This document shows positions 1 through 64,000 of a stretch of 64,000 nucleotides of DNA, piece after piece (the stretch's first letter is position 1; each line of letters starts with the position of its first letter). Below the pieces are notes generated by a model, which was not told the DNA's origin, ran no database searches, and saw nothing but the letters and a program-made list of their open reading frames with translations. Source of the stretch: Albula goreensis (lineage: Eukaryota > Chordata > Actinopteri > Albuliformes > Albulidae); the NCBI GenBank assembly GCA_022829145.1, contig CM040763.1:112842-176841 (forward strand), read 5' to 3'. The position numbers and the translations under genes are program-made.

Positions 1-574
1 CTTTGATGTACATTTGTATGAATGAGGGGTTATTAGCTGAGATGTTTTCTACATTGGGGGCTGTGTGTTCAGGAGGCTCCATCTGAGAGGCTGGTGATGA
101 GGGCCATCTCCTGTTGTTTACTCTCTGCCCTGATGGCCTGGTGAGAGGCAGGTGAAGGAGGGGCCAGGACTCCCATAATCTCGTCTGTGTTCTGTGTGTG
201 TATAATCTCCTCTGTGCAGCTCCCTGGGTCTGGCATTGGGGGAGTTAATCTGGTTTCCCTTGGAGGGGGACAGCACCATGCAGGGGGGAGGAGTCTCAGA
301 ACACTGGGCAGATCCTTCCCTAACCTTGCAGAAATAAGATAGGAAGGGAAGAACAGAGAGGGGAGACATCGGTGTTCTGCTGCAGCACTATCTCTGCAGA
401 ACTGGCTTCTGAATTGTGTTTGTTTTGGTGAGGAAGAAGAAGCAGGGAGAAAGGGTTGTGAAGAGAAAGAGTAAGTAAGTTTTTGGACAGTAACCATGGC
501 AATTGTCCTTCAAGGCAGGACTTTGAAATGACAGATTTCTGCTAATGGGACACGAGACAGCAGTGTAAGTACCA

Positions 575-1345
575 CAGACAGCTACTGTTACTCACATTGT
601 ACCGCTCATAGCTACTGTTACTCACAGTGTACCCGCTCATAGCTACTGTTACTCACAGTGTACCTGCTCATAGCTACTGTTACTCACAGTGTACCAATCA
701 CAGCTACTGTTACTCACAGTGTACCACATATACTGTTATTCACAGTGTGCCACACACAGCTACTGCTTACTCACAGTGTGAATACGCACAGCTATGGTTA
801 CTCAGTGTAATACACACAGCTACTGTTACTCACACTGAATACACACACAGCTATGGTTACAGTGTGAATACACACAGCCACTGTTACTCACAGTGTAACG
901 CTCATAGCCACTGTTACTCACAGTGTAATATACACAGCCACTGTTACTCAGTAATGAATACACACAGCTACTGTCACTTACCACTCATAGCGACTGTGAA
1001 TACAATCACAGCTATTCACAGTGTATTGCTTACATATACTGTTATTCACAATGTGCTACACACAGCTATGGTTACTCAGTATGAATACACACAGCTATGG
1101 TTACTCAGTGTGAATACACACAGCTATGGTTACTCAGTATGAATACACACAGCTATGGTTACTCAGTGTGAATACACACAGCTATGGTTACTCAGTGTGA
1201 ATATACACAGCTATGGTTACTCAGTATGAATACACACAGCTATGGTTACTCAGTGTGAATACACACAGCTATGGTTACTCAGTGTGAATACACACAGCTA
1301 TGGTTACTCAGTGTGAATATACACAGCTATGGTTACAGTGTGCCA
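575..1345. repeat. minisatellite, ~29-bp unit
   Basis: Core AGCTATGGTTACTCAGTGTG with ATACACAC spacer; the 5' part (AGCTACTGTTACTCACAGTG) is more diverged. Open frames here are repeat artefacts. Confidence 0.9.
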
Positions 1346-1995
1346 CATTCAGCTTATTACTGATCATTTTTATAAAAGAACTCAATTGTTCAGCAGCTGC
1401 CTTTTCTTAAGGTTTCAAATGAAATGTACTTTGATGTAGGTACATTTTAAGAATGCTTGGTTCCAGGTCTCTCAGGTAATGGGTATATGACAGGAATATA
1501 TGACAAGATTCAGGAACAATTCCTTCTAAGGGTAAAATTGACCAAACTAGGTTTCCAGAGGAGAGGGAACAGCCTCTGGTATAGGACCCAGAAGACATGT
1601 GGCATAATTGGAAGCTATTATAAGCCTGATCTGTAAGACTAAATTAATTTAACCCATTTTTGTTCTAGTCGTTGCATTTCTGTTTTTTAAATGATTAGGT
1701 GCTTAATTGTGAATGTGTTTTATCCCAACAATTTTTAAATTAAAATGTCATCAAATAATTGCTGGTCAGTGAAAGTGGGATCACTGCAGTCAGTCAAGCA
1801 ACTGCATCAAAGTAGAATTTATCAGGTTGATCTTGCGTGCTTTCTCTTGCACTCATAGTTCTATAGTGGATGTTTTAATCTTTTTTCTGTGGGTGAAGGC
1901 TGTCATTTGGGGAGGTTTCAGTCACATCTCTGCTATGTTCACTTTTGGCATGCAGTGATTTTATTCTATGTGCCCCTGTCAGTTTGTCCTACTTG

Positions 1996-2262
1996 TGTGC
2001 TCCTCAGAGAGGGGCAGGAGTGCAGGTGTGCTCCTCAGAGAGGGGCAGGGGTGCAGGTGTGCTCCAGGTGTGCTCAGAGAGGGGCAGGAGTGCAGGTGTG
2101 CTCCTCAGAGAGGGGCAGGAGTGCAGGTGTGCTCCTCAGAGAGGGAGCAGGTGTGCTCCTCAGAGAGGGGCAGGAGTGCAGGTGTGCTCCTCAGAGAGGG
2201 GCAGGTGTGCAGGTGTGCTCCTCAGAGAGGGAGCAGGTGTGCTCCTCAGAGAGGGGGCAGAC
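1996..2262. repeat. minisatellite, ~31-bp unit
   Basis: About eight copies with core GTGTGCTCCTCAGAGAGGGG. Variant copies lack GAGTGCA. Confidence 0.9.
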
Positions 2263-2461
2263 AGGGCAAGGCCAGGAGTCCCACACTCAGATTCCTGTAG
2301 CTGTATAGAGTGAGCAACAGCAATGCAGCCCAGGGAGGTCATGGTTGGGGGCGTGTTGGGGGACATTTGAGGGGCTGGTAATTATTTTATATTTTTTGGA
2401 TTATTTTTCTTGTTACCCACAAAATATATCCCTAGGCTAGTATGTGGTTGCTCCAGGGGCT

Positions 2462-2652
2462 GCACCTTTTAACTGTGCAGCCCCCCAGCTTAGCTGCACA
2501 GTCACTCTGCAGTCCCCCAGCTTAGCTGCGCAGTCACTCTGCAGTCCCCCAGCTTAGCTGTGCAGTCACTCTGCAGTCCCCCAGCTTAGCTGCGCAGTCA
2601 CTCTGCAGTCCCCCAGCTTAGCTGCGCAGTCACTCTGCAGTCCCCCAGCTAT
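2462..2652. repeat. minisatellite, 32-bp unit
   Basis: About five to six copies with CCCCCAGCTTAGCTGCGCAG and CACTCTGCAGT. Confidence 0.9.
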
Positions 2653-3134
2653 TGACTTATTAATCTCCATTTCAGGAGCATCTTGAGTTATGTCATGGCA
2701 TTCTTGTATAGTTTCATAAAAAAACATCTCTGTTCAGAGATTTGTCCCTGTTCCACTGTGTAGATTGTTTGTGAGCAGTGAGGAAGCTGTCTGATTTTGC
2801 TGAGGTGCAGCCCTGGCTTACTCCAGTGTTGCCAGCGTGGAGGATATCATCGTTTCAAGTTCATGTCAAGGCGAGTTTATTTCCGTCTCATGCTCTTTCC
2901 TCAGCTCCACTTGTGTCCTTAAAACCTTCAATTATCCCCAGCGGGTGGATCTTTCAGACAGACTCCATACCACTCATATTTCTGTAACTGCAGTCCTTCT
3001 GTCCAGGAGAAAAATCAGAGCACAGGAAGCCAGAACCAGCACTAAAAATAATGCTGTGCATGGTCTTCATGCACAATTTGCTTAGAAGTAACTTCCAGAC
3101 AAAGTGCAGCTTCTCACCAGACTTGGCATACCGC

Positions 3135-3140
3135 GTGTGT

Positions 3141-3234
<94 letters not shown>
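3135..3234. repeat. (TG)n microsatellite
   Basis: About 100 bp of nearly perfect GT dinucleotides. Confidence 0.97.
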
Positions 3235-3237
<3 letters not shown>

Positions 3238-3342
3238 TTTATAGCTACCGCTGCAGTCGTCAGGGTTACACAGTGTGCTCCAGTCTCACACTGCAGTCAC
3301 TAAGTTTATGCTGTGGGAGCCTCTCACTCACACACTGCAGTT

Positions 3343-4450
3343 ACAGTAGATGCAGGGAAACTGTGTGCAGTTATAGTAACTGCAGTTACAGTAGATGCAG
3401 GGAAACTGTGTGCAGTTATAGTAACTGCAGTTACAGTGGATGCAGGGAAACTGTGTGCAGTTATAGTAACTGCAGTTACAGTGGATGCAGTTACAGTGAA
3501 ACTGTGTGCAGTTATAGTAGCTGCAGTTACAGTGGATGCAGGGAAACTGTGTGCAGTTATAGTAACTGCAGTTACAGTGGATGCAGGGAAACTGTGTGCA
3601 GTTATAGTAGCTGCAGTTACAGTGATGCAGGAAACTGTGTGCAGTTATAGTAACTGCAGTTACAGTATGATGTGTGTGCAGTTATAGTAACTGCAGTTAC
3701 AGTGGATGCAGGGAATAGTAACTGTGTGCAGTTATAGTAGCTGCAGTTACAGTAGATGCAGTGGATGAAACTGTGTGCAGTTATAGTAGCTGCAGTTACA
3801 GTGGATGCAGGAAACTGTGTGCAGTTAGTTACAGTGGATGCAGAGAAACTGTGTGCAGTTATAGTAGCTGCAGTTACAGTGGATGCAGGGAAACTGTGTG
3901 CAGTTATAGTAACTGCAGTTACAGTGGATGCAGGGAAACTGTGTGCAGTTATAGTAACTGCAGTTACAGTGGATGCAGGGAAACTGTGTGCAGTTATAGT
4001 AACTGCAGTTACAGTGGATGCAGGGAAACTGTGTGCAGTTATAGTAGCTGCAGTTACAGTGGATGCAGGGAAACTGTGTGCAGTTATAGTAACTGCAGTT
4101 ACAGTAGATGCAGGGAAACTGTGTGCAGTTATAGTAGCTGCAGTTACAGTAGATGCAGGGAAACTGTGTGCAGTTATAGTAACTGCAGTTACAGTGGATG
4201 CAGGGAAACTGTGTGCAGTTATAGTAACTGCAGTTACAGTGGATGCAGGGAAACTGTGTGCAGTTATAGTAGCTGCAGTTACAGTAGATGCAGAGAAACT
4301 GTGTGCAGTTATAGTAGCTGCAGTTACAGTGGATGCAGGGAAACTGTGTGCAGTTATAGTAGCTGCAGTTACAGTAGATGCAGGGAAACTGTGTGCAGTT
4401 ATAGTAGCTGCAGTTACCGTAGATGCAGGGAAACTGTGTGCAGGAGCACA
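3343..4450. repeat. minisatellite, 45-bp unit, ~24 copies
   Basis: Core GTTATAGTAACTGCAGTTAC then AGTGGATGCAGGGAAACTG. Two main variants (GTAACTGCAG and GTAGCTGCAG) are interspersed. The unit is a multiple of three, so five frames on both strands stay open; no coding evidence. Confidence 0.95.
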
Positions 4451-5147
4451 GTGACTCATGCAGGAAAAAGTCCCAGCTGAGTGGTTGCTGTCTAATAAAG
4501 CTTAGAAGCACTACCTAAATCAGCTTAGAACCTCCACACAGTCTATGGTCACAAAAACACAGCACATAAAGACACACATGTGTTTATATATGAATGTATC
4601 TTACATATATATGTATATATGTATGTATGTTTATTGCGGAGAGGAGTACACATTGTTTGTACATCAGGACACAACCCCACCATCCCCTCCTGATCGTATC
4701 AGCGGAGGCAGGGGCTGTGCTTGTGCTCTGCTCTGTGTTCACTGACTGACTGGCAAGTACGGCAGATATTAGTCACCAAAAACATTGGAAATCTAAACAA
4801 TTACCTTTTCCTGAAGTCACTAGGTTTGTTAGGAGGCTGTTTAAATAAAACTGCTAAAATTATTTCAAAAGTCATTAACTAATAATCTAACTTGGAAACC
4901 GCACTCCCCACACCTTGTCACAATAGCCTGCTCTGATTGCTTCAGACCCAAAAGATGAGTTCACCCCCCACTTTTTGTATTCAGTGGAAAAAGTTTGCTG
5001 AAAGTAAGATTCTCAGGGATGTCTGGCTGTGAGTGAAAGTCTCCATAAACCCTTTGTCTCACCAGCTATTTATTCTCACCATCATGATGTTGGAAAGAAA
5101 ACATTGATTGGGCCCACAGCGCTGTACAGCTGCTCTGAAGAGGCCCC

Positions 5148-6636
5148 ACAAACAGCCAGGGAAAGGACAGGCAAGTACATACAGCCAGGGAAAGGGCAGG
5201 CTAATACAAACAGCCAGGGAAAGGGCAGGCTAGTACAAACAGCCAGGGAAAGGGCAGGCTCAGTACATACTGCCAGGGAAAGGACAGGCTCAGTACATAC
5301 AGCCAGGGAAAGGACAGGCTCAGTACATACAGCCAGGGAAAGGGCAGGCTAGTACAAACAGCCAGGGAAAGGGCAGGCTCAGTACAAACAGCCAAGGAAA
5401 GGACAGGCTAGTACATACAGCCAGGGAAAGGACAGGCTAGTACAAACAGCCAGGGAAAGGACAGGCTAGTACATACAGCCAGGGAAAGGACAGGCACAGT
5501 AAAAACAGCCAGGGAAAGGACAGGCTAGTACATACAGCTAGGGAAAGGACAGGCTAGTACGTACAGCCAAGGAAAGGACAGGTAAGTACATACAGCCAGG
5601 GAAAGGACAGGCAAGTACATACAGCCAGGGAAAGGACAGGCTCAGTACATACAGCCAGGGAACAGCCAGGGAAAGGACAGGCAAGTACATACAGCCAGGA
5701 AAGGGCAGGCTAATACAAACAGCCAGGGAAAGGGCAGGCTAGTACAAACAGCCAGGGAAAGGGCAGGCTCAGTACATACTGCCAGGGAAAGGACAGGCTC
5801 AGTACATACAGCCAGGGAAAGGACAGGCTCAGTACATACAGCCAGGGAAAGGGCAGGCCAAACAGGGGAAAGGGCAGGCTCAGTACAAACAGCCAAGGAA
5901 AGGACAGGCTAGTACATACAGCCAGGGAAAGGACAGGCTAGTACAAACAGCCAGGGAAAGGACAGGCTAGTACATACAGCCAGGGAAAGGACAGGCACAG
6001 TACAAACAGCCAGGAAAGGACAGGCTAGTACATACAGCTAGGGAAAGGACAGGCTAGTACGTACAGCCAAGGAAAGGACAGGTAAGTACATACAGCCAGG
6101 GAAAGGACAGGCAAGTACATACAGCCAGGGAAAGGGCAGGCTAGTACATACAGCCAGGGAAAGGGCAGGCTCAGTACATACAGCCAGGGAAAGGACAGGC
6201 TAGTACATACTGCCAGGGAAAGGACAGGCTCAGTACATACAGCCAGGGAAAGGGCAGGCTCAGTACAAACAGCCAGGGAAAGGACAGGCTAGTACAAACA
6301 GCCAGGGAAAGGACAGGCTAGTACAAACAGCCAGGGAAAGGACAGGCTAGTACATACAGCCAGGGAAAGGACAGGCACAGTACAAACAGCCAGGGAAAGG
6401 ACAGGCTAGTACATACAGCTAGGGAAAGGACAGGCTAGTACGTACAGCCAAGGAAAGGACAGGCAAGTACATACAGCCAGGGAAAGGGCAGGCTAGTACA
6501 TACAGCCAGGGAAAGGGCAGGCTCAGTACATACAGCCAGGGAAAGGACAGGCTAGTACATACTGCCAGGGAAAGGACAGGCTCAGTACATACAGCCAGGG
6601 AAAGGACAGGCTAGTACAAACAGCCAGAGAAAGGGC
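5148..6636. repeat. minisatellite, ~28-bp unit with higher-order structure
   Basis: About fifty copies with core CAGCCAGGGAAAGGACAGGC and TAGTACATA or TCAGTACATA spacers. Marker variants (CAGCTAGGG, TAATACAAA, TACTGCCAGG) recur in the same order, about 500-510 bp apart, then again after about 380 bp. Confidence 0.95.
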
Positions 6637-6662
6637 TGTGCTAAACAGAGGAAGTGTTAAAA

Positions 6663-6930
6663 GAGCATTGTGGGATTGTTAGGGCAGTGTTGGAGCAGCA
6701 GAAGGGCAGCATTAGTGCATTGTTAGGGTATTGACAGGGCAGTGTTAGGGCATTGTTAGGGCAGTGTTGTTAGGGAAGTGTTAGGGGTGTGTAAGGGCAG
6801 TGTTAGAGCAGTGTTAGGGAAGCGTTAAAACATTGTTAGGGCAGTGTTAGGGGACTGTTATGTCAATGTTACAGCAGTTAGGCCAGCCTTAGAGCACTGT
6901 TGGGGAAGTAGTAGGGTGGTGTTCAAACCT
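6663..6930. repeat. degenerate ~12-bp GTTAGGGCAGTG repeat
   Basis: Irregular GTTAGGGCAGT and CATTGTTAGGG blocks. Confidence 0.7.
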
Positions 6931-7894
6931 CTGTAAAGGCCCCTCAAAGCCTTTTCTACTCCAACCACAGAGTTTGTTTGAATGTGTGTGTAACTGCAGC
7001 TTCTGGGTAATGTTTTTTTTTTTTTTTTTTTAGAAATGTAAAGATTTCATCTTGACAGGCTTATTATATATAACAAAAATGTTAAAACTTTGCATTCTTC
7101 ATTTTTTATTAATCAAGTTTTTCATTAGGAAACAAAGCTCATGGAGTCACCTTGAATCCACACTTCCTTAACAGATGTAACATGCAGCACACCTGCTAAG
7201 TCCACCTCACACCTGCCATGCCAGGGGTGCATGCTCAGGACTCAGGAGCCTCTAAGCAGTTGACCTTGTGACAGCCCATAATCCCCCCAGCTCATCTCAG
7301 ACCCTTATATGTCATACCTTTACCTGCCATATGAGGGACACAGACATATGATAATGCAAAAATATGATACAATATTTATTTGTTAAACCTACAGTATATA
7401 CATTAAAATAAATACTTGTATTTGTATCCTTGTATCCTCCTACCACCTTTTGCTTATTTATTTCTGTGAGCATTGTAAATCTTTCTTTGCTGGTTGCATT
7501 GTAATATAACAGAATGGCAGTACCCTTCCTCTCCTAGAAGAATGTGTTCGAGTATCTCCTCTGGCTCTGTCTGCCAGTGTTGGTGGGACTTGATGGCAAG
7601 GCTATGCTCACCAAGCCTGTGCCCTGTCAGCATTTTCTGAGTGTTGAATTTTCACTAGATATTTAATTTTCACTGCACTGTCACAGCATATACTCTGTTT
7701 AGTATCAAGGAGCGCACGAAACATGGGTTTAGATTCAAAAAGTTGTTTCTTTGTTGATTCAGAAAGTTACGCAGGTCGGCATATTTTTTATGGTAATCAT
7801 GCAAACTTCAGAAACATCGCCTTTTAGATACTAGGTGAACTTCATCCTTAGGACCTGTAGAAAAAACCTAACTCACTGCTGTAATTTTGACTGT
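6931..7894. other. unique AT-rich sequence, no gene seen
   Basis: Includes a 19-bp T run near 7013. No open frame or RNA gene recognised. Confidence 0.6.
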
Positions 7895-8221
7895 ACTACG
7901 GCCCAATTAAACGTCATTGCCGTGGGAGCCAATCAAATTACACTGCGGAAGGGGTACGTTGATACTATAGTGAATTCCAAACGCGGTTTCAGGTGCCTAC
8001 AAGCTTGAGCCAAAGAATGTGTTTGAGCACGCCTGCTTGACCTGACAAAGATCGAGGGTTTTGCATACATATAAATAGTTGCAGTACATTTTGGTATTTA
8101 TGGTAAAATGTGGCTTTTGGCAAAAATGGTACACTGAGGATTATACTCTGGCGCAAGTATTATGAAGATCGACCCAAACTCTACACTGGACTTTTCCACA
8201 GTCAGGAGCACACTGCAAAAG
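7895..8221 (+). promoter_or_regulatory. candidate mical3 promoter and non-coding first exon
   Basis: A unique, comparatively CpG-containing stretch (continuing to about 8900) amid repeat arrays. It has CCAAT motifs near 7903 and 7930, TATAAATA at 8070, and about 150 bases later CAAAAG|GTAAGA, a strong donor starting at 8222. That is the layout expected for a promoter and 5' exon of the gene whose first coding acceptor is at 15644. Inference only; no transcript evidence. Confidence 0.3.
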
Positions 8222-9362
8222 GTAAGATTTTTCGCAAATTTGATGTCAGACTTAGAACGTTTTACACTAAGGTAATGTAAATATTTATACGTCAGTGAAA
8301 ATATCCCTATTGCTCTGTTGTTCACATCCTACCTATGTCTGCAATAAGAAGAAATGTTCTCATTGTCAGTTACCTAAGATACAATGATATGCAGCTAACA
8401 TGAGTAGCTGTACACCAGTCAAACTATCGGTTTATAAGCAGAGAAATCAGCGATGGGAAACTACTGGCATTAAATACGTGGATATGTGCGACAGCACGTA
8501 GTTAAGTTAGCATTGTTAGCCAGCGTGCTTGGCGCCCTACAGCTGACTTGTTTGAAACGCTTACAGAAAAGAATCGGCGCATCAGTGTTCTAGTCGTGAC
8601 TACATTGCTGATTATTTTTAAACGTGACACGGTCGAAATCCGGTTTTAGGAGTTCCGGACTGTTTCCTATGCGAATTTAATCTGCGATTTTAGGTAGTCG
8701 AGCAAAGAGAGTTGGAAGTTCTGATTCATAGACTGAATTACTGTTCATTGTTTCTCTGGTGTGTACCTTAGCCTTACGATTTCGCCTTACGCCTCACTTT
8801 GATCGTTGTACTTCCTGCCACGCGTATGTAAGCGTTCTAACTTGTCTATGCAAGTTGATGTAGAAAGTAGTTTGTGTTTTAAATTTTTGTGGATCTGTAT
8901 GTGGAGCAGTGTGTAGAAAGCATTATGAAGCAAAAGATCTTAAGATATTTTTCTGGTCAGTGACAAAGTTTTTGTTTTCACTCTTGCCTCCATCGTATAC
9001 AAACAAGATATATAGGCATTTGTTTATCAACTAGGAATACTTACAGTGAGAAAGTCAAATTGAACATGTTAATGTTAAAATGAATGTCTTCATGTGTCTT
9101 AATGTATCATGCATAATATGGGTCTGTTTTCATAAAGCATCTCAGAACAGCTGTGCTGATCTAGTGTGTTTCCCCTGTCCATAAACTAACCTTATCTATA
9201 CTGAGCTAAAGGACAAAACTGATCACATATTAGGACCTGTATTCATTCAGCATCTCTGAGCCGGAGTGCTACTCTAAGAACAGCCAGCCCATTGCCAGAG
9301 CTGAAGATGACTGCGAGTGAACAACAGCCAGCACCAGTGCAAGACAAATCCCAGCTTCAGTT

Positions 9363-9905
9363 ACGGCACTGCAGAGAGGTTTCCGTCCTCAGCGCTGCCG
9401 AGAGGCTTCCGTAGTCAGCACTGCAGAGAGGTTTCCGTCCTCAGCACTGCCGAGAGGTTTCCGTCCTCAGGGCTGCAGAGAGGCTTCCGTCCTCAGCACT
9501 GCCGAGAGGTTTCCGTCCTCAGCGCTGCAGAGAGGCTTCCGTCCTCAGCACTGCAGAGAGGTTTCTGTCCTCAGCGCTGCAGAGAGGCTTCCGTCCTCAG
9601 CGCTGCAGAGAGGTTTCCGTCCTCAGCACTGCCGAGAGGCTTCCGTCCTCAGCACAGCAGAGAGGCTTCCGTCCTCAGCGCTGCAGAGAGACTTCTGTCC
9701 TCAGCACAGCAGAGAGGCTTCCGTCCTCAGCACAACAGAGAGGTTTCCGTCCTCAGCACTGCAGAGAGGCTTCCGTCCTCAGCACTGCCGAGAGGTTTCC
9801 GTCCTCAGCGCTGCAGAGAGGCTTCCGTCCTCAGCACTGCCAAGAGGTTTCCGTCCTCAGCGCTGCAGAGAGGCTTCCGTCCTCAGCGCTGCAGAGAGGC
9901 TCAGC
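9363..9905. repeat. minisatellite, 26-bp unit, ~20 copies
   Basis: Core AGAGAGGCTTCCGTCCTCAG with GCRCTGC or GCACAGC ends. A 256-codon frame across it is produced by the repeat. Confidence 0.93.
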
Positions 9906-10766
9906 AAAGAGGCATACATCCTTCCATGCTTTCTAGAAGTTGTAAACTTGTAAAAGTTGTTTCAGCCTTGGATGGGCAAAATATCTTAAACATCTGTTCT
10001 AAATGCAGGAACAGCTTCCTCCTAAATCTTTTTTTAACTAAAGCTGTTTTCAACAGCTTGATGATCACTTGCTATGGTGGGCTTTGATTGGAATTAAGAC
10101 GCCTCACAGCTGATGGCCGAAAGCTCATTGAGCAGACTGAATGAATCACAGAACCCCTCCCACTATGTGATCTGTTACCTGCTACCTGTAGTGGTGTGCC
10201 AGACATTTGTGACTGAATAGTGAGGAATGTATTTAATGAAAACACATGCACTCCAGTCATTGTTACTGAGGCGTACCAAGACATTACAAGCAAAGCTGCC
10301 CCAAGCTTTCTTTCATTTCATTGCTATCGCAACTATCTTTGGAACATTCCTGGGCTGCTTTTATATTTTGACATCATACTGGAAGGAGCCATCTCTACCT
10401 ATGACCAGCTTGTGTTGTTCCCTGCTCCAGTGAGTCTATAACACCTATTTCACATTGAACTATCTGTACCCGTCCTGAAAGAGCTGTAGTTGAAGGTGCC
10501 CTTGGGCCCCATAACATTGTTTGATGGAAAATTGTGAGAGAGAGAGAGAGAGAGAGAGAAAAACAGGAGGGGGGAGGAAGGGAAGGGGACTTTCCTCTGT
10601 GACCCATCCCTCTTCCTGGATTGAGTTGCCAGAAAGCAGGCCTCTGCTACATCACCCTTGCAGAAACACTGCAAAAAGGGTGCACGATTAACCCTACCAC
10701 TGCTCTCCATTACCAGCCTCAAGTTAAGTATGGTAGCTGTAGCAATCAGCCCAGTACAGTTTCGTT

Positions 10767-10968
10767 GGCTCTAGGTTAGCCTGGTATAGTATCGCTAGCT
10801 GTAGCTTAGTCTGGTATAGTATCGCTAGCTGTAGCTTAGTCTGGTATAGTATCGCTAGCTGTAGCTTAGTCTGGTATAGTATCGCTAGCTGTAGCTTAGT
10901 CTGGTACAGTATCGCTAGCTGTAGCTTAGTCTGGTACAGTATTGCTGGCTTTAGGTTAGCCTTGTACA
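10767..10968. repeat. minisatellite, 30-bp unit, ~6 copies
   Basis: Core CTTAGTCTGGTATAGTATCG with CTAGCTGTAG; outer copies diverged. Confidence 0.9.
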
Positions 10969-11261
10969 GTAGAGTCTGTGATTGAGCTGTGACTGATATT
11001 CTGTGTGTCACCACATCTCTCAGGATAAGATATACAAGCCTGTCATAAATTCCCCAGACAAGCAGACTGCTGCGTTTCCTGATATTACATCCTGGGGTTG
11101 AGGGAGGAAATAGGTTAGTGAGGGAGAGGAACGGGGAAAGGGAGAGGAAACAGAACACAGAGTACTAACAAGAGAGCCTTAGGAAGAAGAGAGCACAGAC
11201 TGCCCTGGTGTGTACTGAAGCAGGGAGTTCACTACTGCCTGTCCTCTCTAATGAGTGTACT

Positions 11262-12005
11262 GCTTTAGCACAGACTGTACTGTAGCACAGAGCACTGCTT
11301 TAGCACAGACTATACTGTAGCACAGAGCACTGCTTTAGCACAGACTGTACTGTAGCACAGAGCACTGAGCACAGAGCACTGCTTTAGCACAGACTGTACT
11401 GTAGCACAGAGCACTGCTTTAGCACAGACTGTACTGTAGCACAGAGCACTGCTTTAGCACAGACTGTACTGTAGCACAGAGCACTGCTTTAGCACAGACT
11501 GTACTGTAGCACAGAGCACTGCTTTAGCACAGACTATACTGTAGCACAGAGCACTGCTTTAGCACAGAGCACTGCATTAGCTCCTGTACTGTAGCACAGA
11601 GCACTGCTTTAGCACAGACTGTACTGTAGCACAGAGCACTGCTTTAGCACAGACTGTACTGTAGCACAGAGCACTGCTTTAGCACAGACTGTACTGTAGC
11701 ACAGAGCACTGCTGTGTCACAGACTGTACTGTAGCACAGAGCACTGCTTTAGCACAGAGCACTGCTGTGTCACAGACTGTACAGTAGCACAGAGCACTGC
11801 TGTGTCACAGACTGTACTGTAGCACAGAGCACTGCTTTAGCACAGAGCACTGCTGTGTCACAGACTGTACTGTAGCACAGAGCACTGCCGTAGCGCAGAC
11901 TGTACTGTAGCACAGAGCAGTGCTGTGTCACAGACTGTACTGTAGCACAGAGCAGTGCTGTGTCACAGACTGTACTGTAGCACAGAGCACTGCTTTAGCA
12001 CAGAG
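11262..12005. repeat. minisatellite, 35-bp unit, ~20 copies
   Basis: Core CAGACTGTACTGTAGCACAG with AGCACTGCTTTAG; GCTGTGTCA variants cluster at the 3' end. Confidence 0.93.
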
Positions 12006-12364
12006 TGTCCTGTAGTTGAACATGTGCAGCCATGTCCATACACCCCCGCCAAAGAAGGAAAATTTGTTTGTTTTAAACACGCTATTTATAAAATATATAG
12101 AGAGGAGGGAGAGTTTTATGCGAAGTCCACACTCCTGACTATGGGAATGTGGAACCGAGGTGTGAGTCACACTGTGTCACACAGTAGCCCTCCCTGTTCT
12201 GCATGTGTTTTTATAGCCTAGTGAACTGTTTAAATTACTCATGCAACCGTTTGTTTCTCTCATGCAGGGAAATATTTGGCCACTTTAAATCTATTTTAAA
12301 TTTGCATATTGTAATCAGATTTAAAAGGGTTTCAGTAGCACCAAATACATGTTTCAGTTAAAGT

Positions 12365-12480
12365 AATGCCTGTTGGGACCTCCGATAGGGGCAAAGGCCA
12401 TTTGGGAGCATTAGCAAGGCAACAGTTGGCCCTGCCTTGCCGGGTATGGTAGGGGTGTCACTGGGAGCAGGTCGCCTAAC
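12365..12480 (+). mobile_element. SINE body fragment
   Basis: CAGTTGGCCCTGCC...GGGTATGGTAGGGGTGTCA resembles the 3' body of the SINE at 42351, without a recognisable tRNA head. Confidence 0.4.
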
Positions 12481-12484
12481 CCAG

Positions 12485-12790
12485 GGTCAGGGTTCATCTA
12501 TAATGCTAATGGTGACAAATGAGTGTACCAGGGTTAGGGTTAGTCTATAATGAAACTGATTAAGATTGAGTGTCCCAGGGTTAGGGTTAGTCTATAATGA
12601 AACTGATTAAGATTGAGTGTACCAGGGTTAGGGTTAGTCTATAATGAAACTGATTAAGATTGAGTGTCTCAGGGTTAGGGTTAGTCTATAATGAAACTGA
12701 TTAAGATTGAGTGTCCCAGGGTTAGGGTTAGTCTATAATGAAACTGATTAAGATTGAGTGTCCCAGGGTTAGGGTTAGTCTACAATGATA
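12485..12790. repeat. 47-bp minisatellite with telomere-like motif
   Basis: Six copies containing CAGGGTTAGGGTTAGTCTAT and AATGAAACTGATTAAGATTG. The GGGTTAGGGTTAG part is two vertebrate telomere repeats inside each unit. Confidence 0.9.
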
Positions 12791-12837
12791 ATGGTGAATT
12801 CCCCATAAAGTAACACCCCATGATAAGGAACAGGGGC

Positions 12838-12945
12838 TGCAGTGACTCAGTGTGTTTAGTGTGTGCAGTGACTCAGTGTGTTTAGTGTGTGCAGTGACTC
12901 AGTGTGTTTAGTGTGTGCAGTGACTCAGTGTGTTCAGTGTGTTTG
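12838..12945. repeat. minisatellite, 26-bp unit, 4 copies
   Basis: Core GCAGTGACTCAGTGTGTTTA. Nearly the same unit as the array at 17515-18045. Confidence 0.9.
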
Positions 12946-14984
12946 TAACTAGTTGTATTTTTGGAGCATTGTTTTATAGCTGGGAACATTTGGAATGTTG
13001 GTTAAGTCTCAGGTGATAGCCCAGATCAAGGTTACATGCTGCAGTGGTGAACATTTAAGCATGATCTTATTGGGCCTCATTCATGCGGACTGAAGTAGCA
13101 GGTTTGCTCTTGAGAGTAAACTGCAATGCCTCTTGAGTCAGCCAGAGCGAAAGGCCAAACAGTCACTGCCTGTAGCTGAAATGTGGCTCATTCTGTTCTG
13201 GTACAGCATGAGAACTCATGAAGACATGCAAAATTTTTGCTCATTATGAGCTCAGGGAACCTAGTGAGGCTTCTGCTCCTTCAACATTCCCAAAAACAAG
13301 TTCTTTGGGGCAGACAATGGGGGTAGCCACATCAGGGCAATCTTGAGACTGCATTCTGAGATGGAATGTTAGCACGAAATTTGCACTCCAGCTGAGAATG
13401 TGGTAAGCACGCCAACCAGCCATGTGCTAGCAACTTGCAACAACACTGGTAATGTGATTTTGGCACAAGAGCACAATTAGCATGTTCAGTTAGCCATGCA
13501 CTAGCATTAAGAAAAACACAGCTAATGTCATTGTAGCACTACAGCATAATATGCAGATTAGTTATCCATGTGCCAGGAATAAGCAAAAGCACTGCTAGCA
13601 TGCTTTTTAGTATGATAGCACGGTCTGCACATTGCCATGAGGAAACCAGACATCCTTCCAATGACTGAGATTCAGAGTGGTTTTATGGTTTCACGCATCA
13701 GGAATTAGGCAACTACAGCACCTGTGGAAGTGCATGACACATACATATAGCTGCACGCAGAGCACAGACAATGCAGAGTTAAGCTTGAGGAAGTGGTCTG
13801 TGTTTACTGCAGTACTCTTCTGTAATACAAAAGGAGGGGGAGGGATCAGCACTATGATTGGGTAATCAGAGCCACACCCCTAGTTGCAGGGGCCTAATTG
13901 AGAAAGGAGGCACAGAGCACTTTAATCAATTAAAGATCAATTAGGGCCAAACTGGTGGCATTCCAGAGTGCTGAGCTAGTCAATTACACTGAAGCTAGAG
14001 AGCAGGGAGCTACAGTGGCAATGGACAGGAACTGGCAATGAATCCACCATAGTGGGAGTGCTAATATCTAACCCTGACCCTAACCCCTGCCATAACCCTA
14101 ACCCTACCCCCCCCTCCCCCCAACCCTAACCCCTGCCGTAACAGAACGGTATGGTATGTAAACTATTTCTGCTGCCACGAGCTTCTATATGTTGCACTCA
14201 CTGTGGTGTTTGTTTGACCTGGAATGTCCTGGTGTTGTGTGTGTTTTCCACCTTTTCTCCCTGCTTGGACTGGACTCCTGCCCCCGGTATGCTGAGGAGA
14301 GAGTGTCTGCATTGTGCCATCCTCTTTTTTAAAATGTGTCCTCAAAAAATTTTATGAAAACTTTACAAGTAAAAGCAGATCATTTTCATGTTGACTGGAT
14401 TCCTTTTATTATAATGGAGTTTGAAAAAAAAATATCATTACCATTCAAAAATGTTGAATTTTTTTCATGTTTATACATGCAGTCAACACTCGTTAAACCG
14501 GACTAGTTGGGGGTAAAGGGAGTACGATATAACTGATAGTACAATATAACCGGGTGATAATAAAAAAAAAACACACACACACAGTAGTCCCACCTAGGCT
14601 GTGGTGCCAAGCCATATTTACTCAGAGTTCAGTGTACAATAATACTTGGACTGTGTCAGTTTAAATACGTTTCCAAAGAATCCTTTGTGATACAATGTGA
14701 CACCACCATAATAGGTACCAATAACAACAAATATTAAAAGAAAGAGGGAAGAGAGGAAGAGTTAAAGAAAAAATACTGAGTAAGGGAAAGAGAGAACAGT
14801 GAATGGAGGTGAGGCAGAGAAAGGGGAGAAAGAGGGGAGTAAAGAGAGAAAAAGATGACAGAAAAATGTAAGGAAAAGAAAAGGGATAGACCACAAAAAA
14901 GTGATTAACCAGAATAGACCACAAATGTAGTTACAACTGTGTGCTGTACTGTACTACACACACTGTCAAGCACAGTGCATACAA
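12946..14984. other. unique sequence before exon 1, no gene seen
   Basis: Contains CCCTAACCC-type telomere-like motifs at 14070-14135 and an AG-rich tract at 14740-14880; a possible transposon end lies near 14485 (CAGTCAACACTCGTTAAACC). No exon found. Confidence 0.5.
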
Positions 14985-15585
14985 GCCAACGCACACTGTC
15001 CTGCGCAGTGCAAACAGGCCAGCACACACTGTCCTGCGCAGTGCATACAGACCAATACACACTGTCCTGTGCAGTGCATACAGGCCAACGCACACTGTCC
15101 TGCGCAGTGCAAACAGGCCAGCACACACTGTCCTGCGCAGTGCATACATGCCAATACACACTGTCCTGCGCAGTGCATACAGACCAAGACAAACTGTCCT
15201 GTGCAGTGCATACAGGCCAACACACACTGTCCTGCGCAGTGCATACAGACCAAGACACACTGTCCTGTGCAGTGCATACAGGCCAGCACACACTGTCCTG
15301 CGCAGTGCATACAGGCCAACACACACTGTCCTGTGCAGTGCATACAGGCCAACGCACACTGTCCTGCGCAGTGCAAACAGGCCAACACACGCTGTCCTGT
15401 GCAGTGCATGCAGACCAACACACACTGTCCTGCGCAGTGCATACAGGCCAACACACACTGTCCTGCACAGTGCATGCAGACCAACGCACACTGTCCGGTG
15501 CAGTGCATGCAGATCAACGCACACTGTCCTGCGCAGTGCATACAGATCAACGCACACTGTCCTGCGCAGTGCATACTGCTGCTCC
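14985..15585. repeat. minisatellite, 33-bp unit, ~18 copies
   Basis: Core CACACTGTCCTGCGCAGTGC with ATACAGGCCAA. Ends about 60 bp before the first coding exon's acceptor. Multiple-of-three length keeps five frames open; not coding. Confidence 0.95.
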
Positions 15586-15644
15586 TCTCAAACCCAGAAC
15601 CACCTGACAGCCCTGAATAAACATCTCTCTCTTTCTCCAACAGA

Positions 15645-15671
15645 ATGAAGATGTCCGTGGGTGAAGGTTAA
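15645..15671 (+). promoter_or_regulatory. short upstream ORF in the mical3 5' leader
   Basis: Just after the exon 1 acceptor, ATG-AAG-ATG-TCC-GTG-GGT-GAA-GGT-TAA reads as an eight-codon ORF that ends 33 bases before the main ATG. If this leader is the one used, ribosomes must reinitiate or scan past two upstream ATGs. Confidence 0.5.
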
Positions 15672-15704
15672 CAGCCAATTGGAGGGGAGGGGCCAGTCCT
15701 AGGC

Positions 15705-15986
15705 ATGGGGGATGGGGGGGTTGATGGTGTTGGCAGTGGAGAGAAAGTGAACCATGCCCATGCCCTGTTTGACCGCTTCGTCCAGGCTTCCACCTGCAAG
15801 GGCACGCTCAAGGCCTTCCAGGAGCTCTGTGACTTTCTGGAGCTGAGGCCCAGCGACTGCCGCATCTTCTACCACAAGCTCAAGTCCCGGCTCAACTACT
15901 GGAAGGCTAAGGCCCTGTGGGCGAAGCTCGACAAGCGCGCCTGCCACAAGGAGTACAAGAAGGGACGCGCCTGCGCCAACTCCAAG
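15705..15986 (+). CDS. mical3: mical3 exon 1 (first coding exon)
   Basis: 94 codons, phase 0 end. The start MGDGGVDG has a purine at -3 and G at +4. [20 protein letters not shown] and [20 protein letters not shown] are typical of the helical N-terminus of the MICAL monooxygenase. The acceptor after a CT-rich tract ends at 15643; the donor is AAG|GTCTGC. The glycine-rich first dozen residues are unlike other MICAL3 starts and come from a G-run. Confidence 0.93.
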
Positions 15987-18900
15987 GTCTGCCCAACACA
16001 GACCAGAACAACCACACTCAAAAACTCCTCTTTCCCACAGAATGAGGGAACTGCCTCTGTCCTCATCGCTGCCCATAAAACAGGCCTTTCCTGAACTCTG
16101 TCCACAGCACTGTCACTAAACCCCATGTAGAATCTCCATCAGGGCTCCTCTCCATCAGGGCTGCAAAGTGTCTGTTCTGTGACGTGTACTGAACAGTATT
16201 TTAAGATTTTAAGACTTTTTAACCATTTTATCTTTTTATTCTATATTAAATAATTGTGTGTGACTTTGTCACATTTTGTGACTCATGAGGACAGGTCGAA
16301 AAACTATAAGCCAGTTAAATAAGCTAAGTTAAATTAGCCACATTAAACGATTTAGCAACAAATATATGAAAAAGAAATGCAGTTTTGAATGTTTTGGTTT
16401 AGTAAGTGGGTTTTAATGCACAATTTAGAAAGTGCAACAGACTTTAGTGATGAAAATTTCTGCATTGCAAATCCACTTCAGGGTTTGTAACATTGGGGAG
16501 ACAGGTGGTTTGTGAGGTTGCAGATATCTAAAAGTAAGCACAGTTAGTTTCACACACTGATGTAATTGCGCGTTCCTGATAGGCATGTGTGGTGTTTTCT
16601 CTGCGCAGTGTCTCATCATTGGGGCAGGGCCATGTGGACTGCGCACAGCCATTGAGCTGGCCTTCCTGGGGGCAAAGGTGGTCCTGCTGGAGAAACGGGA
16701 CGCCTTCTCCCGGAACAACGTGCTGCATCTCTGGCCCTTCACCATCCAGGACCTGCGCGGCCTTGGCGCCAAGAAGTTCTATGGGAAATTCTGTGCTGGT
16801 GCCATTGACCACATCAGTAAGTCCTGAGCTAGCACAGCCATTAAAACTAGTGACTATATCAGTGAGTCTTGAGCTACCTCTACCGCTAATGATGCCGTAG
16901 CAGTGCTACTGCTAATGCTAACATCCATGTCAGTAAGTCTCAGTTTAGCACTGGCACTTAAAACCACATCAATGAATCCTGTGGTAGCACTGATAACAGT
17001 ATCAGTGATTCTGAGTGACAGCTATCCACTACATTAGGAAGTCCTGTCCCAGTATTCACTCTCTCCCTCTGTACTCTATAGTGTTGTTTGGTCTGTCTCT
17101 TTCTCTGTGCTCTGTTGAGTTGTTTGATCTCTCTCTTTCTGTACTATATAGTGTTGTTTGGTCTCTCTCTTTCTCTCTCTCCAGGCATTCGGCAGCTGCA
17201 GCTGGTGTTGCTGAAAGTGGCTTTGCTCTTGGGAATTGAGATTCACGTTAACGTGGAATTCAAGGGGCTGATTGAGCCCCCTGAGGAACAGGAGAACAAC
17301 AGTAAGGCCCCATGCAAGACCTCTATTGTTCATGGTGCTGGTGGGACAGAGTTATAAGAATACGCTGCAGTCTTATTAATTTACACATCTCCTTGTCCAC
17401 AAACTCTGCCAGCACATGTAGTCTATTTATTGTATTATTACCTAATTGTTAAGGTAGCAGAATAGCGGTAAAAAATGCATGTGTAGTTTCCCATATTACA
17501 TCAAAGGGAACTTTGTGTGATTAGTGACTCAGTCTGATGAGTCTATGCTGTGACTCAATGTGATTAGTGTGTGCTGTGACTCTGTGTGATTAGTATGTGC
17601 TGTGACTCTGTGTGATTAGTGTGTGCAGTGACTCTGTGTGATTAGTGTGTGCAGTGACTGAGTGTGATTAGTGTGTGCAGTGACTCTGTGTGATTAGTGT
17701 GTGCAGTGACTGTGACTCAGTGTGATTAGTGTGTGCAGTGACTCTGTGTGATTAGTGTGTGCAGTGACACTGTGTGCAGTGACTCTGTGTGATTAGTGTG
17801 TGCAGTGACTCTGTGTGAATTGTGACTGACTCTGTGTGAGTCTGACTGAGTGTGATTAGTGTGTGCTACTGTGTGACTCAATGTGATTGTGTGATTAGTG
17901 TGTGCAGTGACACTGTGTGATTATTGTATGCTGTGACTCTGTGTGATTAGTGTGTGCAGTGACTCTGTGTGATTAGTGTGTGCAGTGACTCTGTGTGATT
18001 AGTGTGTGCAGTGACACTGTGTGATTATTGTATGCTGTGACTCCGTTGCAGGGGTTGGATGGAGGGCAGAGGTTCTTCCTGACACACATCCTGTGAATGA
18101 GTTTGAGTTTGATGTCATCATCGGGGCAGATGGCAGGAGGAACACACTGCCTGGTAAGACTAAATGCAAATAATAAATGAAAATACAACTCTAAAGGACT
18201 CTGCATGTGAATCTAAACATTATTGTGTATCCATATTCCTCTTTGGACATGTCAGTTTATATTGCATGTATATTCCATGTAGGGTTGTATGTAAATACCC
18301 TGCTTTATGTCGCTTACTTGAGCTTTGTGCCCAGTAAATACCATTTTTGCTTTTTTTTATGAGTTTGTCATGTTATTTGTTCGATGGTGCTGTTACAATA
18401 GGGATTGGTAATTGCATGCTGCATGTATGCTGCATAACTGCGGTGTGTGTGTGTGTGTGTGTCTGTGTCTCTACAGAAGAGTAGTGCATATTCTGGTGCG
18501 TGTGTGTGTGCGCCGGTGTTTGTCTGCAGGTGTTTTTCCATGATAAGGGTCAGAATGATCAGAGGATTTTCTGTGTACTTCCTGTCGCCATCCAGGATTC
18601 CGCAGGAAAGAGTTTCGCGGTAAGCTGGCCATCGCCATCACTGCCAACTTCATCAATCGCCACACGTCAGCCGAGGCCAAGGTGGAGGAGATCAGCGGCG
18701 TGGCCTTCATCTTCAATCAGAAGTTCTTTCAGGACCTGAGGGAAGCCACGGGTATGTTATAATGCTGTTATTATCATGATGTTACACTGCTTTATTACTG
18801 ATTTATCACATGTCATGGAGAAGGAATCACATTCTGGACGCATCTCATTGTAAGATAGTTTATAGTTAGTATGTGAATGACTATACAGGCCTGATAATTT

Positions 18901-21900
18901 CCCTCGTCTACCAGGAGGTGTTGGTGACTGTGGTTGAAACTGTACCTCCATACAAGCATAACCAATTAATGATAATCGCTGGGCATGAGAATTTCAATGC
19001 ACAACATCAGTCGGCCGCTGTGTGGGGTTTCATACAACGTTAGCAGCAGTGACTGTGGAATCAATGTGGGAACTACAGTAGAGATAAAACACATGGAGAT
19101 CAAAAGAGAATTCTGTCTGCCAAAACATGTATAATTGTTACTACTCACAAAAATATGGGGCATAATTATTCCTCGTAACCATAGTTTCAGTGCTGGTAGA
19201 AGTGTGCTCCATGTAAGTTCTTCGTAAGCCGCCAGCTAGTTCAGTATAACTTTATCCCTTTGTAGCCTACCCCATGAGCAGATCTCTTCCAGACATGCAA
19301 CACCCCTCATTTAAAATATGGCTTTATGCAGATTGAGTCATTTACATAATGACTCAGTGAAATGAGAGTGTGTGCAAAATAACACAACTTAGTTTATTTG
19401 CAATTCTGGTAAATTTTTCCCTTAGCATGTAAACCACATTGGGGATATACTCAGACACTACTAGACAATTTAGCACCTGTAAAACTACTTCACTGGTGCA
19501 AAAAGATTAAGCGTGTGTTTGAGGTGGTTTGTTTGCTCCAATCATGTCACTGAAATTGCATGTTTAAAAATGTCAACATGTGTCACAGGCTTTGATAAAC
19601 CTGGTTCTTAGTTTGTAAACTGCAGTGGAGATATGATCACGCAGTGAGTGAATAAACTGCAGTGGAGATATGATCACACAGTGAGTGAATATACTGCAGT
19701 GGAGATATGATCACACAGTGAGTGAATAAACTGCAGTGGAGATATGATCACACAGTGAGTGAATAAACTGCAGTGGAGTATATGATCACGCAGTGAGTGA
19801 ATAAACTGCAGTGGAGATATGATCACACAGTGAGTGAATATACTGCAGTGGAGATATGATCACACAGTGAGTGAATAAACTGCAGTGGAGATATAATCAC
19901 ACAGTGAGTGAATAAACTGCAGTGGAGTAATGATCACACAGTGAGTGAAAAACTGCAGTGGAGATATGATCACACAGTGAGTGAATAAACTGCATGCTCA
20001 GGGATTGACCTGGAGAACATTGTGTATTACAAGGATGACACGCACTACTTTGTGATGACAGCAAAGTAACAGAGCCTATTGGAGAAGGGAGTGATCCTGC
20101 AGGTGAGTTACCTGTCTCCTGCCTACTGCACTCCTGCAGGACTGTAAGGACACTGCTGACCTCTCTCTCCTGCAGGGCTACAGGGACTCTGCTGACCTCT
20201 TTCCCCCCTTGCAGTACTACAGGGACACTGCTGACCTCTCTCCTGCAGAACTAAAGGGACTCTGCTGACCTCTTTCCCCCCTTGCAGTACTACAGGGACT
20301 CTGCTGACCTCTTTCCCCCTTGCAAACTACAGGGACACTGAGACCTCTCTCCTGCAGGACTACAGGGACTCTGCTGACCTCTTTCCCCCCTTGCAGTACT
20401 ACAGGGACTCTGCTGACCTCTTTCCCCCCTTGCAGTACTACAGGGACACTGCTGACCTCTCTCCTGCAGGACTACAGGGACTCTGCTGACCTCTTTCCCC
20501 CCTTGCAGTACTACAGGGACACTGCTGACCTCTCTCCTGCAGTACTACAGGGACACGGCTGTCCTATCAGCTGCAGAACTACAGGGACACGGCTGTCCTA
20601 TCAGCTGCAGAACTACAGGGACACGGCTGTCCTATCAGCTGCAGAACTACAGGGACACGGCTGACCTCTCTCTCTCCTGCAGGATTATGTAGACACAGAG
20701 CTGTTGCTCTCACGAGGGAATGTGGACCAGGCGGCCTTGCTGTCTTATGCTCGTGAGGCCGCGGATTTTTCGACCAATCACCAGCTGCCCACACTGGACT
20801 TCGCCATCAACCACTACGGCCAACCAGACGTTGCCATGTTTGACTTCACCTGCATGTACGCCTCTGAGAACGCTGCTCTGGTGCGTCAGCGCAACGGTCA
20901 CAAGCTGCTGGTGACACTGGTGGGAGACAGCCTGCTGGAGGTGAGGATAAGGAGGGAGGCAGAGAGGGGGAGATGGAAGGAGCAAAAGAGAGAGGGAGCA
21001 GCAGATGAGACAGTGAAGAGATAGAATTGTTTCTCCTCTTTCAGTGGCCAAAGCCCCACAAGCATGGACAGCGTTGTTCTTCAGCACTCCAGTTGTTATA
21101 ATAAACTATAACTGAGCTTGCACAGATCACATTAGAATTGAGAGGAACTTTTGAATGTGTGTGGTTTCAGCTGTGTTACTGAGACCCTGTTTACACTTTG
21201 TTTTAAAATGTGTTTCGGTGAACCAAACACAAGTGGACAGCCCAAGACACATCGCCGTTCACACCTGTGTCTATCATGCGTCTCCAGGGTGTCCAGCAGA
21301 CCACCTGTGTTCAGATATTACTGCCTACATCACTTCCTTATTTGACCGGTCGTGGCAATACACAGAGTTGTGATGAGTTTTTACTGGTCATGGACCTGAG
21401 AATGCCCACATAATGCACAGGCAGCTTTGGCCATGACCCAGATGTGCCTCAGATCACGCGCTGGGACTGCTGAAGTACACCCCTAATGTTACTGCACAGC
21501 TGTAATAGTGTTACTGTGTGGTAGTGCTGATGCTATGAGTAGCTGGTGTACCGCGGGATGCTAAGTGCGTGATCTTAACTGCGTCTTAGCTGGTGTGGTG
21601 TATGTGTATGGCTGTCTGTACTACTGACCAATGCTAAACAAGCAGTGTTAACTGTGTTTAGCCTTTCTGGCCGATGGGTACTGGTATCGCACGTGGATTC
21701 CTGGCTGCGATGGACTCAGCCTGGATGGTGCGCAGCTGGGCACAGGGCAGCTCTCCGCTGGAGGTCCTGGCTGAAAGGTGGGAGTGTCATCTCTTTCTGA
21801 GAATTAGCATCACTTCATTTATATGGCACTTTTTCACCAGCTGGTGCAAATTAAGGTGTTATACAATAGGAGGGAAGTATTTACAATAGTGAATAAAACA

Positions 21901-24900
21901 CTGGAACACTTAACTGTAGAACAGAATGTAGACACAGTAATGAATTACAATGGCATAGTAATTCCATCAAAACAATAAAAATATTGCCAGAGATTAAATT
22001 GATAAAGTTCTCTGACAAATTGGTGTTCTAGAAAAAGAAAATGTTAGTGAAAATTTGGAGTATGCATGTGACTTCTAAATATAGAGTAGATGGTAAATGA
22101 ATGTCAATATGGAGAAAAGTGTAAATGTTAAATGTTGAGCATGAATGTTGATAGTATGTTGATAGTATGTTTGAGTGTAAACACTGAGCAGAATGCTCAT
22201 GTTGGTGTACGTGTATGTTGTGAGTGTTAATGTTGAATGTGAAATGCTTGTCTTGCAGGGATAAGTAGCAAAAGGTTTTCATGATAAATATAAAGAGGTT
22301 ATAATAAAATTATACAATGCTGTCGTCACATGGAATATTGTGTGCAGTTCTGGGCACTGTGCTATAAGAACGATATACAGGGTCTTGAAAAACATACAAG
22401 AAGGGCACCTCTTGGCATGAACTATAAAAGTTCAGTACAGACTCAACCTATTTAGACATGGCGAAATGAGACTTAGGGGTACTTTAATCAAGGAGTTTTA
22501 ATTTATAAAAGAGCTGAGTGAAGTTAACTGCAATACATCATTTAGGGTGAGCTCAGTCTGTAGAACAAGGCGACATAATAGAAACTAGTTAAGAGTAAGT
22601 TCTGCACTGATGTAAGGAAGTATTATTTTAAACAAAGAGTTACCAACACATGGAATAGGTTGTCTGCTCAAGTAGTTAAGGTAGAGATTGCTCTTGCTGT
22701 ATTCAAGTCCATACTCAACACAGTTTAGAATACTCATTAGTTCTAATAGCAAGCTTTTGGTCAGTTGGTTTATTCTCACCATCATATATTCTTATGTGTG
22801 ATCTCTTGCGTCTCTCCGGCGTCTCTCTAACTGCGGTCCTGACAGGGAGAGCATTTACCGTCTATTGCCTCAGACAACCCCAGAGAATGTCAGCAAGAAC
22901 TTCAGCCAGTACAGCTTGGACCCCACAACCCGCTACCCCAACATCAGCCTCAACTTCCTGCGGCCTGCTCAGGTCTGTTCCCCTCCATCACTAACCAGTT
23001 TCAGTTTTCATTTTAATTTTGGTGATGCAGATAATGTTGACTGTGATGGTGATGATAAATATGTTTGTGGTGGTGATGGGGAATATATGTACGGTCGTAT
23101 TGACGGAGAGGAGTTTGTGTGTTTACCTGCCGGTCGCAGGTGCAGCATCTCCTAGACACCGGGGAGTGCAAGGATTCGCGAGTTCATTTTGAAAATATGA
23201 TCAACGCTTCAACACCCAAACTAAAGCGAAATGGTGAGGAGCTTATAAACCTCTCCTCTGTGCTGCTGGAACAAAATATTGTCTGCTGAGTGTTTTTGTG
23301 TTTTAAAGTTCAAAAATGACCTGTCAGTGGAAATGTAATTTTAGATTTTTAGTTTGCCTTCCTAAGGCATTGAAAATTGTCATTCAGTCTTTGAAAAGCT
23401 GTTGGTGTGAGATTTACATTCAGATTTGTTGTATTTTTAATGAAATGTAATTGTATCATTCTTATCCTAGAAAATGATCAGCATCAGAAGCTTTTGCAAG
23501 GTAACATTGCAGGGGACAGCAGAGATGTGCATGCTGTGATTTGACTGGTTAAAAAAGGAGCACTGGCTCTTCAGTCAGAGAAGAAACTGAACTCTGCAGG
23601 ATGCATGGCGGGGCAAAATGTTTATCACTTAGTTGGCTGGGGTCATTCATGCATTATTTGCAGAGTAACGGTAACTTGCCTTGTGTGTATACACCAACCC
23701 AGCCTTAACTGTAATAAACTGTTAATGCAGATTTGTTTTTAACCAAAAGAACCAACCCCAGCCAAGTAAGTGAAATGTGTTTACTCATATTTACCTCCTG
23801 ATTAACATTCAGCTCCAGAATTGGAAATGACTGTAACACAAAGGTTCGAGGCCTTGGCCACATGACAGTTTTTACTGGTGCTGCTTTCGTCATATGACTA
23901 ACAAGGGCTGGTGTCACTGGACAGGCTGTTGAAGCAGGGTGTCAAGACTAGTGAATGGCAGGCCCTTCCATTTTGGCTCATTGCCATTGTGCTGTGCTGT
24001 GTTGCCCAGAATCTATTGCTCGCTCCAGCAAGCTGCTGAGCTGGTGCCAGCGGCAGACTGAGGGCTATCAGCATGTCTGCGTCACCAACCTCACCACATC
24101 CTGGAAGAGTGGCCTGGCACTGTGTGCCATCATCCACCACTACAGGCCTGACCTCATGTGAGTCCCATAATGCATTGCTTCTGTCAGTCCCTTTATGCTT
24201 GTAGTAATAATGAGCTGGTAGGTGAGAGGTTGCATGTTTCGTTACCTTGAAAAAGGTGTTTTGGTTTAATTCTTCCTAAACTGTAAAGCTGTACAAATTG
24301 CAGCTGTGAATAGCCTTGATTTTGTGCTGCATTCTGTGCTCATGCTAACAAACAGAGTTTAGCTCTGTGATAGTACTAACACACTGGAGTTTGAATCTTC
24401 TGCTTGCAGTGAGTTTGACTCTCTGGAGGAGCGGGACATTGAGGGAAATAACCAGCTGGCGTTTGATGTGGCAGAACGGGAGTTTGGCATCTCCCCCATC
24501 ATGACTGGGCAGGAGATGTCGTCTGTGATGGAGCCTGACCAGTTGTCTATGGTCATGTACCTCAGCCAGTTCTATGAGATGTTTAAGGATATGGTGCCCC
24601 CTGGTGGTGAGTGTCAGAACCACAATGCATGCTGGCTCCTGCAGGCTCAGGTTTGGTGTTATTGTGAGCTTGTCTGTCTCTTTCAGAGAAACAGGGCCTG
24701 AGTCCTGAGCAGAAGGCAGCTCTGATCGCCAGCAACAAGTCCCCCATCTCCTTCCTCAGCATGCTGGGACAGACCGTCTCCCGCAAACGTGTCCCCAAGG
24801 CAAGGCTGCGCCCACCTCGGGCTGACCCACACTGCATAACACCAGCAGGCAGTGTTACGTTTCTTTCCATATTTTTCCTTAATCATACCAGACATGGTAA

Positions 24901-27900
24901 CATATCTCCAATCCTCAGTGACCTTCACCTGCCACCGGAAACATCCACTCACCTGTGCCAGGACACATTAACATGCGTTTTAATAAACTGACAAGCTTGG
25001 AGAGAAATGCACACACAGTTAGCATGGCTCTGTTAAAAAGAACCTCAGAATATAATGCCACCCTTCCCTTATAAGTAAGCTAACAAAAGACACCATAAAA
25101 ATGGTCATAATGAGGAGATAGAGTACTGCAGTCACAAGCCTTAGAGCCAGGCAGGAAACAGGAGCAAAGTGGTCGAATAAATTTGTATTTGTTTTTATTT
25201 GTCCTCCACAAGCAAAAGGCAGGCACAGTGGCAAGCTCTGATTATGTGCTGAACGCGCTGAACGCTCTCATCTCCTCCTGCGTGTTCATGCTCTGCCGCA
25301 CAATCACGCGCACTCCTGTACTGCTCTGCTCTGTCCAAATTGATTGAAGCGTACACGGATGCAAAGAAGAAGTTTTTGTTTTTTAGCCAGTGCCGTGCCA
25401 GCTAAAATGCACAATGTAGCTAGCAACTTAGCTAGCTAGACAACGTTAGCTACCGTTGGTCTTAACGGTCAACTGAAAAATATCAGACTTTTCTCACTCC
25501 CTGCCCTTCCAAAGAATGTCCTGTCTACACAAGCTGCAGATACAGAGACTGACTTGATCAAAGTTCCCAGGTAAAGTCATTCCAGCCCGGGTCGGTCTGT
25601 GTACAGGCATTGCCAGATGATGATAGCAAAGTGCAGCTAATTGAGTCGAACGTGCCCGCGGCTCCCCTGCTTGACAGACAGTTTAAATCATCCTCGTTAC
25701 AGGAGTTCACCTAACGACAAAGTGAAGAGTAAGTGTGCGATGTGACATATAGCGCCGTGATAAAAGTCCCCCATCTTGATTTCCTTTATTATTGCATATA
25801 ACTTTCACTGGTTACAGATAATCAAATAAAATATGACATTAGGGAAACCCCTGCAAACTTATAACATAGTTTTTACATCATTATTTCATTCATGAAATGC
25901 AAGCTTTAAACATCAAACTGTTTTTCATTCATACTTGGGTTTTTCTTTTATTGTCTATAATTGCATTTGATTATCTGAAACCATTCAGTGAGAGAAATAT
26001 GCAACGAAAGAGGAATTTAAGAAGCGGGAAATACTTTTACATAGCATTGTATTTATTTTACATTTATTTCATGTGAGACATGTAAGGAGATTTTGGCTCC
26101 TCAAAATTTGATTTGGCTCCTAAATAATTTGGGTTTAGGAGCCAACAGTTACAAAAGATTTTTTTTTCTGGAGCCCTTAGGAAGTGACTAAAAACAAGCC
26201 ATTCCTGTTCCTTTCAACTGCCACAGGACAAGAAAGAGACGGATTCAGACGGCGTAGGGAAGAGGCGGAAGACCAGCCAGCCCAGAGAGTGCGTGGAGGT
26301 CAGAAACATAGACCTCTCTTCATCTAATATATCTGAATTATTCATCTGACTGTTGTTTGCATTGCTGATCAGAGAAGTTTGAGTCCATATTAGTTGCACA
26401 TAGATGTAAAACAATGCCTCCTGTCTTTCTTTTGCTCAGGGTGAGGATCCGCAGAGTTGCCATGACAACCGACCACCTCTGGGCTTGGTGGTGATGGAAC
26501 CAAAGGTTGGCGGGAAACACAAGGTGAAGTCCATGGCCAATCAGCTGCTGGCAAAGTTTGAGGAGAACGCCCCCGCCCCTCTCACAGGACTGAAGCGACA
26601 GGTACCCCAAAGCCACACACTGGGGATGGCAGGCACCCCACAACCACTGCCTGGGAATCAGTGGCTCCGCTGGAATAAATCATAATCTATATATTAATGT
26701 TATAGCGTAGGCATACATATGGATTTGGTAAACATCACACACACACACGCACACACACATATACACAACATATATTCATAATGCAAATTGAATTATGACA
26801 TGAATAACCCTACTCATAGCTTGTGTACACAGTAATTAGGCCTAGCTCAAGAATGTAAGCTATTTCTGTTGCTGACCTAAAAATGAAAAAAGAAACTCAG
26901 TATCAAGACATTTATTTTTAAACTTATCAGCGTTTTGCCACAAGGACTATCCTGCCTTGTTGTGACTGTCTGCCTGATGTTTGACTGGGACGTTTCCTTG
27001 CTAGTTCTAGCTCGACCCCCTAAAAAGGTTGCTTTTCACTTTTACTAAAAAAACAAATGGAGAATTGAAAAGTAAAACATGAACCAAAGACCCCCTGAGC
27101 TTTCAATCACAATCAGACAGCGCAGTAACGATGAGCTGCTCTCACAGAGCGGCTGATCCTGCAGTAAGGATGAGCTGCTCTCACAGAGCGGCTGATCCTG
27201 CAGTAAGGATGAGCTGTTCTCACAGAGCTGCTGATCCTGCAGTAAGGATGAGCTGCTCTCACAGAGCTGCTGATCCTGCAGTAAGGATGAGCTGCTCTCA
27301 CAGAGCTGCTGATCCTGCAGTAAGGATGAGCTGTTCTCACAGAGCTGCTGATCCTGCAGTAAGGATGAGCTGCTCTCACAGAGCTGCTGATCCTGCAGTA
27401 AGGATGAGCTGCTCTCACAGAGCTGCTGATCCTGCAGTAAGGATGAGCTGCTCTCACAGAGCTGCTGATCCTGCAGTCTCCTGCAATCCGCGCTCCATTT
27501 GCTGGTTAATGGAACCCATGCTGGGCATGGTGGGTACAGTACCCTGAAATGGCACATGAAAGGGGTGCCCTGAAACTGCTGCTGGTGGTGTGGTTTTGTG
27601 GGGAATTTTTTTCCTTCTAACCAGACCCAATTGCCATGCTGCTGAATGTATGTGCATGTGTGCTTGGGTGTGTACCGATCAGATGAGTTTGATGGTGATT
27701 GTCTGTTTGATGAGATCATTGTGACCTCTCCTGTGTATGTATTAGAGGTCGACCAATACTTGATATTTGTGGCTGATGTTTATACCGAAATTAGGGAGTA
27801 AAATGACTGATATTGATATATTGGCCGATATTCTTTGTGTGTGTGTGTGTGTGTGTGTGCGTGTGCGTGAGCGTGTGCGTGTGCATGTGCGTGTAGAATA

Positions 27901-30900
27901 TTTTCATAAACATACATTTTTAGCTCAAATGTGATCATCAGAAAAACCAAGCCAACTGTTTAGAGCAAGCAAGCTCCTGCCAACCCAGCAGGGGCAGGTT
28001 TATGCAGGAAGAGCAGCTTTTCCACCCTGTAAACATCTTCAAAAATATGAATGGTCTCACACTTGCTTTATGCTTCTGAAATTGTATTTTACAGTTTTAT
28101 AGTCAGTAAGTTTATGTAATGCTGCCTCCTTGACCGGTTCTGGAAAAAAAAAAGCGTAAACCTTGTCAAGCAAACGTTTAAAAATATTTTCTCCATGAAC
28201 CACTGTGCTATTAAATTTTAATCTTTATATAATCAGGTTAGAATCAGCTGAGAATTCAGGTCTCTCCTCTTCCTCCCCTTGTCTCCTGCCTTTTCTCTCT
28301 CTCCTTCTCTACTCTCTTTTTTTCCTGCTGTGGGTAAAGGTGATGGGCTTTGGGGGTGGTTTGGCATAATTTGGGGACTCTGATTGGTCAATCACAGGGG
28401 GATTCCATGTCCAGTTTGGAGTTCTTGATGCTCCCTTCCCCGCCCCCTGCCCCCACCAAAGAGCCCGCCAGTCATGGTGCCGCCCCCACCTGGAGACAGG
28501 TAAACAGTGATCCCTCCACAGCCGGAGAAGTCCTATCCTGTCCCCATAGTGCCCTACCCTACTGTCAGTGCTTCTGTTGACCCGTTGAGGGCATATTTTG
28601 TTCATTAGTTTTGCAATAGGGCTTTGATGTGTTCAGTAGTTGTATGAATTGAGTTGTATTGGGTTTAGTAGTTGTGTTAATGCAGTCATTTTGTGTTCAA
28701 TAGCTGTATAAATAGAGTTTTATTGTGTGAAGTGGCTGTGTTAACAGGCTTTGTGCCACTAACATTTGTAGTAGCTCCAACACAGTGGAAACCTGCGTGA
28801 GTGTGATGTTTAGTGTATATGGGTTGGATATTCTCTGACTGTGTTGTGATTCAGTATGAATAGGGCAGTGCTTTTGAGGTTGCAGGTTTGAATCTGGCAT
28901 TATAGTGTCTAGCTGAATTCAGGGATAAAAGCTGAAATAGCATGACCCTGTGTGTTGTGGTGGCTCAGCTGTAATGGTGGGTTTACACCAATGCAGCACT
29001 TCCACTCTGCTCCGGCCAAAGATGCTCATGTCAGTGGAAAGAGGCAGGCGAGCGGCCATGCTCATCTTTCCACAGGCTGCAGAGCCAAACTTGAGTAGGG
29101 GCTGCTCTGTGTCCCTGAGGACTGAGCGCAACAACCGATCACATGGAAGGAAGAGGGCTGAGCGCACCAACCAATCGCATGGAAGGAAGAGGGCTGAGCG
29201 CACCAACCAATCGCATGGAAGGAAGAGGGCTGAGCGCACCAACCAATCACATGGAAGGAAGAGGGCTGAGCGCACCAACCAATCACATGGAAGAAAGAGG
29301 GCTGAGCGCACCAACCAATCACATGGAAGATGGCTGAGCGCACCAACCAATCACATGGAAGAAAAAAGCACAAAATTCCATCCAAATTGATGGAGAAACC
29401 TATGAGTGTTCCAGCAGTCAGTTTGTCAGAGAGCAGGAAGTACGGTTTGTGTAAATCTAACACGGGAAGTGTGTAAGAAAAACTGTAAGGCCAGAATGTG
29501 TTCCAATCTCTTTGTGTGTTGCATTTTCTCTCTCCCTCTCCTTCCCTCTCCTCTCTCTCTCTCTCCCTCTTGCTCTCTCTCTCTCTGCATCTCCCCCTCT
29601 CCCTCCCTTCCTCTCTCTCCCCTCCCTCCCTCCCCCTTCCTCTCCTCCCTCCCTCTCTCTCTCCCTCCCTCCCTCCCTCTCTCTCCCTCTCCTCTCTCTC
29701 TCTCTGCATCTCCCCCTCTCCCTCCCTTCCTCTCTCTCTCTGCATCTCCCCCTCTCCCTCCCTCCTCTCCTCCCCCTCTCCCTCCCTTCCTCTCCCTCCT
29801 TCCCTCTCTCTCTCTGCATCTCCCCCCCTCTCCCTCCCTTCCTCTCTCTCTCTCCCCTCCCTCCCTCCCTCCCCCTCCCCTCCCTTCCTCTCTCTCTCTC
29901 CCTCCCTCCCTCCTCTCTCTCTCTCTCCCTCCCTCTCTCCCTCCCTTCCTCTCTCTCTCCTCTCCCCCTCCCTCCCTCCCTCCCTCCCCTCCTCCTCCCT
30001 CCCCTCCCTCTCCCTCCCTCCCTCTCTCCCTCCCTCCCTCCTCTCCTCCCTCCCTCCCTCCCCTCCCCCTCCCTCCCTCCCTCCCTTCCTCTCTCTCCCT
30101 CCCTCCCTCTCTCCTCTCTCTCTCCCTCCCTCCCTCCCTCCTCCCTCCCTCCCTCCCTCTCTCCCCCCCTCCCTCCCTTCCTCTCTCTCCCTCCCTCCCT
30201 CCTTCCTCTCCCTCCCTCCCTCCCTCCCTCCCTCCCTCCCTCTCCCTCCCTCTCTCCCTCTCTCCCTCCCTCCCTCTCTCCCTCCCTCTCTCTCAGCGAC
30301 GCACTCAGCAGCAAGAGCAGCTCAGTTTCCGCTACAGGGAGAGGCTGAAATGCAACACGTTGCCTAGTCGAGGGGAGCAGGTAGGACTCCCAACTGCAGG
30401 ACCCAAATCCACCCACCCCGGTGCATTCCACTAGCTCCTAGCTTTAGCTTTTATCTCTTAGCACCCACCCCAGTGCATTCCACTAGCTCCTAGCTTTAGC
30501 TTTTATCTCTTAGCACCCACCCCAGTGCATTCCACTAGCTCCTAGCTTTAGCTTTTATCTCTTAGCACCCACCCCAGTGCATTCCACTAGCTCCTAGCTT
30601 TAGCTTTTATCTCTTAGCACCCACCCCAGTGCATTCCACTAGCTCCTAGCTTTAGCTTTTATCTCTTAGCACCCACCCCAGTGCATTCCACTAGCTCCTA
30701 GCTTTAGCTTTTATCTCTTAGCAACCCACCCCAGTGCATTCCACTAGCTCCTAGCTTTAGCTTTTATCTCTTAGCACCCACCCCAGTGCATTCCACTAGC
30801 TCCTAGCTTTAGCTTTTATCTCTTAGCACCCACCCCAGTGCATTGTTCTAGCTCTTTGCTTAAGCTGGTATCTCTTAGCTTTTAGTTGTTTCCTTGATGG

Positions 30901-32043
30901 TAAGTTATGGTCATAGTTTGTGGGACGTTTAAATTTTTTCCAGCATAACTCTTTCATAGCTGCTTGCTGTGAATTTGATTAATGCAGTTAACACACTGAA
31001 GTACTTTATATCCCTTGTTAGTTGAACTGTTTCACCATGTCTGTTAAATGGATGCAACAAAGAGAATTAGTGGTTATTTGGGGTGAATCTAATGGAGGAA
31101 TAAAATCACTCTGACATTTCTACAGTTGTCCACTTGTCTTCTCACTCAACTACAGAGAGACCTTCCTGCCTGAATGCTTCGTTTCCATCTGCCAGTGTTT
31201 AAACCCTGAGCAATCATGCAACACTAAGGAAAAGCAAAGTGCCTTCCCCTTCCCACAGTAAACAGCTGCTCTGTCTTAAGTTATCCTGCTCTCTGTCTCT
31301 CTGTCTCTCTCTCTCCTGTTTCTATAACCCAGTTTATCCACTGCACTCTGGATTTCACATCCAGGTTGCTTTATGAGCTAACGGTAGTGCATTTATCTAT
31401 ACACGACTGCACTCGACTCAACTTTCTTCTCTCGAATTTATTTGAATCTTTTCTATGTACTTGTGCAAGTCCTCTTACTACAGAACTACTACAGAACTCC
31501 TTTCTGCTCTCATTTTCCTGTTGGTCTCCCTTTTTCTTCCACCAATGGTAGAGATATGTTAAGAGATACACTGGTGGAGTGAGTTCATTGGCTGAGCAAA
31601 TAGCCAATCAGCTTCAAACTCAGGAGGAGCCCAAGCCTCTACTAGACAAGAGGGAAGTGGTAAGAGTCAGCGGTCTGCACACCTGTATTTACACAGTCTG
31701 AAACACCACTTTTGTGTAGGGCAGACGTGTGATTAGGCAATCTGAAACACTATGTTTGTGTAGAGCAGGCATGTGATTGGACTGTCTGAAACACCACGTT
31801 TGTGGAGAGCAGACATGATTGGGCAGTCTGAAACACTATGTTTGTGTAGGGCAGGCATGTGATTGGGCAGTCTGAAACACTACGTTGTGTAGAGCATAGA
31901 GCAGGAATGTGATTTGTCAGTCTGAGGTCCTGTGCTGGTGTAGGGCAGACAAATGATTGGACATTGCTGGACAAGCATAGTACTTGTGTGTGTGTGTGCA
32001 CACGAGAGAGACAGAGAAAAAGTGTGTGTGCGAAACCGAGAGA

Positions 32044-32078
<35 letters not shown>

Positions 32079-35000
32079 TGTGTGTGTGTGAGAGAAACAG
32101 ACAGAGAGTGTGTGAGAGAGAGTGTGTGTGTCTGTGTGTGTGAGAGAGAGTTTCTCAGTGTGTGTGAGAGAGAGTTTACTCAGTGTGTGTGAGCAAGAGA
32201 GAGTTTTCTCAGTGTGTGTGAGAGAGAAAGTTTTCTCAGTGTGTGTGAGAGAGAGTTTTCTCAGTGTGTGTGTGAGAGAGAGTTTTCTCAGTGTGTGTTT
32301 TGTTTGGCTCCACAGACATCCCTGCGGAAGGAGTTCCCCCAGAACCTCGGGGGCAGCGACGTGTGCTTCTTCTGCCAGAAGCGTGTGTATGTGATGGAGC
32401 GGCTGAGCGCCGAGGGCAAGTTCTTCCACCGCAGCTGCTTCAAGTGCGACTACTGCGGCACCACACTGCGCCTTTCCTCATACGCCTTCGACGTGTGTGA
32501 CGGTGCGTCAGCCAATCAGTTTACAGCTGCTACCATGCCTGTGCTGCAACCTGTGAACCTGCAGATAGCACTGCACTGTGCTAACCAATCAGCATTATTG
32601 CACATGCTGTGCTAACCAATCAGCATCCAGAGCTATCTGTGTCTGTAACACCAGAGGAAAAGATATAGAGTAACATACATACAAACACAAACACAGAAAA
32701 TTAAATATAAATACAGAATACATGTATACTCATAGTCAGAATGAGAAATGTTGAAACCAACAGAAATCTGAATAAAAAAAGGAGAGACACATCACATGTT
32801 GCAGGTGAATATGACTTTATGAATATGTCTTTGCTCTTTTCTTGTAGGGAAGTTCTACTGCAAGCCACACTACTGCTACCGGCTGTCTGGCCAAGCTCAA
32901 AGAAAGAGGCCCGCCCCTACTGTGGCCCCACCCACTGCCCAGGTACCCGCCCCTCAGCACTCTGCGGCCGCCGTATGCATGAGAGCTGACCATGTCATGC
33001 ATGGCCTGATCATTGAGGGGCCCTGGTGTGTCTCAGATCTGACAGATGTACCAATTTACATGTGTAGTGTATCATACGCACTCGTGTATAATGCACACCC
33101 CTAATTATGGACAATGAAATCCTGGAAAAAATCTCTCCTGTATAAAACGCACCAACTTTTCCTTAGTTTCATTTCAGGTTGTCAGACATGGAGATAGCAA
33201 TTGCAGGCCATGTCACGATGTATGGAAAAAGTGATGTTTAGGCAGATTTATTACAAATGCGGAATAATATACTGAATAAAATCATATTTTCATCATTACT
33301 AGGGGTGTAACGGTAAGTGTATTCGTCCTGAACCGTCACTGTACGGCCGTTACGGTTTGGTGAATGCAGTCAGTCGGAGAGTGTGCGGTAGCCTGTGTGC
33401 GAAGATTGATGAACGTAATGCGGAACCAATGTCGGTTATCCGCCTAGATTAACAATAAAACAAACGATGCACCGAATAATCAATACCAATCGTGTAAACA
33501 CAGTAAATGATTGTCAGTGTCGTTCTGTGATACTGTTTTTTTGCTAACTAGTTGAGGCCTGTGTGCCAAACTTTATTGTGCATTGCACTCAACGCAGATG
33601 CAGATATTAAGTGTAGCACAAAGGTGTGTTACCTGTAAGGTATTAACTGAATCAGGTGTATGGTAATAGTCTGCGTGTAGTGCAGGGTTTTGTTACGTAC
33701 CGCAGGTGCATGTAGGTAAGCTACTCTTCTTTCTGCTCCCTCCAGGAGGCTCAGGCTCCTCCACCAGTTCCTGTCACCTTGGATATGTCAGGGCAGGCAA
33801 ATTTGGCGTCTCTTACAGAGCGACGGCCCTCAGGTACTCCCCTACCCCTCTGCAGTATGCCCTGGGGGCTGGGGGCCTCACTACCCTGCCTGTATCGTGC
33901 AGTCTCTCGCTCTTGCCACCAGGTGGTGCTGCGCCCCTTAGACTCCCCTTTCCTTTGTACATACTGCCTGTACCTGCTCTCCTGCTTCACTCTCAATGTC
34001 CTGCTCAGCTTCCTCTAGCACACTTGAACCTGCACAACATCCCCCAGCACACCTTTCCCCTCAAACTAATCTACTGTATTGTGTGAGTATGTAACCTTTT
34101 TTCTGCTGCAGTTTGTGTGTGAATCTGGTGTTGTGACTTTGAGACTTTCTGCTACTGAGGGTGCATTATTTTGTAATTGTCAACAGCCTATCAGCAGCTC
34201 CCAAAGGGACTTCTGCCTGTGCTCAGTGGTTGGTTTAGTCTTTAACCAATACATTCCAGCATTGTGATTGGCTCAGTCTTAACAACTTACCATTTCAGTG
34301 CTGTGATTGGTTCAGTCAGTGTCAGACCAGACCTATCAGAATGCTGCATCCTTGTCACTGGTCTGGGCCTCTGAGCCTGGTAGGGTGTGAAACCCTCTCA
34401 GTTTGTAACATCTGCACGCATGTCTGTATTTCATAGGCCAGTAGCAGAAACTGTCAGCTCTTAGTTCCGCTGCTATGATGCTTCTACCTCACAAATGTCC
34501 TAAATGTAGAACTATAAAAGCTGTTATCCTTGGCCGGTGCTTTTGTAGAAATTCTGACTCTGTGATTGTAATTTGTAGTTTCCGCGACTATGTGAGCTTT
34601 ACCTTTCTCCATCCAATCAGAGCAGCTCGCTCCCTTTCTCCATCCAATCAGAGCAACTCGCTCCCTTTACACTTGCAGTAAAGGAGTAGTTTCCCTTTCT
34701 TTAACCAATAAGCTCAGCTCACTCTTACCTGCTTGTGATTGATTTTTTTGGTGTGCATCTCAAGTATCTATCCCTCAGTTGCTTTCCTCCTCTGTCTTTT
34801 TATTACTCTATTCCTCCGGTTCTGCTGTCTGTGGAGATCAGCCTCATGTTTGTTGTTGTGGGTAGTTAAGTTATTGAAAGAAGTCAAAATGATTAATTTA
34901 TTGGTGATTAGTTTTATGTGATAAATGACTTTTCAAAGCAGTGACAGAGGTGGTCACTCAGCAGGTACCTTTACCAGTCAGTCTGTGCTGGAACTGCTGA

Positions 35001-38000
35001 AAAACAGGAACACTTTTGCTAGATTTAAATATCACATCTATTAATGAAAAATGTAAAGGAAACATTACAGTTCTAATCATGATAATACATTTTTAAAGGG
35101 CTGCTTCCTTGGACGGGAAAAAGGCAAGGCACAGTACTGTGTGTTAGTGCACACAGGTTGTGATTGTAAATAAAATGCTGTTGACAGTGGTGGAAATGCT
35201 TAAATATGCTAAATAAATTTTAACAGACATCATATGTTGTGGTTTTGTTTTTAATCTCTTGCGCTACATATCTGCATGGTTATTGTTAGAGTGAATTCTA
35301 CATTTTAGGATTGTGCACGTTACATTGAGCAGGCACAAACAGGCAACTAGCTTGTAGCAAGTTTTATTGAATGAAAAGTACATGTACATTGGAGCTGAGC
35401 GAGCAGCATGGTTCTTCGGTGTTCATTATTGTATGTACCTCGGATGTTTGCATGTTTGTCCACTTCCTTGTTTCGGGAAAAGCCTAATCTCACAGGGTTT
35501 AGCAAACATATAGGTTTACTGGATTACTGAGAATAGCTATGGGGAGAGGTAATTTCAAATGTATGAATGTATTGCTTTGTTATATTTGGTTTAAAACTTG
35601 ATGAGAATTGTTAAGCGTGCAGTAATTGACATATGTTTATTTTGTGATATGTATATTATCTTAATTGGCAAATTGTACAATTTATTATTTAATGTATGAG
35701 ATTGGTAATGCCCCTGTGGGAGCATTCAGCTACTTGCCTCCATTTAGGCTGTGGGCTTTGGGCCTTCAAAGAGGAGAGCTATGCTAGCAGCCTGTAGAAG
35801 GCATAGGGCTGATGCTGTAGAGGCTTGAGCCGTCAGTGCCATCGAGGGTTGAGTGGTCCTGTGGAGGGTTGAGTGGTCAGTGCTGTAGAGGGTTGAGTGG
35901 TTGGTGCTGTGGAGGGTTAGGGTCAGTGCTGTAGAGGGTTGAGTGGTTGGTGCTGTAGAGGGTTGAGTGGTTGGTGCTGTGGAGGGTTAGGGTTGGTGCT
36001 GTGGAGGGTTGAGTGGTTGGTGCTGTGGAGGGTTGGGTGGTTGGTGCTGTGGAGGGTTGAGTGGTTGGTGCTGTGGAGGGTTGAGTGGTTGGTGCTGTGG
36101 AGGGTTAGGGTCAGTGCTGTAGAGGGTTGAGTGGTTGGTGCTGGGAGGGTTAGGGGTTGAGTGCTGTAGAGGGTTGAGTGGTTGGTGCTGTAGAGGGTTG
36201 AGTGGTTGGTGCTGTGGAGGGTTGAGTGGTCAGTGCTGTAGAGGGTTGAGTGGTTGGTGCTGTGGAGGGTCAGGGTCAGTGTTTGTAGAGGGTTGAGTGG
36301 TTGGTGCTGTAGAGGGTTAGGGTCAGTGTTGTAGAGGGTTGAGGGCCAGTCCTGCCTGCCTGGAGCCCTGCTGTATGGCCGCACCTCAGTGTGTGTCTGT
36401 TCTCTTCCACCCCACGGTGCCACCTTAGTGGAGGTGATTGGGCTGCAGGAACCCAGTCTGGCTAAGCGTCTGCGCAGCACGCCAGAGCGCATTGAGCTGG
36501 AGAACTACCGCAGCAGCATCTCACTGCAGCGGCCTGAAGACCTGGAGGAGGAGCCTGAGGAGGTGCCCGAGGAGACGCTGGCTGAGCACAATCTCAGCAG
36601 CCTGCCCCACAAATCCGCCAGCGCCGAGCCCGGCTCCAGGTAGGTCCATTGCTGCCACGGGCTCATGGGCAATGAATCATACATCACAGCCTGGGGTTAA
36701 AGCAGTCAAAGGCTGAACCATAAGGAGTCATGGCTCGGGGTTAAAGCAGTCAAAGGCTGAACCATAAGGAGTCACAGCCTGGGGTTAAAGCAGTCAAAGG
36801 CTGGACCATAAGGAGTCACAGCCTGGGGTTAAAGCAGTCAAAGGCTGAACCATAAGGAGTCACAGCCTGGGGTTAAAGCAGTCAAAGGCTGAACCATAAG
36901 GAGTCACAGCCTGGGGTTAAAGCAGTCAAAGGCTGAACCATAAGGAGTCACAGCCTGGGGTTAAAGCAGTCAAAGGCTGAACCATAAGGAGTCACAGCCT
37001 GGGGTTAAAGCAGTCAAAGGCTGAACCATAAGGAGTCACAGCCTGGGGTTAAAGCAGTCAAAGGCTGAACCATAAGGAGTCACAGCCTGGGGTTAAAGCA
37101 GTCAAAGGCTGAACCATAAGGAGTCACAGCCTGGGGTTAAAGCAGTCAAAGCCTGGACCATAAGGAGTCACAGCCTGGAGTTAAAGCAATCAAAGGCTGA
37201 ACCATAAGGAGTCACAGCCTGGGGTTAAATAAACTGCTGGTGTTACATAAATGATATGTAGTTGAACTAATCACAACCTGTCATTCCATGAATCGTAACC
37301 TAAAGTTACAGGAATCAATGGCTGTGGTTAAATGAAATGCAGCCGGTAGTCAAATGAATCACACTGGTAGGGATTTGCAGGGTGTGATCTTGGAGGTGAA
37401 CTGAGGGCATGGGGGTGAGTGTGTTTATGGGTGTGGCCATAAGATCTTAATTTCCTGCAGTAGCTCTGAGTCAGAGGAGGAGGAAGAGGATGAGGAAGAG
37501 GAGCAGGCTCCATCTGATCTGGGGGGTGTGGCCTGGAAGGACGCGGTGGAGATGCATGCAAAGCTAAAGCGTGGTGCTAACTGCTCAGGGAAGGAGGAAG
37601 AGGAGGAGGAAGAAAGTGAGGAAGAAAGTGAGGATGAGGAGGAATCCAGTGATGGTGAGCACAGATTGGTGAAGTTTTGTGTGTTTGCAATTTGTGAAAC
37701 TGTTCAAGCTGTTCTGTCACACTCAGTGGAAAAACCTGCTCATGATTCACCTTCCCACCTCCCCCCGTCCACTGCAAGGATTTCCTGTTTTTCTTTATTC
37801 CATTGTTTTTCCTTTTCCCCCGGCTCAACGTCTTCCTCCCTGTTCCCTCACTCGTCTCTCTCTGTCTGTGCGTGTTGTTTGGCCCATATCTCCCCCTGCT
37901 GGTAGAGGGGGAGTACTACCCCCGGGAGCAGGAGCAGCAGAGAGGGCTGTGGCTCATGGTGGAAGGTACAGGCACTGTCTCAGGTCACTGCGCTAGTGCT

Positions 38001-41000
38001 GTTCGCCTCACTTTAATCCCAACTAAACACCTGTAATGTTCTGTTGTGCAAACTCTGCTGGCTAATGCTGTGAATTTGTACTGTGTGAGGGCCTTACTGC
38101 AGGACGGCACGGTAGCATTAAGCACATGCAGCATCGCTGCTGATTCACCAGCCTTACTCCTGCTACTCCTGGCACTCCATGCATTAAGTATTTGCACTGC
38201 AACAAGATTTTTTCAATTGAAATATTACTTTGGAAATATTTCCACTGAAATGCTTTACCCCCACTCCCCCAATATTATTCTTCCAATATTATTTCTTTTC
38301 TCACAATATTATTTTGGTTTATTTTGTACTGTGCATCTTTGTGTTTGTTGTGTGCTGTGTTTGGTTTGAGGTTAGGCCGCACCCATGCAGAGCGCCAGGA
38401 GGCTGTGAGAGCGTGGGTGGAGTCACTGTCTGGAGGTAGCCCCACCCTCCTCCCTGTGCCATGTGACCATATCCACCGCCTCGCTTGCCTGCTTTCCTTA
38501 GTATGGCCGCACACATCTGCATGCCACGTTGCCATGGCAGCAAACACCTGCTCGCCAAATTGCCATGGCAGCACACAGTTGTATGCCACGTTTCCATGGT
38601 GTCAGAACTCCTGCAGGAGAGATGCAAGTCTGTCCAAGCACCCAGAGGACCCTAACCCTAACCCTGACCCGTCTCCACACCACCTCAGCTTGCATTCCTC
38701 CATAGCTAGTGCACCTCTGCTTCTCACATTCCACTGCCTGTCAACCCGTAAAGTTCGTCAGTCTCAATGCTGTCTAGCGGCCACTCCTGGTTATTGGAGC
38801 TGAGAAATTTGCATCTGAAACACTGGTGTATGTGTCTGAATGGACAAACTGTGTGCATGTAGCTGACAACTCATGTCAATATCACCCGCATTTAAGCATG
38901 GAGGTTGCTGTGCTTCATATGCATAGTACATTTCTTTATGTTGGTTACTAAATGTGCATGTTATGCCATGTTGACGTTGTATTTAGAACGTTGTGCACTT
39001 TGTGATGGAAGACTGATATTTTTTCAAAAATGTGTATTTGAATGAGATCAATGAGAGATTTTCTCTTCATGAATCATTTTTAGGATGTTAAAAATGTTCT
39101 TTCCAACACACTCTTTACTCCATAAAGCAGAAGAGAGGCCTGAGTAGAGCAGTATATATCAGCACAGGACTGAGACAGACTAACCCTAACCATAACCCTG
39201 ACTGATACAGACACACTTACACGCTGATTGGTATCCTAGATTAGCACAGGACTGATACAGACACACTTACACGCTGATTGGTATCCTAGATTAGCACAGG
39301 ACTGATACAGACACACTTACACGCTGATTGGTATCCTAGAGCTCTGTGAGGAGGAGGAGGAAGATGGGGATCCTGGAGGACTTAATCTGGAAATTGGCAC
39401 CGAGCTTGATGAAGGTTAGCGTGCGTGTGTGCATGTGTGAGAGAGAGAGAGTCTGCATGCATACCTTCTATGTTTGATTTGTGCACATATAACATCTTTG
39501 TTGTCCATTGCAGAGAACATTCCCTCTGATGTAGAAGCAGAGCTGAAGCCCTCGGCAGCCAGTGAGAGGCAAACCCAGAGACCCGGTAGTGCTTCTGCCC
39601 CCTACATGTGACACACAGTACAACAGGAGAGTCAGTAACTATTTTACACTCTACAGGTCACACATAGTTCTGCAGGAGAGCCAGTGACTATATATACTGT
39701 TTATTGAAGGAGAGGTATAAATCTCAATGGCTGCGTGCAGTCTTTATGCTAAACTCCAGCTGTTTTCATTTATGGCCTCAGTTTGTTATTCTCTCTGTCA
39801 TTGTTAGATTTATGCCACAACCCAGGACCCTCATGTATATGCTATGATATGCCACCTAATGCTTTTGATTCATTTTTATTTTCAGTGAAATCCTCTGTCA
39901 GTCCACAGCAGTCGCTTGGTGAGGATGTGTTATCACCAGCCAAGGATGTTCATCAGGTAGAGGTTTGTACTGAGTTCACAGTGTGGGCTCTCATATTTGG
40001 CCAAAGAACAGGTTATAGAGTCATTCTTTTGGATTGGTTTTGCTGGATTTGTGCTTGTTTATTTATGCTTGTTTATATGCTTGTGTTTTTGCATCGTTAA
40101 CATGCTCATACACTCAGTATTGTATGCGTTAGAAACAGTGCTGCCTGTGTGTGTTGCAGGCCTCTGTAGCATCTCCACCTCCTTACCTGCTCAGATCTGG
40201 CCTGCGTTTTTTCCCTGAGCCGTTTCCTCCAGATGAAGCAAAAACACAGCAGACCCCTGAAAGTCCAGATGCAAAGAGCCCTCGTACCCCTAAACCCTCT
40301 GGCTCCCCCCAACACTCCCCCCATACCCCCACACACCTGCAGCCCAGTCACCTGCCAGATAGCGTACATCTAGACACGCCCACCAGCATCTCCATCTGCC
40401 TCCCCCTGCCCAGTGGTGAGCCTGCCCCGCCCCTTCCCCCTGCCACGCCCTCCAGGGCTCCACCCGCACCTCCATCCATGCCACTGCTTCCCCCTGCCAC
40501 GCCCTCCAGGGCTCCGCCTGCACCTCCATCCACGCCACTGCTTCCCCCTGCCACGCCCTCCAGGGCTCCGTCTGCACCTCCATCCACGCCACTGCTTCCC
40601 CCTGCCACGCCCTCCAGGGCTCCGCCCGCACCTCCATCCACGCCACTGCTTCCCCCTGCCACGCCCTCCAGGGCTCCGTCCGCACCTCCATCCACGCCAC
40701 TGCTTCCCCCTGCCACGCCCTCCAGGGCTCCGCCTGCACCTCCATCCACGCCACTGCTTCCCCCTGCCACGCCCTCCTCACCAAAGCAGGGATGCAGCAG
40801 CAGCTCAGGGCCAGGGCTGATAAACGATGGCTACACTCCGGACTCCACACTGCTAACCCCGCCCTCCAGCCCACCACCCCCACCCCCACCCAATGAGGAG
40901 CCTGCCTCCCTGTGCTGCAAGAAACACTCCATCTCCCAGGAAGCTGTGCCTGCGGCCACACCTACCCCTGTGCTGGAGCCCAAAGTGGCCCCCCGTCCTA

Positions 41001-44000
41001 CTGGGGGGCTCTGCCGACGGGACGCTGTCCGCATGCGTCACCAAGACAAGCGGCCATCTTTCATGGACAGCGTGGATGACATCCCCTACGCCGATGATGA
41101 GGAGGATAACTGGGAGGAGTGCACACCTGAGCTCTCACCTAGAACAAGCCAATTAGAGCCCACCGCCCTGCCCAGAACCAGACAATTAGAGCCCACCGCC
41201 CTACCCAGAACCAGCCAACCAGAGCCCACCGCTCTGCCCAGAACCAGCCAACCAGAGCCCACCACCCTACCCAGAACCAGCCATCCAAAGCCCACCGCCC
41301 TGCCCAGAATCAGTCGACCAGAGCTATCCCCCCTGCCCAGAACCAGCCAAACAGAGCTCTCCCCCCTGACCCGAGCCAGGCAACCAGAGCTCTCCGCCCT
41401 GCCCAGAACCAGCCAAACAGAGCTCTCCCCTCTACCGAGAACTAGCCACACCACATGGGACACACCACCCTGCCTACCCCTGAATGGTCTTCCCAGAGTT
41501 CTTGCAGTTGGGGGGCGGAAGGGCGTGACGGAAGTTACAGCACAGGTACGGTTGGTGGCAGAGGAGCGCTTGCGTGAACGTGAGAAGTCCATAAAGAGCC
41601 AGGCACTGAAGGACGCTATGGCCCGCCAGCTCTCGCGTATGAAGGAGGCTAACACCTCCAGCATGCCTGGTGCAGCAGCCGCCGCCATGGACTCTGGGAA
41701 GGCCAATGCTCTGCTGGTGCCTGGCTCAGACCCGGAGACACACAAGCAGGGAGAGCTGCAGCTGCCCGACGAGGTGTTCACCACTGAAGGAGACGGGCAC
41801 AGCGCAGAGGGCTCAGGCGGGCGCAGAGCGGAGGGCTCAGGCGGGCGCAGCGCGGAGGGCTCAGGCGGGCGCAGCGCGGAGGGCTCAGGCGGGCGCAGCG
41901 CGGAGGGCTCATGCACCTCGTCTGGGAGCTCGGCAGGCCACAGAAATAAAAAGAGTAGCTCGCTCTTTTCCCCACGCAAATCCAAGAAGGAGAAGAAGGC
42001 CGAAAACGAGCTGGGCGATGACCCACCTAAACACAAGTCCCTCTGGAAGACTGTGTTCTCCGGGCACAGGAAGGACAAGAAGAAGGAGGAGTCACAATCC
42101 AGCTCTCTCACTGGCTCGGGCGCCGTCGACACTGTGGAGAGGAGAACCTCGCCTCGCAGCAGGTCCTCCGGTGAGATCTGGCAGGCACATGGGCACGCCT
42201 TTCCTGTGTGTGTGATTAATGTGTGTGTGTTTAATAATAATTACTTTATTATAAAAAAACTTTAATAATAAAACTTTATTTATCACCTTTCAGGCATGTC
42301 ACACAGTTTCATAAACTGTTTCATAAAATTAATTTAAATTTAATTAAAATCTCTGAGTGGCTTAGGGGTAAAACAGTCGCCTGGGAGCCCTGAGTTTGGG
42401 TGTTCAAATCCCAGCCTTACCGGTACCAGTTATGGACTGAGGCCTTGCATTGGCAGTAGTTGGGCCTCGCTGGGAATGGTAGGGGTGTAAGCCAATATGA
42501 TCCCTCTCTAGAGAACAAAAGGTGCACAAATCGAACATAATCTGACTGTAATCAGTGTGGTTGGCATGGATTGGCAGGGGCTGGTTGGCATGGGTCGGCA
42601 GGGGCTGGTTGGCATGAGGTGGAGGAATCGTGTCATGGTTGCTGCAATGGGCTAAAAAGTTTGGCCAACTTCAGTGTGGGGAAAAAAGACTCAAGTGAAT
42701 TGTCTGTTGTGTGTTTCCTGTGTGTTCCCTGCTGCAGACCTGCAGCTGCAGAGGAGGCCAAGTCTGTCAGAGGACTCTGATCTCTCCTATGACGATTTAC
42801 TGCAGCACTCTGCCCAGAAATCCAAGGGAGATGTAAGTCTCACAATGAAGTTTAAAAAACATGCACACACTCATACTCACTCCTCACACACTCCAACATA
42901 CCTGTACACAAACACTCACTGCTAACCCACATGCACTTCTCACTTTAATGCTGGCGTCCTCTCAATGCACAGGTATCCATGCTAATTCAGAAATTCTGCC
43001 AGCACAGTCCTGTGTTCAGTGTGCTCTGCCCTTACACCTCGCTGAGAAACAGTCTCTTAACTGCTTTTCCTCAGCTCAGTTTGAATGGTCATCACTGTGT
43101 TCTGTCATGTGAAAGTGTTGTAGTCTCTGGTGCAGCCCATGGTTATAGCAGGTGTACATTTTCTTCATGATTTCACACTTCTAGCTTCGTCTTGATCTTC
43201 GTATCTTTGACCTGGTATCAGACGTTCAAAAGGACACAATAAAGGAGGAGGAGGTGGAGGTATTGAAACAGAACAGTGGGATGAAGGCTTTTGTGTTTCA
43301 AACAGGAAATAAACATAACATAACATGGAAAGCTTTAAAATATACCAAGTGAAGATTTTGCAGGTTTAGTGTGTTAAACTGTAAGCATATGAAGAAGCAC
43401 TCTGGATTCCCTCTGCTCCAGTCCAGTGTGTTTATTGTTTTCCAGGAAGAAACACAAAAACCCTGTCCCCTCTCCTCTCTTTCTGAGGAGCTCAGAGCCT
43501 TGGGCATGAATTCCTTATCATACCACTCCAAACAAGAATTTTACAGAGTTGGATATCGTGTGAATAGGGCACAATTTTGCTGCAGGACATGTAGCTGCAT
43601 TTAAATGGGTACTGTTAAAGTAGTAGCATCACTCTTTTACTTACTGCTTCACAGGAGTGTTATAAAGCCCCACTCTGCTACACACTGCTTCACAGGAGTG
43701 TTATAAAGCCCCACTCTGCTACATACTGCTTCACAGGAGTGTTATAAAGCCCCACTCTGCTACACACTGCTTCACAGGAGTGTCATAAAGCCCCACTCTG
43801 CTACATACTGCTTCACAGGAGTGTTATAAAGCCCCACTCTGCTAAATACTGCTTCACAAGAGTGTCATAAAGCCCCACTCTGCTACATACTGCTTCACAG
43901 GAGTGTTATAAAGCCCCACTCTGCTACATACTGCTTCACAGGAGTGTCATAAAGCCCCACTCTGCTACATACTGCTTCACAAGAGTGTCATAAAGCCCCA

Positions 44001-47000
44001 CTCTGCTACATACTGCTTCACAAGAGTGTCATAAAGCCCCACTCTGTTACATACTGCTTCACAGGAGTGTCATAAAGCCCCACTCTGCTACATACTGCTT
44101 CACAGGAGTGTTATAAAGCCCCACTCTGCTACATACTGCTTCACAGGAGTGTCATAAAGCCCCACTCTGCTACATACTGCTTCACAAGAGTGTCATAAAG
44201 CCCCACTCTGCTACATACTGCTTCACAAGAGTGTCATAAAGCCCCACTCTGTTTCATACTGCTTCACAGGAGTGTCATAAAGCCCCACTCTGCTACATAC
44301 TGCTTCACAGGAGTGTTATAAAGCCCCACTCTGCTACATACTGCTTCACAGGAGTGTCATAAAGCCCCACTCTGCTACATACTGCTTCACAGGAGTGTCA
44401 TAAAGCCCCACTCTGTTACATACTGCTTCACAGGAGTGTTATAAAGTGTTATAAAGCCCCACTCTGCTACATACTGCTTCACAGGAGTGTCATAAAGTGT
44501 TATAAAGCCCCACTCTATGAGATACAGTTTCATGCCTGTAGGACTCCGACTCTCAGAGAGGGACAGCACAGAATTGTGTTTGGTAGTTTGTAGAGAAATA
44601 AGTCTGAGGAGTTTAGGTTGTGTTGTGTGTTACTGTGTTCAACATAGCTTTCCTGGTATTTATGTTGGTTCAGCCTGATGTTCAGCACTTATATTGTCAG
44701 ATGTTTCAGAATTGTATGCTTTTTATTGTGGTATAAAGCTTTATTTTATTGGGTTTATTTATATGAAAACTTGTTTAAGGCAAAATCTTGACACATTTTA
44801 AACTTGTGCCTCCACCTTTGATTCATTTTATTAATTCTACCTTGCACCTCATTGGCAGTATAATGGTCTTACCCTGTGAAGTCGCCAGGGCCATGCAACA
44901 CCCTCAGTCTCTGAAACTTTTACAGGTGGCACATAGTGATTTTAAAGCTGATGCTTATTATGGCTCAGATATGGATCATATTTGGTCATAATAGTAATAA
45001 TCAGAAGAATCCAAAACAACCAATGATTTCCAATCAAGCCCCTGACACCCAAACTAAACATTTATTAAAAACAGTGCATTATACCAATTATCTCTTAAGT
45101 GTTGTAACAAGCTCATCTTCTCTAGTTAAGTTCTTAGACCATTGGTGGTTGCTATGGAGAAAAGTGGAGTATTTAGTTTTTCCAATCCAAAGATATTCAT
45201 GTTCAAAAATGATATAAAACATGTGACGAAGATGGCCATTTTTGCTGAGTGAATGTGTGTGTTGCATTGAGGTCTTGCTGGTGACTGTAAGAAACATTTG
45301 TGCTGCCTGGAATAATGTTTCAGTGTATCATGTAATCACACTGTTTGTTATCCCTGTTTTTTTTGTCTTACTTTTTTTCTTCCCAAGTCTGTTTATGTCC
45401 CTCACGCGCTGGCGTTCAAGAGGGCGTATGCTGTGAAGGTAGAGTGAACAAAAGCGCCGTCTCATCCACAGCAGTGTCCTCCCTCTGTCTGTATGACTAA
45501 CCTCACATGCCACCTCTCTGCTGGAGTCTACCTGTCTCACTCCATGCCACCTGTCTGCTGGAGTCTACCTGTCTCACTCCATGCCACCTGTCTGCTGGAG
45601 GCTACCTGTCTCACTCCATGCCACCTGTCTGCTGGAGTCTACCTGTCTCACTCCATGCCACCTCTCTGCTGGGGGCTTCCTGTCTCACTCCATGACACCT
45701 CTCTGCTGGGGGCTACCTGTCTCACTCCATGCCACCTTTCTGCTGGGGGCTACCTGTCTACTCCATGACACCTCCAACGCTGCAGTAGCTTTCTGCCTCT
45801 CTGTTCTTACACACATACATGCACACACATGTCCTAAAGCACAACTGTGGGTTTGGGCTGGATCCATGTGGTTTTCTCTATTACATCTTCCACTTAGCCT
45901 GTCTTTCCTATCATTTCCCAGCTGCTAAACAGGACTGAGCAACCTGCTGTATGAGAGCAAAAGCCCAAAGCCTGGAGCCTGTGCCAGGACAGCCACATGA
46001 TAAGCAGCTGAATTCTCTGGCAGTGTCTGCTGTAAGCTAGAACCAGCACCACAGTCAGTGAGCCTCCCACTAATTAGTTATCACAACGTTTTGATTTGAG
46101 TCTTTTCTGGCTCTCATACAGCAGGAGGTCAGTAGACCTGTGTTCAGTATTTACTGATTTAGTCTGTAAAAGTACTGATGCAGTCATTTATTAGAAATAC
46201 AGAAACTTGTTGGATGTTGAAAATTATGTAATTGTGTAAATGTAACTGTGTGGTGCTTGTGAGGGGTGCTGTGTGTTTTTAAGCACTGCTGGATTCCTCT
46301 ATGTATTAGATGAAACAGAAGCCCCCTCCTCATTCCAGTCTCTGTATCCTGTGTTGATTGACATGTCTGTCATTGTGTAGAAATGAAGGATTGGAGAAGA
46401 ATGCCCTGTAATTTTGATTCAAAATACAATTTTTTTTCTTAAAAGTTTACCCTCTTACAGCAGCGTGCTGTGTGTGTTGACTTAGCTGTTAGCAGAGCCC
46501 TGTGTGTGTTATAGGAAACCCCCTCACAGCTGTGTGCTGTGTGTGTTGAGTTGGCTGTTAAAGCCCCTCAGAGCCCTGTGTGTGTTACAGCTGTGTGTGT
46601 TGAGTTAGCTGTTAGCAGAGCCCTGTGTGTGTTATAGGAAACCCCCTTGGCTGCTTTAGCAGAGCCCTGTGTGTGTTATAGGAAACCCCCTCACAGCAGT
46701 GTGCTGTGTGTGTTGAGTTAGCTGTTAGCAGAGCCCTGTGTGTGTTATAGGAAACCCCCTGACAGCAGCGTTCTGTGTGTGTTGAGTTAGCTGTTAGCAG
46801 AGCCCTGTGTGTTAGCCCCTCAGCAGCCTGTGTGTGTTGAGTTAGCTGTTAGTGTGTGTTATAGGAAACCCCCTCACAGCAGTGTGCTGTGTGTGTTGAA
46901 TTAGCTGTTAGCAGAGCCCTGTGTGTGTTATAGGAAACCCCCTCACAGCAGTGTGCTGTGTGTGTTGAGTTAGCTGTTAGCAGAGCCCTGTGTGTGTTAT

Positions 47001-50000
47001 AGGAAACCCCCTCACAGCAGTGTGCTGTGTGTGTTGAGTTAGCTGTTAGCAGAGCCCTGTGTGTGTTATAGGAAACCCCCTCACAGCAGTGTGCTGTGTG
47101 TGTTGAGTTAGCTGTTAGCAGAGCCCTGTGTGTTTTATAGGAAACCCTCTCAGAGGGTTTTACAGATGCCCACAGCCTGCCAGGCCGCGGGCACAGTTGG
47201 CATCCACAGGGCATAGAGATGTTGGGGCCAATAAGGCGCTCACCTGGGGCCAATTTCTCATTCTCTCCCTCATAGAAAAAAGCTGTGAGAAAAAAAAAGC
47301 GTGGGTCATCGCTCGTGACCTCGCGGGAGTCCTCGTGCCCAACGGAGGTGATTGGAGTGTTGGTGGCTGTGAAAGAGGCCTCTAGTCTAAGTGTCTCTGA
47401 AACGCTATTTCAGAAAGCGTACACGGAGGAAGAGCTGAATGCCAAGCTGACACGGAGAGTGCAGAAAGCCGCCCGCCGACAGGCCAAACAGGAAGAGCTC
47501 AAGAGACTGCACCGAGCCCAGGTAAGTGACCAATGGGAAAGGTTTTTATTACACAAAGCCTATGTAAGTGACCAATGGGAAGGGGTGTACTACACAGTGA
47601 ATCTGTATGATATAGTCCAGGATGTCTTAAAATAATCTAGATACAGGTATTGTTTGTACGGTGGTGTGTGAATGTAGTTGAGTTGTGGTAACTGTTTTGT
47701 AGAATGTGAATTTTGGTGATATGTGAGTAGTGTGTTTTGTTTATGAGTAGCGTGTGAGTGTTGTGTGTTTAGTTTGTGATTAGTGTGTGAGCAGCATGTG
47801 TGTGGTGTGTTTTGTTTATGAGTAGCGTGTGAGTGTTGTGTGTTTAGTTTGTGATTAGTGTGAGCAGCATGTGTGTGGTGTGTTTTGTTTATGAGTAGCG
47901 TGTGAGTGTTGTGTGTTTAGTTTGTGATTAGTGTGTGCGTAGCATGTGTGTGGTGTGTTTTGTTTATGAGTAGCGTGTGAGTGTTGTGTGTTTGTGATTA
48001 GTGTGTGCGTAGCATGTGTGTGGTGTGTGCAGTGTGCGAGTAACTCTGCCGTCTCCTCAGATTATCCAGAGGCAGCTGGAGCAGGTGGAGGAGAAGCAGC
48101 GGCAGCTGGAGGAGCGCGGTGTGGCTGTGGAGAAAGCCCTGCGAGGGGAAGCAGGTACCCACTCTCCCTGGCCTCTGTGTGCTAGCTGGTCTGCTAGCTG
48201 TGCAAGCAGCTACAGACTGTCATTTATACAGCAGAATACAGATTCTAGAAATGGTCATAAAACACTTTTTTAATTTTTTCTCCTGATCATCTAACGTTAT
48301 TCAAATGGGGAACCACATTCTAATTTCTCCACATACCCCAGTGTGTTTACTCAGGAAAGGTCTGTGTACTGATACGGTCTGTAGCGTGTAGAGGTCTGTG
48401 TGCTGGTACAGTCTGTAGTCTGTGTGCTGGTACAAACAGTCTGTAGCGTGTAGAGGTCTGTGTACTGATACGGTCTGTAGTGTGTAGAGGTCTCTGTGTA
48501 GAGGTCTGATACAGTCTGTAGGTCTGTACTGAAACAGTCTGTGTAGAGGTCTGTGTACTGATACGGTCTGTAGTGTGTAGAGGTCTGTGTACTGATACAG
48601 TCTGTAGCGTGTAGAGGTCTGTGTGCTGATACGGTCTGTAGCGTGTAGAGGTCTGTGTACTGAAACAGTCTGTAGCGTGTAGAGGTCTGTGTACTGAAAC
48701 AGTCTGTAGCGTGTAGAGGTCTGTGTACTGATACGGTCTGTAGTGTGTAGAGGTCTGTGTACTGATAGAGGTCTGTGTACTGAAACAGTCGTGTAGAGGT
48801 CTGTGTCTGTAGCTGAGGTACGGTCTGTAGTGTGTAGAGGTCTGTGTACTGATACTGTCTGTAGAGGTCTGTGTACGGTCTGTAGGAGGTCTGTGTGCTG
48901 GTACAGTCTGTAGCGTGTAGAGGTCTGTGTACTGATACGGTCTGTAGTGTGTAGAGGTCTGTGTACTGTAGAGGTCTGTGTAAACAGTCTGTAGCGTGTA
49001 GAGGTCTGTGTACTGATACGGTCTGTAGTGTGTAGAGGTCTGTGTACTGATACGGTCTGTAGTGTGTAGAGGTCTGTGTACTGATACGGTCTGTAGCGTG
49101 TAGAGGTCTGTGTGCTGATACAGTCTGTAGTGTGTAGAGGTCTGTGTACTGATACAATGTCCAGTTTGTTGCATGGAACACCAGCATGTTTTCTTCTTCC
49201 TCCTGTTCTTCTTCTTCTTGCTCTTGCAAATGGCTGGTTGTTGACCAGGCCTCTGTGCAGTAACCCTTACCAATTTGTCCTTATTGTAGACTATTGGGGA
49301 GATTCTAATTACAGTGAAATCTTGGACTTACATCTGGGGGGTATGTATTTCAAACCTGCTGCTTAAGACTAACAGCAAAACCCTTGACCTTCCTTCCTGT
49401 TCCCTTTGCATCTCACTCAAATGTAGAGGCAGTCTTTTGTAACACTGTCCTGGTGTAGCACCATGTTTTCCTTTGTTGATACAAGATTCTCCACCCTTTC
49501 TGTTTTGACTCGCATCTCGAAGTAACTGGAATAGTACAATGTAACTTTCACAGTTGTGCCCCGTGAAAGTACATTCTTCTTTTGCATTAAGAAAGAAAAT
49601 CTCTTGCATTGTGTTAATTTAAAATTTAATATGTAGTTACTGTCATAGAAATATTGTGTGTTTTAAAAGTTTTGGCAATTGCAAAATTTGGAACCACTGT
49701 GAATTGAAATCCTGTCACATTACAAGGTAAAGAGAAGTTGACAATAATGGAGCCACATTCCCCCGGGTTAGACCAGCTTTACATTAAAATAGTCTGAATT
49801 GTGCTCTGAGATCCATGTGATGTAGCTATCGTCAGTGGTCATTGGGGGAATGCTGAAGCTGCTGTGTGTTTCTTGTGTGTTTCGTTGAGTTGCTTAGTGA
49901 GCCGGAGTAGACTGAGTCGTTTGGGGGGCTAATGTAGATGTGTGTTCTCATCTCTCACTATGAGTCTCATATGAGGTGGCAGTATGAGTGAGTGTGTGTG

Positions 50001-50740
50001 TGGGTGCATTTGTATGCACGTATGCGCACGCAAACCTGATCAATCTCCCATCCCAGAACAAACAACCTGGCCTTGGCTTTCCTGCTATTTATCTCTCTCT
50101 CTCCTTCCCTCCCTCCCTCCCTCCCTCCCTCCCTCCCTCTCTCTCTCCTTCCCTCCCTCCCTCCAGGGATGGGCAGAAAAGATGATCCTAGCCTGATGCA
50201 GGAGTGGTTCCGGCTGGTCCAGGAGAAGAATGCCCTGGTGCGCTATGAGTCAGAGCTGATGATATTGTGAGTGTGTTAGGTACTCCCACTTTTAGCACTG
50301 GGTTATTTCTTTACATCACGAGGGTGTGATGAGATTGTGCTGGAAAAGCGTGCTGCCCCTGTTTATGTTTGCTTTTTCTCTCTGCTGTCTCAGTGCACAG
50401 GAGCTGGAGCTGGAGGACCGGCAGAGCCGTCTGCAGCAGGACCTGAGAGAGCGCATGGCTGTGGATGGTTATTATTAATATGTTTATTTTATATTATTTT
50501 ATATATATAGACTCCACCCCTCTTCCTGACTCTGCCCTCTGACTCCACCTCTCAGACCACCTGAAGTCAGAGGCAGAGCTGGCAGAGGAGAAGCAGATCC
50601 TGGGAGAGATGCTGGAGGTAGTGGAGCAGCGCGACTCCCTGGTGGCTCTGCTGGAGGAGCAGCGGCTGCGAGAGAGGGAGGAGGATCGAGACCTGGAGTC
50701 TGTCATGCTGTCCAAAGGCTACAGCTTCAACTGGGCCTAA
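15705..50740 (+). CDS. mical3: MICAL3 orthologue, whole coding span (about 38 exons, one in-frame stop)
   Basis: MICAL proteins are cytosolic flavin monooxygenases that oxidise F-actin methionines and disassemble filaments; MICAL3 also binds Rab8-class GTPases through its C-terminal bMERB domain and acts in exocytosis. Exons in order: 94-codon N-terminal exon, FAD fold with GAGPCG and GADGRR motifs (exons 2-10), CH domain (11-12), linker (13-18), LIM (19-20), acidic linker (21-28), giant proline-rich exon (29), bMERB (34-38). Splice phases agree throughout. The core model encodes about 2,100 codons; with three candidate cassette exons about 2,170, somewhat longer than human MICAL3 (about 2,000). 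The choice of MICAL3 over MICAL1 or MICAL2 rests on the [13 protein letters not shown] and [10 protein letters not shown] segments and the C-terminal [10 protein letters not shown]. The frame is open except for TAA at 20067. Paralogue (a or b) is undetermined. Confidence 0.93.
16609..16816 (+). CDS. mical3: mical3 exon 2 (FAD-binding Rossmann motif)
   Basis: Starts [17 protein letters not shown], the GxGxxG dinucleotide-binding loop, followed by [17 protein letters not shown]. Acceptor GCGCAG, donor ATCA|GTAAGT, phase 0 to 1. It contacts the FAD pyrophosphate in known MICAL structures. Confidence 0.95.
17185..17301 (+). CDS. mical3: mical3 exon 3 (monooxygenase domain)
   Basis: Encodes [18 protein letters not shown] and [15 protein letters not shown], matching the MICAL FAD domain. 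Phase 1 to 1. The acceptor is preceded by a CT-rich tract; the donor is A|GTAAGG. Confidence 0.94.
17515..18045. repeat. minisatellite, 26-bp unit, ~20 copies (intron 3)
   Basis: Core GCAGTGACTCTGTGTGATTA. Reaches to the acceptor of exon 4. Confidence 0.93.
18052..18153 (+). CDS. mical3: mical3 exon 4 (GADG motif of the FAD domain)
   Basis: Encodes [19 protein letters not shown] then [14 protein letters not shown], the second FAD-contacting motif of flavin monooxygenases. Phase 1 to 1. A 26-bp minisatellite runs to within about 10 bases of the acceptor. Confidence 0.94.
18596..18751 (+). CDS. mical3: mical3 exon 5 (monooxygenase domain)
   Basis: Encodes [36 protein letters not shown] and [10 protein letters not shown], nearly invariant in MICALs. 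Phase 1 to 1, acceptor TCCAG, donor G|GTATGT. Confidence 0.95.
19617..19994. repeat. minisatellite, 37-bp unit, 10 copies (intron 5)
   Basis: Core AAACTGCAGTGGAGATATGA then TCACACAGTGAGTGAAT. The last copy ends 8 bp before exon 6, leaving almost no pyrimidine tract. Confidence 0.95.
20002..20102 (+). CDS. mical3: mical3 exon 6, interrupted by in-frame TAA
   Basis: Reads [20 protein letters not shown], then K, a stop (20067-20069) and [16 protein letters not shown] family members have a second lysine at this position. The flanks are otherwise fully conserved, and both splice sites are intact (CTCAG acceptor, CAG|GTGAGT donor; phase 1 to 0). The stop would be codon 311 of the predicted protein. 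A single A-to-T change of AAA would explain it. Read as one exon of the gene carrying a nonsense change or an error, not as a separate pseudogene. Confidence 0.9.
20067..20069 (+). other. mical3: in-frame TAA in the monooxygenase domain
   Basis: The codon lies between AAG (Lys) and CAG (Gln) in the frame set by exon 5 and continued by exon 7. The same change creates a GTAA donor-like tetranucleotide at 20066-20069. Using it would end exon 6 at 20065 in phase 2 and shift the frame into exon 7. Skipping the 101-nt exon also shifts the frame. No splicing route I can see rescues the full-length enzyme. Confidence 0.9.
20143..20682. repeat. minisatellite of 3' splice-site-like units (intron 6)
   Basis: Mixed 35-39-bp units: CTACAGGGACTCTGCTGACC, then a pyrimidine run ending TTGCAG or CCTGCAG. 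About fifteen acceptor-like pyrimidine-AG motifs precede the true acceptor of exon 7. Confidence 0.92.
20683..20940 (+). CDS. mical3: mical3 exon 7 (monooxygenase domain)
   Basis: 86 codons, phase 0 to 0: [49 protein letters not shown] and LVGDSLLE. The closing GDS-type motif is typical of flavin hydroxylases. The acceptor is the last of a tandem array of acceptor-like motifs. Confidence 0.96.
21662..21777 (+). CDS. mical3: mical3 exon 8 (monooxygenase domain)
   Basis: Encodes [20 protein letters not shown] and SPLEVLAE, the conserved active-site-proximal helix of MICALs. Phase 0 to 2, acceptor TTTAG, donor GAAAG|GTGGGA. Confidence 0.95.
22270..22740 (+). mobile_element. non-LTR retrotransposon (LINE) 3' ORF relic
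   Basis: Inside intron 8. Frames broken by indels read [10 protein letters not shown] then [20 protein letters not shown] and [18 protein letters not shown], the typical C-terminal end of LINE reverse-transcriptase ORFs (HLEYCVQ...W; FFxxRVxNxWNxLP). Same strand as the gene. Several stops, so long dead. Confidence 0.7.
22846..22972 (+). CDS. mical3: mical3 exon 9 (end of monooxygenase domain)
   Basis: Encodes [20 protein letters not shown], then [13 protein letters not shown]. Phase 2 to 0. Acceptor GACAG, donor CAG|GTCTGT. A LINE relic occupies the intron just before it. Confidence 0.95.
23140..23233 (+). CDS. mical3: mical3 exon 10 (FAD-CH linker)
   Basis: Reads [19 protein letters not shown], then STPKLKRN. 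Phase 0 to 1. The position and TPKL motif match MICAL3, but the middle (ECKDSRVHF) is more divergent than neighbouring exons. Confidence 0.88.
24010..24157 (+). CDS. mical3: mical3 exon 11 (calponin-homology domain, first half)
   Basis: [19 protein letters not shown], then [19 protein letters not shown], a classic CH-domain core. Phase 1 to 2. CH domains in MICALs are of the CH2 type and contribute little direct actin binding. Donor AT|GTGAGT. Confidence 0.95.
24410..24606 (+). CDS. mical3: mical3 exon 12 (calponin-homology domain, second half)
   Basis: [33 protein letters not shown] and [20 protein letters not shown] complete the CH domain. Phase 2 to 1. It is followed by an intron of only 80 bp. 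Confidence 0.95.
24687..24799 (+). CDS. mical3: mical3 exon 13 (post-CH linker), GC splice donor
   Basis: [20 protein letters not shown] then [18 protein letters not shown]. Phase 1 to 0. The only donor that gives the expected PK-DKKE junction with exon 14 is AAG|GCAAGG, a GC-AG intron. The basic SRKR motif at the end continues into KKE in exon 14. Confidence 0.9.
25150..26150. mobile_element. probable non-autonomous transposon insertion in intron 13
   Basis: A CpG-richer block unlike the surrounding intron (25250-25760) with AGCTAGCAACTTAGCTAGC and GTCGAACGTGCCCGCGGC, ending near an inverted pair TTGGCTCCTAAA (26113-26124) and TTTAGGAGCCAA (26134-26145). Ends not defined. Confidence 0.3.
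26227..26298 (+). CDS. mical3: mical3 exon 14 (basic linker)
   Basis: 24 codons, phase 0 to 0: [20 protein letters not shown]. Together with the end of exon 13 it forms a bipartite basic cluster resembling a nuclear-localisation signal, as described for related MICALs; function here is inferred. Acceptor CCACAG, donor GAG|GTCAGA. Confidence 0.88.
26440..26601 (+). CDS. mical3: mical3 exon 15 (linker)
   Basis: 54 codons, phase 0 to 0, with [20 protein letters not shown] and LTGLKRQ, well conserved in MICAL2/3. Acceptor GCTCAG, donor CAG|GTACCC. Confidence 0.92.
27123..27478. repeat. minisatellite, 39-bp unit, 9 copies (intron 15)
   Basis: Core AGCTGCTGATCCTGCAGTAA and GGATGAGCTGCTCTCACAG. 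Divisible by three, hence long artefactual frames on both strands. Confidence 0.94.
27744..27835. mobile_element. DNA-transposon fragment (GAGGTCGACC family)
   Basis: TTAGAGGTCGACCAATACTT followed by a TATTGGCCGATATT-type palindromic stretch, as in a widespread fish DNA-transposon end. A (TG)n tract follows directly. Confidence 0.4.
27835..27895. repeat. (TG)n microsatellite with CG interruptions
   Basis: GT dinucleotides with scattered GC steps. Confidence 0.9.
28398..28499 (+). CDS. mical3: mical3 exon 16, candidate cassette exon
   Basis: 34 codons, phase 0 to 0, proline-rich: [20 protein letters not shown] and TWRQ. Donor CAG|GTAAAC is good; the acceptor ATCACAG has a weak pyrimidine tract. 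I have no firm family match, so it is supported by open frame, phase and splice sites only. Confidence 0.5.
29130..29360. repeat. minisatellite, 36-bp unit, 6 copies (intron 16)
   Basis: Core GGAAGAGGGCTGAGCGCACC then AACCAATCACAT. Each unit contains a CCAAT motif. Confidence 0.92.
29527..30293. repeat. 770-bp (CCCT)n/(CT)n polypyrimidine tract (intron 16)
   Basis: Almost pure C/T on the plus strand, ending at the exon 17 acceptor. Gives serine/proline/leucine frames one way and arginine/glutamate/glycine frames the other; not coding. Confidence 0.96.
30297..30380 (+). CDS. mical3: mical3 exon 17 (linker)
   Basis: 28 codons, phase 0 to 0: [20 protein letters not shown] then TLPSRGEQ. Preceded by about 770 bp of nearly pure pyrimidine ending TCTCAG; donor CAG|GTAGGA. 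Skippable without frame change. Confidence 0.72.
30409..30850. repeat. minisatellite, 52-bp unit, ~8 copies (intron 17)
   Basis: Core CACCCACCCCAGTGCATTCC then AGCTTTTATCTCTTAG. Copies nearly identical, starting 28 bp after exon 17. Each carries an acceptor-like TTTTATCTCTTAG. Confidence 0.95.
31552..31659 (+). CDS. mical3: mical3 exon 18 (linker)
   Basis: 36 codons, phase 0 to 0, with [17 protein letters not shown] and KPLLDKREV, which I recognise as a MICAL3 segment just before the LIM domain. Acceptor GGTAG, donor GTG|GTAAGA. Confidence 0.86.
31681..31935. repeat. minisatellite, ~45-bp unit, 5-6 copies (intron 18)
   Basis: Core CAGTCTGAAACACTATGTTT and GTGTAGGGCAGGCATG. Confidence 0.9.
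31987..32300. repeat. GTGTGAGAGAG / TTTTCTCAG repeat before exon 19
   Basis: TG/AG-rich tract that becomes a ~25-bp repeat with GAGAGAGAGTTTTCTCAGTG. Six or so TTTCTCAG acceptor-like motifs precede the exon 19 acceptor. Confidence 0.9.
32316..32502 (+). CDS. mical3: mical3 exon 19 (LIM domain, first part)
   Basis: [20 protein letters not shown], then [20 protein letters not shown] and [19 protein letters not shown]. It holds the first zinc site (CxxC...HxxC) and the start of the second (CxxC). Phase 0 to 1. LIM zinc fingers mediate protein binding. Confidence 0.96.
32848..32942 (+). CDS. mical3: mical3 exon 20 (LIM domain, end)
   Basis: [20 protein letters not shown] completes the second LIM zinc site (C...HxxC), then [12 protein letters not shown]. 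Phase 1 to 0, acceptor TTGTAG, donor CAG|GTACCC. All LIM ligands are present. Confidence 0.95.
33295..33420. mobile_element. hAT-type DNA transposon end
   Basis: AGGGGTGTAACGGTAAGTG then CGTCCTGAACCGTCACTGTA and GGCCGTTACGGTTTGG. The GGGGTGTAACGGTA start is typical of a common vertebrate hAT terminal repeat. The element's far end was not located. Confidence 0.5.
33746..33833 (+). CDS. mical3: mical3 exon 21 (linker)
   Basis: [20 protein letters not shown] then ASLTERRPS, phase 0 to 1. Acceptor CTCCAG after a pyrimidine tract, donor G|GTACTC. Phase matches both neighbours; sequence conservation is modest. Confidence 0.78.
35820..36345. repeat. minisatellite, 24-bp unit, ~21 copies (intron 21)
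   Basis: Core GGAGGGTTGAGTGGTTGGTG; shortened variants read GGGTTAGGGTCAGTGCTG. Confidence 0.94.
36429..36639 (+). CDS. mical3: mical3 exon 22 (acidic linker)
   Basis: [20 protein letters not shown] and [20 protein letters not shown], then [15 protein letters not shown]. The [17 protein letters not shown] stretch is a conserved MICAL segment just after the LIM domain. Phase 1 to 2. A 24-bp minisatellite fills the intron just upstream and a 44-bp array follows directly. Confidence 0.93.
36684..37228. repeat. minisatellite, 44-bp unit, ~12 copies (intron 22)
   Basis: Core AGCCTGGGGTTAAAGCAGTC then AACCATAAGGAGTCAC; very homogeneous. Confidence 0.95.
37461..37654 (+). CDS. mical3: mical3 exon 23 (glutamate-rich linker)
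   Basis: [20 protein letters not shown], then [18 protein letters not shown] and another run of E/S-rich residues ending DEEESSD. The PSDLGGV...WK.AV motif is a MICAL3 signature between two acidic tracts. Phase 2 to 1. Confidence 0.92.
37906..37965 (+). CDS. mical3: mical3 exon 24, small phase-1 exon
   Basis: 20 codons, phase 1 to 1: [19 protein letters not shown]. Acceptor CTGGTAG, donor G|GTACAG. The acceptor tract (TCTCCCCCTGCTGG) is reasonable. Symmetric phase makes it a possible cassette. Confidence 0.6.
38391..38435 (+). CDS. mical3: mical3 exon 25, candidate micro-exon
   Basis: 15 codons, phase 1 to 1: [15 protein letters not shown]. Acceptor ATGCAG, donor G|GTAGCC. The charged amphipathic sequence suits this acidic linker. 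Supported by phase and splice sites rather than a firm family match. Confidence 0.5.
39190..39345. repeat. 50-bp repeat, 3 copies, overlapping exon 26 acceptor
   Basis: Units with CACTTACACGCTGATTGG and TATCCTAGA. TAG at 39237-39239, 39287-39289 and 39337-39339; the last is the acceptor. Confidence 0.93.
39340..39414 (+). CDS. mical3: mical3 exon 26 (acidic linker)
   Basis: 25 codons, phase 1 to 1: [20 protein letters not shown] then TELDE, resembling the EDGDPGD..AELDD part of MICAL3. The acceptor TCCTAG is the last of three identical copies spaced 50 bp apart. Confidence 0.8.
39514..39585 (+). CDS. mical3: mical3 exon 27 (linker)
   Basis: 24 codons, phase 1 to 1: [20 protein letters not shown] then TQRP. 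Acceptor CATTGCAG, donor G|GTAGTG. Confidence 0.7.
39607..39690. repeat. two copies of the 50-bp unit found at 51985
   Basis: CAGTAACTATTTTACACTCT and GCAGGAGAGCCAGTGACTAT match the array at 51985-52622, 12 kb away. Confidence 0.75.
39886..39956 (+). CDS. mical3: mical3 exon 28 (linker)
   Basis: Phase 1 to 0: [20 protein letters not shown] then DVHQ. Acceptor TTTTCAG after a T-rich tract, donor CAG|GTAGAG. Phase links exon 27 to the giant exon 29. Confidence 0.75.
40160..42170 (+). CDS. mical3: mical3 exon 29, giant proline-rich exon with three coding repeats
   Basis: A single 2,011-nt open exon (670 codons, phase 0 to 1). Order: [13 protein letters not shown]; a proline-rich 18-residue repeat; [40 protein letters not shown]; an 11-residue repeat with PEPTALP or ELSPLP cores; [20 protein letters not shown] and [12 protein letters not shown]; an 8-residue repeat [47 protein letters not shown]. 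The non-repeat blocks match MICAL3 strongly; the repeats are lineage-specific expansions of this disordered linker. In MICAL3 the linker precedes the Rab-binding bMERB domain. Donor G|GTGAGA. Confidence 0.95.
40436..40779 (+). repeat. mical3: coding minisatellite, 54 bp, 6 copies plus partial (exon 29)
   Basis: Encodes 18-residue units [18 protein letters not shown]. Exact 54-bp periodicity from 40436; variants are P/S at one site and M/T at another. Confidence 0.95.
41141..41449 (+). repeat. mical3: coding minisatellite, 33 bp, ~9 copies (exon 29)
   Basis: Encodes 11-residue units, [11 protein letters not shown] in the first half and [11 protein letters not shown] in the second. Confidence 0.93.
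41801..41911 (+). repeat. mical3: coding minisatellite, 24 bp, 4 copies plus partial (exon 29)
   Basis: Encodes SAEGSGGR; very CpG- and GC-rich, copies nearly identical. Confidence 0.93.
42351..42520 (+). mobile_element. tRNA-derived SINE
   Basis: Intron 29. A-box-like TGGCTTAGGGGTAAAA near 42358 and B-box-like GGTGTTCAAATCCCAGC near 42408, then a non-tRNA body ending GGGAATGGTAGGGGTGT. A related body is at 12370-12480. Confidence 0.6.
42738..42832 (+). CDS. mical3: mical3 exon 30 ([12 protein letters not shown] exon)
   Basis: [20 protein letters not shown] then [11 protein letters not shown], phase 1 to 0. [10 protein letters not shown] has the form of a basophilic-kinase phosphosite and is conserved in MICAL2/3. 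Acceptor CTGCAG, donor GAT|GTAAGT. Confidence 0.93.
43185..43259 (+). CDS. mical3: mical3 exon 31, candidate cassette exon
   Basis: 25 codons, phase 0 to 0: [20 protein letters not shown] then EEEVE. Acceptor TTCTAG, donor GAG|GTATTG. It fits between exons 30 and 34 without breaking the frame. Confidence 0.45.
43446..43604 (+). CDS. candidate alternative 3' exon or cassette in intron 30
   Basis: A strong acceptor (TTGTTTTCCAG) opens a phase-0 frame of 52 codons: [20 protein letters not shown], then [18 protein letters not shown], ending at TAA. No clear donor (only ATC|GTGTGA) and no nearby AATAAA. It could be an alternative terminal exon giving a form without the bMERB domain, or chance. 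A 41-bp minisatellite begins about 35 bp after the stop. Confidence 0.3.
   Translation, partial: EETQKPCPLSSLSEELRALGMNSLSYHSKQEFYRVGYRVNRAQFCCRTCSCI
43640..44515. repeat. minisatellite, 41-bp unit, ~21 copies
   Basis: Core CCCCACTCTGCTACATACTG then CTTCACAGGAGTGTCATAAAG. Confidence 0.95.
45388..45438 (+). CDS. mical3: mical3 exon 32, candidate micro-exon
   Basis: 17 codons, phase 0 to 0: [17 protein letters not shown]. Very strong pyrimidine tract and CCCAAG acceptor, donor AAG|GTAGAG. CpG-rich and codon-like compared with the surrounding intron. Skippable. Confidence 0.6.
45507..45775. repeat. minisatellite, 37-bp unit, 7 copies
   Basis: Core CCACCTGTCTGCTGGAGTCT then ACCTGTCTCACTCCATG. 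Starts about 70 bp after candidate exon 32. Confidence 0.93.
46450..47155. repeat. minisatellite, ~69-bp unit, ~9 copies
   Basis: Core GTGTTGAGTTAGCTGTTAGC then TTATAGGAAACCCCCTCAC; the 5' copies contain deletions. Confidence 0.93.
47276..47347 (+). CDS. mical3: mical3 exon 33, candidate polybasic cassette exon
   Basis: 24 codons, phase 0 to 0: [20 protein letters not shown] then CPTE. Acceptor CTCATAG, donor GAG|GTGATT. The KKAVRKKKR cluster could act in nuclear targeting or lipid binding if included; that is inference. Confidence 0.5.
47414..47521 (+). CDS. mical3: mical3 exon 34 (bMERB domain, start)
   Basis: 36 codons, phase 0 to 0: [20 protein letters not shown] then [14 protein letters not shown], the first helix of the bMERB (formerly DUF3585) domain, which binds Rab8-family GTPases. 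Donor CAG|GTAAGT. A second GTAAGTGACCAATGGGA stretch is repeated at 47522 and 47563. Confidence 0.95.
47690..48035. repeat. minisatellite, ~75-bp unit, ~4 copies (intron 34)
   Basis: Core GTGTTTAGTTTGTGATTAGT then TTTGTTTATGAGTAGCGTG. Ends about 25 bp before exon 35. Confidence 0.92.
48061..48154 (+). CDS. mical3: mical3 exon 35 (bMERB)
   Basis: [20 protein letters not shown] then [11 protein letters not shown], phase 0 to 1. Coiled-coil heptads of the bMERB domain. Acceptor CTCCTCAG, donor G|GTACCC. Confidence 0.95.
48345..49155. repeat. minisatellite, ~34-bp unit, ~22 copies (intron 35)
   Basis: Core GTGTAGAGGTCTGTGTACTG then ATACGGTCTGTAG, with many truncated units. Confidence 0.93.
50167..50266 (+). 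CDS. mical3: mical3 exon 36 (bMERB)
   Basis: [20 protein letters not shown] then [13 protein letters not shown], phase 1 to 2. A run of CCCT repeats serves as pyrimidine tract up to CTCCAG. Confidence 0.95.
50394..50467 (+). CDS. mical3: mical3 exon 37 (bMERB), weak donor
   Basis: [20 protein letters not shown] then MAVD, phase 2 to 1. The donor needed to join exon 38 is GATG|GTTATT, which departs from consensus at +3 and +5; the intron is only 88 bp. A short intron may favour recognition by intron definition. Confidence 0.9.
50556..50740 (+). CDS. mical3: mical3 exon 38 (bMERB C-terminus and stop)
   Basis: [40 protein letters not shown] and [20 protein letters not shown], then TAA. It ends exactly where MICAL3 proteins do. 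The last codons lie inside the first unit of a 45-bp tandem repeat. Confidence 0.96.
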
Positions 50741-50905
50741 GCCTGCCCCGTCTATGACATCACTTCCCCTTCCAACTGGGCCTGAGCCTGCCCCATCTAT
50801 GACATCACTTCCCCTTCCAACTGGGCCTGCGCCTGCCCCATCTATGACATCACTTCCCCTTCCAACTGGGCCTGAGCCTGCCCCATCTATGACATCACTT
50901 CCCCT
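50729..50905 (+). repeat. mical3: 45-bp repeat spanning the stop codon, 4 copies
   Basis: Unit starts AACTGGGCCTGAGCCTGCCC and ends ATGACATCACTTCCCCTTCC. The first copy contains the real N-W-A-stop (TAA); later copies have TGA at the same place. Confidence 0.94.
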
Positions 50906-51285
50906 TAGTGGCAACTCCCCTATGTGTGTTTATCAAAGCTCCAGCTTTCCTCCAAATTGAGTTTAAACCTCAGGAATGCTCTGCTTCACCCTGGAGAAAC
51001 TCTTCCTGCACTTTCCTTGGAGGAAAATCTTCAGTACTTTTTATATTGGTGGTTTTTGTTTCATTATCATCATATGATTTTTTACAGTTATATATTTTAT
51101 AGAAAAGGAAGGTGTGAAAGATTGCTGATGGAGGGAAAATTGTATGATTTCCATATCAAAATGGAAATGTTGAATCAGCACACCAGCAAGACCCAGTTCC
51201 ATATGAGTCTGAAGGGTTTATTTACTGACTGGTGTGGAGGTGTGTGTATGAGGCTGGTATGTATGAGGTGTGTATGTATGTAAGT

Positions 51286-51330
51286 TTGTGTGTGTGTGTT
51301 TATGTGTGGGTGTGTGTATGTGTGTGTGTA

Positions 51331-51411
<81 letters not shown>

Positions 51412-51412
51412 A
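51286..51412. repeat. (TG)n with TATG steps in the 3' UTR
   Basis: About 125 bp of GT with ATGT interruptions at the 5' side. Confidence 0.95.
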
Positions 51413-51880
51413 CAGCACTTTTTCTGATTATTAGCAGTAGATGCTGATTGCTCTTCCTCCAGACCTGTTTTTCTGAGTTTATGTTTCCCTCCTTGCATTC
51501 TGAAAGCACTATTTATACAACTTTGTTTTGTAATATAATTTTATACAGTTGGCCAGGTGGGTGTTTGCAGATGAAGAGGAGGCAGTTTGCACAGAGGAGC
51601 ATCAAACATGTACTCCAGCTCGCAGAGCATGCACCTCAGTCATGGTCTGGCTGTTCAGATACTCCTACCAATGTCACCAATGACAGGGAGTCTCTTGTAA
51701 TGTGGGAAGATGTTTAGTCCTCACCTTGAATGAGCTGATTCTTTTTGCCAGATTTTTGTTGTTATTTATTGTGTGAAGAGAAAATATGCATGAAAAAGGA
51801 CCTAATGTTTGAAATGGTTTTTTCACTGAGCTGTAATCCCTTCATTTAGGCAGTTGTATAAGGATTTTAAATGGACAAGC

Positions 51881-51886
51881 AATAAA
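51881..51886 (+). terminator. polyadenylation signal AATAAA
   Basis: First canonical AATAAA downstream of the mical3 stop codon, in A-rich unique sequence just before the next minisatellite. Confidence 0.6.
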
Positions 51887-51984
51887 GCAAGAGCAACTCT
51901 GCTCTTATTTTAAGATGTACAACATCTTAGCAAGTCTTTATCAAGGGCTTCAGTTGTATGGCTGAAACATTCACAGCATCCTAC

Positions 51985-52622
51985 AGGCCACACATAGTAC
52001 AACAGGAGAGCCAGTGACTATTTTGCACCCTACAGGCCACACACAGTACTACAGGAGAGATCCAGTGACTATTTTACACCCTGCAGGCCACACACGGTAC
52101 TGCAAGAGAGAGCCAGTGACTATTTTACACCCTACAGGCCACACACAGTGCTACAGGAGAGAGCCAGTGACTATTTTACACCCTACAGGCCACACACAGT
52201 ACTACAGGAGAGATCCAGTGACTATTTTACACCCTGACACCACACAGTGCTGCAGGAGAGAGCCAGTGACTATTTTACACCCTACAGGCCACACACAGTT
52301 TAGTGACTATTTTACACCCTACAGGCCACACACAGTGCTACAGGAGAGAGCCAGTGACTATTTTACACCCTACAGGCCACACATAGTACAACAGGAGAGC
52401 CAGTGACTATTTTACACCCTACAGGCCATACGCAGTACTGCAGGAGAGCCAGATACTATTTTACGCCCTACAGGCCACACACAGTACTACAGGAGAGAGC
52501 CAGTGACTATTTTACACCCTACAGGCCACACACAGTACTACAGGAGAGATCCAGTGACTATTTTACACCCTGCAGGCCACATGTAGTACTGCAGGAGAGC
52601 CAGTGACTATTTTACACCCTAC
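51985..52622. repeat. minisatellite, ~50-bp unit, ~13 copies
   Basis: Core CCAGTGACTATTTTACACCC then TACAGGCCACACACAGT. Starts about 100 bp after the poly(A) signal. Confidence 0.94.
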
Positions 52623-54944
52623 AATCGACTGCTCTCTCTGGCATGAGTCAGACTGCCTAAAGTGGCTTTTATTCAGGTGTCTTTCCAGATAATGTTATTG
52701 GATATTAATTAAAATCCGCTCCATCTTTCCTCCCCTTCTTCCTCCCAACCTGGTCTCTTCTGTCTTTTCCGTGGTGTTTCCTGCTGAGCGTCTCCCTCCT
52801 CAGGAGGACAGTGCCAGGGCTGAGAGAGTGGGTACATCTCATAAAAGATAAACAACACAACATTTGCTCCTTTAATTTGTTCCTCTGTGTTTGAGTAGTG
52901 ACAAACCAAAAATGATAAACATTTGATTTTAAGATGATTGTTGGCTATTTTTATCAGCTTGTAAAAATTCCAGCATCATAAATACTCAATAGGCTGAATA
53001 CAAGTTAACCATATGTGTGGTACAAAACTATAACAGTGATATGACAAGACAATATGAACTCACCAGGGCGGAGTTATCTAGGGCCTCTCTATCCACCTGT
53101 ACCTTCCTCATCCATTCTTTTGCACTCTCTTCCATCACTTTTCTTGTTGCATCCACGACTGTACTGTCTCTCTGGCTGTTTCACAGTGAAAGCCTTTGTT
53201 TCTTGCTACAGTCTGTTCTTTTTTTTGTAGCTGCTCTGTGACCTAAATGGCTCTACCTAGGCTCACATTATTGGGAATGTGGTGCTTTTTTCACATTTCT
53301 GAACAAGCCACTAGGGGGCCTTTCCTTTATTCTCAATGTGGTGCTCAATGGTTGAGTCACAGCCAGTCCCCGATTGTGAAGAACACCATTGTGAGTTTCC
53401 AAACGGTGTGGCCCAGGGACTCCAGGTGTTCTGTCAGTGTCCTGCAGTATGTCCCGCTGAGCAAAATATTGATTTAGACAACCAGAAGAAGAGCATGACA
53501 CACAACCATGACTATGGTCTGTATCATATATATGATATAAGATTCTTAAGCTTTTTGTTTGGTGACCCCCCCGCCCCCAAAAAAAAAAAAAAAAATTCCC
53601 TCCTTCACTTAATTTTATTCTTTCACACAAGCTAAACAATGTAGGTGTTACGGTAAATGTGTAAAAACGTGAAATCTATACACTTACCGGTTTATTGGGA
53701 AATCCATGCATTTCCCTGCAGACCGGTGTATGTGGATAAAAAAAAAACAGAATTAGCAAGCGCGTTCACCTATTTGGAGCGGTCTGTCAGATGCGCTCCG
53801 TAATAATATGCATACTCAGGGCTTGCTGCAAGCGTGCAAGCCTCCCCCTTGCGCTGCATATCTTAGCTTGGAGGCGACCAAGTCTTAACATTTTTCTTGT
53901 CGTGAAACGCCACAGAGAACTGATTCTTGAATGTGTTTCTAGTTTCATTTGTCCGCGACTCATTTCACTTGAATCGCAAAAACGACGCTTTCGTGTTACT
54001 GTTATATTCCCTTTTGCTAATTTACATTGGAACATGGACGTGTGTCAACTGTCTCCCACAGCCGCGAACGGAAACTGTGGCTTTAAAACAGTTTTCCATC
54101 GTCGCAGCGATCACTGTAGTCTACAGGAGTAATGGCTGAAGCCTTACGATCTGAAACCTGAGAAATAAAAAGTTATGGATTGCAACAGTGTCTTCATCTA
54201 ACTAAGCTAACCTTGCGATCAAGGCTAGTTTGTCCAGTAAACCAAAGTGATTTCAAGTGTTTCAGTACAACACGATCACTTTCCCTGATCAGTGTAACCA
54301 GAATTCTTTCTCTCAGAGGAACAGTATGGAAAACACTCTCAATTGTGCATCTAGGCTACTGAATGATGTATTAAAACGATAGATTTCATTTTTAAAATCT
54401 TAAATGTAAAAGAAAATGTGCTTAATACATACAGACAGAAAACCATCTCGCGACCCCTCCCATTTTCTGCAAACCCCCTTTTTTTTTTTTCCTGAGCATT
54501 CGTTCAAGTGCCAATAATTTATTTGAACATAAATGCATATTGCTTGTATTTGAAATAGAATGTTTGGATTTTCTATTTTGTAAAAATGCATATTCTTCAC
54601 GTATTTTAGAACGGACTGCAGCCCAGGGCCTTCCACTTGCTGTGCTCCGCCATTGTGTTTTCATAAATCATGGCATTGAATCTAACAATACAAAAGATAC
54701 ATACATGTCTGTGTGGTATATATGCATTCATACAATTACAAAACCTTATCGCAAAATGTATTTGCTTCCCACAACTCTCTCATTCACATTCACATTCCTA
54801 CTAATTAGCGGCATCTAAAGCAAATGTTTTTGGTTGGCCTATTATGCGAGCCGTAGTTTTCAATTAAGTCGCAGATCGCATGATAAGCATGAATACATAG
54901 CTTAGCTTCCTGAGAACTGGCGTCTAACATTAAGAGACACGAAA
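52623..54944. other. intergenic sequence downstream of mical3
   Basis: No gene recognised. 53640-54150 is CpG-richer and may be part of the hAT-type element whose relic ends at 55175. Confidence 0.45.
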
Positions 54945-55175
54945 GTGAAGCAAAAACGTTCTGCGCACAAGTTGCAAAGCGAATGCCATACTGATCTACA
55001 GCAGGACTTTTATGATAAATTGCTCCAATATGTAAAGTTCATAAAGAACGCAGAAGACCAAATACCAAGGAACCTGCAAGAACACCAACAGTCTGAGTTT
55101 CCAAATGTGAACATCGGCCTGAGAATTTTCCTCACTTTACGGACATCATCAATGAATATGCATGGTGAAATCTAG
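54945..55175 (+). mobile_element. hAT-like transposase C-terminal relic
   Basis: A 76-codon frame with FPNVNIGLRIFLTLRTSS resembles the hAT dimerisation region (FPNxxxALRIxLTxP), preceded by LLQYVKFIKNAEDQIPRNLQ. It lacks the following SAERSFS motif and the catalytic part. Intergenic, 3 kb past the mical3 poly(A) signal. Confidence 0.45.
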
Positions 55176-55229
55176 GAAAAAGATCTTCTACAGAGGTATG
55201 GAAAATGATTTGATAGAAGCCATAGAATG

Positions 55230-55525
55230 CTTTGACCGAGGCGAATGATTGCTAGCAGCGCTGACTGCTAAATCTCAGTTTGACTTTATAAATCTCATGT
55301 TTAATATCAGTTGTTTGTAAGAAGTGCAGACTGTGGTGTTAGTGTTACAATTTGTAATTTATACAGTAATGTACATCAATGATAATGCTTCTTTGTTGTC
55401 TGGTATTGCGTCCTTTAGGTATCTTTTGGCTTTGACTGAGGCCAATAATTGCTAGCAACGCTGACTGCTACATATTATTTATATTTTATAAATATCATGT
55501 TCAGAATCATTAGTTTGTGAGATGC
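55230..55525. repeat. two diverged copies of a ~90-bp segment about 205 bp apart
   Basis: GACCGAGGCGAATGATTGCT (55233) and GACTGAGGCCAATAATTGCT (55434) each continue into AGCRRCGCTGACTGCTA and a TTTATAAATMTCATGTT tail. Lies directly after the hAT relic. Confidence 0.55.
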
Positions 55526-57315
55526 ATGTTGCTATCCGGGGGCATCACATATGTCTCAGCCCAGGGCCTCCACACCCATCAATGCGGGCCTGTGTATAAC
55601 GGTTATTTCAGGGACATTTTCCTGACAATTATTCGTAATCTTAAGTGCCAATCATTTATTAGAACTTCAGTCTACCTTGTTTGTGTTTGGCTAGAGTTAG
55701 ATTTAAGATAAGGGCTACGCTAAGGGCTAGCGTTTAGTGGTTGGGTTCGGGCTAAGAATTGGGGTTAAGGTTAAGATTAGGGTTTGGAATAGAAGATTAC
55801 AGGTAGAGTTAGGAACAGAGGGTAAGGTTAGGGTTGGGAACAGAGTGTCAGGGTAAGGGCTGAAGGCCTTCAATAATGCAAAGCAAGGAGCACATGAGAC
55901 AGGGATATGAGATGGTTTAACTGTATGATGCCTAGGTCAGGAGAGTTTAAAGTGCGTTACTGTGCGGCTGCACATAGTACAGGCACACAGGCCAACCGGA
56001 TGGGTGAGCTTGTATGTCCTGGTTTATTCTGGGTTCATCTTAAAACAATAGCAGTGAAATATTTTACAGCTGAATTTGCTGTTAACTTATATGAATGAAC
56101 GCATGAAGGATAGTTTTATTTAACACACTACCGAGGTAGACTTGCTGGCTTTTGTTAACCATTGTAGCGATTATGCTGTATGTATGTATAGCAACAGAGG
56201 GTATTCAATTCATCATTCTGTTTGCCATGTATGTTTAATGATATAGGCATTGCTTATTACAGTGTAACATATATACAAAGACCTATATTATAAAATTAAT
56301 GTGTTGAACCACCTACACCGTAGTCTTATTGACATAGTTGTAGACCTGTTGCATTGCAGATTATTGCTATAGTGGTTCTTTCGGTCATATATAATTAGCT
56401 GTTGAGTAGGTATATCATAAATTTGTTTAATAGTGTGGAATGTTATTCACACATGCAACATGCCAAACCTCGTTACAGAGGCATTTTCCTCCTGGTCGTA
56501 AGCTAAGAGCATTATTCTAGCCTAACTATATGCTAACAAAACTCAAAACTGTTTAAACCGTGAACACTTCCCAGGTGGTGTCATCAATGATATTCAGAAG
56601 CTAACATGCATTAAAGTAGCCCGCTGAAATTATGCTATCAGACAGTAGATGGCAGTGTTGCACCATTGGGTTTTAGACTCTAGACAAGGATGTCTCTTCC
56701 TCTCGGGGTATGTGTGAAGTTTCCCTCTGCAGGCAGATGCTCTGATTTTGGTAAGCACAGCAATATGAGGGCACAGGGAAGCCTGTGGCCAGCATGTGCT
56801 CTGAAACCAGTGTGTGTTTCCCAGACAGTCAAAGAGTGTTCAATCAACCAATCAGAAGCTCCAGAAAAGGTGCTGCCTTTTGCAGAGACTCTTCTCTGAG
56901 TCTGATGGGGGCAGTACTGATGATGTGGTTGAGATGGAGCACTGGCTGATTTGCATGGGTATCGGCTGTGTGTTTTGCATTGACTGGGATGTTGTGAGCT
57001 TTGTGTTTTCTGCAGTGAAATGTTTATCTTGAGGAAAATGAAGTGCCACAGAGCCACAGGGTCATCCTGGCCCCCAGTCAGAGGGCCCCATGGTGCTAAA
57101 GCAATCACCATGCTTACATGCCGGTGGTCTATAGTATTTCAGCATATTGCACCACATTAGATGTGTTATAATGTGATAGCCAGATAATCATGATCCATAT
57201 TGCATGGGTAAAAAGCATGTCCAGCAGTGGACAAAGCAAACAAATTCTGTATTTCAAAATGACATGCTTTTCTTATTCTTTCATGAAGGAGAAATAGTTT
57301 TCCATCTTCCAAATC

Positions 57316-57364
<49 letters not shown>

Positions 57365-57676
57365 TACCCCCACCCCCCGGAACCTGCCACGTACACAGAG
57401 AAGCTGCTCCCTCCCTCCGGTGGGGGGAGAGACATTACAAGCATTCCACTGGCTCTCAGAGCAGCCCCATATGGGTGAGATTTTGCTCTGTTCCCTTCAG
57501 ACCAGGGGCTGGAAAAAGATCACAAATATTCTCACTTTAAACTATTTCATGTGACTCACAGAGCAGGGGTGACTCACAGAGGTGATCTTATGGGAGTGAC
57601 TCATAAACCCAGCCCTGGGCAGATATGATCAGTGGTCCTGTGCACCCCCACGGGCCCCACAATTCAGTATCATTTC
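55526..57676. other. intergenic sequence, degenerate telomere-like stretch
   Basis: 55740-55860 has GGTTAAGGTTAAGATTAGGG-like motifs. The rest is unique, with no coding or RNA gene seen; an (AG)n run lies at 57330-57360. Confidence 0.5.
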
Positions 57677-57815
57677 AAGCTGGGAGTGCCCACTTGCTAA
57701 CCTGGGAGTGCCCACTTGCTAACCTGGGAGTGCCCACTTGCTAACCTGGGAGTGCCCACTTGCTAAGCTGGGAGTGTCCACTTGCTAAGCTGGGAGTGTC
57801 CACTTGCGAAGCTGG
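57677..57815. repeat. minisatellite, 22-bp unit, 6 copies
   Basis: Core CTGGGAGTGCCCACTTGCTA. Confidence 0.92.
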
Positions 57816-58499
57816 GATCAGAGTTGGGTAGTGCTCAGCAGAAGGCAGGGAATCCTACAGTCAGCAGCATGAGCTCCAGGCTCCCTTTACAGACATTACA
57901 CCTCATGCAGTGTGTTCCCTTTTACAGGCGCACATGTGTGTAGCCTATTACCCACAATGCATTTCCTTTTCCAGGGATCCAGGTATTTAAAGTATTCTGA
58001 ATGTTTGAGAGCCAGATTCATTCCTGAGGAAAAGTGTATTTCCAGGGAAGGAGAGACTCATTACATCCGAACAGCGTCTGGGATGGCTGGGGGGAAAGGA
58101 GAGTCTGACCCATGGGCAGCAGCACTCACCCAGTAAAAATGCTCATCAGCTTTAAGTGTGTTAATGCATGATTGCATGTGTGTTTTCAGTGTCGAAGTGT
58201 GAATGAGAGTGTGACTGACGCTCGCCTGTGTGAGTGTGAGTGTCATTGAGTCTGTCATCCAAAGCTCCGTGCGAGTCACTCAGAAAATCAGCCTTCGGAG
58301 AACTGGTTCCAAATTCAGTTGTGGTTCTTCTTTCACCACATTGAACAGCATCTTGACGCCAGTTTGTTCTGTCCTCTGGCATGTTATCGGCCTGTGACAC
58401 AATGCAAATTAGGAGCTAATGTGTAGCTCTGCAGAGCTGCTGCAATGCATTGAAGAGATCTGTCATGCTGCCCAGTTTTACAGATGTGTTATGAAGACT

Positions 58500-58645
58500 G
58501 CTGGGATTATGGTGCCCTTGCAGACAAACTGCAGTGCATGCTGGTATTGTGTTTGCTTTGCAGACAAGCTACAGTGCATGTTGGGATTGCGTTTGCTTTA
58601 CAGACAGGCTGTATTGCATGCTGGGATTGCAACTCTGTACAATGT
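58500..58645. repeat. ~40-bp repeat, 3-4 diverged copies
   Basis: GCATGCTGGGATTGCGTTTG and TTTGCAGACAAGCTGCAGTG blocks. Confidence 0.75.
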
Positions 58646-60361
58646 CTCCATGCTGGAATGTAATTCTTGCTCTGAATATGGTCACATGACTAAAGCCGGT
58701 ATCAGTCTTCTACCTGAGTGACTGAATTTTTGTGCTGTTCTTTATGGTCCCAGTATGCATGTGACCTGCTGTCTCGTATCTGAGCACTTCGTTACAGCAA
58801 TGGAATCTATGCTGACTGACTTTACAACCCTCTCCCCACACCCCCACCCCCACCCCCACAGATAATCTCCATAATGCAGCCTCCGTAGGTTAGCTCGGCA
58901 TTGTGGGACAGCAGGGGCCTGCCTGTCAATGCATGTATTGATCTTAGTCCAGGTCATTATTTTAAATGTGATAGAAATGCCATGCTTAACAGGGGTCACC
59001 TCTGTAAAACTAATTGAACTAGTGGAGTCTGTTAGATCATCTCCGTAATTGTGGAATTGCTGGTGTCAGCACATGGCCAAGGCTGTGGACTGCAGGATCA
59101 CTGCTGGTTCACCTGTATACCTGCACAGGTCACATCCAAGGCACCTGCTGCATGTGTGTGTGCACGCTTCCACAGCACTGAACACTGAAACCACACTGAG
59201 CACTCAAACTGAACTGACCACTCAAAATTCATAAACTCATACGCAGAACTTTCATATCAATGGACAGGTTCTTACTTCTCTTCTTCTGGAGCACTAGCTA
59301 GAGGAAAGCAGGTGACCCTGTCGGCTCTGATATGAAAAACAGAATATGAAAAGTAATGAATCTGCCAGAATATGTTTGAGGATTTGAGGAGCAGGGCTGA
59401 CCTGCTGTAAAACTCTGAGGGACAGCTTAAGAGGAGGAGGACAGAATTATGCAGAAGGGGGTTATTGATTGCAAAGCCCTGGGCTCAAATTTCCATGTCA
59501 CTGTAGCACTGATGAGACTGGCCCCGCGAGACCCAAACTGAGTGGCCAGTCCCAGTGAATAACGATCTGCTGCTCTTGCTCAAATGACCGCTACACACCA
59601 CACCCATTCAGTTTGTTCTGTTGTAAAGTGTTTGTGGTCAGTTTGTTTTGCATGTTCATTATGCATGAGTCAGTTCTGCTAAAAGCCTAATCCATCATGG
59701 AAAGCACCCCAGGATCTCAGAGCTGTAAAGAGGACAGGCTGCTCCCCAACTCCTGTGCGCTGGTCTCAGAACAGACACAGGCTACTGCTCATGACTTACC
59801 TGTGCTCATGAAACACCTGTGCTGATATCTAACCCTCAGCAGGGCACTTAAACAAACCAGAGGTACACCACTATACTGCTTATTGTAAGGGCAGTGGAAC
59901 ACAACACTTCACTGTACCATTTATCATGAATGTGAGATTTTGCCAGACTCATGGAGCACTCTTTAATCTCACAAAGGACACTGATTCAGACATTTCATTG
60001 CAGTATTGCAAAAGAAGCTGAAAAAAGAGAGTATAGAGTATAGAAAATGTATCATGTTGGTATTAAGTTGCTGTGTATTTTGAAGTAGTTTTGTCCTTGG
60101 GAGAAATTAGGAGCAGCATTTTTCTTTTGAGCCTATCCTATAATACACAGTTCAGCCATCTAAACTAATATTTTCAGAATCACCCTGCTTCCTGGAGCAG
60201 AGGAGCTTCCAAGTTCTAAAATGAACATTTCTGCTGCAGTGGAAAAATGAAACCACAATATCACTTAAGCGGAAAATAAGGACCAAAATGAAATGTCTTC
60301 GGAAAATGTATATTTTTGGGTCTGCAGCTCAGCCAAAAACTTGGCCTGCTCTAGTTCCAAG

Positions 60362-60484
<123 letters not shown>

Positions 60485-61594
60485 CTTTACAGCGCAGCCA
60501 ATAGAGCAGGGGAACTGAGAGGCGATGTAAAGTAAACCAAACTTCCACTATGACCACTGCTCACCTGATTGCATTATATTACATTGTAATAGATATTATA
60601 TTACCCGGCTATAAACAGTGCTGCTTAAGCCTGCCCCCCCGTGCAGCAGACATCAGGCTGGGGCTCTGCCCTTCCTCTAAGGAGGCACTTCAGTGGAGTG
60701 AAAGGCCGGGTGAAGCTCTCCGAGGGCTTCAGAGTTAATGAATGAGCGGTCCCAGAGGGGTGACTGTCCTAATGAGTCCCTCCAGGCCTGCAGGGTCTGT
60801 CTGGGACTCACAGCGAGTCCTCTGAGGCCGCTGGAAGCTCTGGGGTAATTAATTAAAGTGATGGTCATTGAGCCACTTACCGCTACAGTTATATTTACTC
60901 TTCCAGTAGTTACTCTCACCCACAGAGACTTAGAAAAGCCCATCCATTTACACAGTTAACAGACATGATATCAAGCTGTTAGCATCAGCTGACTGACTGT
61001 CTATGAGTCCGGTGCCGTTCCTGGGGTACTGAATAAAAGTGGGTTTGAGGATGTAGTTAGCAGCACAGAGTTCAGGTGTAATGGAGCTAGGAATCCGTTT
61101 AAACAGGTGTGTTTTCAGTCCGCTGAGCGGAGAGACACAACTGAGTGAAGGAACCCTTTCAGGTGGAGGATAGCTCAGGTTAAAGGTGCTCTATCTCCCT
61201 CACTCTAGGGCAGTCCCAGTTAAAAGCATGTTATGAGGGCCTGTCTGTGATCAATGTCCTGCCCAATATTAATGATTAAGTTACTGTGTATTAAACTCTG
61301 TTTTGAGCCCTCTGTGTCAGAGCTCGTGGATGTGGGCATGGCCGTTCACAGCAGACAGCATTGGTCTGCAACAACAGCAAATTGTTTCACCTGCCCTGAC
61401 TTTCAGACCCTAAGAGTCTGAGTTTGAAATTAAAATTGTCCCCCTTTTTGGTGAACTGGAGCTCTGTTTGTTTGGGGGGTGGGTGTTGGTACCTGTATGA
61501 TATCACTGCCTGGCCAACAGAAAGGGGGACTCCGTCTGGAGGAGTGATGCCCCATAACAGCGACAGAAAAACCTAATATTACCACCATTAGTCT

Positions 61595-61725
61595 GCGGTG
61601 CGAGTGACTCTGCGGTGCGAGTGAGTCTGAGTGAGTCTGCGGTGCGATTGACTCTGCGGTGCTAATGAGTCTGAGTGAGTCTGAGTGACTCTGCGGTGCG
61701 AGAGAGTCTGAGTGACTCTGCAGGA
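61595..61725. repeat. short irregular repeat (GAGTGACTCTGCGGTGC)
   Basis: Mixed GAGTCTGAGTGA and CTCTGCGGTGCGA blocks. Confidence 0.8.
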
Positions 61726-62110
61726 TTCCTGTCAGTGCCAGTGCTTTTTATTTCTTTGTCTCCTCTGATGGTGAAATAAGCTGATCCACAGAGAGACAAA
61801 CACACACCAGGGCTATGCCTTCTGCCAGATGTCTAAATCTGATTTCCTCTGGAATTTGCCTTTTGTGACCGCCCTCACGCAATGTCTTTTATTTAGTTTT
61901 AGCCAAACTCTGCATTTACTGTTTAATTTCTGTTGCAAATAATTATAGTATAGCCAGCACATGGATTTTTTTGAAAGTGGATGATTGTGGTTGTGGTTTC
62001 AGCACAAAGACTCGCTGTCAATGACACACAGCGGATGATTCAGTGCTATAACTATATCATGCTGAGGAAAAAACAACGCCCAAGACAGGGAGACTGATCA
62101 CAGTTTCCCT

Positions 62111-62197
62111 CGCACCCCAGAGCGGAGTTAATCTGAGTAACTCGCACCCCAGAGCGGAGTTAATCTGGGATGTGAGTTACTCAGATTAACTCTGCTC
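62111..62197. repeat. 24-bp inverted repeat plus overlapping direct repeat
   Basis: GAGCGGAGTTAATCTGAGTA at 62120 (arm to 62143) pairs with 62174-62197 with one mismatch over 24 bp. CGCACCCCAGAGCGGAGTTA occurs directly at 62111 and 62144. Could extrude as a hairpin with a 30-base loop. Confidence 0.9.
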
Positions 62198-62494
62198 TCA
62201 ATATGCTTCGGATATTGTTTGTATACAGTCATGCCAATGAAGCGTTATTATTATTAAAATTGAGAGGTGTGAGTGTGTATGAGAGGGAGAGAGAGAGGGC
62301 ATGGAAGAGGTGTGTGCTTGCTCTGTGAAGTATTTATTTCACTGATGTCCACAGGATTTTTCCTGGTTTCCTAAGACAAGCGTTTTCCGTGCCATGTGTG
62401 GTGGTGAGGTCATTATGTCAGTGTGTCCAAGCGCACCTACAACTCCCACAGCACCCACGCTCACAGGCAAGAGGCACATGCACCACACTGTGCT

Positions 62495-63745
62495 GTTCTC
62501 CCTCTCTGCACTGCTCTCCCTCTCTGTGCTGTGCTGTTCCCATCTCTGCACTGCTCTCCCTCTCTGTGCTGTGCTGTTCCCCCTCTCTGCACTGCTCTCC
62601 CCTCTCTGCTGTGCTGTTCCACACTCTCACACTGCTCTCTCCTCTGTGCTGTTCTGTTCCCCTCTCTGCACTGCTCTCCCTCTGTGCTGTGCTGTTCCCC
62701 TCTCTCTGCACTGCTCTCCCTCTCTGTGCTGTTCTGTTCCCTCTCTGCACTGCTCTCCTCTCTGTGCTGTGCTGTTCCCCTCTCTGCACTGCTCTCCCTC
62801 TCTGTGCTGTGCTGTTCTGTTCCCCTCTCTGCACTGCTCTCCCTCTCTGTGCTGTGCTGTTCCCCTCTCTACACTGCTCTCCCTCTCTGTGCTGTGCTGT
62901 TCCCCTCTCTGCACTGCTCTCCCTCTCTGTGCTGTGCTGTTCCCCTCTCTACACTGCTCTCCCTCTCTGTGCTGTTCTGTTCCCCTCTCTGCACTGCTCT
63001 CCCTCTCTGTGCTGTGCTGTTCCCCCTCTCTGCACTGCTCTCCTCTCTGTGCTGTGCTGTTCCCCACTCTGCACTGCTCTCCCTCTCTGTGCTGTGCTGT
63101 TCCCCTCTCTGCACTGCTCTCCCTCTCTGTGCTGTGCTGTTCCCCACTCTGCACTGCTCTCCCTCTCTGTGCTGAGCTGTTCCCCTCTCTACACTGCTCT
63201 CCCTCTCTGTGCTGTGCTGTTCTGTTCCCCTCTCTGCACTGCTCTCCCTCTCTGTGCTGTGCTGTTCCCCTCTCTACACTTCTCTCCCTCTCTGTGCTGT
63301 GCTGTTCCCCTCTCTACACTGCTCTCCCTCTCTGTGCTGTGTTGTTCCCCCTCTCTGCACTGCTCTCCCTCTCTGCTGTGCTGTTCCCCACTCTACACTT
63401 CTCTCCCTCTCTGTGCTGTGCTGTTCCCCTCTCTACACTGCTCTCCCTCTCTCTGCTGTGCTGTTCCCCTCTCTGCACTGCTCTCCCTCTCTGTGCTGTG
63501 CTGTTCCCCACTCTGCACTGCTCTCCCTCTCTGTGCTGTGCTGTTCCCCTCTCTGCACTGCTCTCCCTCTCTGCTGTGCTGTTCCACACTCTACACTGCT
63601 CTCCCTCTCTGTGCTGTTCTCCTCTCTGCACTGCTCTCCCTCTCTGCTGTGCTGTTCCACACTCTACACTGCTCTCTTTCTCTGTGCTTTGCTGTTCTAC
63701 CTCTCTACACTGCTCTCTTTCTCTGTGCTTTGCTGTTCTACCTCT
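62495..63745. repeat. minisatellite, ~40-bp CT-rich unit, ~30 copies
   Basis: Core CTCTCTGTGCTGTGCTGTTC then CCCTCTCTGCACTGCTCTCC. Asymmetric pyrimidine-rich strand; 489-codon and shorter frames across it are artefacts. Confidence 0.95.
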
Positions 63746-64000
63746 CTGTGCTGTGCTACAGCTGTGTTGAAAACTGTGCTGTTTTACGAGTGATAGCACA
63801 GCACAGACACAGGCAGACTGCAAACAGCACATCTGTAAATAGATTTACAGTCTTCTGACACTCTTAATCACAGATTGTTACGTTCATGTCAGGGGGATTT
63901 TATTTCTTTTCATACTTTCGTTTGAAATCTTTCATGCTTTGAAAAGTCAGATTAATCTGGCTGCATGGACTTAATGGACAACAGCAGGCAAGCCCCTATT

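Follow-up and report, generated by a model that had tools for sequence, protein, structure and literature searches.

A lone in-frame stop codon in the enzyme domain of a duplicated mical3 gene in a fish genome

Introduction

The best described counterpart of the gene considered here is human MICAL3, represented in our comparisons by the chains 6ici (MO-CH) and 5szg (bMERB), whose domain order equals that of our gene and whose redox function is described as necessary for its promotion of vesicle fusion (PMC4617701). A second point of comparison is offered by the MICAL-like proteins, which carry CH, LIM and bMERB domains with no monooxygenase (MO) domain, and whose existence without a flavoprotein region is recorded in PMC3645671; these resemble the product that our gene might yield from a hypothetical downstream start, but they are encoded by separate genes, whereas the gene described here still has its MO exons, which are constrained. 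A third is the class of rare reference or tolerated loss-of-function alleles, which, according to PMC4416239 and PMC4572071, can be carried by a reference or a healthy individual; unlike the stop codon in this fish mical3, those alleles are human data. No teleost mical3 with a lost enzyme is named in the excerpts of the literature searched on MICAL3 and on teleost duplicates.

The locus analysed here is a window of 64,000 nucleotides (C23:112842-176841, on a contig of 25.9 Mb), studied together with the genome from which it derives (931.9 Mb in 208 contigs). It holds a mical3 gene that reads Lys-stop-Gln within the MO domain, at a site where human MICAL3 (6ici), two MICAL1 chains and a second mical3 of the same genome all read Lys-Lys-Gln. 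Its identity with human MICAL3 amounts to 257/298 residues in the MO domain before the stop, 159/179 after it, 88/113 in the CH domain and 134/149 in bMERB.

Results

The gene was modelled as 33 coding exons on the forward strand (15705-50740; 6,222 nt, or 2,074 codons including the terminal stop), most of them found by a bait search and their borders set by eye, the variable middle exons being predicted solely from their open frame, their phase and their splice borders (Table 1). Phases are consistent throughout, and the introns start with GT except for one of the 32, that after E13, which starts with GC. The spliced sequence contains exactly two stops, the terminal one and the TAA at codon 311, inside exon 6. 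An earlier note on this DNA had reported this in-frame stop and had called it an isolated lesion; our model confirms the first statement, and the second is borne out by the finding of no other internal stop or frame break in the 33 coding exons. Judged from the sequence, a lone stop in an otherwise open gene of 2,073 codons, at a position occupied by Lys in all the relatives compared, is to be regarded as beyond chance.

Table 1. Features of the mical3 locus (positions are those of the 64,000-nt window)
Feature	Position	Strand	Remark
E2, first coding exon	15705..15986	+	ATG at 15705
E3-E5b, MO domain with FAD motif, ahead of the stop	16609..18751	+	
37-bp minisatellite, about 10 copies	19616..19994		stops 7 bp short of exon 6
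Exon 6, 101 nt, phase 1 in and phase 0 out	20002..20102	+	sole copy in window
In-frame TAA, mical3 codon 311	20067..20069	+	
34/39-bp minisatellite in intron 6	20131..20672		repeated acceptor-like sequences
E7-E10, MO domain past the stop and linker, open	20683..23233	+	
E11-E12, CH domain	24010..24606	+	
E16-E17, LIM domain	32316..32942	+	
E26, 2,011 nt	40160..42170	+	coding minisatellites of 54, 33 and 24 nt
E29-E33, bMERB (Rab-binding) domain and terminal stop	47276..50740	+	

The assignment to MICAL3, also made previously, holds on the best matches of both ends of the protein: the MO-CH part scores 1269 bits against human MICAL3 (6ici) and 731 against MICAL1, in a list that held no MICAL2 MO chain, and bMERB scores 253 bits against human MICAL3 (5szg), the next best match reaching 160. 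The CH domain alone gives 189 bits with MICAL-3 and 173 with MICAL-2. Pfam matches over the cut-off, in MICAL3 order, comprise a MICAL Rossmann domain divided by the stop, followed by CH, LIM and bMERB; what the gene lacks is an uninterrupted MO reading frame.

A genome search with the 126 MO residues past the stop gave ten matches, two exons at each of five loci, namely that of the window on C23 and others at C1:68.91 Mb, C1:30.18 Mb, C15:17.69 Mb and C12:37.57 Mb. We take C1:30.18 Mb and C15:17.69 Mb to be mical2 and C12:37.57 Mb to be mical1, as recognised from their sequences rather than from a tree. The locus at C1:68.9 Mb is by its sequence a second mical3 (C1:68.85-68.92 Mb), with matches across MO, CH, LIM and bMERB in the exon order of the window gene; genome searches with bMERB and MO, in which the best candidates were scored, give two mical3-class loci and revealed no third. 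With seven exons omitted beforehand (E18 and E21-E26) and E14 and E29 not found by the rule applied, 24 of the 33 exons were aligned between the copies, which gave 1,128 codon pairs, the C1 side being free of stops. MO identity is 276/293 before the stop and 166/177 after it. The MO exons of the C1 copy are stop-free, the nine acceptors checked there (E3-E10) all end in AG, and its exon 6 is open and has a better acceptor than that of the window copy. The notion of a second, intact mical3 is therefore upheld as regards the presence of the copy and its open enzyme region, but is qualified by the 5' part of its E29, which has a TGA in the window's frame just before C1:68867093. The corresponding stretch of the window (47276-47413) is open and, from its sequence, may be an intron or an optional exon: E29 may begin at 47276 or, through an inner acceptor, at 47414, with the frame kept in either case, and TTTCAG stands ahead of the conserved part of E29 in both copies, where an inner acceptor would keep the frame.

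Data bearing on an origin of the pair in the teleost genome duplication, with which the presence of a second mical3 agrees, are the dS of 0.57-1.01 between the mical3 copies, the two mical2-like loci and eight homeodomain-dense clusters. These last lie on C3, C5, C6, C12, C14, C19, C20 and C22, as if eight Hox clusters had been kept, which would be in keeping with a fully retaining teleost, for example an elopomorph. Matches between the flanks of the gene (35.6 kb and 43.2 kb) and the C1 region were confined to minisatellite, GT-repeat and one 58-bp match, all in the upstream flank, and the downstream flank gave no match to that region. The two regions were also characterised in composition: the window (1-64000) has 125 TRF minisatellite rows, overlaps counted, and a CpG observed/expected ratio of 0.27, and the C1 region (89.9 kb) has 15 CpG-rich stretches. 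Contig C23 begins (1-10000) with 841 N followed by about 9 kb in which 226 TTAGGG and no CCCTAA are spread through a longer satellite, subtelomere-like DNA in an orientation unexpected for a left end.

The minisatellites of E26 (40433-40777, 54 nt; 41141-41453, 33 nt; 41794-41911, 24 nt) all have units that are multiples of three, so that the predicted protein has tandem repeats. Between E30 and E31, an open stretch of 51 nt (49290-49340) falls within 105 bp that match the C1 copy at 87.6%; it is likely to be an alternative in-frame exon. E28 is also 51 nt in length, and the regulated 51-nt Mical3 exon adjoining the coiled coil that is described in PMC12721327 could have its counterpart in either. 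Two open segments between the CH and LIM domains, 30297-30380 (84 nt) and 31552-31659 (108 nt), match the C1 copy, have splice-like borders and are probably alternative in-frame exons as well; 43203-43302, between E27 and E28, matches the C1 copy at 75% with borders that are unlike in the two copies, and is possibly an exon.

Exon 6 itself is contained in a 136-bp island flanked by minisatellites at 7 bp and 28 bp. The 37-bp minisatellite occupies the place where the pyrimidine tract would be, and the acceptor tract is poor: scored with a simple approximate matrix, which was used for all splice sites, the acceptor of exon 6 (-1.5) is the second lowest of the 32 in the gene, that of E19 being lower (-3.9), and its fall from 5.6 in the C1 copy is the largest among the nine acceptors compared. 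The C1 copy has no minisatellite of this kind next to its exon 6. These values suggest that the poor acceptor may be a second weak point of exon 6, poor inclusion of which would likewise break the frame. In the intron 6 array, eight decoy AG sites score at least 5 beside the genuine acceptor of exon 7. On the idea that this array is a copy of the start of exon 7, junction alignments of the two beat nearly all of 2,000 shuffles, a signal owed mainly to the acceptor and pyrimidine tract; with exon sequence alone (5,000 shuffles), the comparison is not significant in the window copy (fraction 0.49) and weak in the C1 copy (0.02).

Splicing around the stop was examined in some detail. As had been proposed, neither the skipping of exon 6 alone (101 nt, phase 1 to 0) nor the joining of the GTAACA donor at the stop to the exon 7 acceptor keeps the frame. 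Among 378 single junctions continuing to the end of exon 7 (7 donors by 54 acceptors), 32 remove the stop and keep the frame, each deleting at least 14 residues, and all 32 use either a donor scoring -0.6 or less (the real exon 6 donor scores 8.5) or an acceptor scoring -1.4 or less (the real exon 7 acceptor scores 10.0). Since the model itself accepts sites down to -1.7 for donors (E32) and -3.9 for acceptors (E19), weak sites are not impossible. Frame-keeping skips of up to six whole exons that include exon 6 are E3-E6, E3-E7, E5b-E10 and E6-E10, each costing the enzyme region between 228 and 314 residues. No second or alternative exon 6 was found in the 64,000-nt window. Rescue of the frame through local splice sites was rejected, as the sites available are weak.

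The single change from AAA to TAA put forward in the earlier note is an assumption: the counterpart of codon 311 is AAG in 4/4 other loci (the C1 mical3, two mical2 and mical1), from which TAA requires two changes. At the 53 codons with AAG in the C1 copy and Lys in the window copy, the latter uses AAG 46 times and AAA 7 times, so that a one-step change from AAA is possible at best. Within codons 290-321 of exon 6, 14 codons differ from the C1 copy, of which 13 are synonymous and the other is the stop; codon 322, the last of the exon, which falls outside the automatic comparison, is CAG in the window and CAT in the C1 copy (Gln/His).

Constraint was estimated between the two mical3 copies by the method of Nei and Gojobori. 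Values of dN/dS are 0.030/0.84 for the MO domain before the stop, 0.036/1.01 after it, 0.068/0.98 for CH, 0.036/0.57 for LIM and 0.040/0.61 for bMERB, the MO ratio being about 0.036 on either side of the stop. With the human protein as reference, changes peculiar to the window copy versus those peculiar to the C1 copy number 9 versus 2 in the MO domain before the stop (293 positions), 1 versus 6 after it (177), 5 versus 0 in CH (111) and 5 versus 2 in bMERB (111); both copies differ from the human sequence at 31, 18, 20 and 9 sites, respectively. None of these contrasts reaches the 5% level (p 0.065, 0.125, 0.062 and 0.45, in the same order), although the 9:2 before the stop and the 5:0 in CH hint at a slightly higher overall rate in the window copy, which the part after the stop does not share.

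If 0.72 of changes are taken as residue-altering, the 95% ceiling on a neutral phase is about 1.2% divergence from the single change in 177 codons and 1.7% from 10 changes in 470. Neutral rates are a few per billion years, and such a phase would thus have lasted no longer than a few million years. When 496 MO codons were made to diverge neutrally by 2% in a simulation, about 21 residue changes arose, together with about 1 stop. The MO domain, its part past the stop included, is as constrained as that of the C1 copy, which argues that a loss, if there is one, either happened very recently or has yet to be fixed; its unrelaxed state implies that the lesion is recent, segregating, bypassed or a base error. 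Ancient pseudogenisation was rejected, since constraint persists after the stop, and of the marks of a pseudogene, multiple lesions or relaxed constraint, neither was found, though the weak acceptor of exon 6 may count as a second lesion. The suggestion that one mical3 duplicate is losing its enzyme fares unevenly: a second mical3 does exist, but a decay of the enzyme half already under way is not supported.

Discussion

We regard a recent nonsense allele in exon 6 of this mical3 duplicate, for which the other copy provides a buffer, as the probable explanation of these findings; a loss-of-function allele in one of two duplicates is of a well-known kind. Translation of the transcript would end at residue 310, within the MO domain, and the part of that domain beyond it, including a conserved stretch of 14 residues, would be lost. 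A stop many exons upstream of the end of a message makes it a target of nonsense-mediated decay, as should be the case here, and removal of the mical3 message in this way would leave little or no full-length enzyme from the stop allele. The C1 mical3 would supply the function, which would allow the allele to be tolerated. The substitution counts carry no sign of older decay and thus argue that the allele is young or still segregating.

A base error at one codon of an intact mical3 is a less probable but tangible alternative, for which we would allow a minor share of likelihood. Conservation of the MO domain on either side of the stop, the restriction of the damage to one codon, and the position of exon 6 between two closely adjoining minisatellites are all in its favour, polishing being hardest, and liable to fail, beside such repeats. 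Against it, the assembly is unlikely to be noisy: no stop occurs in any of the 150 cadherin domains scored (the best of 1,622 candidates, amounting to some 14,000 codons), nor in 147 of the 150 homeodomains scored (the best of 560), and the three homeodomain matches with a stop all end at model position 53 of 57, probably by running on past the end of the exon. Only the best candidates were scored in this check, a choice that hides broken domains and biases it against them; its clean outcome nevertheless makes assembly error the less likely reading. No further stop or frame break occurs in the window gene, nor any stop in the 1,128 codons compared in the C1 copy, and one error on an assumed AAA, or two on AAG, would be needed.

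Much less probable is that the window mical3 has become an enzyme-free adaptor of the MICAL-like kind, its CH, LIM and bMERB domains translated from a downstream start. Every downstream domain is open, in-frame ATGs follow the stop at codons 374, 380, 413 and later, and, as noted above, proteins of this composition do exist. However, the MO exons past the stop are unrelaxed, and the earlier proposal that these parts survive through a downstream start finds no backing between exons 6 and 11, where comparison of the non-coding segments with the C1 copy gave nothing at E 1e-6 and the search for CpG islands was negative; a downstream island serving as alternative promoter was accordingly rejected. 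The two CpG islands that were found lie at 29901-30300 and 41501-42200. We give equally little credence to a more elaborate scenario, in which the stop is fixed in the lineage and this duplicate has just lost the actin-oxidising enzyme, its CH, LIM and Rab-binding parts being kept as a Rab8-type adaptor, such that the roles of enzyme and scaffold are split between the duplicates; the acceptor-degrading minisatellite may then have come first, making the stop tolerable.

Bypass of the stop by frame-keeping splicing, read-through or RNA editing, giving a near-full-length enzyme, is very improbable: continued MO constraint past the stop would suit it, as would the 32 frame-keeping junctions, some no weaker than accepted sites of the gene, but these are the weak, residue-deleting junctions described above, whole-exon skips cost far more of the enzyme region, the window has no second exon 6, and A-to-I editing of UAA gives Trp at best.

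Returning to the recent nonsense allele that we favour, its significance depends on the reality of the stop. Were the TAA a base error, the locus would stand as a warning for gene annotation next to minisatellites. If it is real, it would show a duplicated gene at the very start of losing its enzyme, captured ahead of other clear decay, in a family whose members join an actin-oxidising enzyme to a Rab scaffold.
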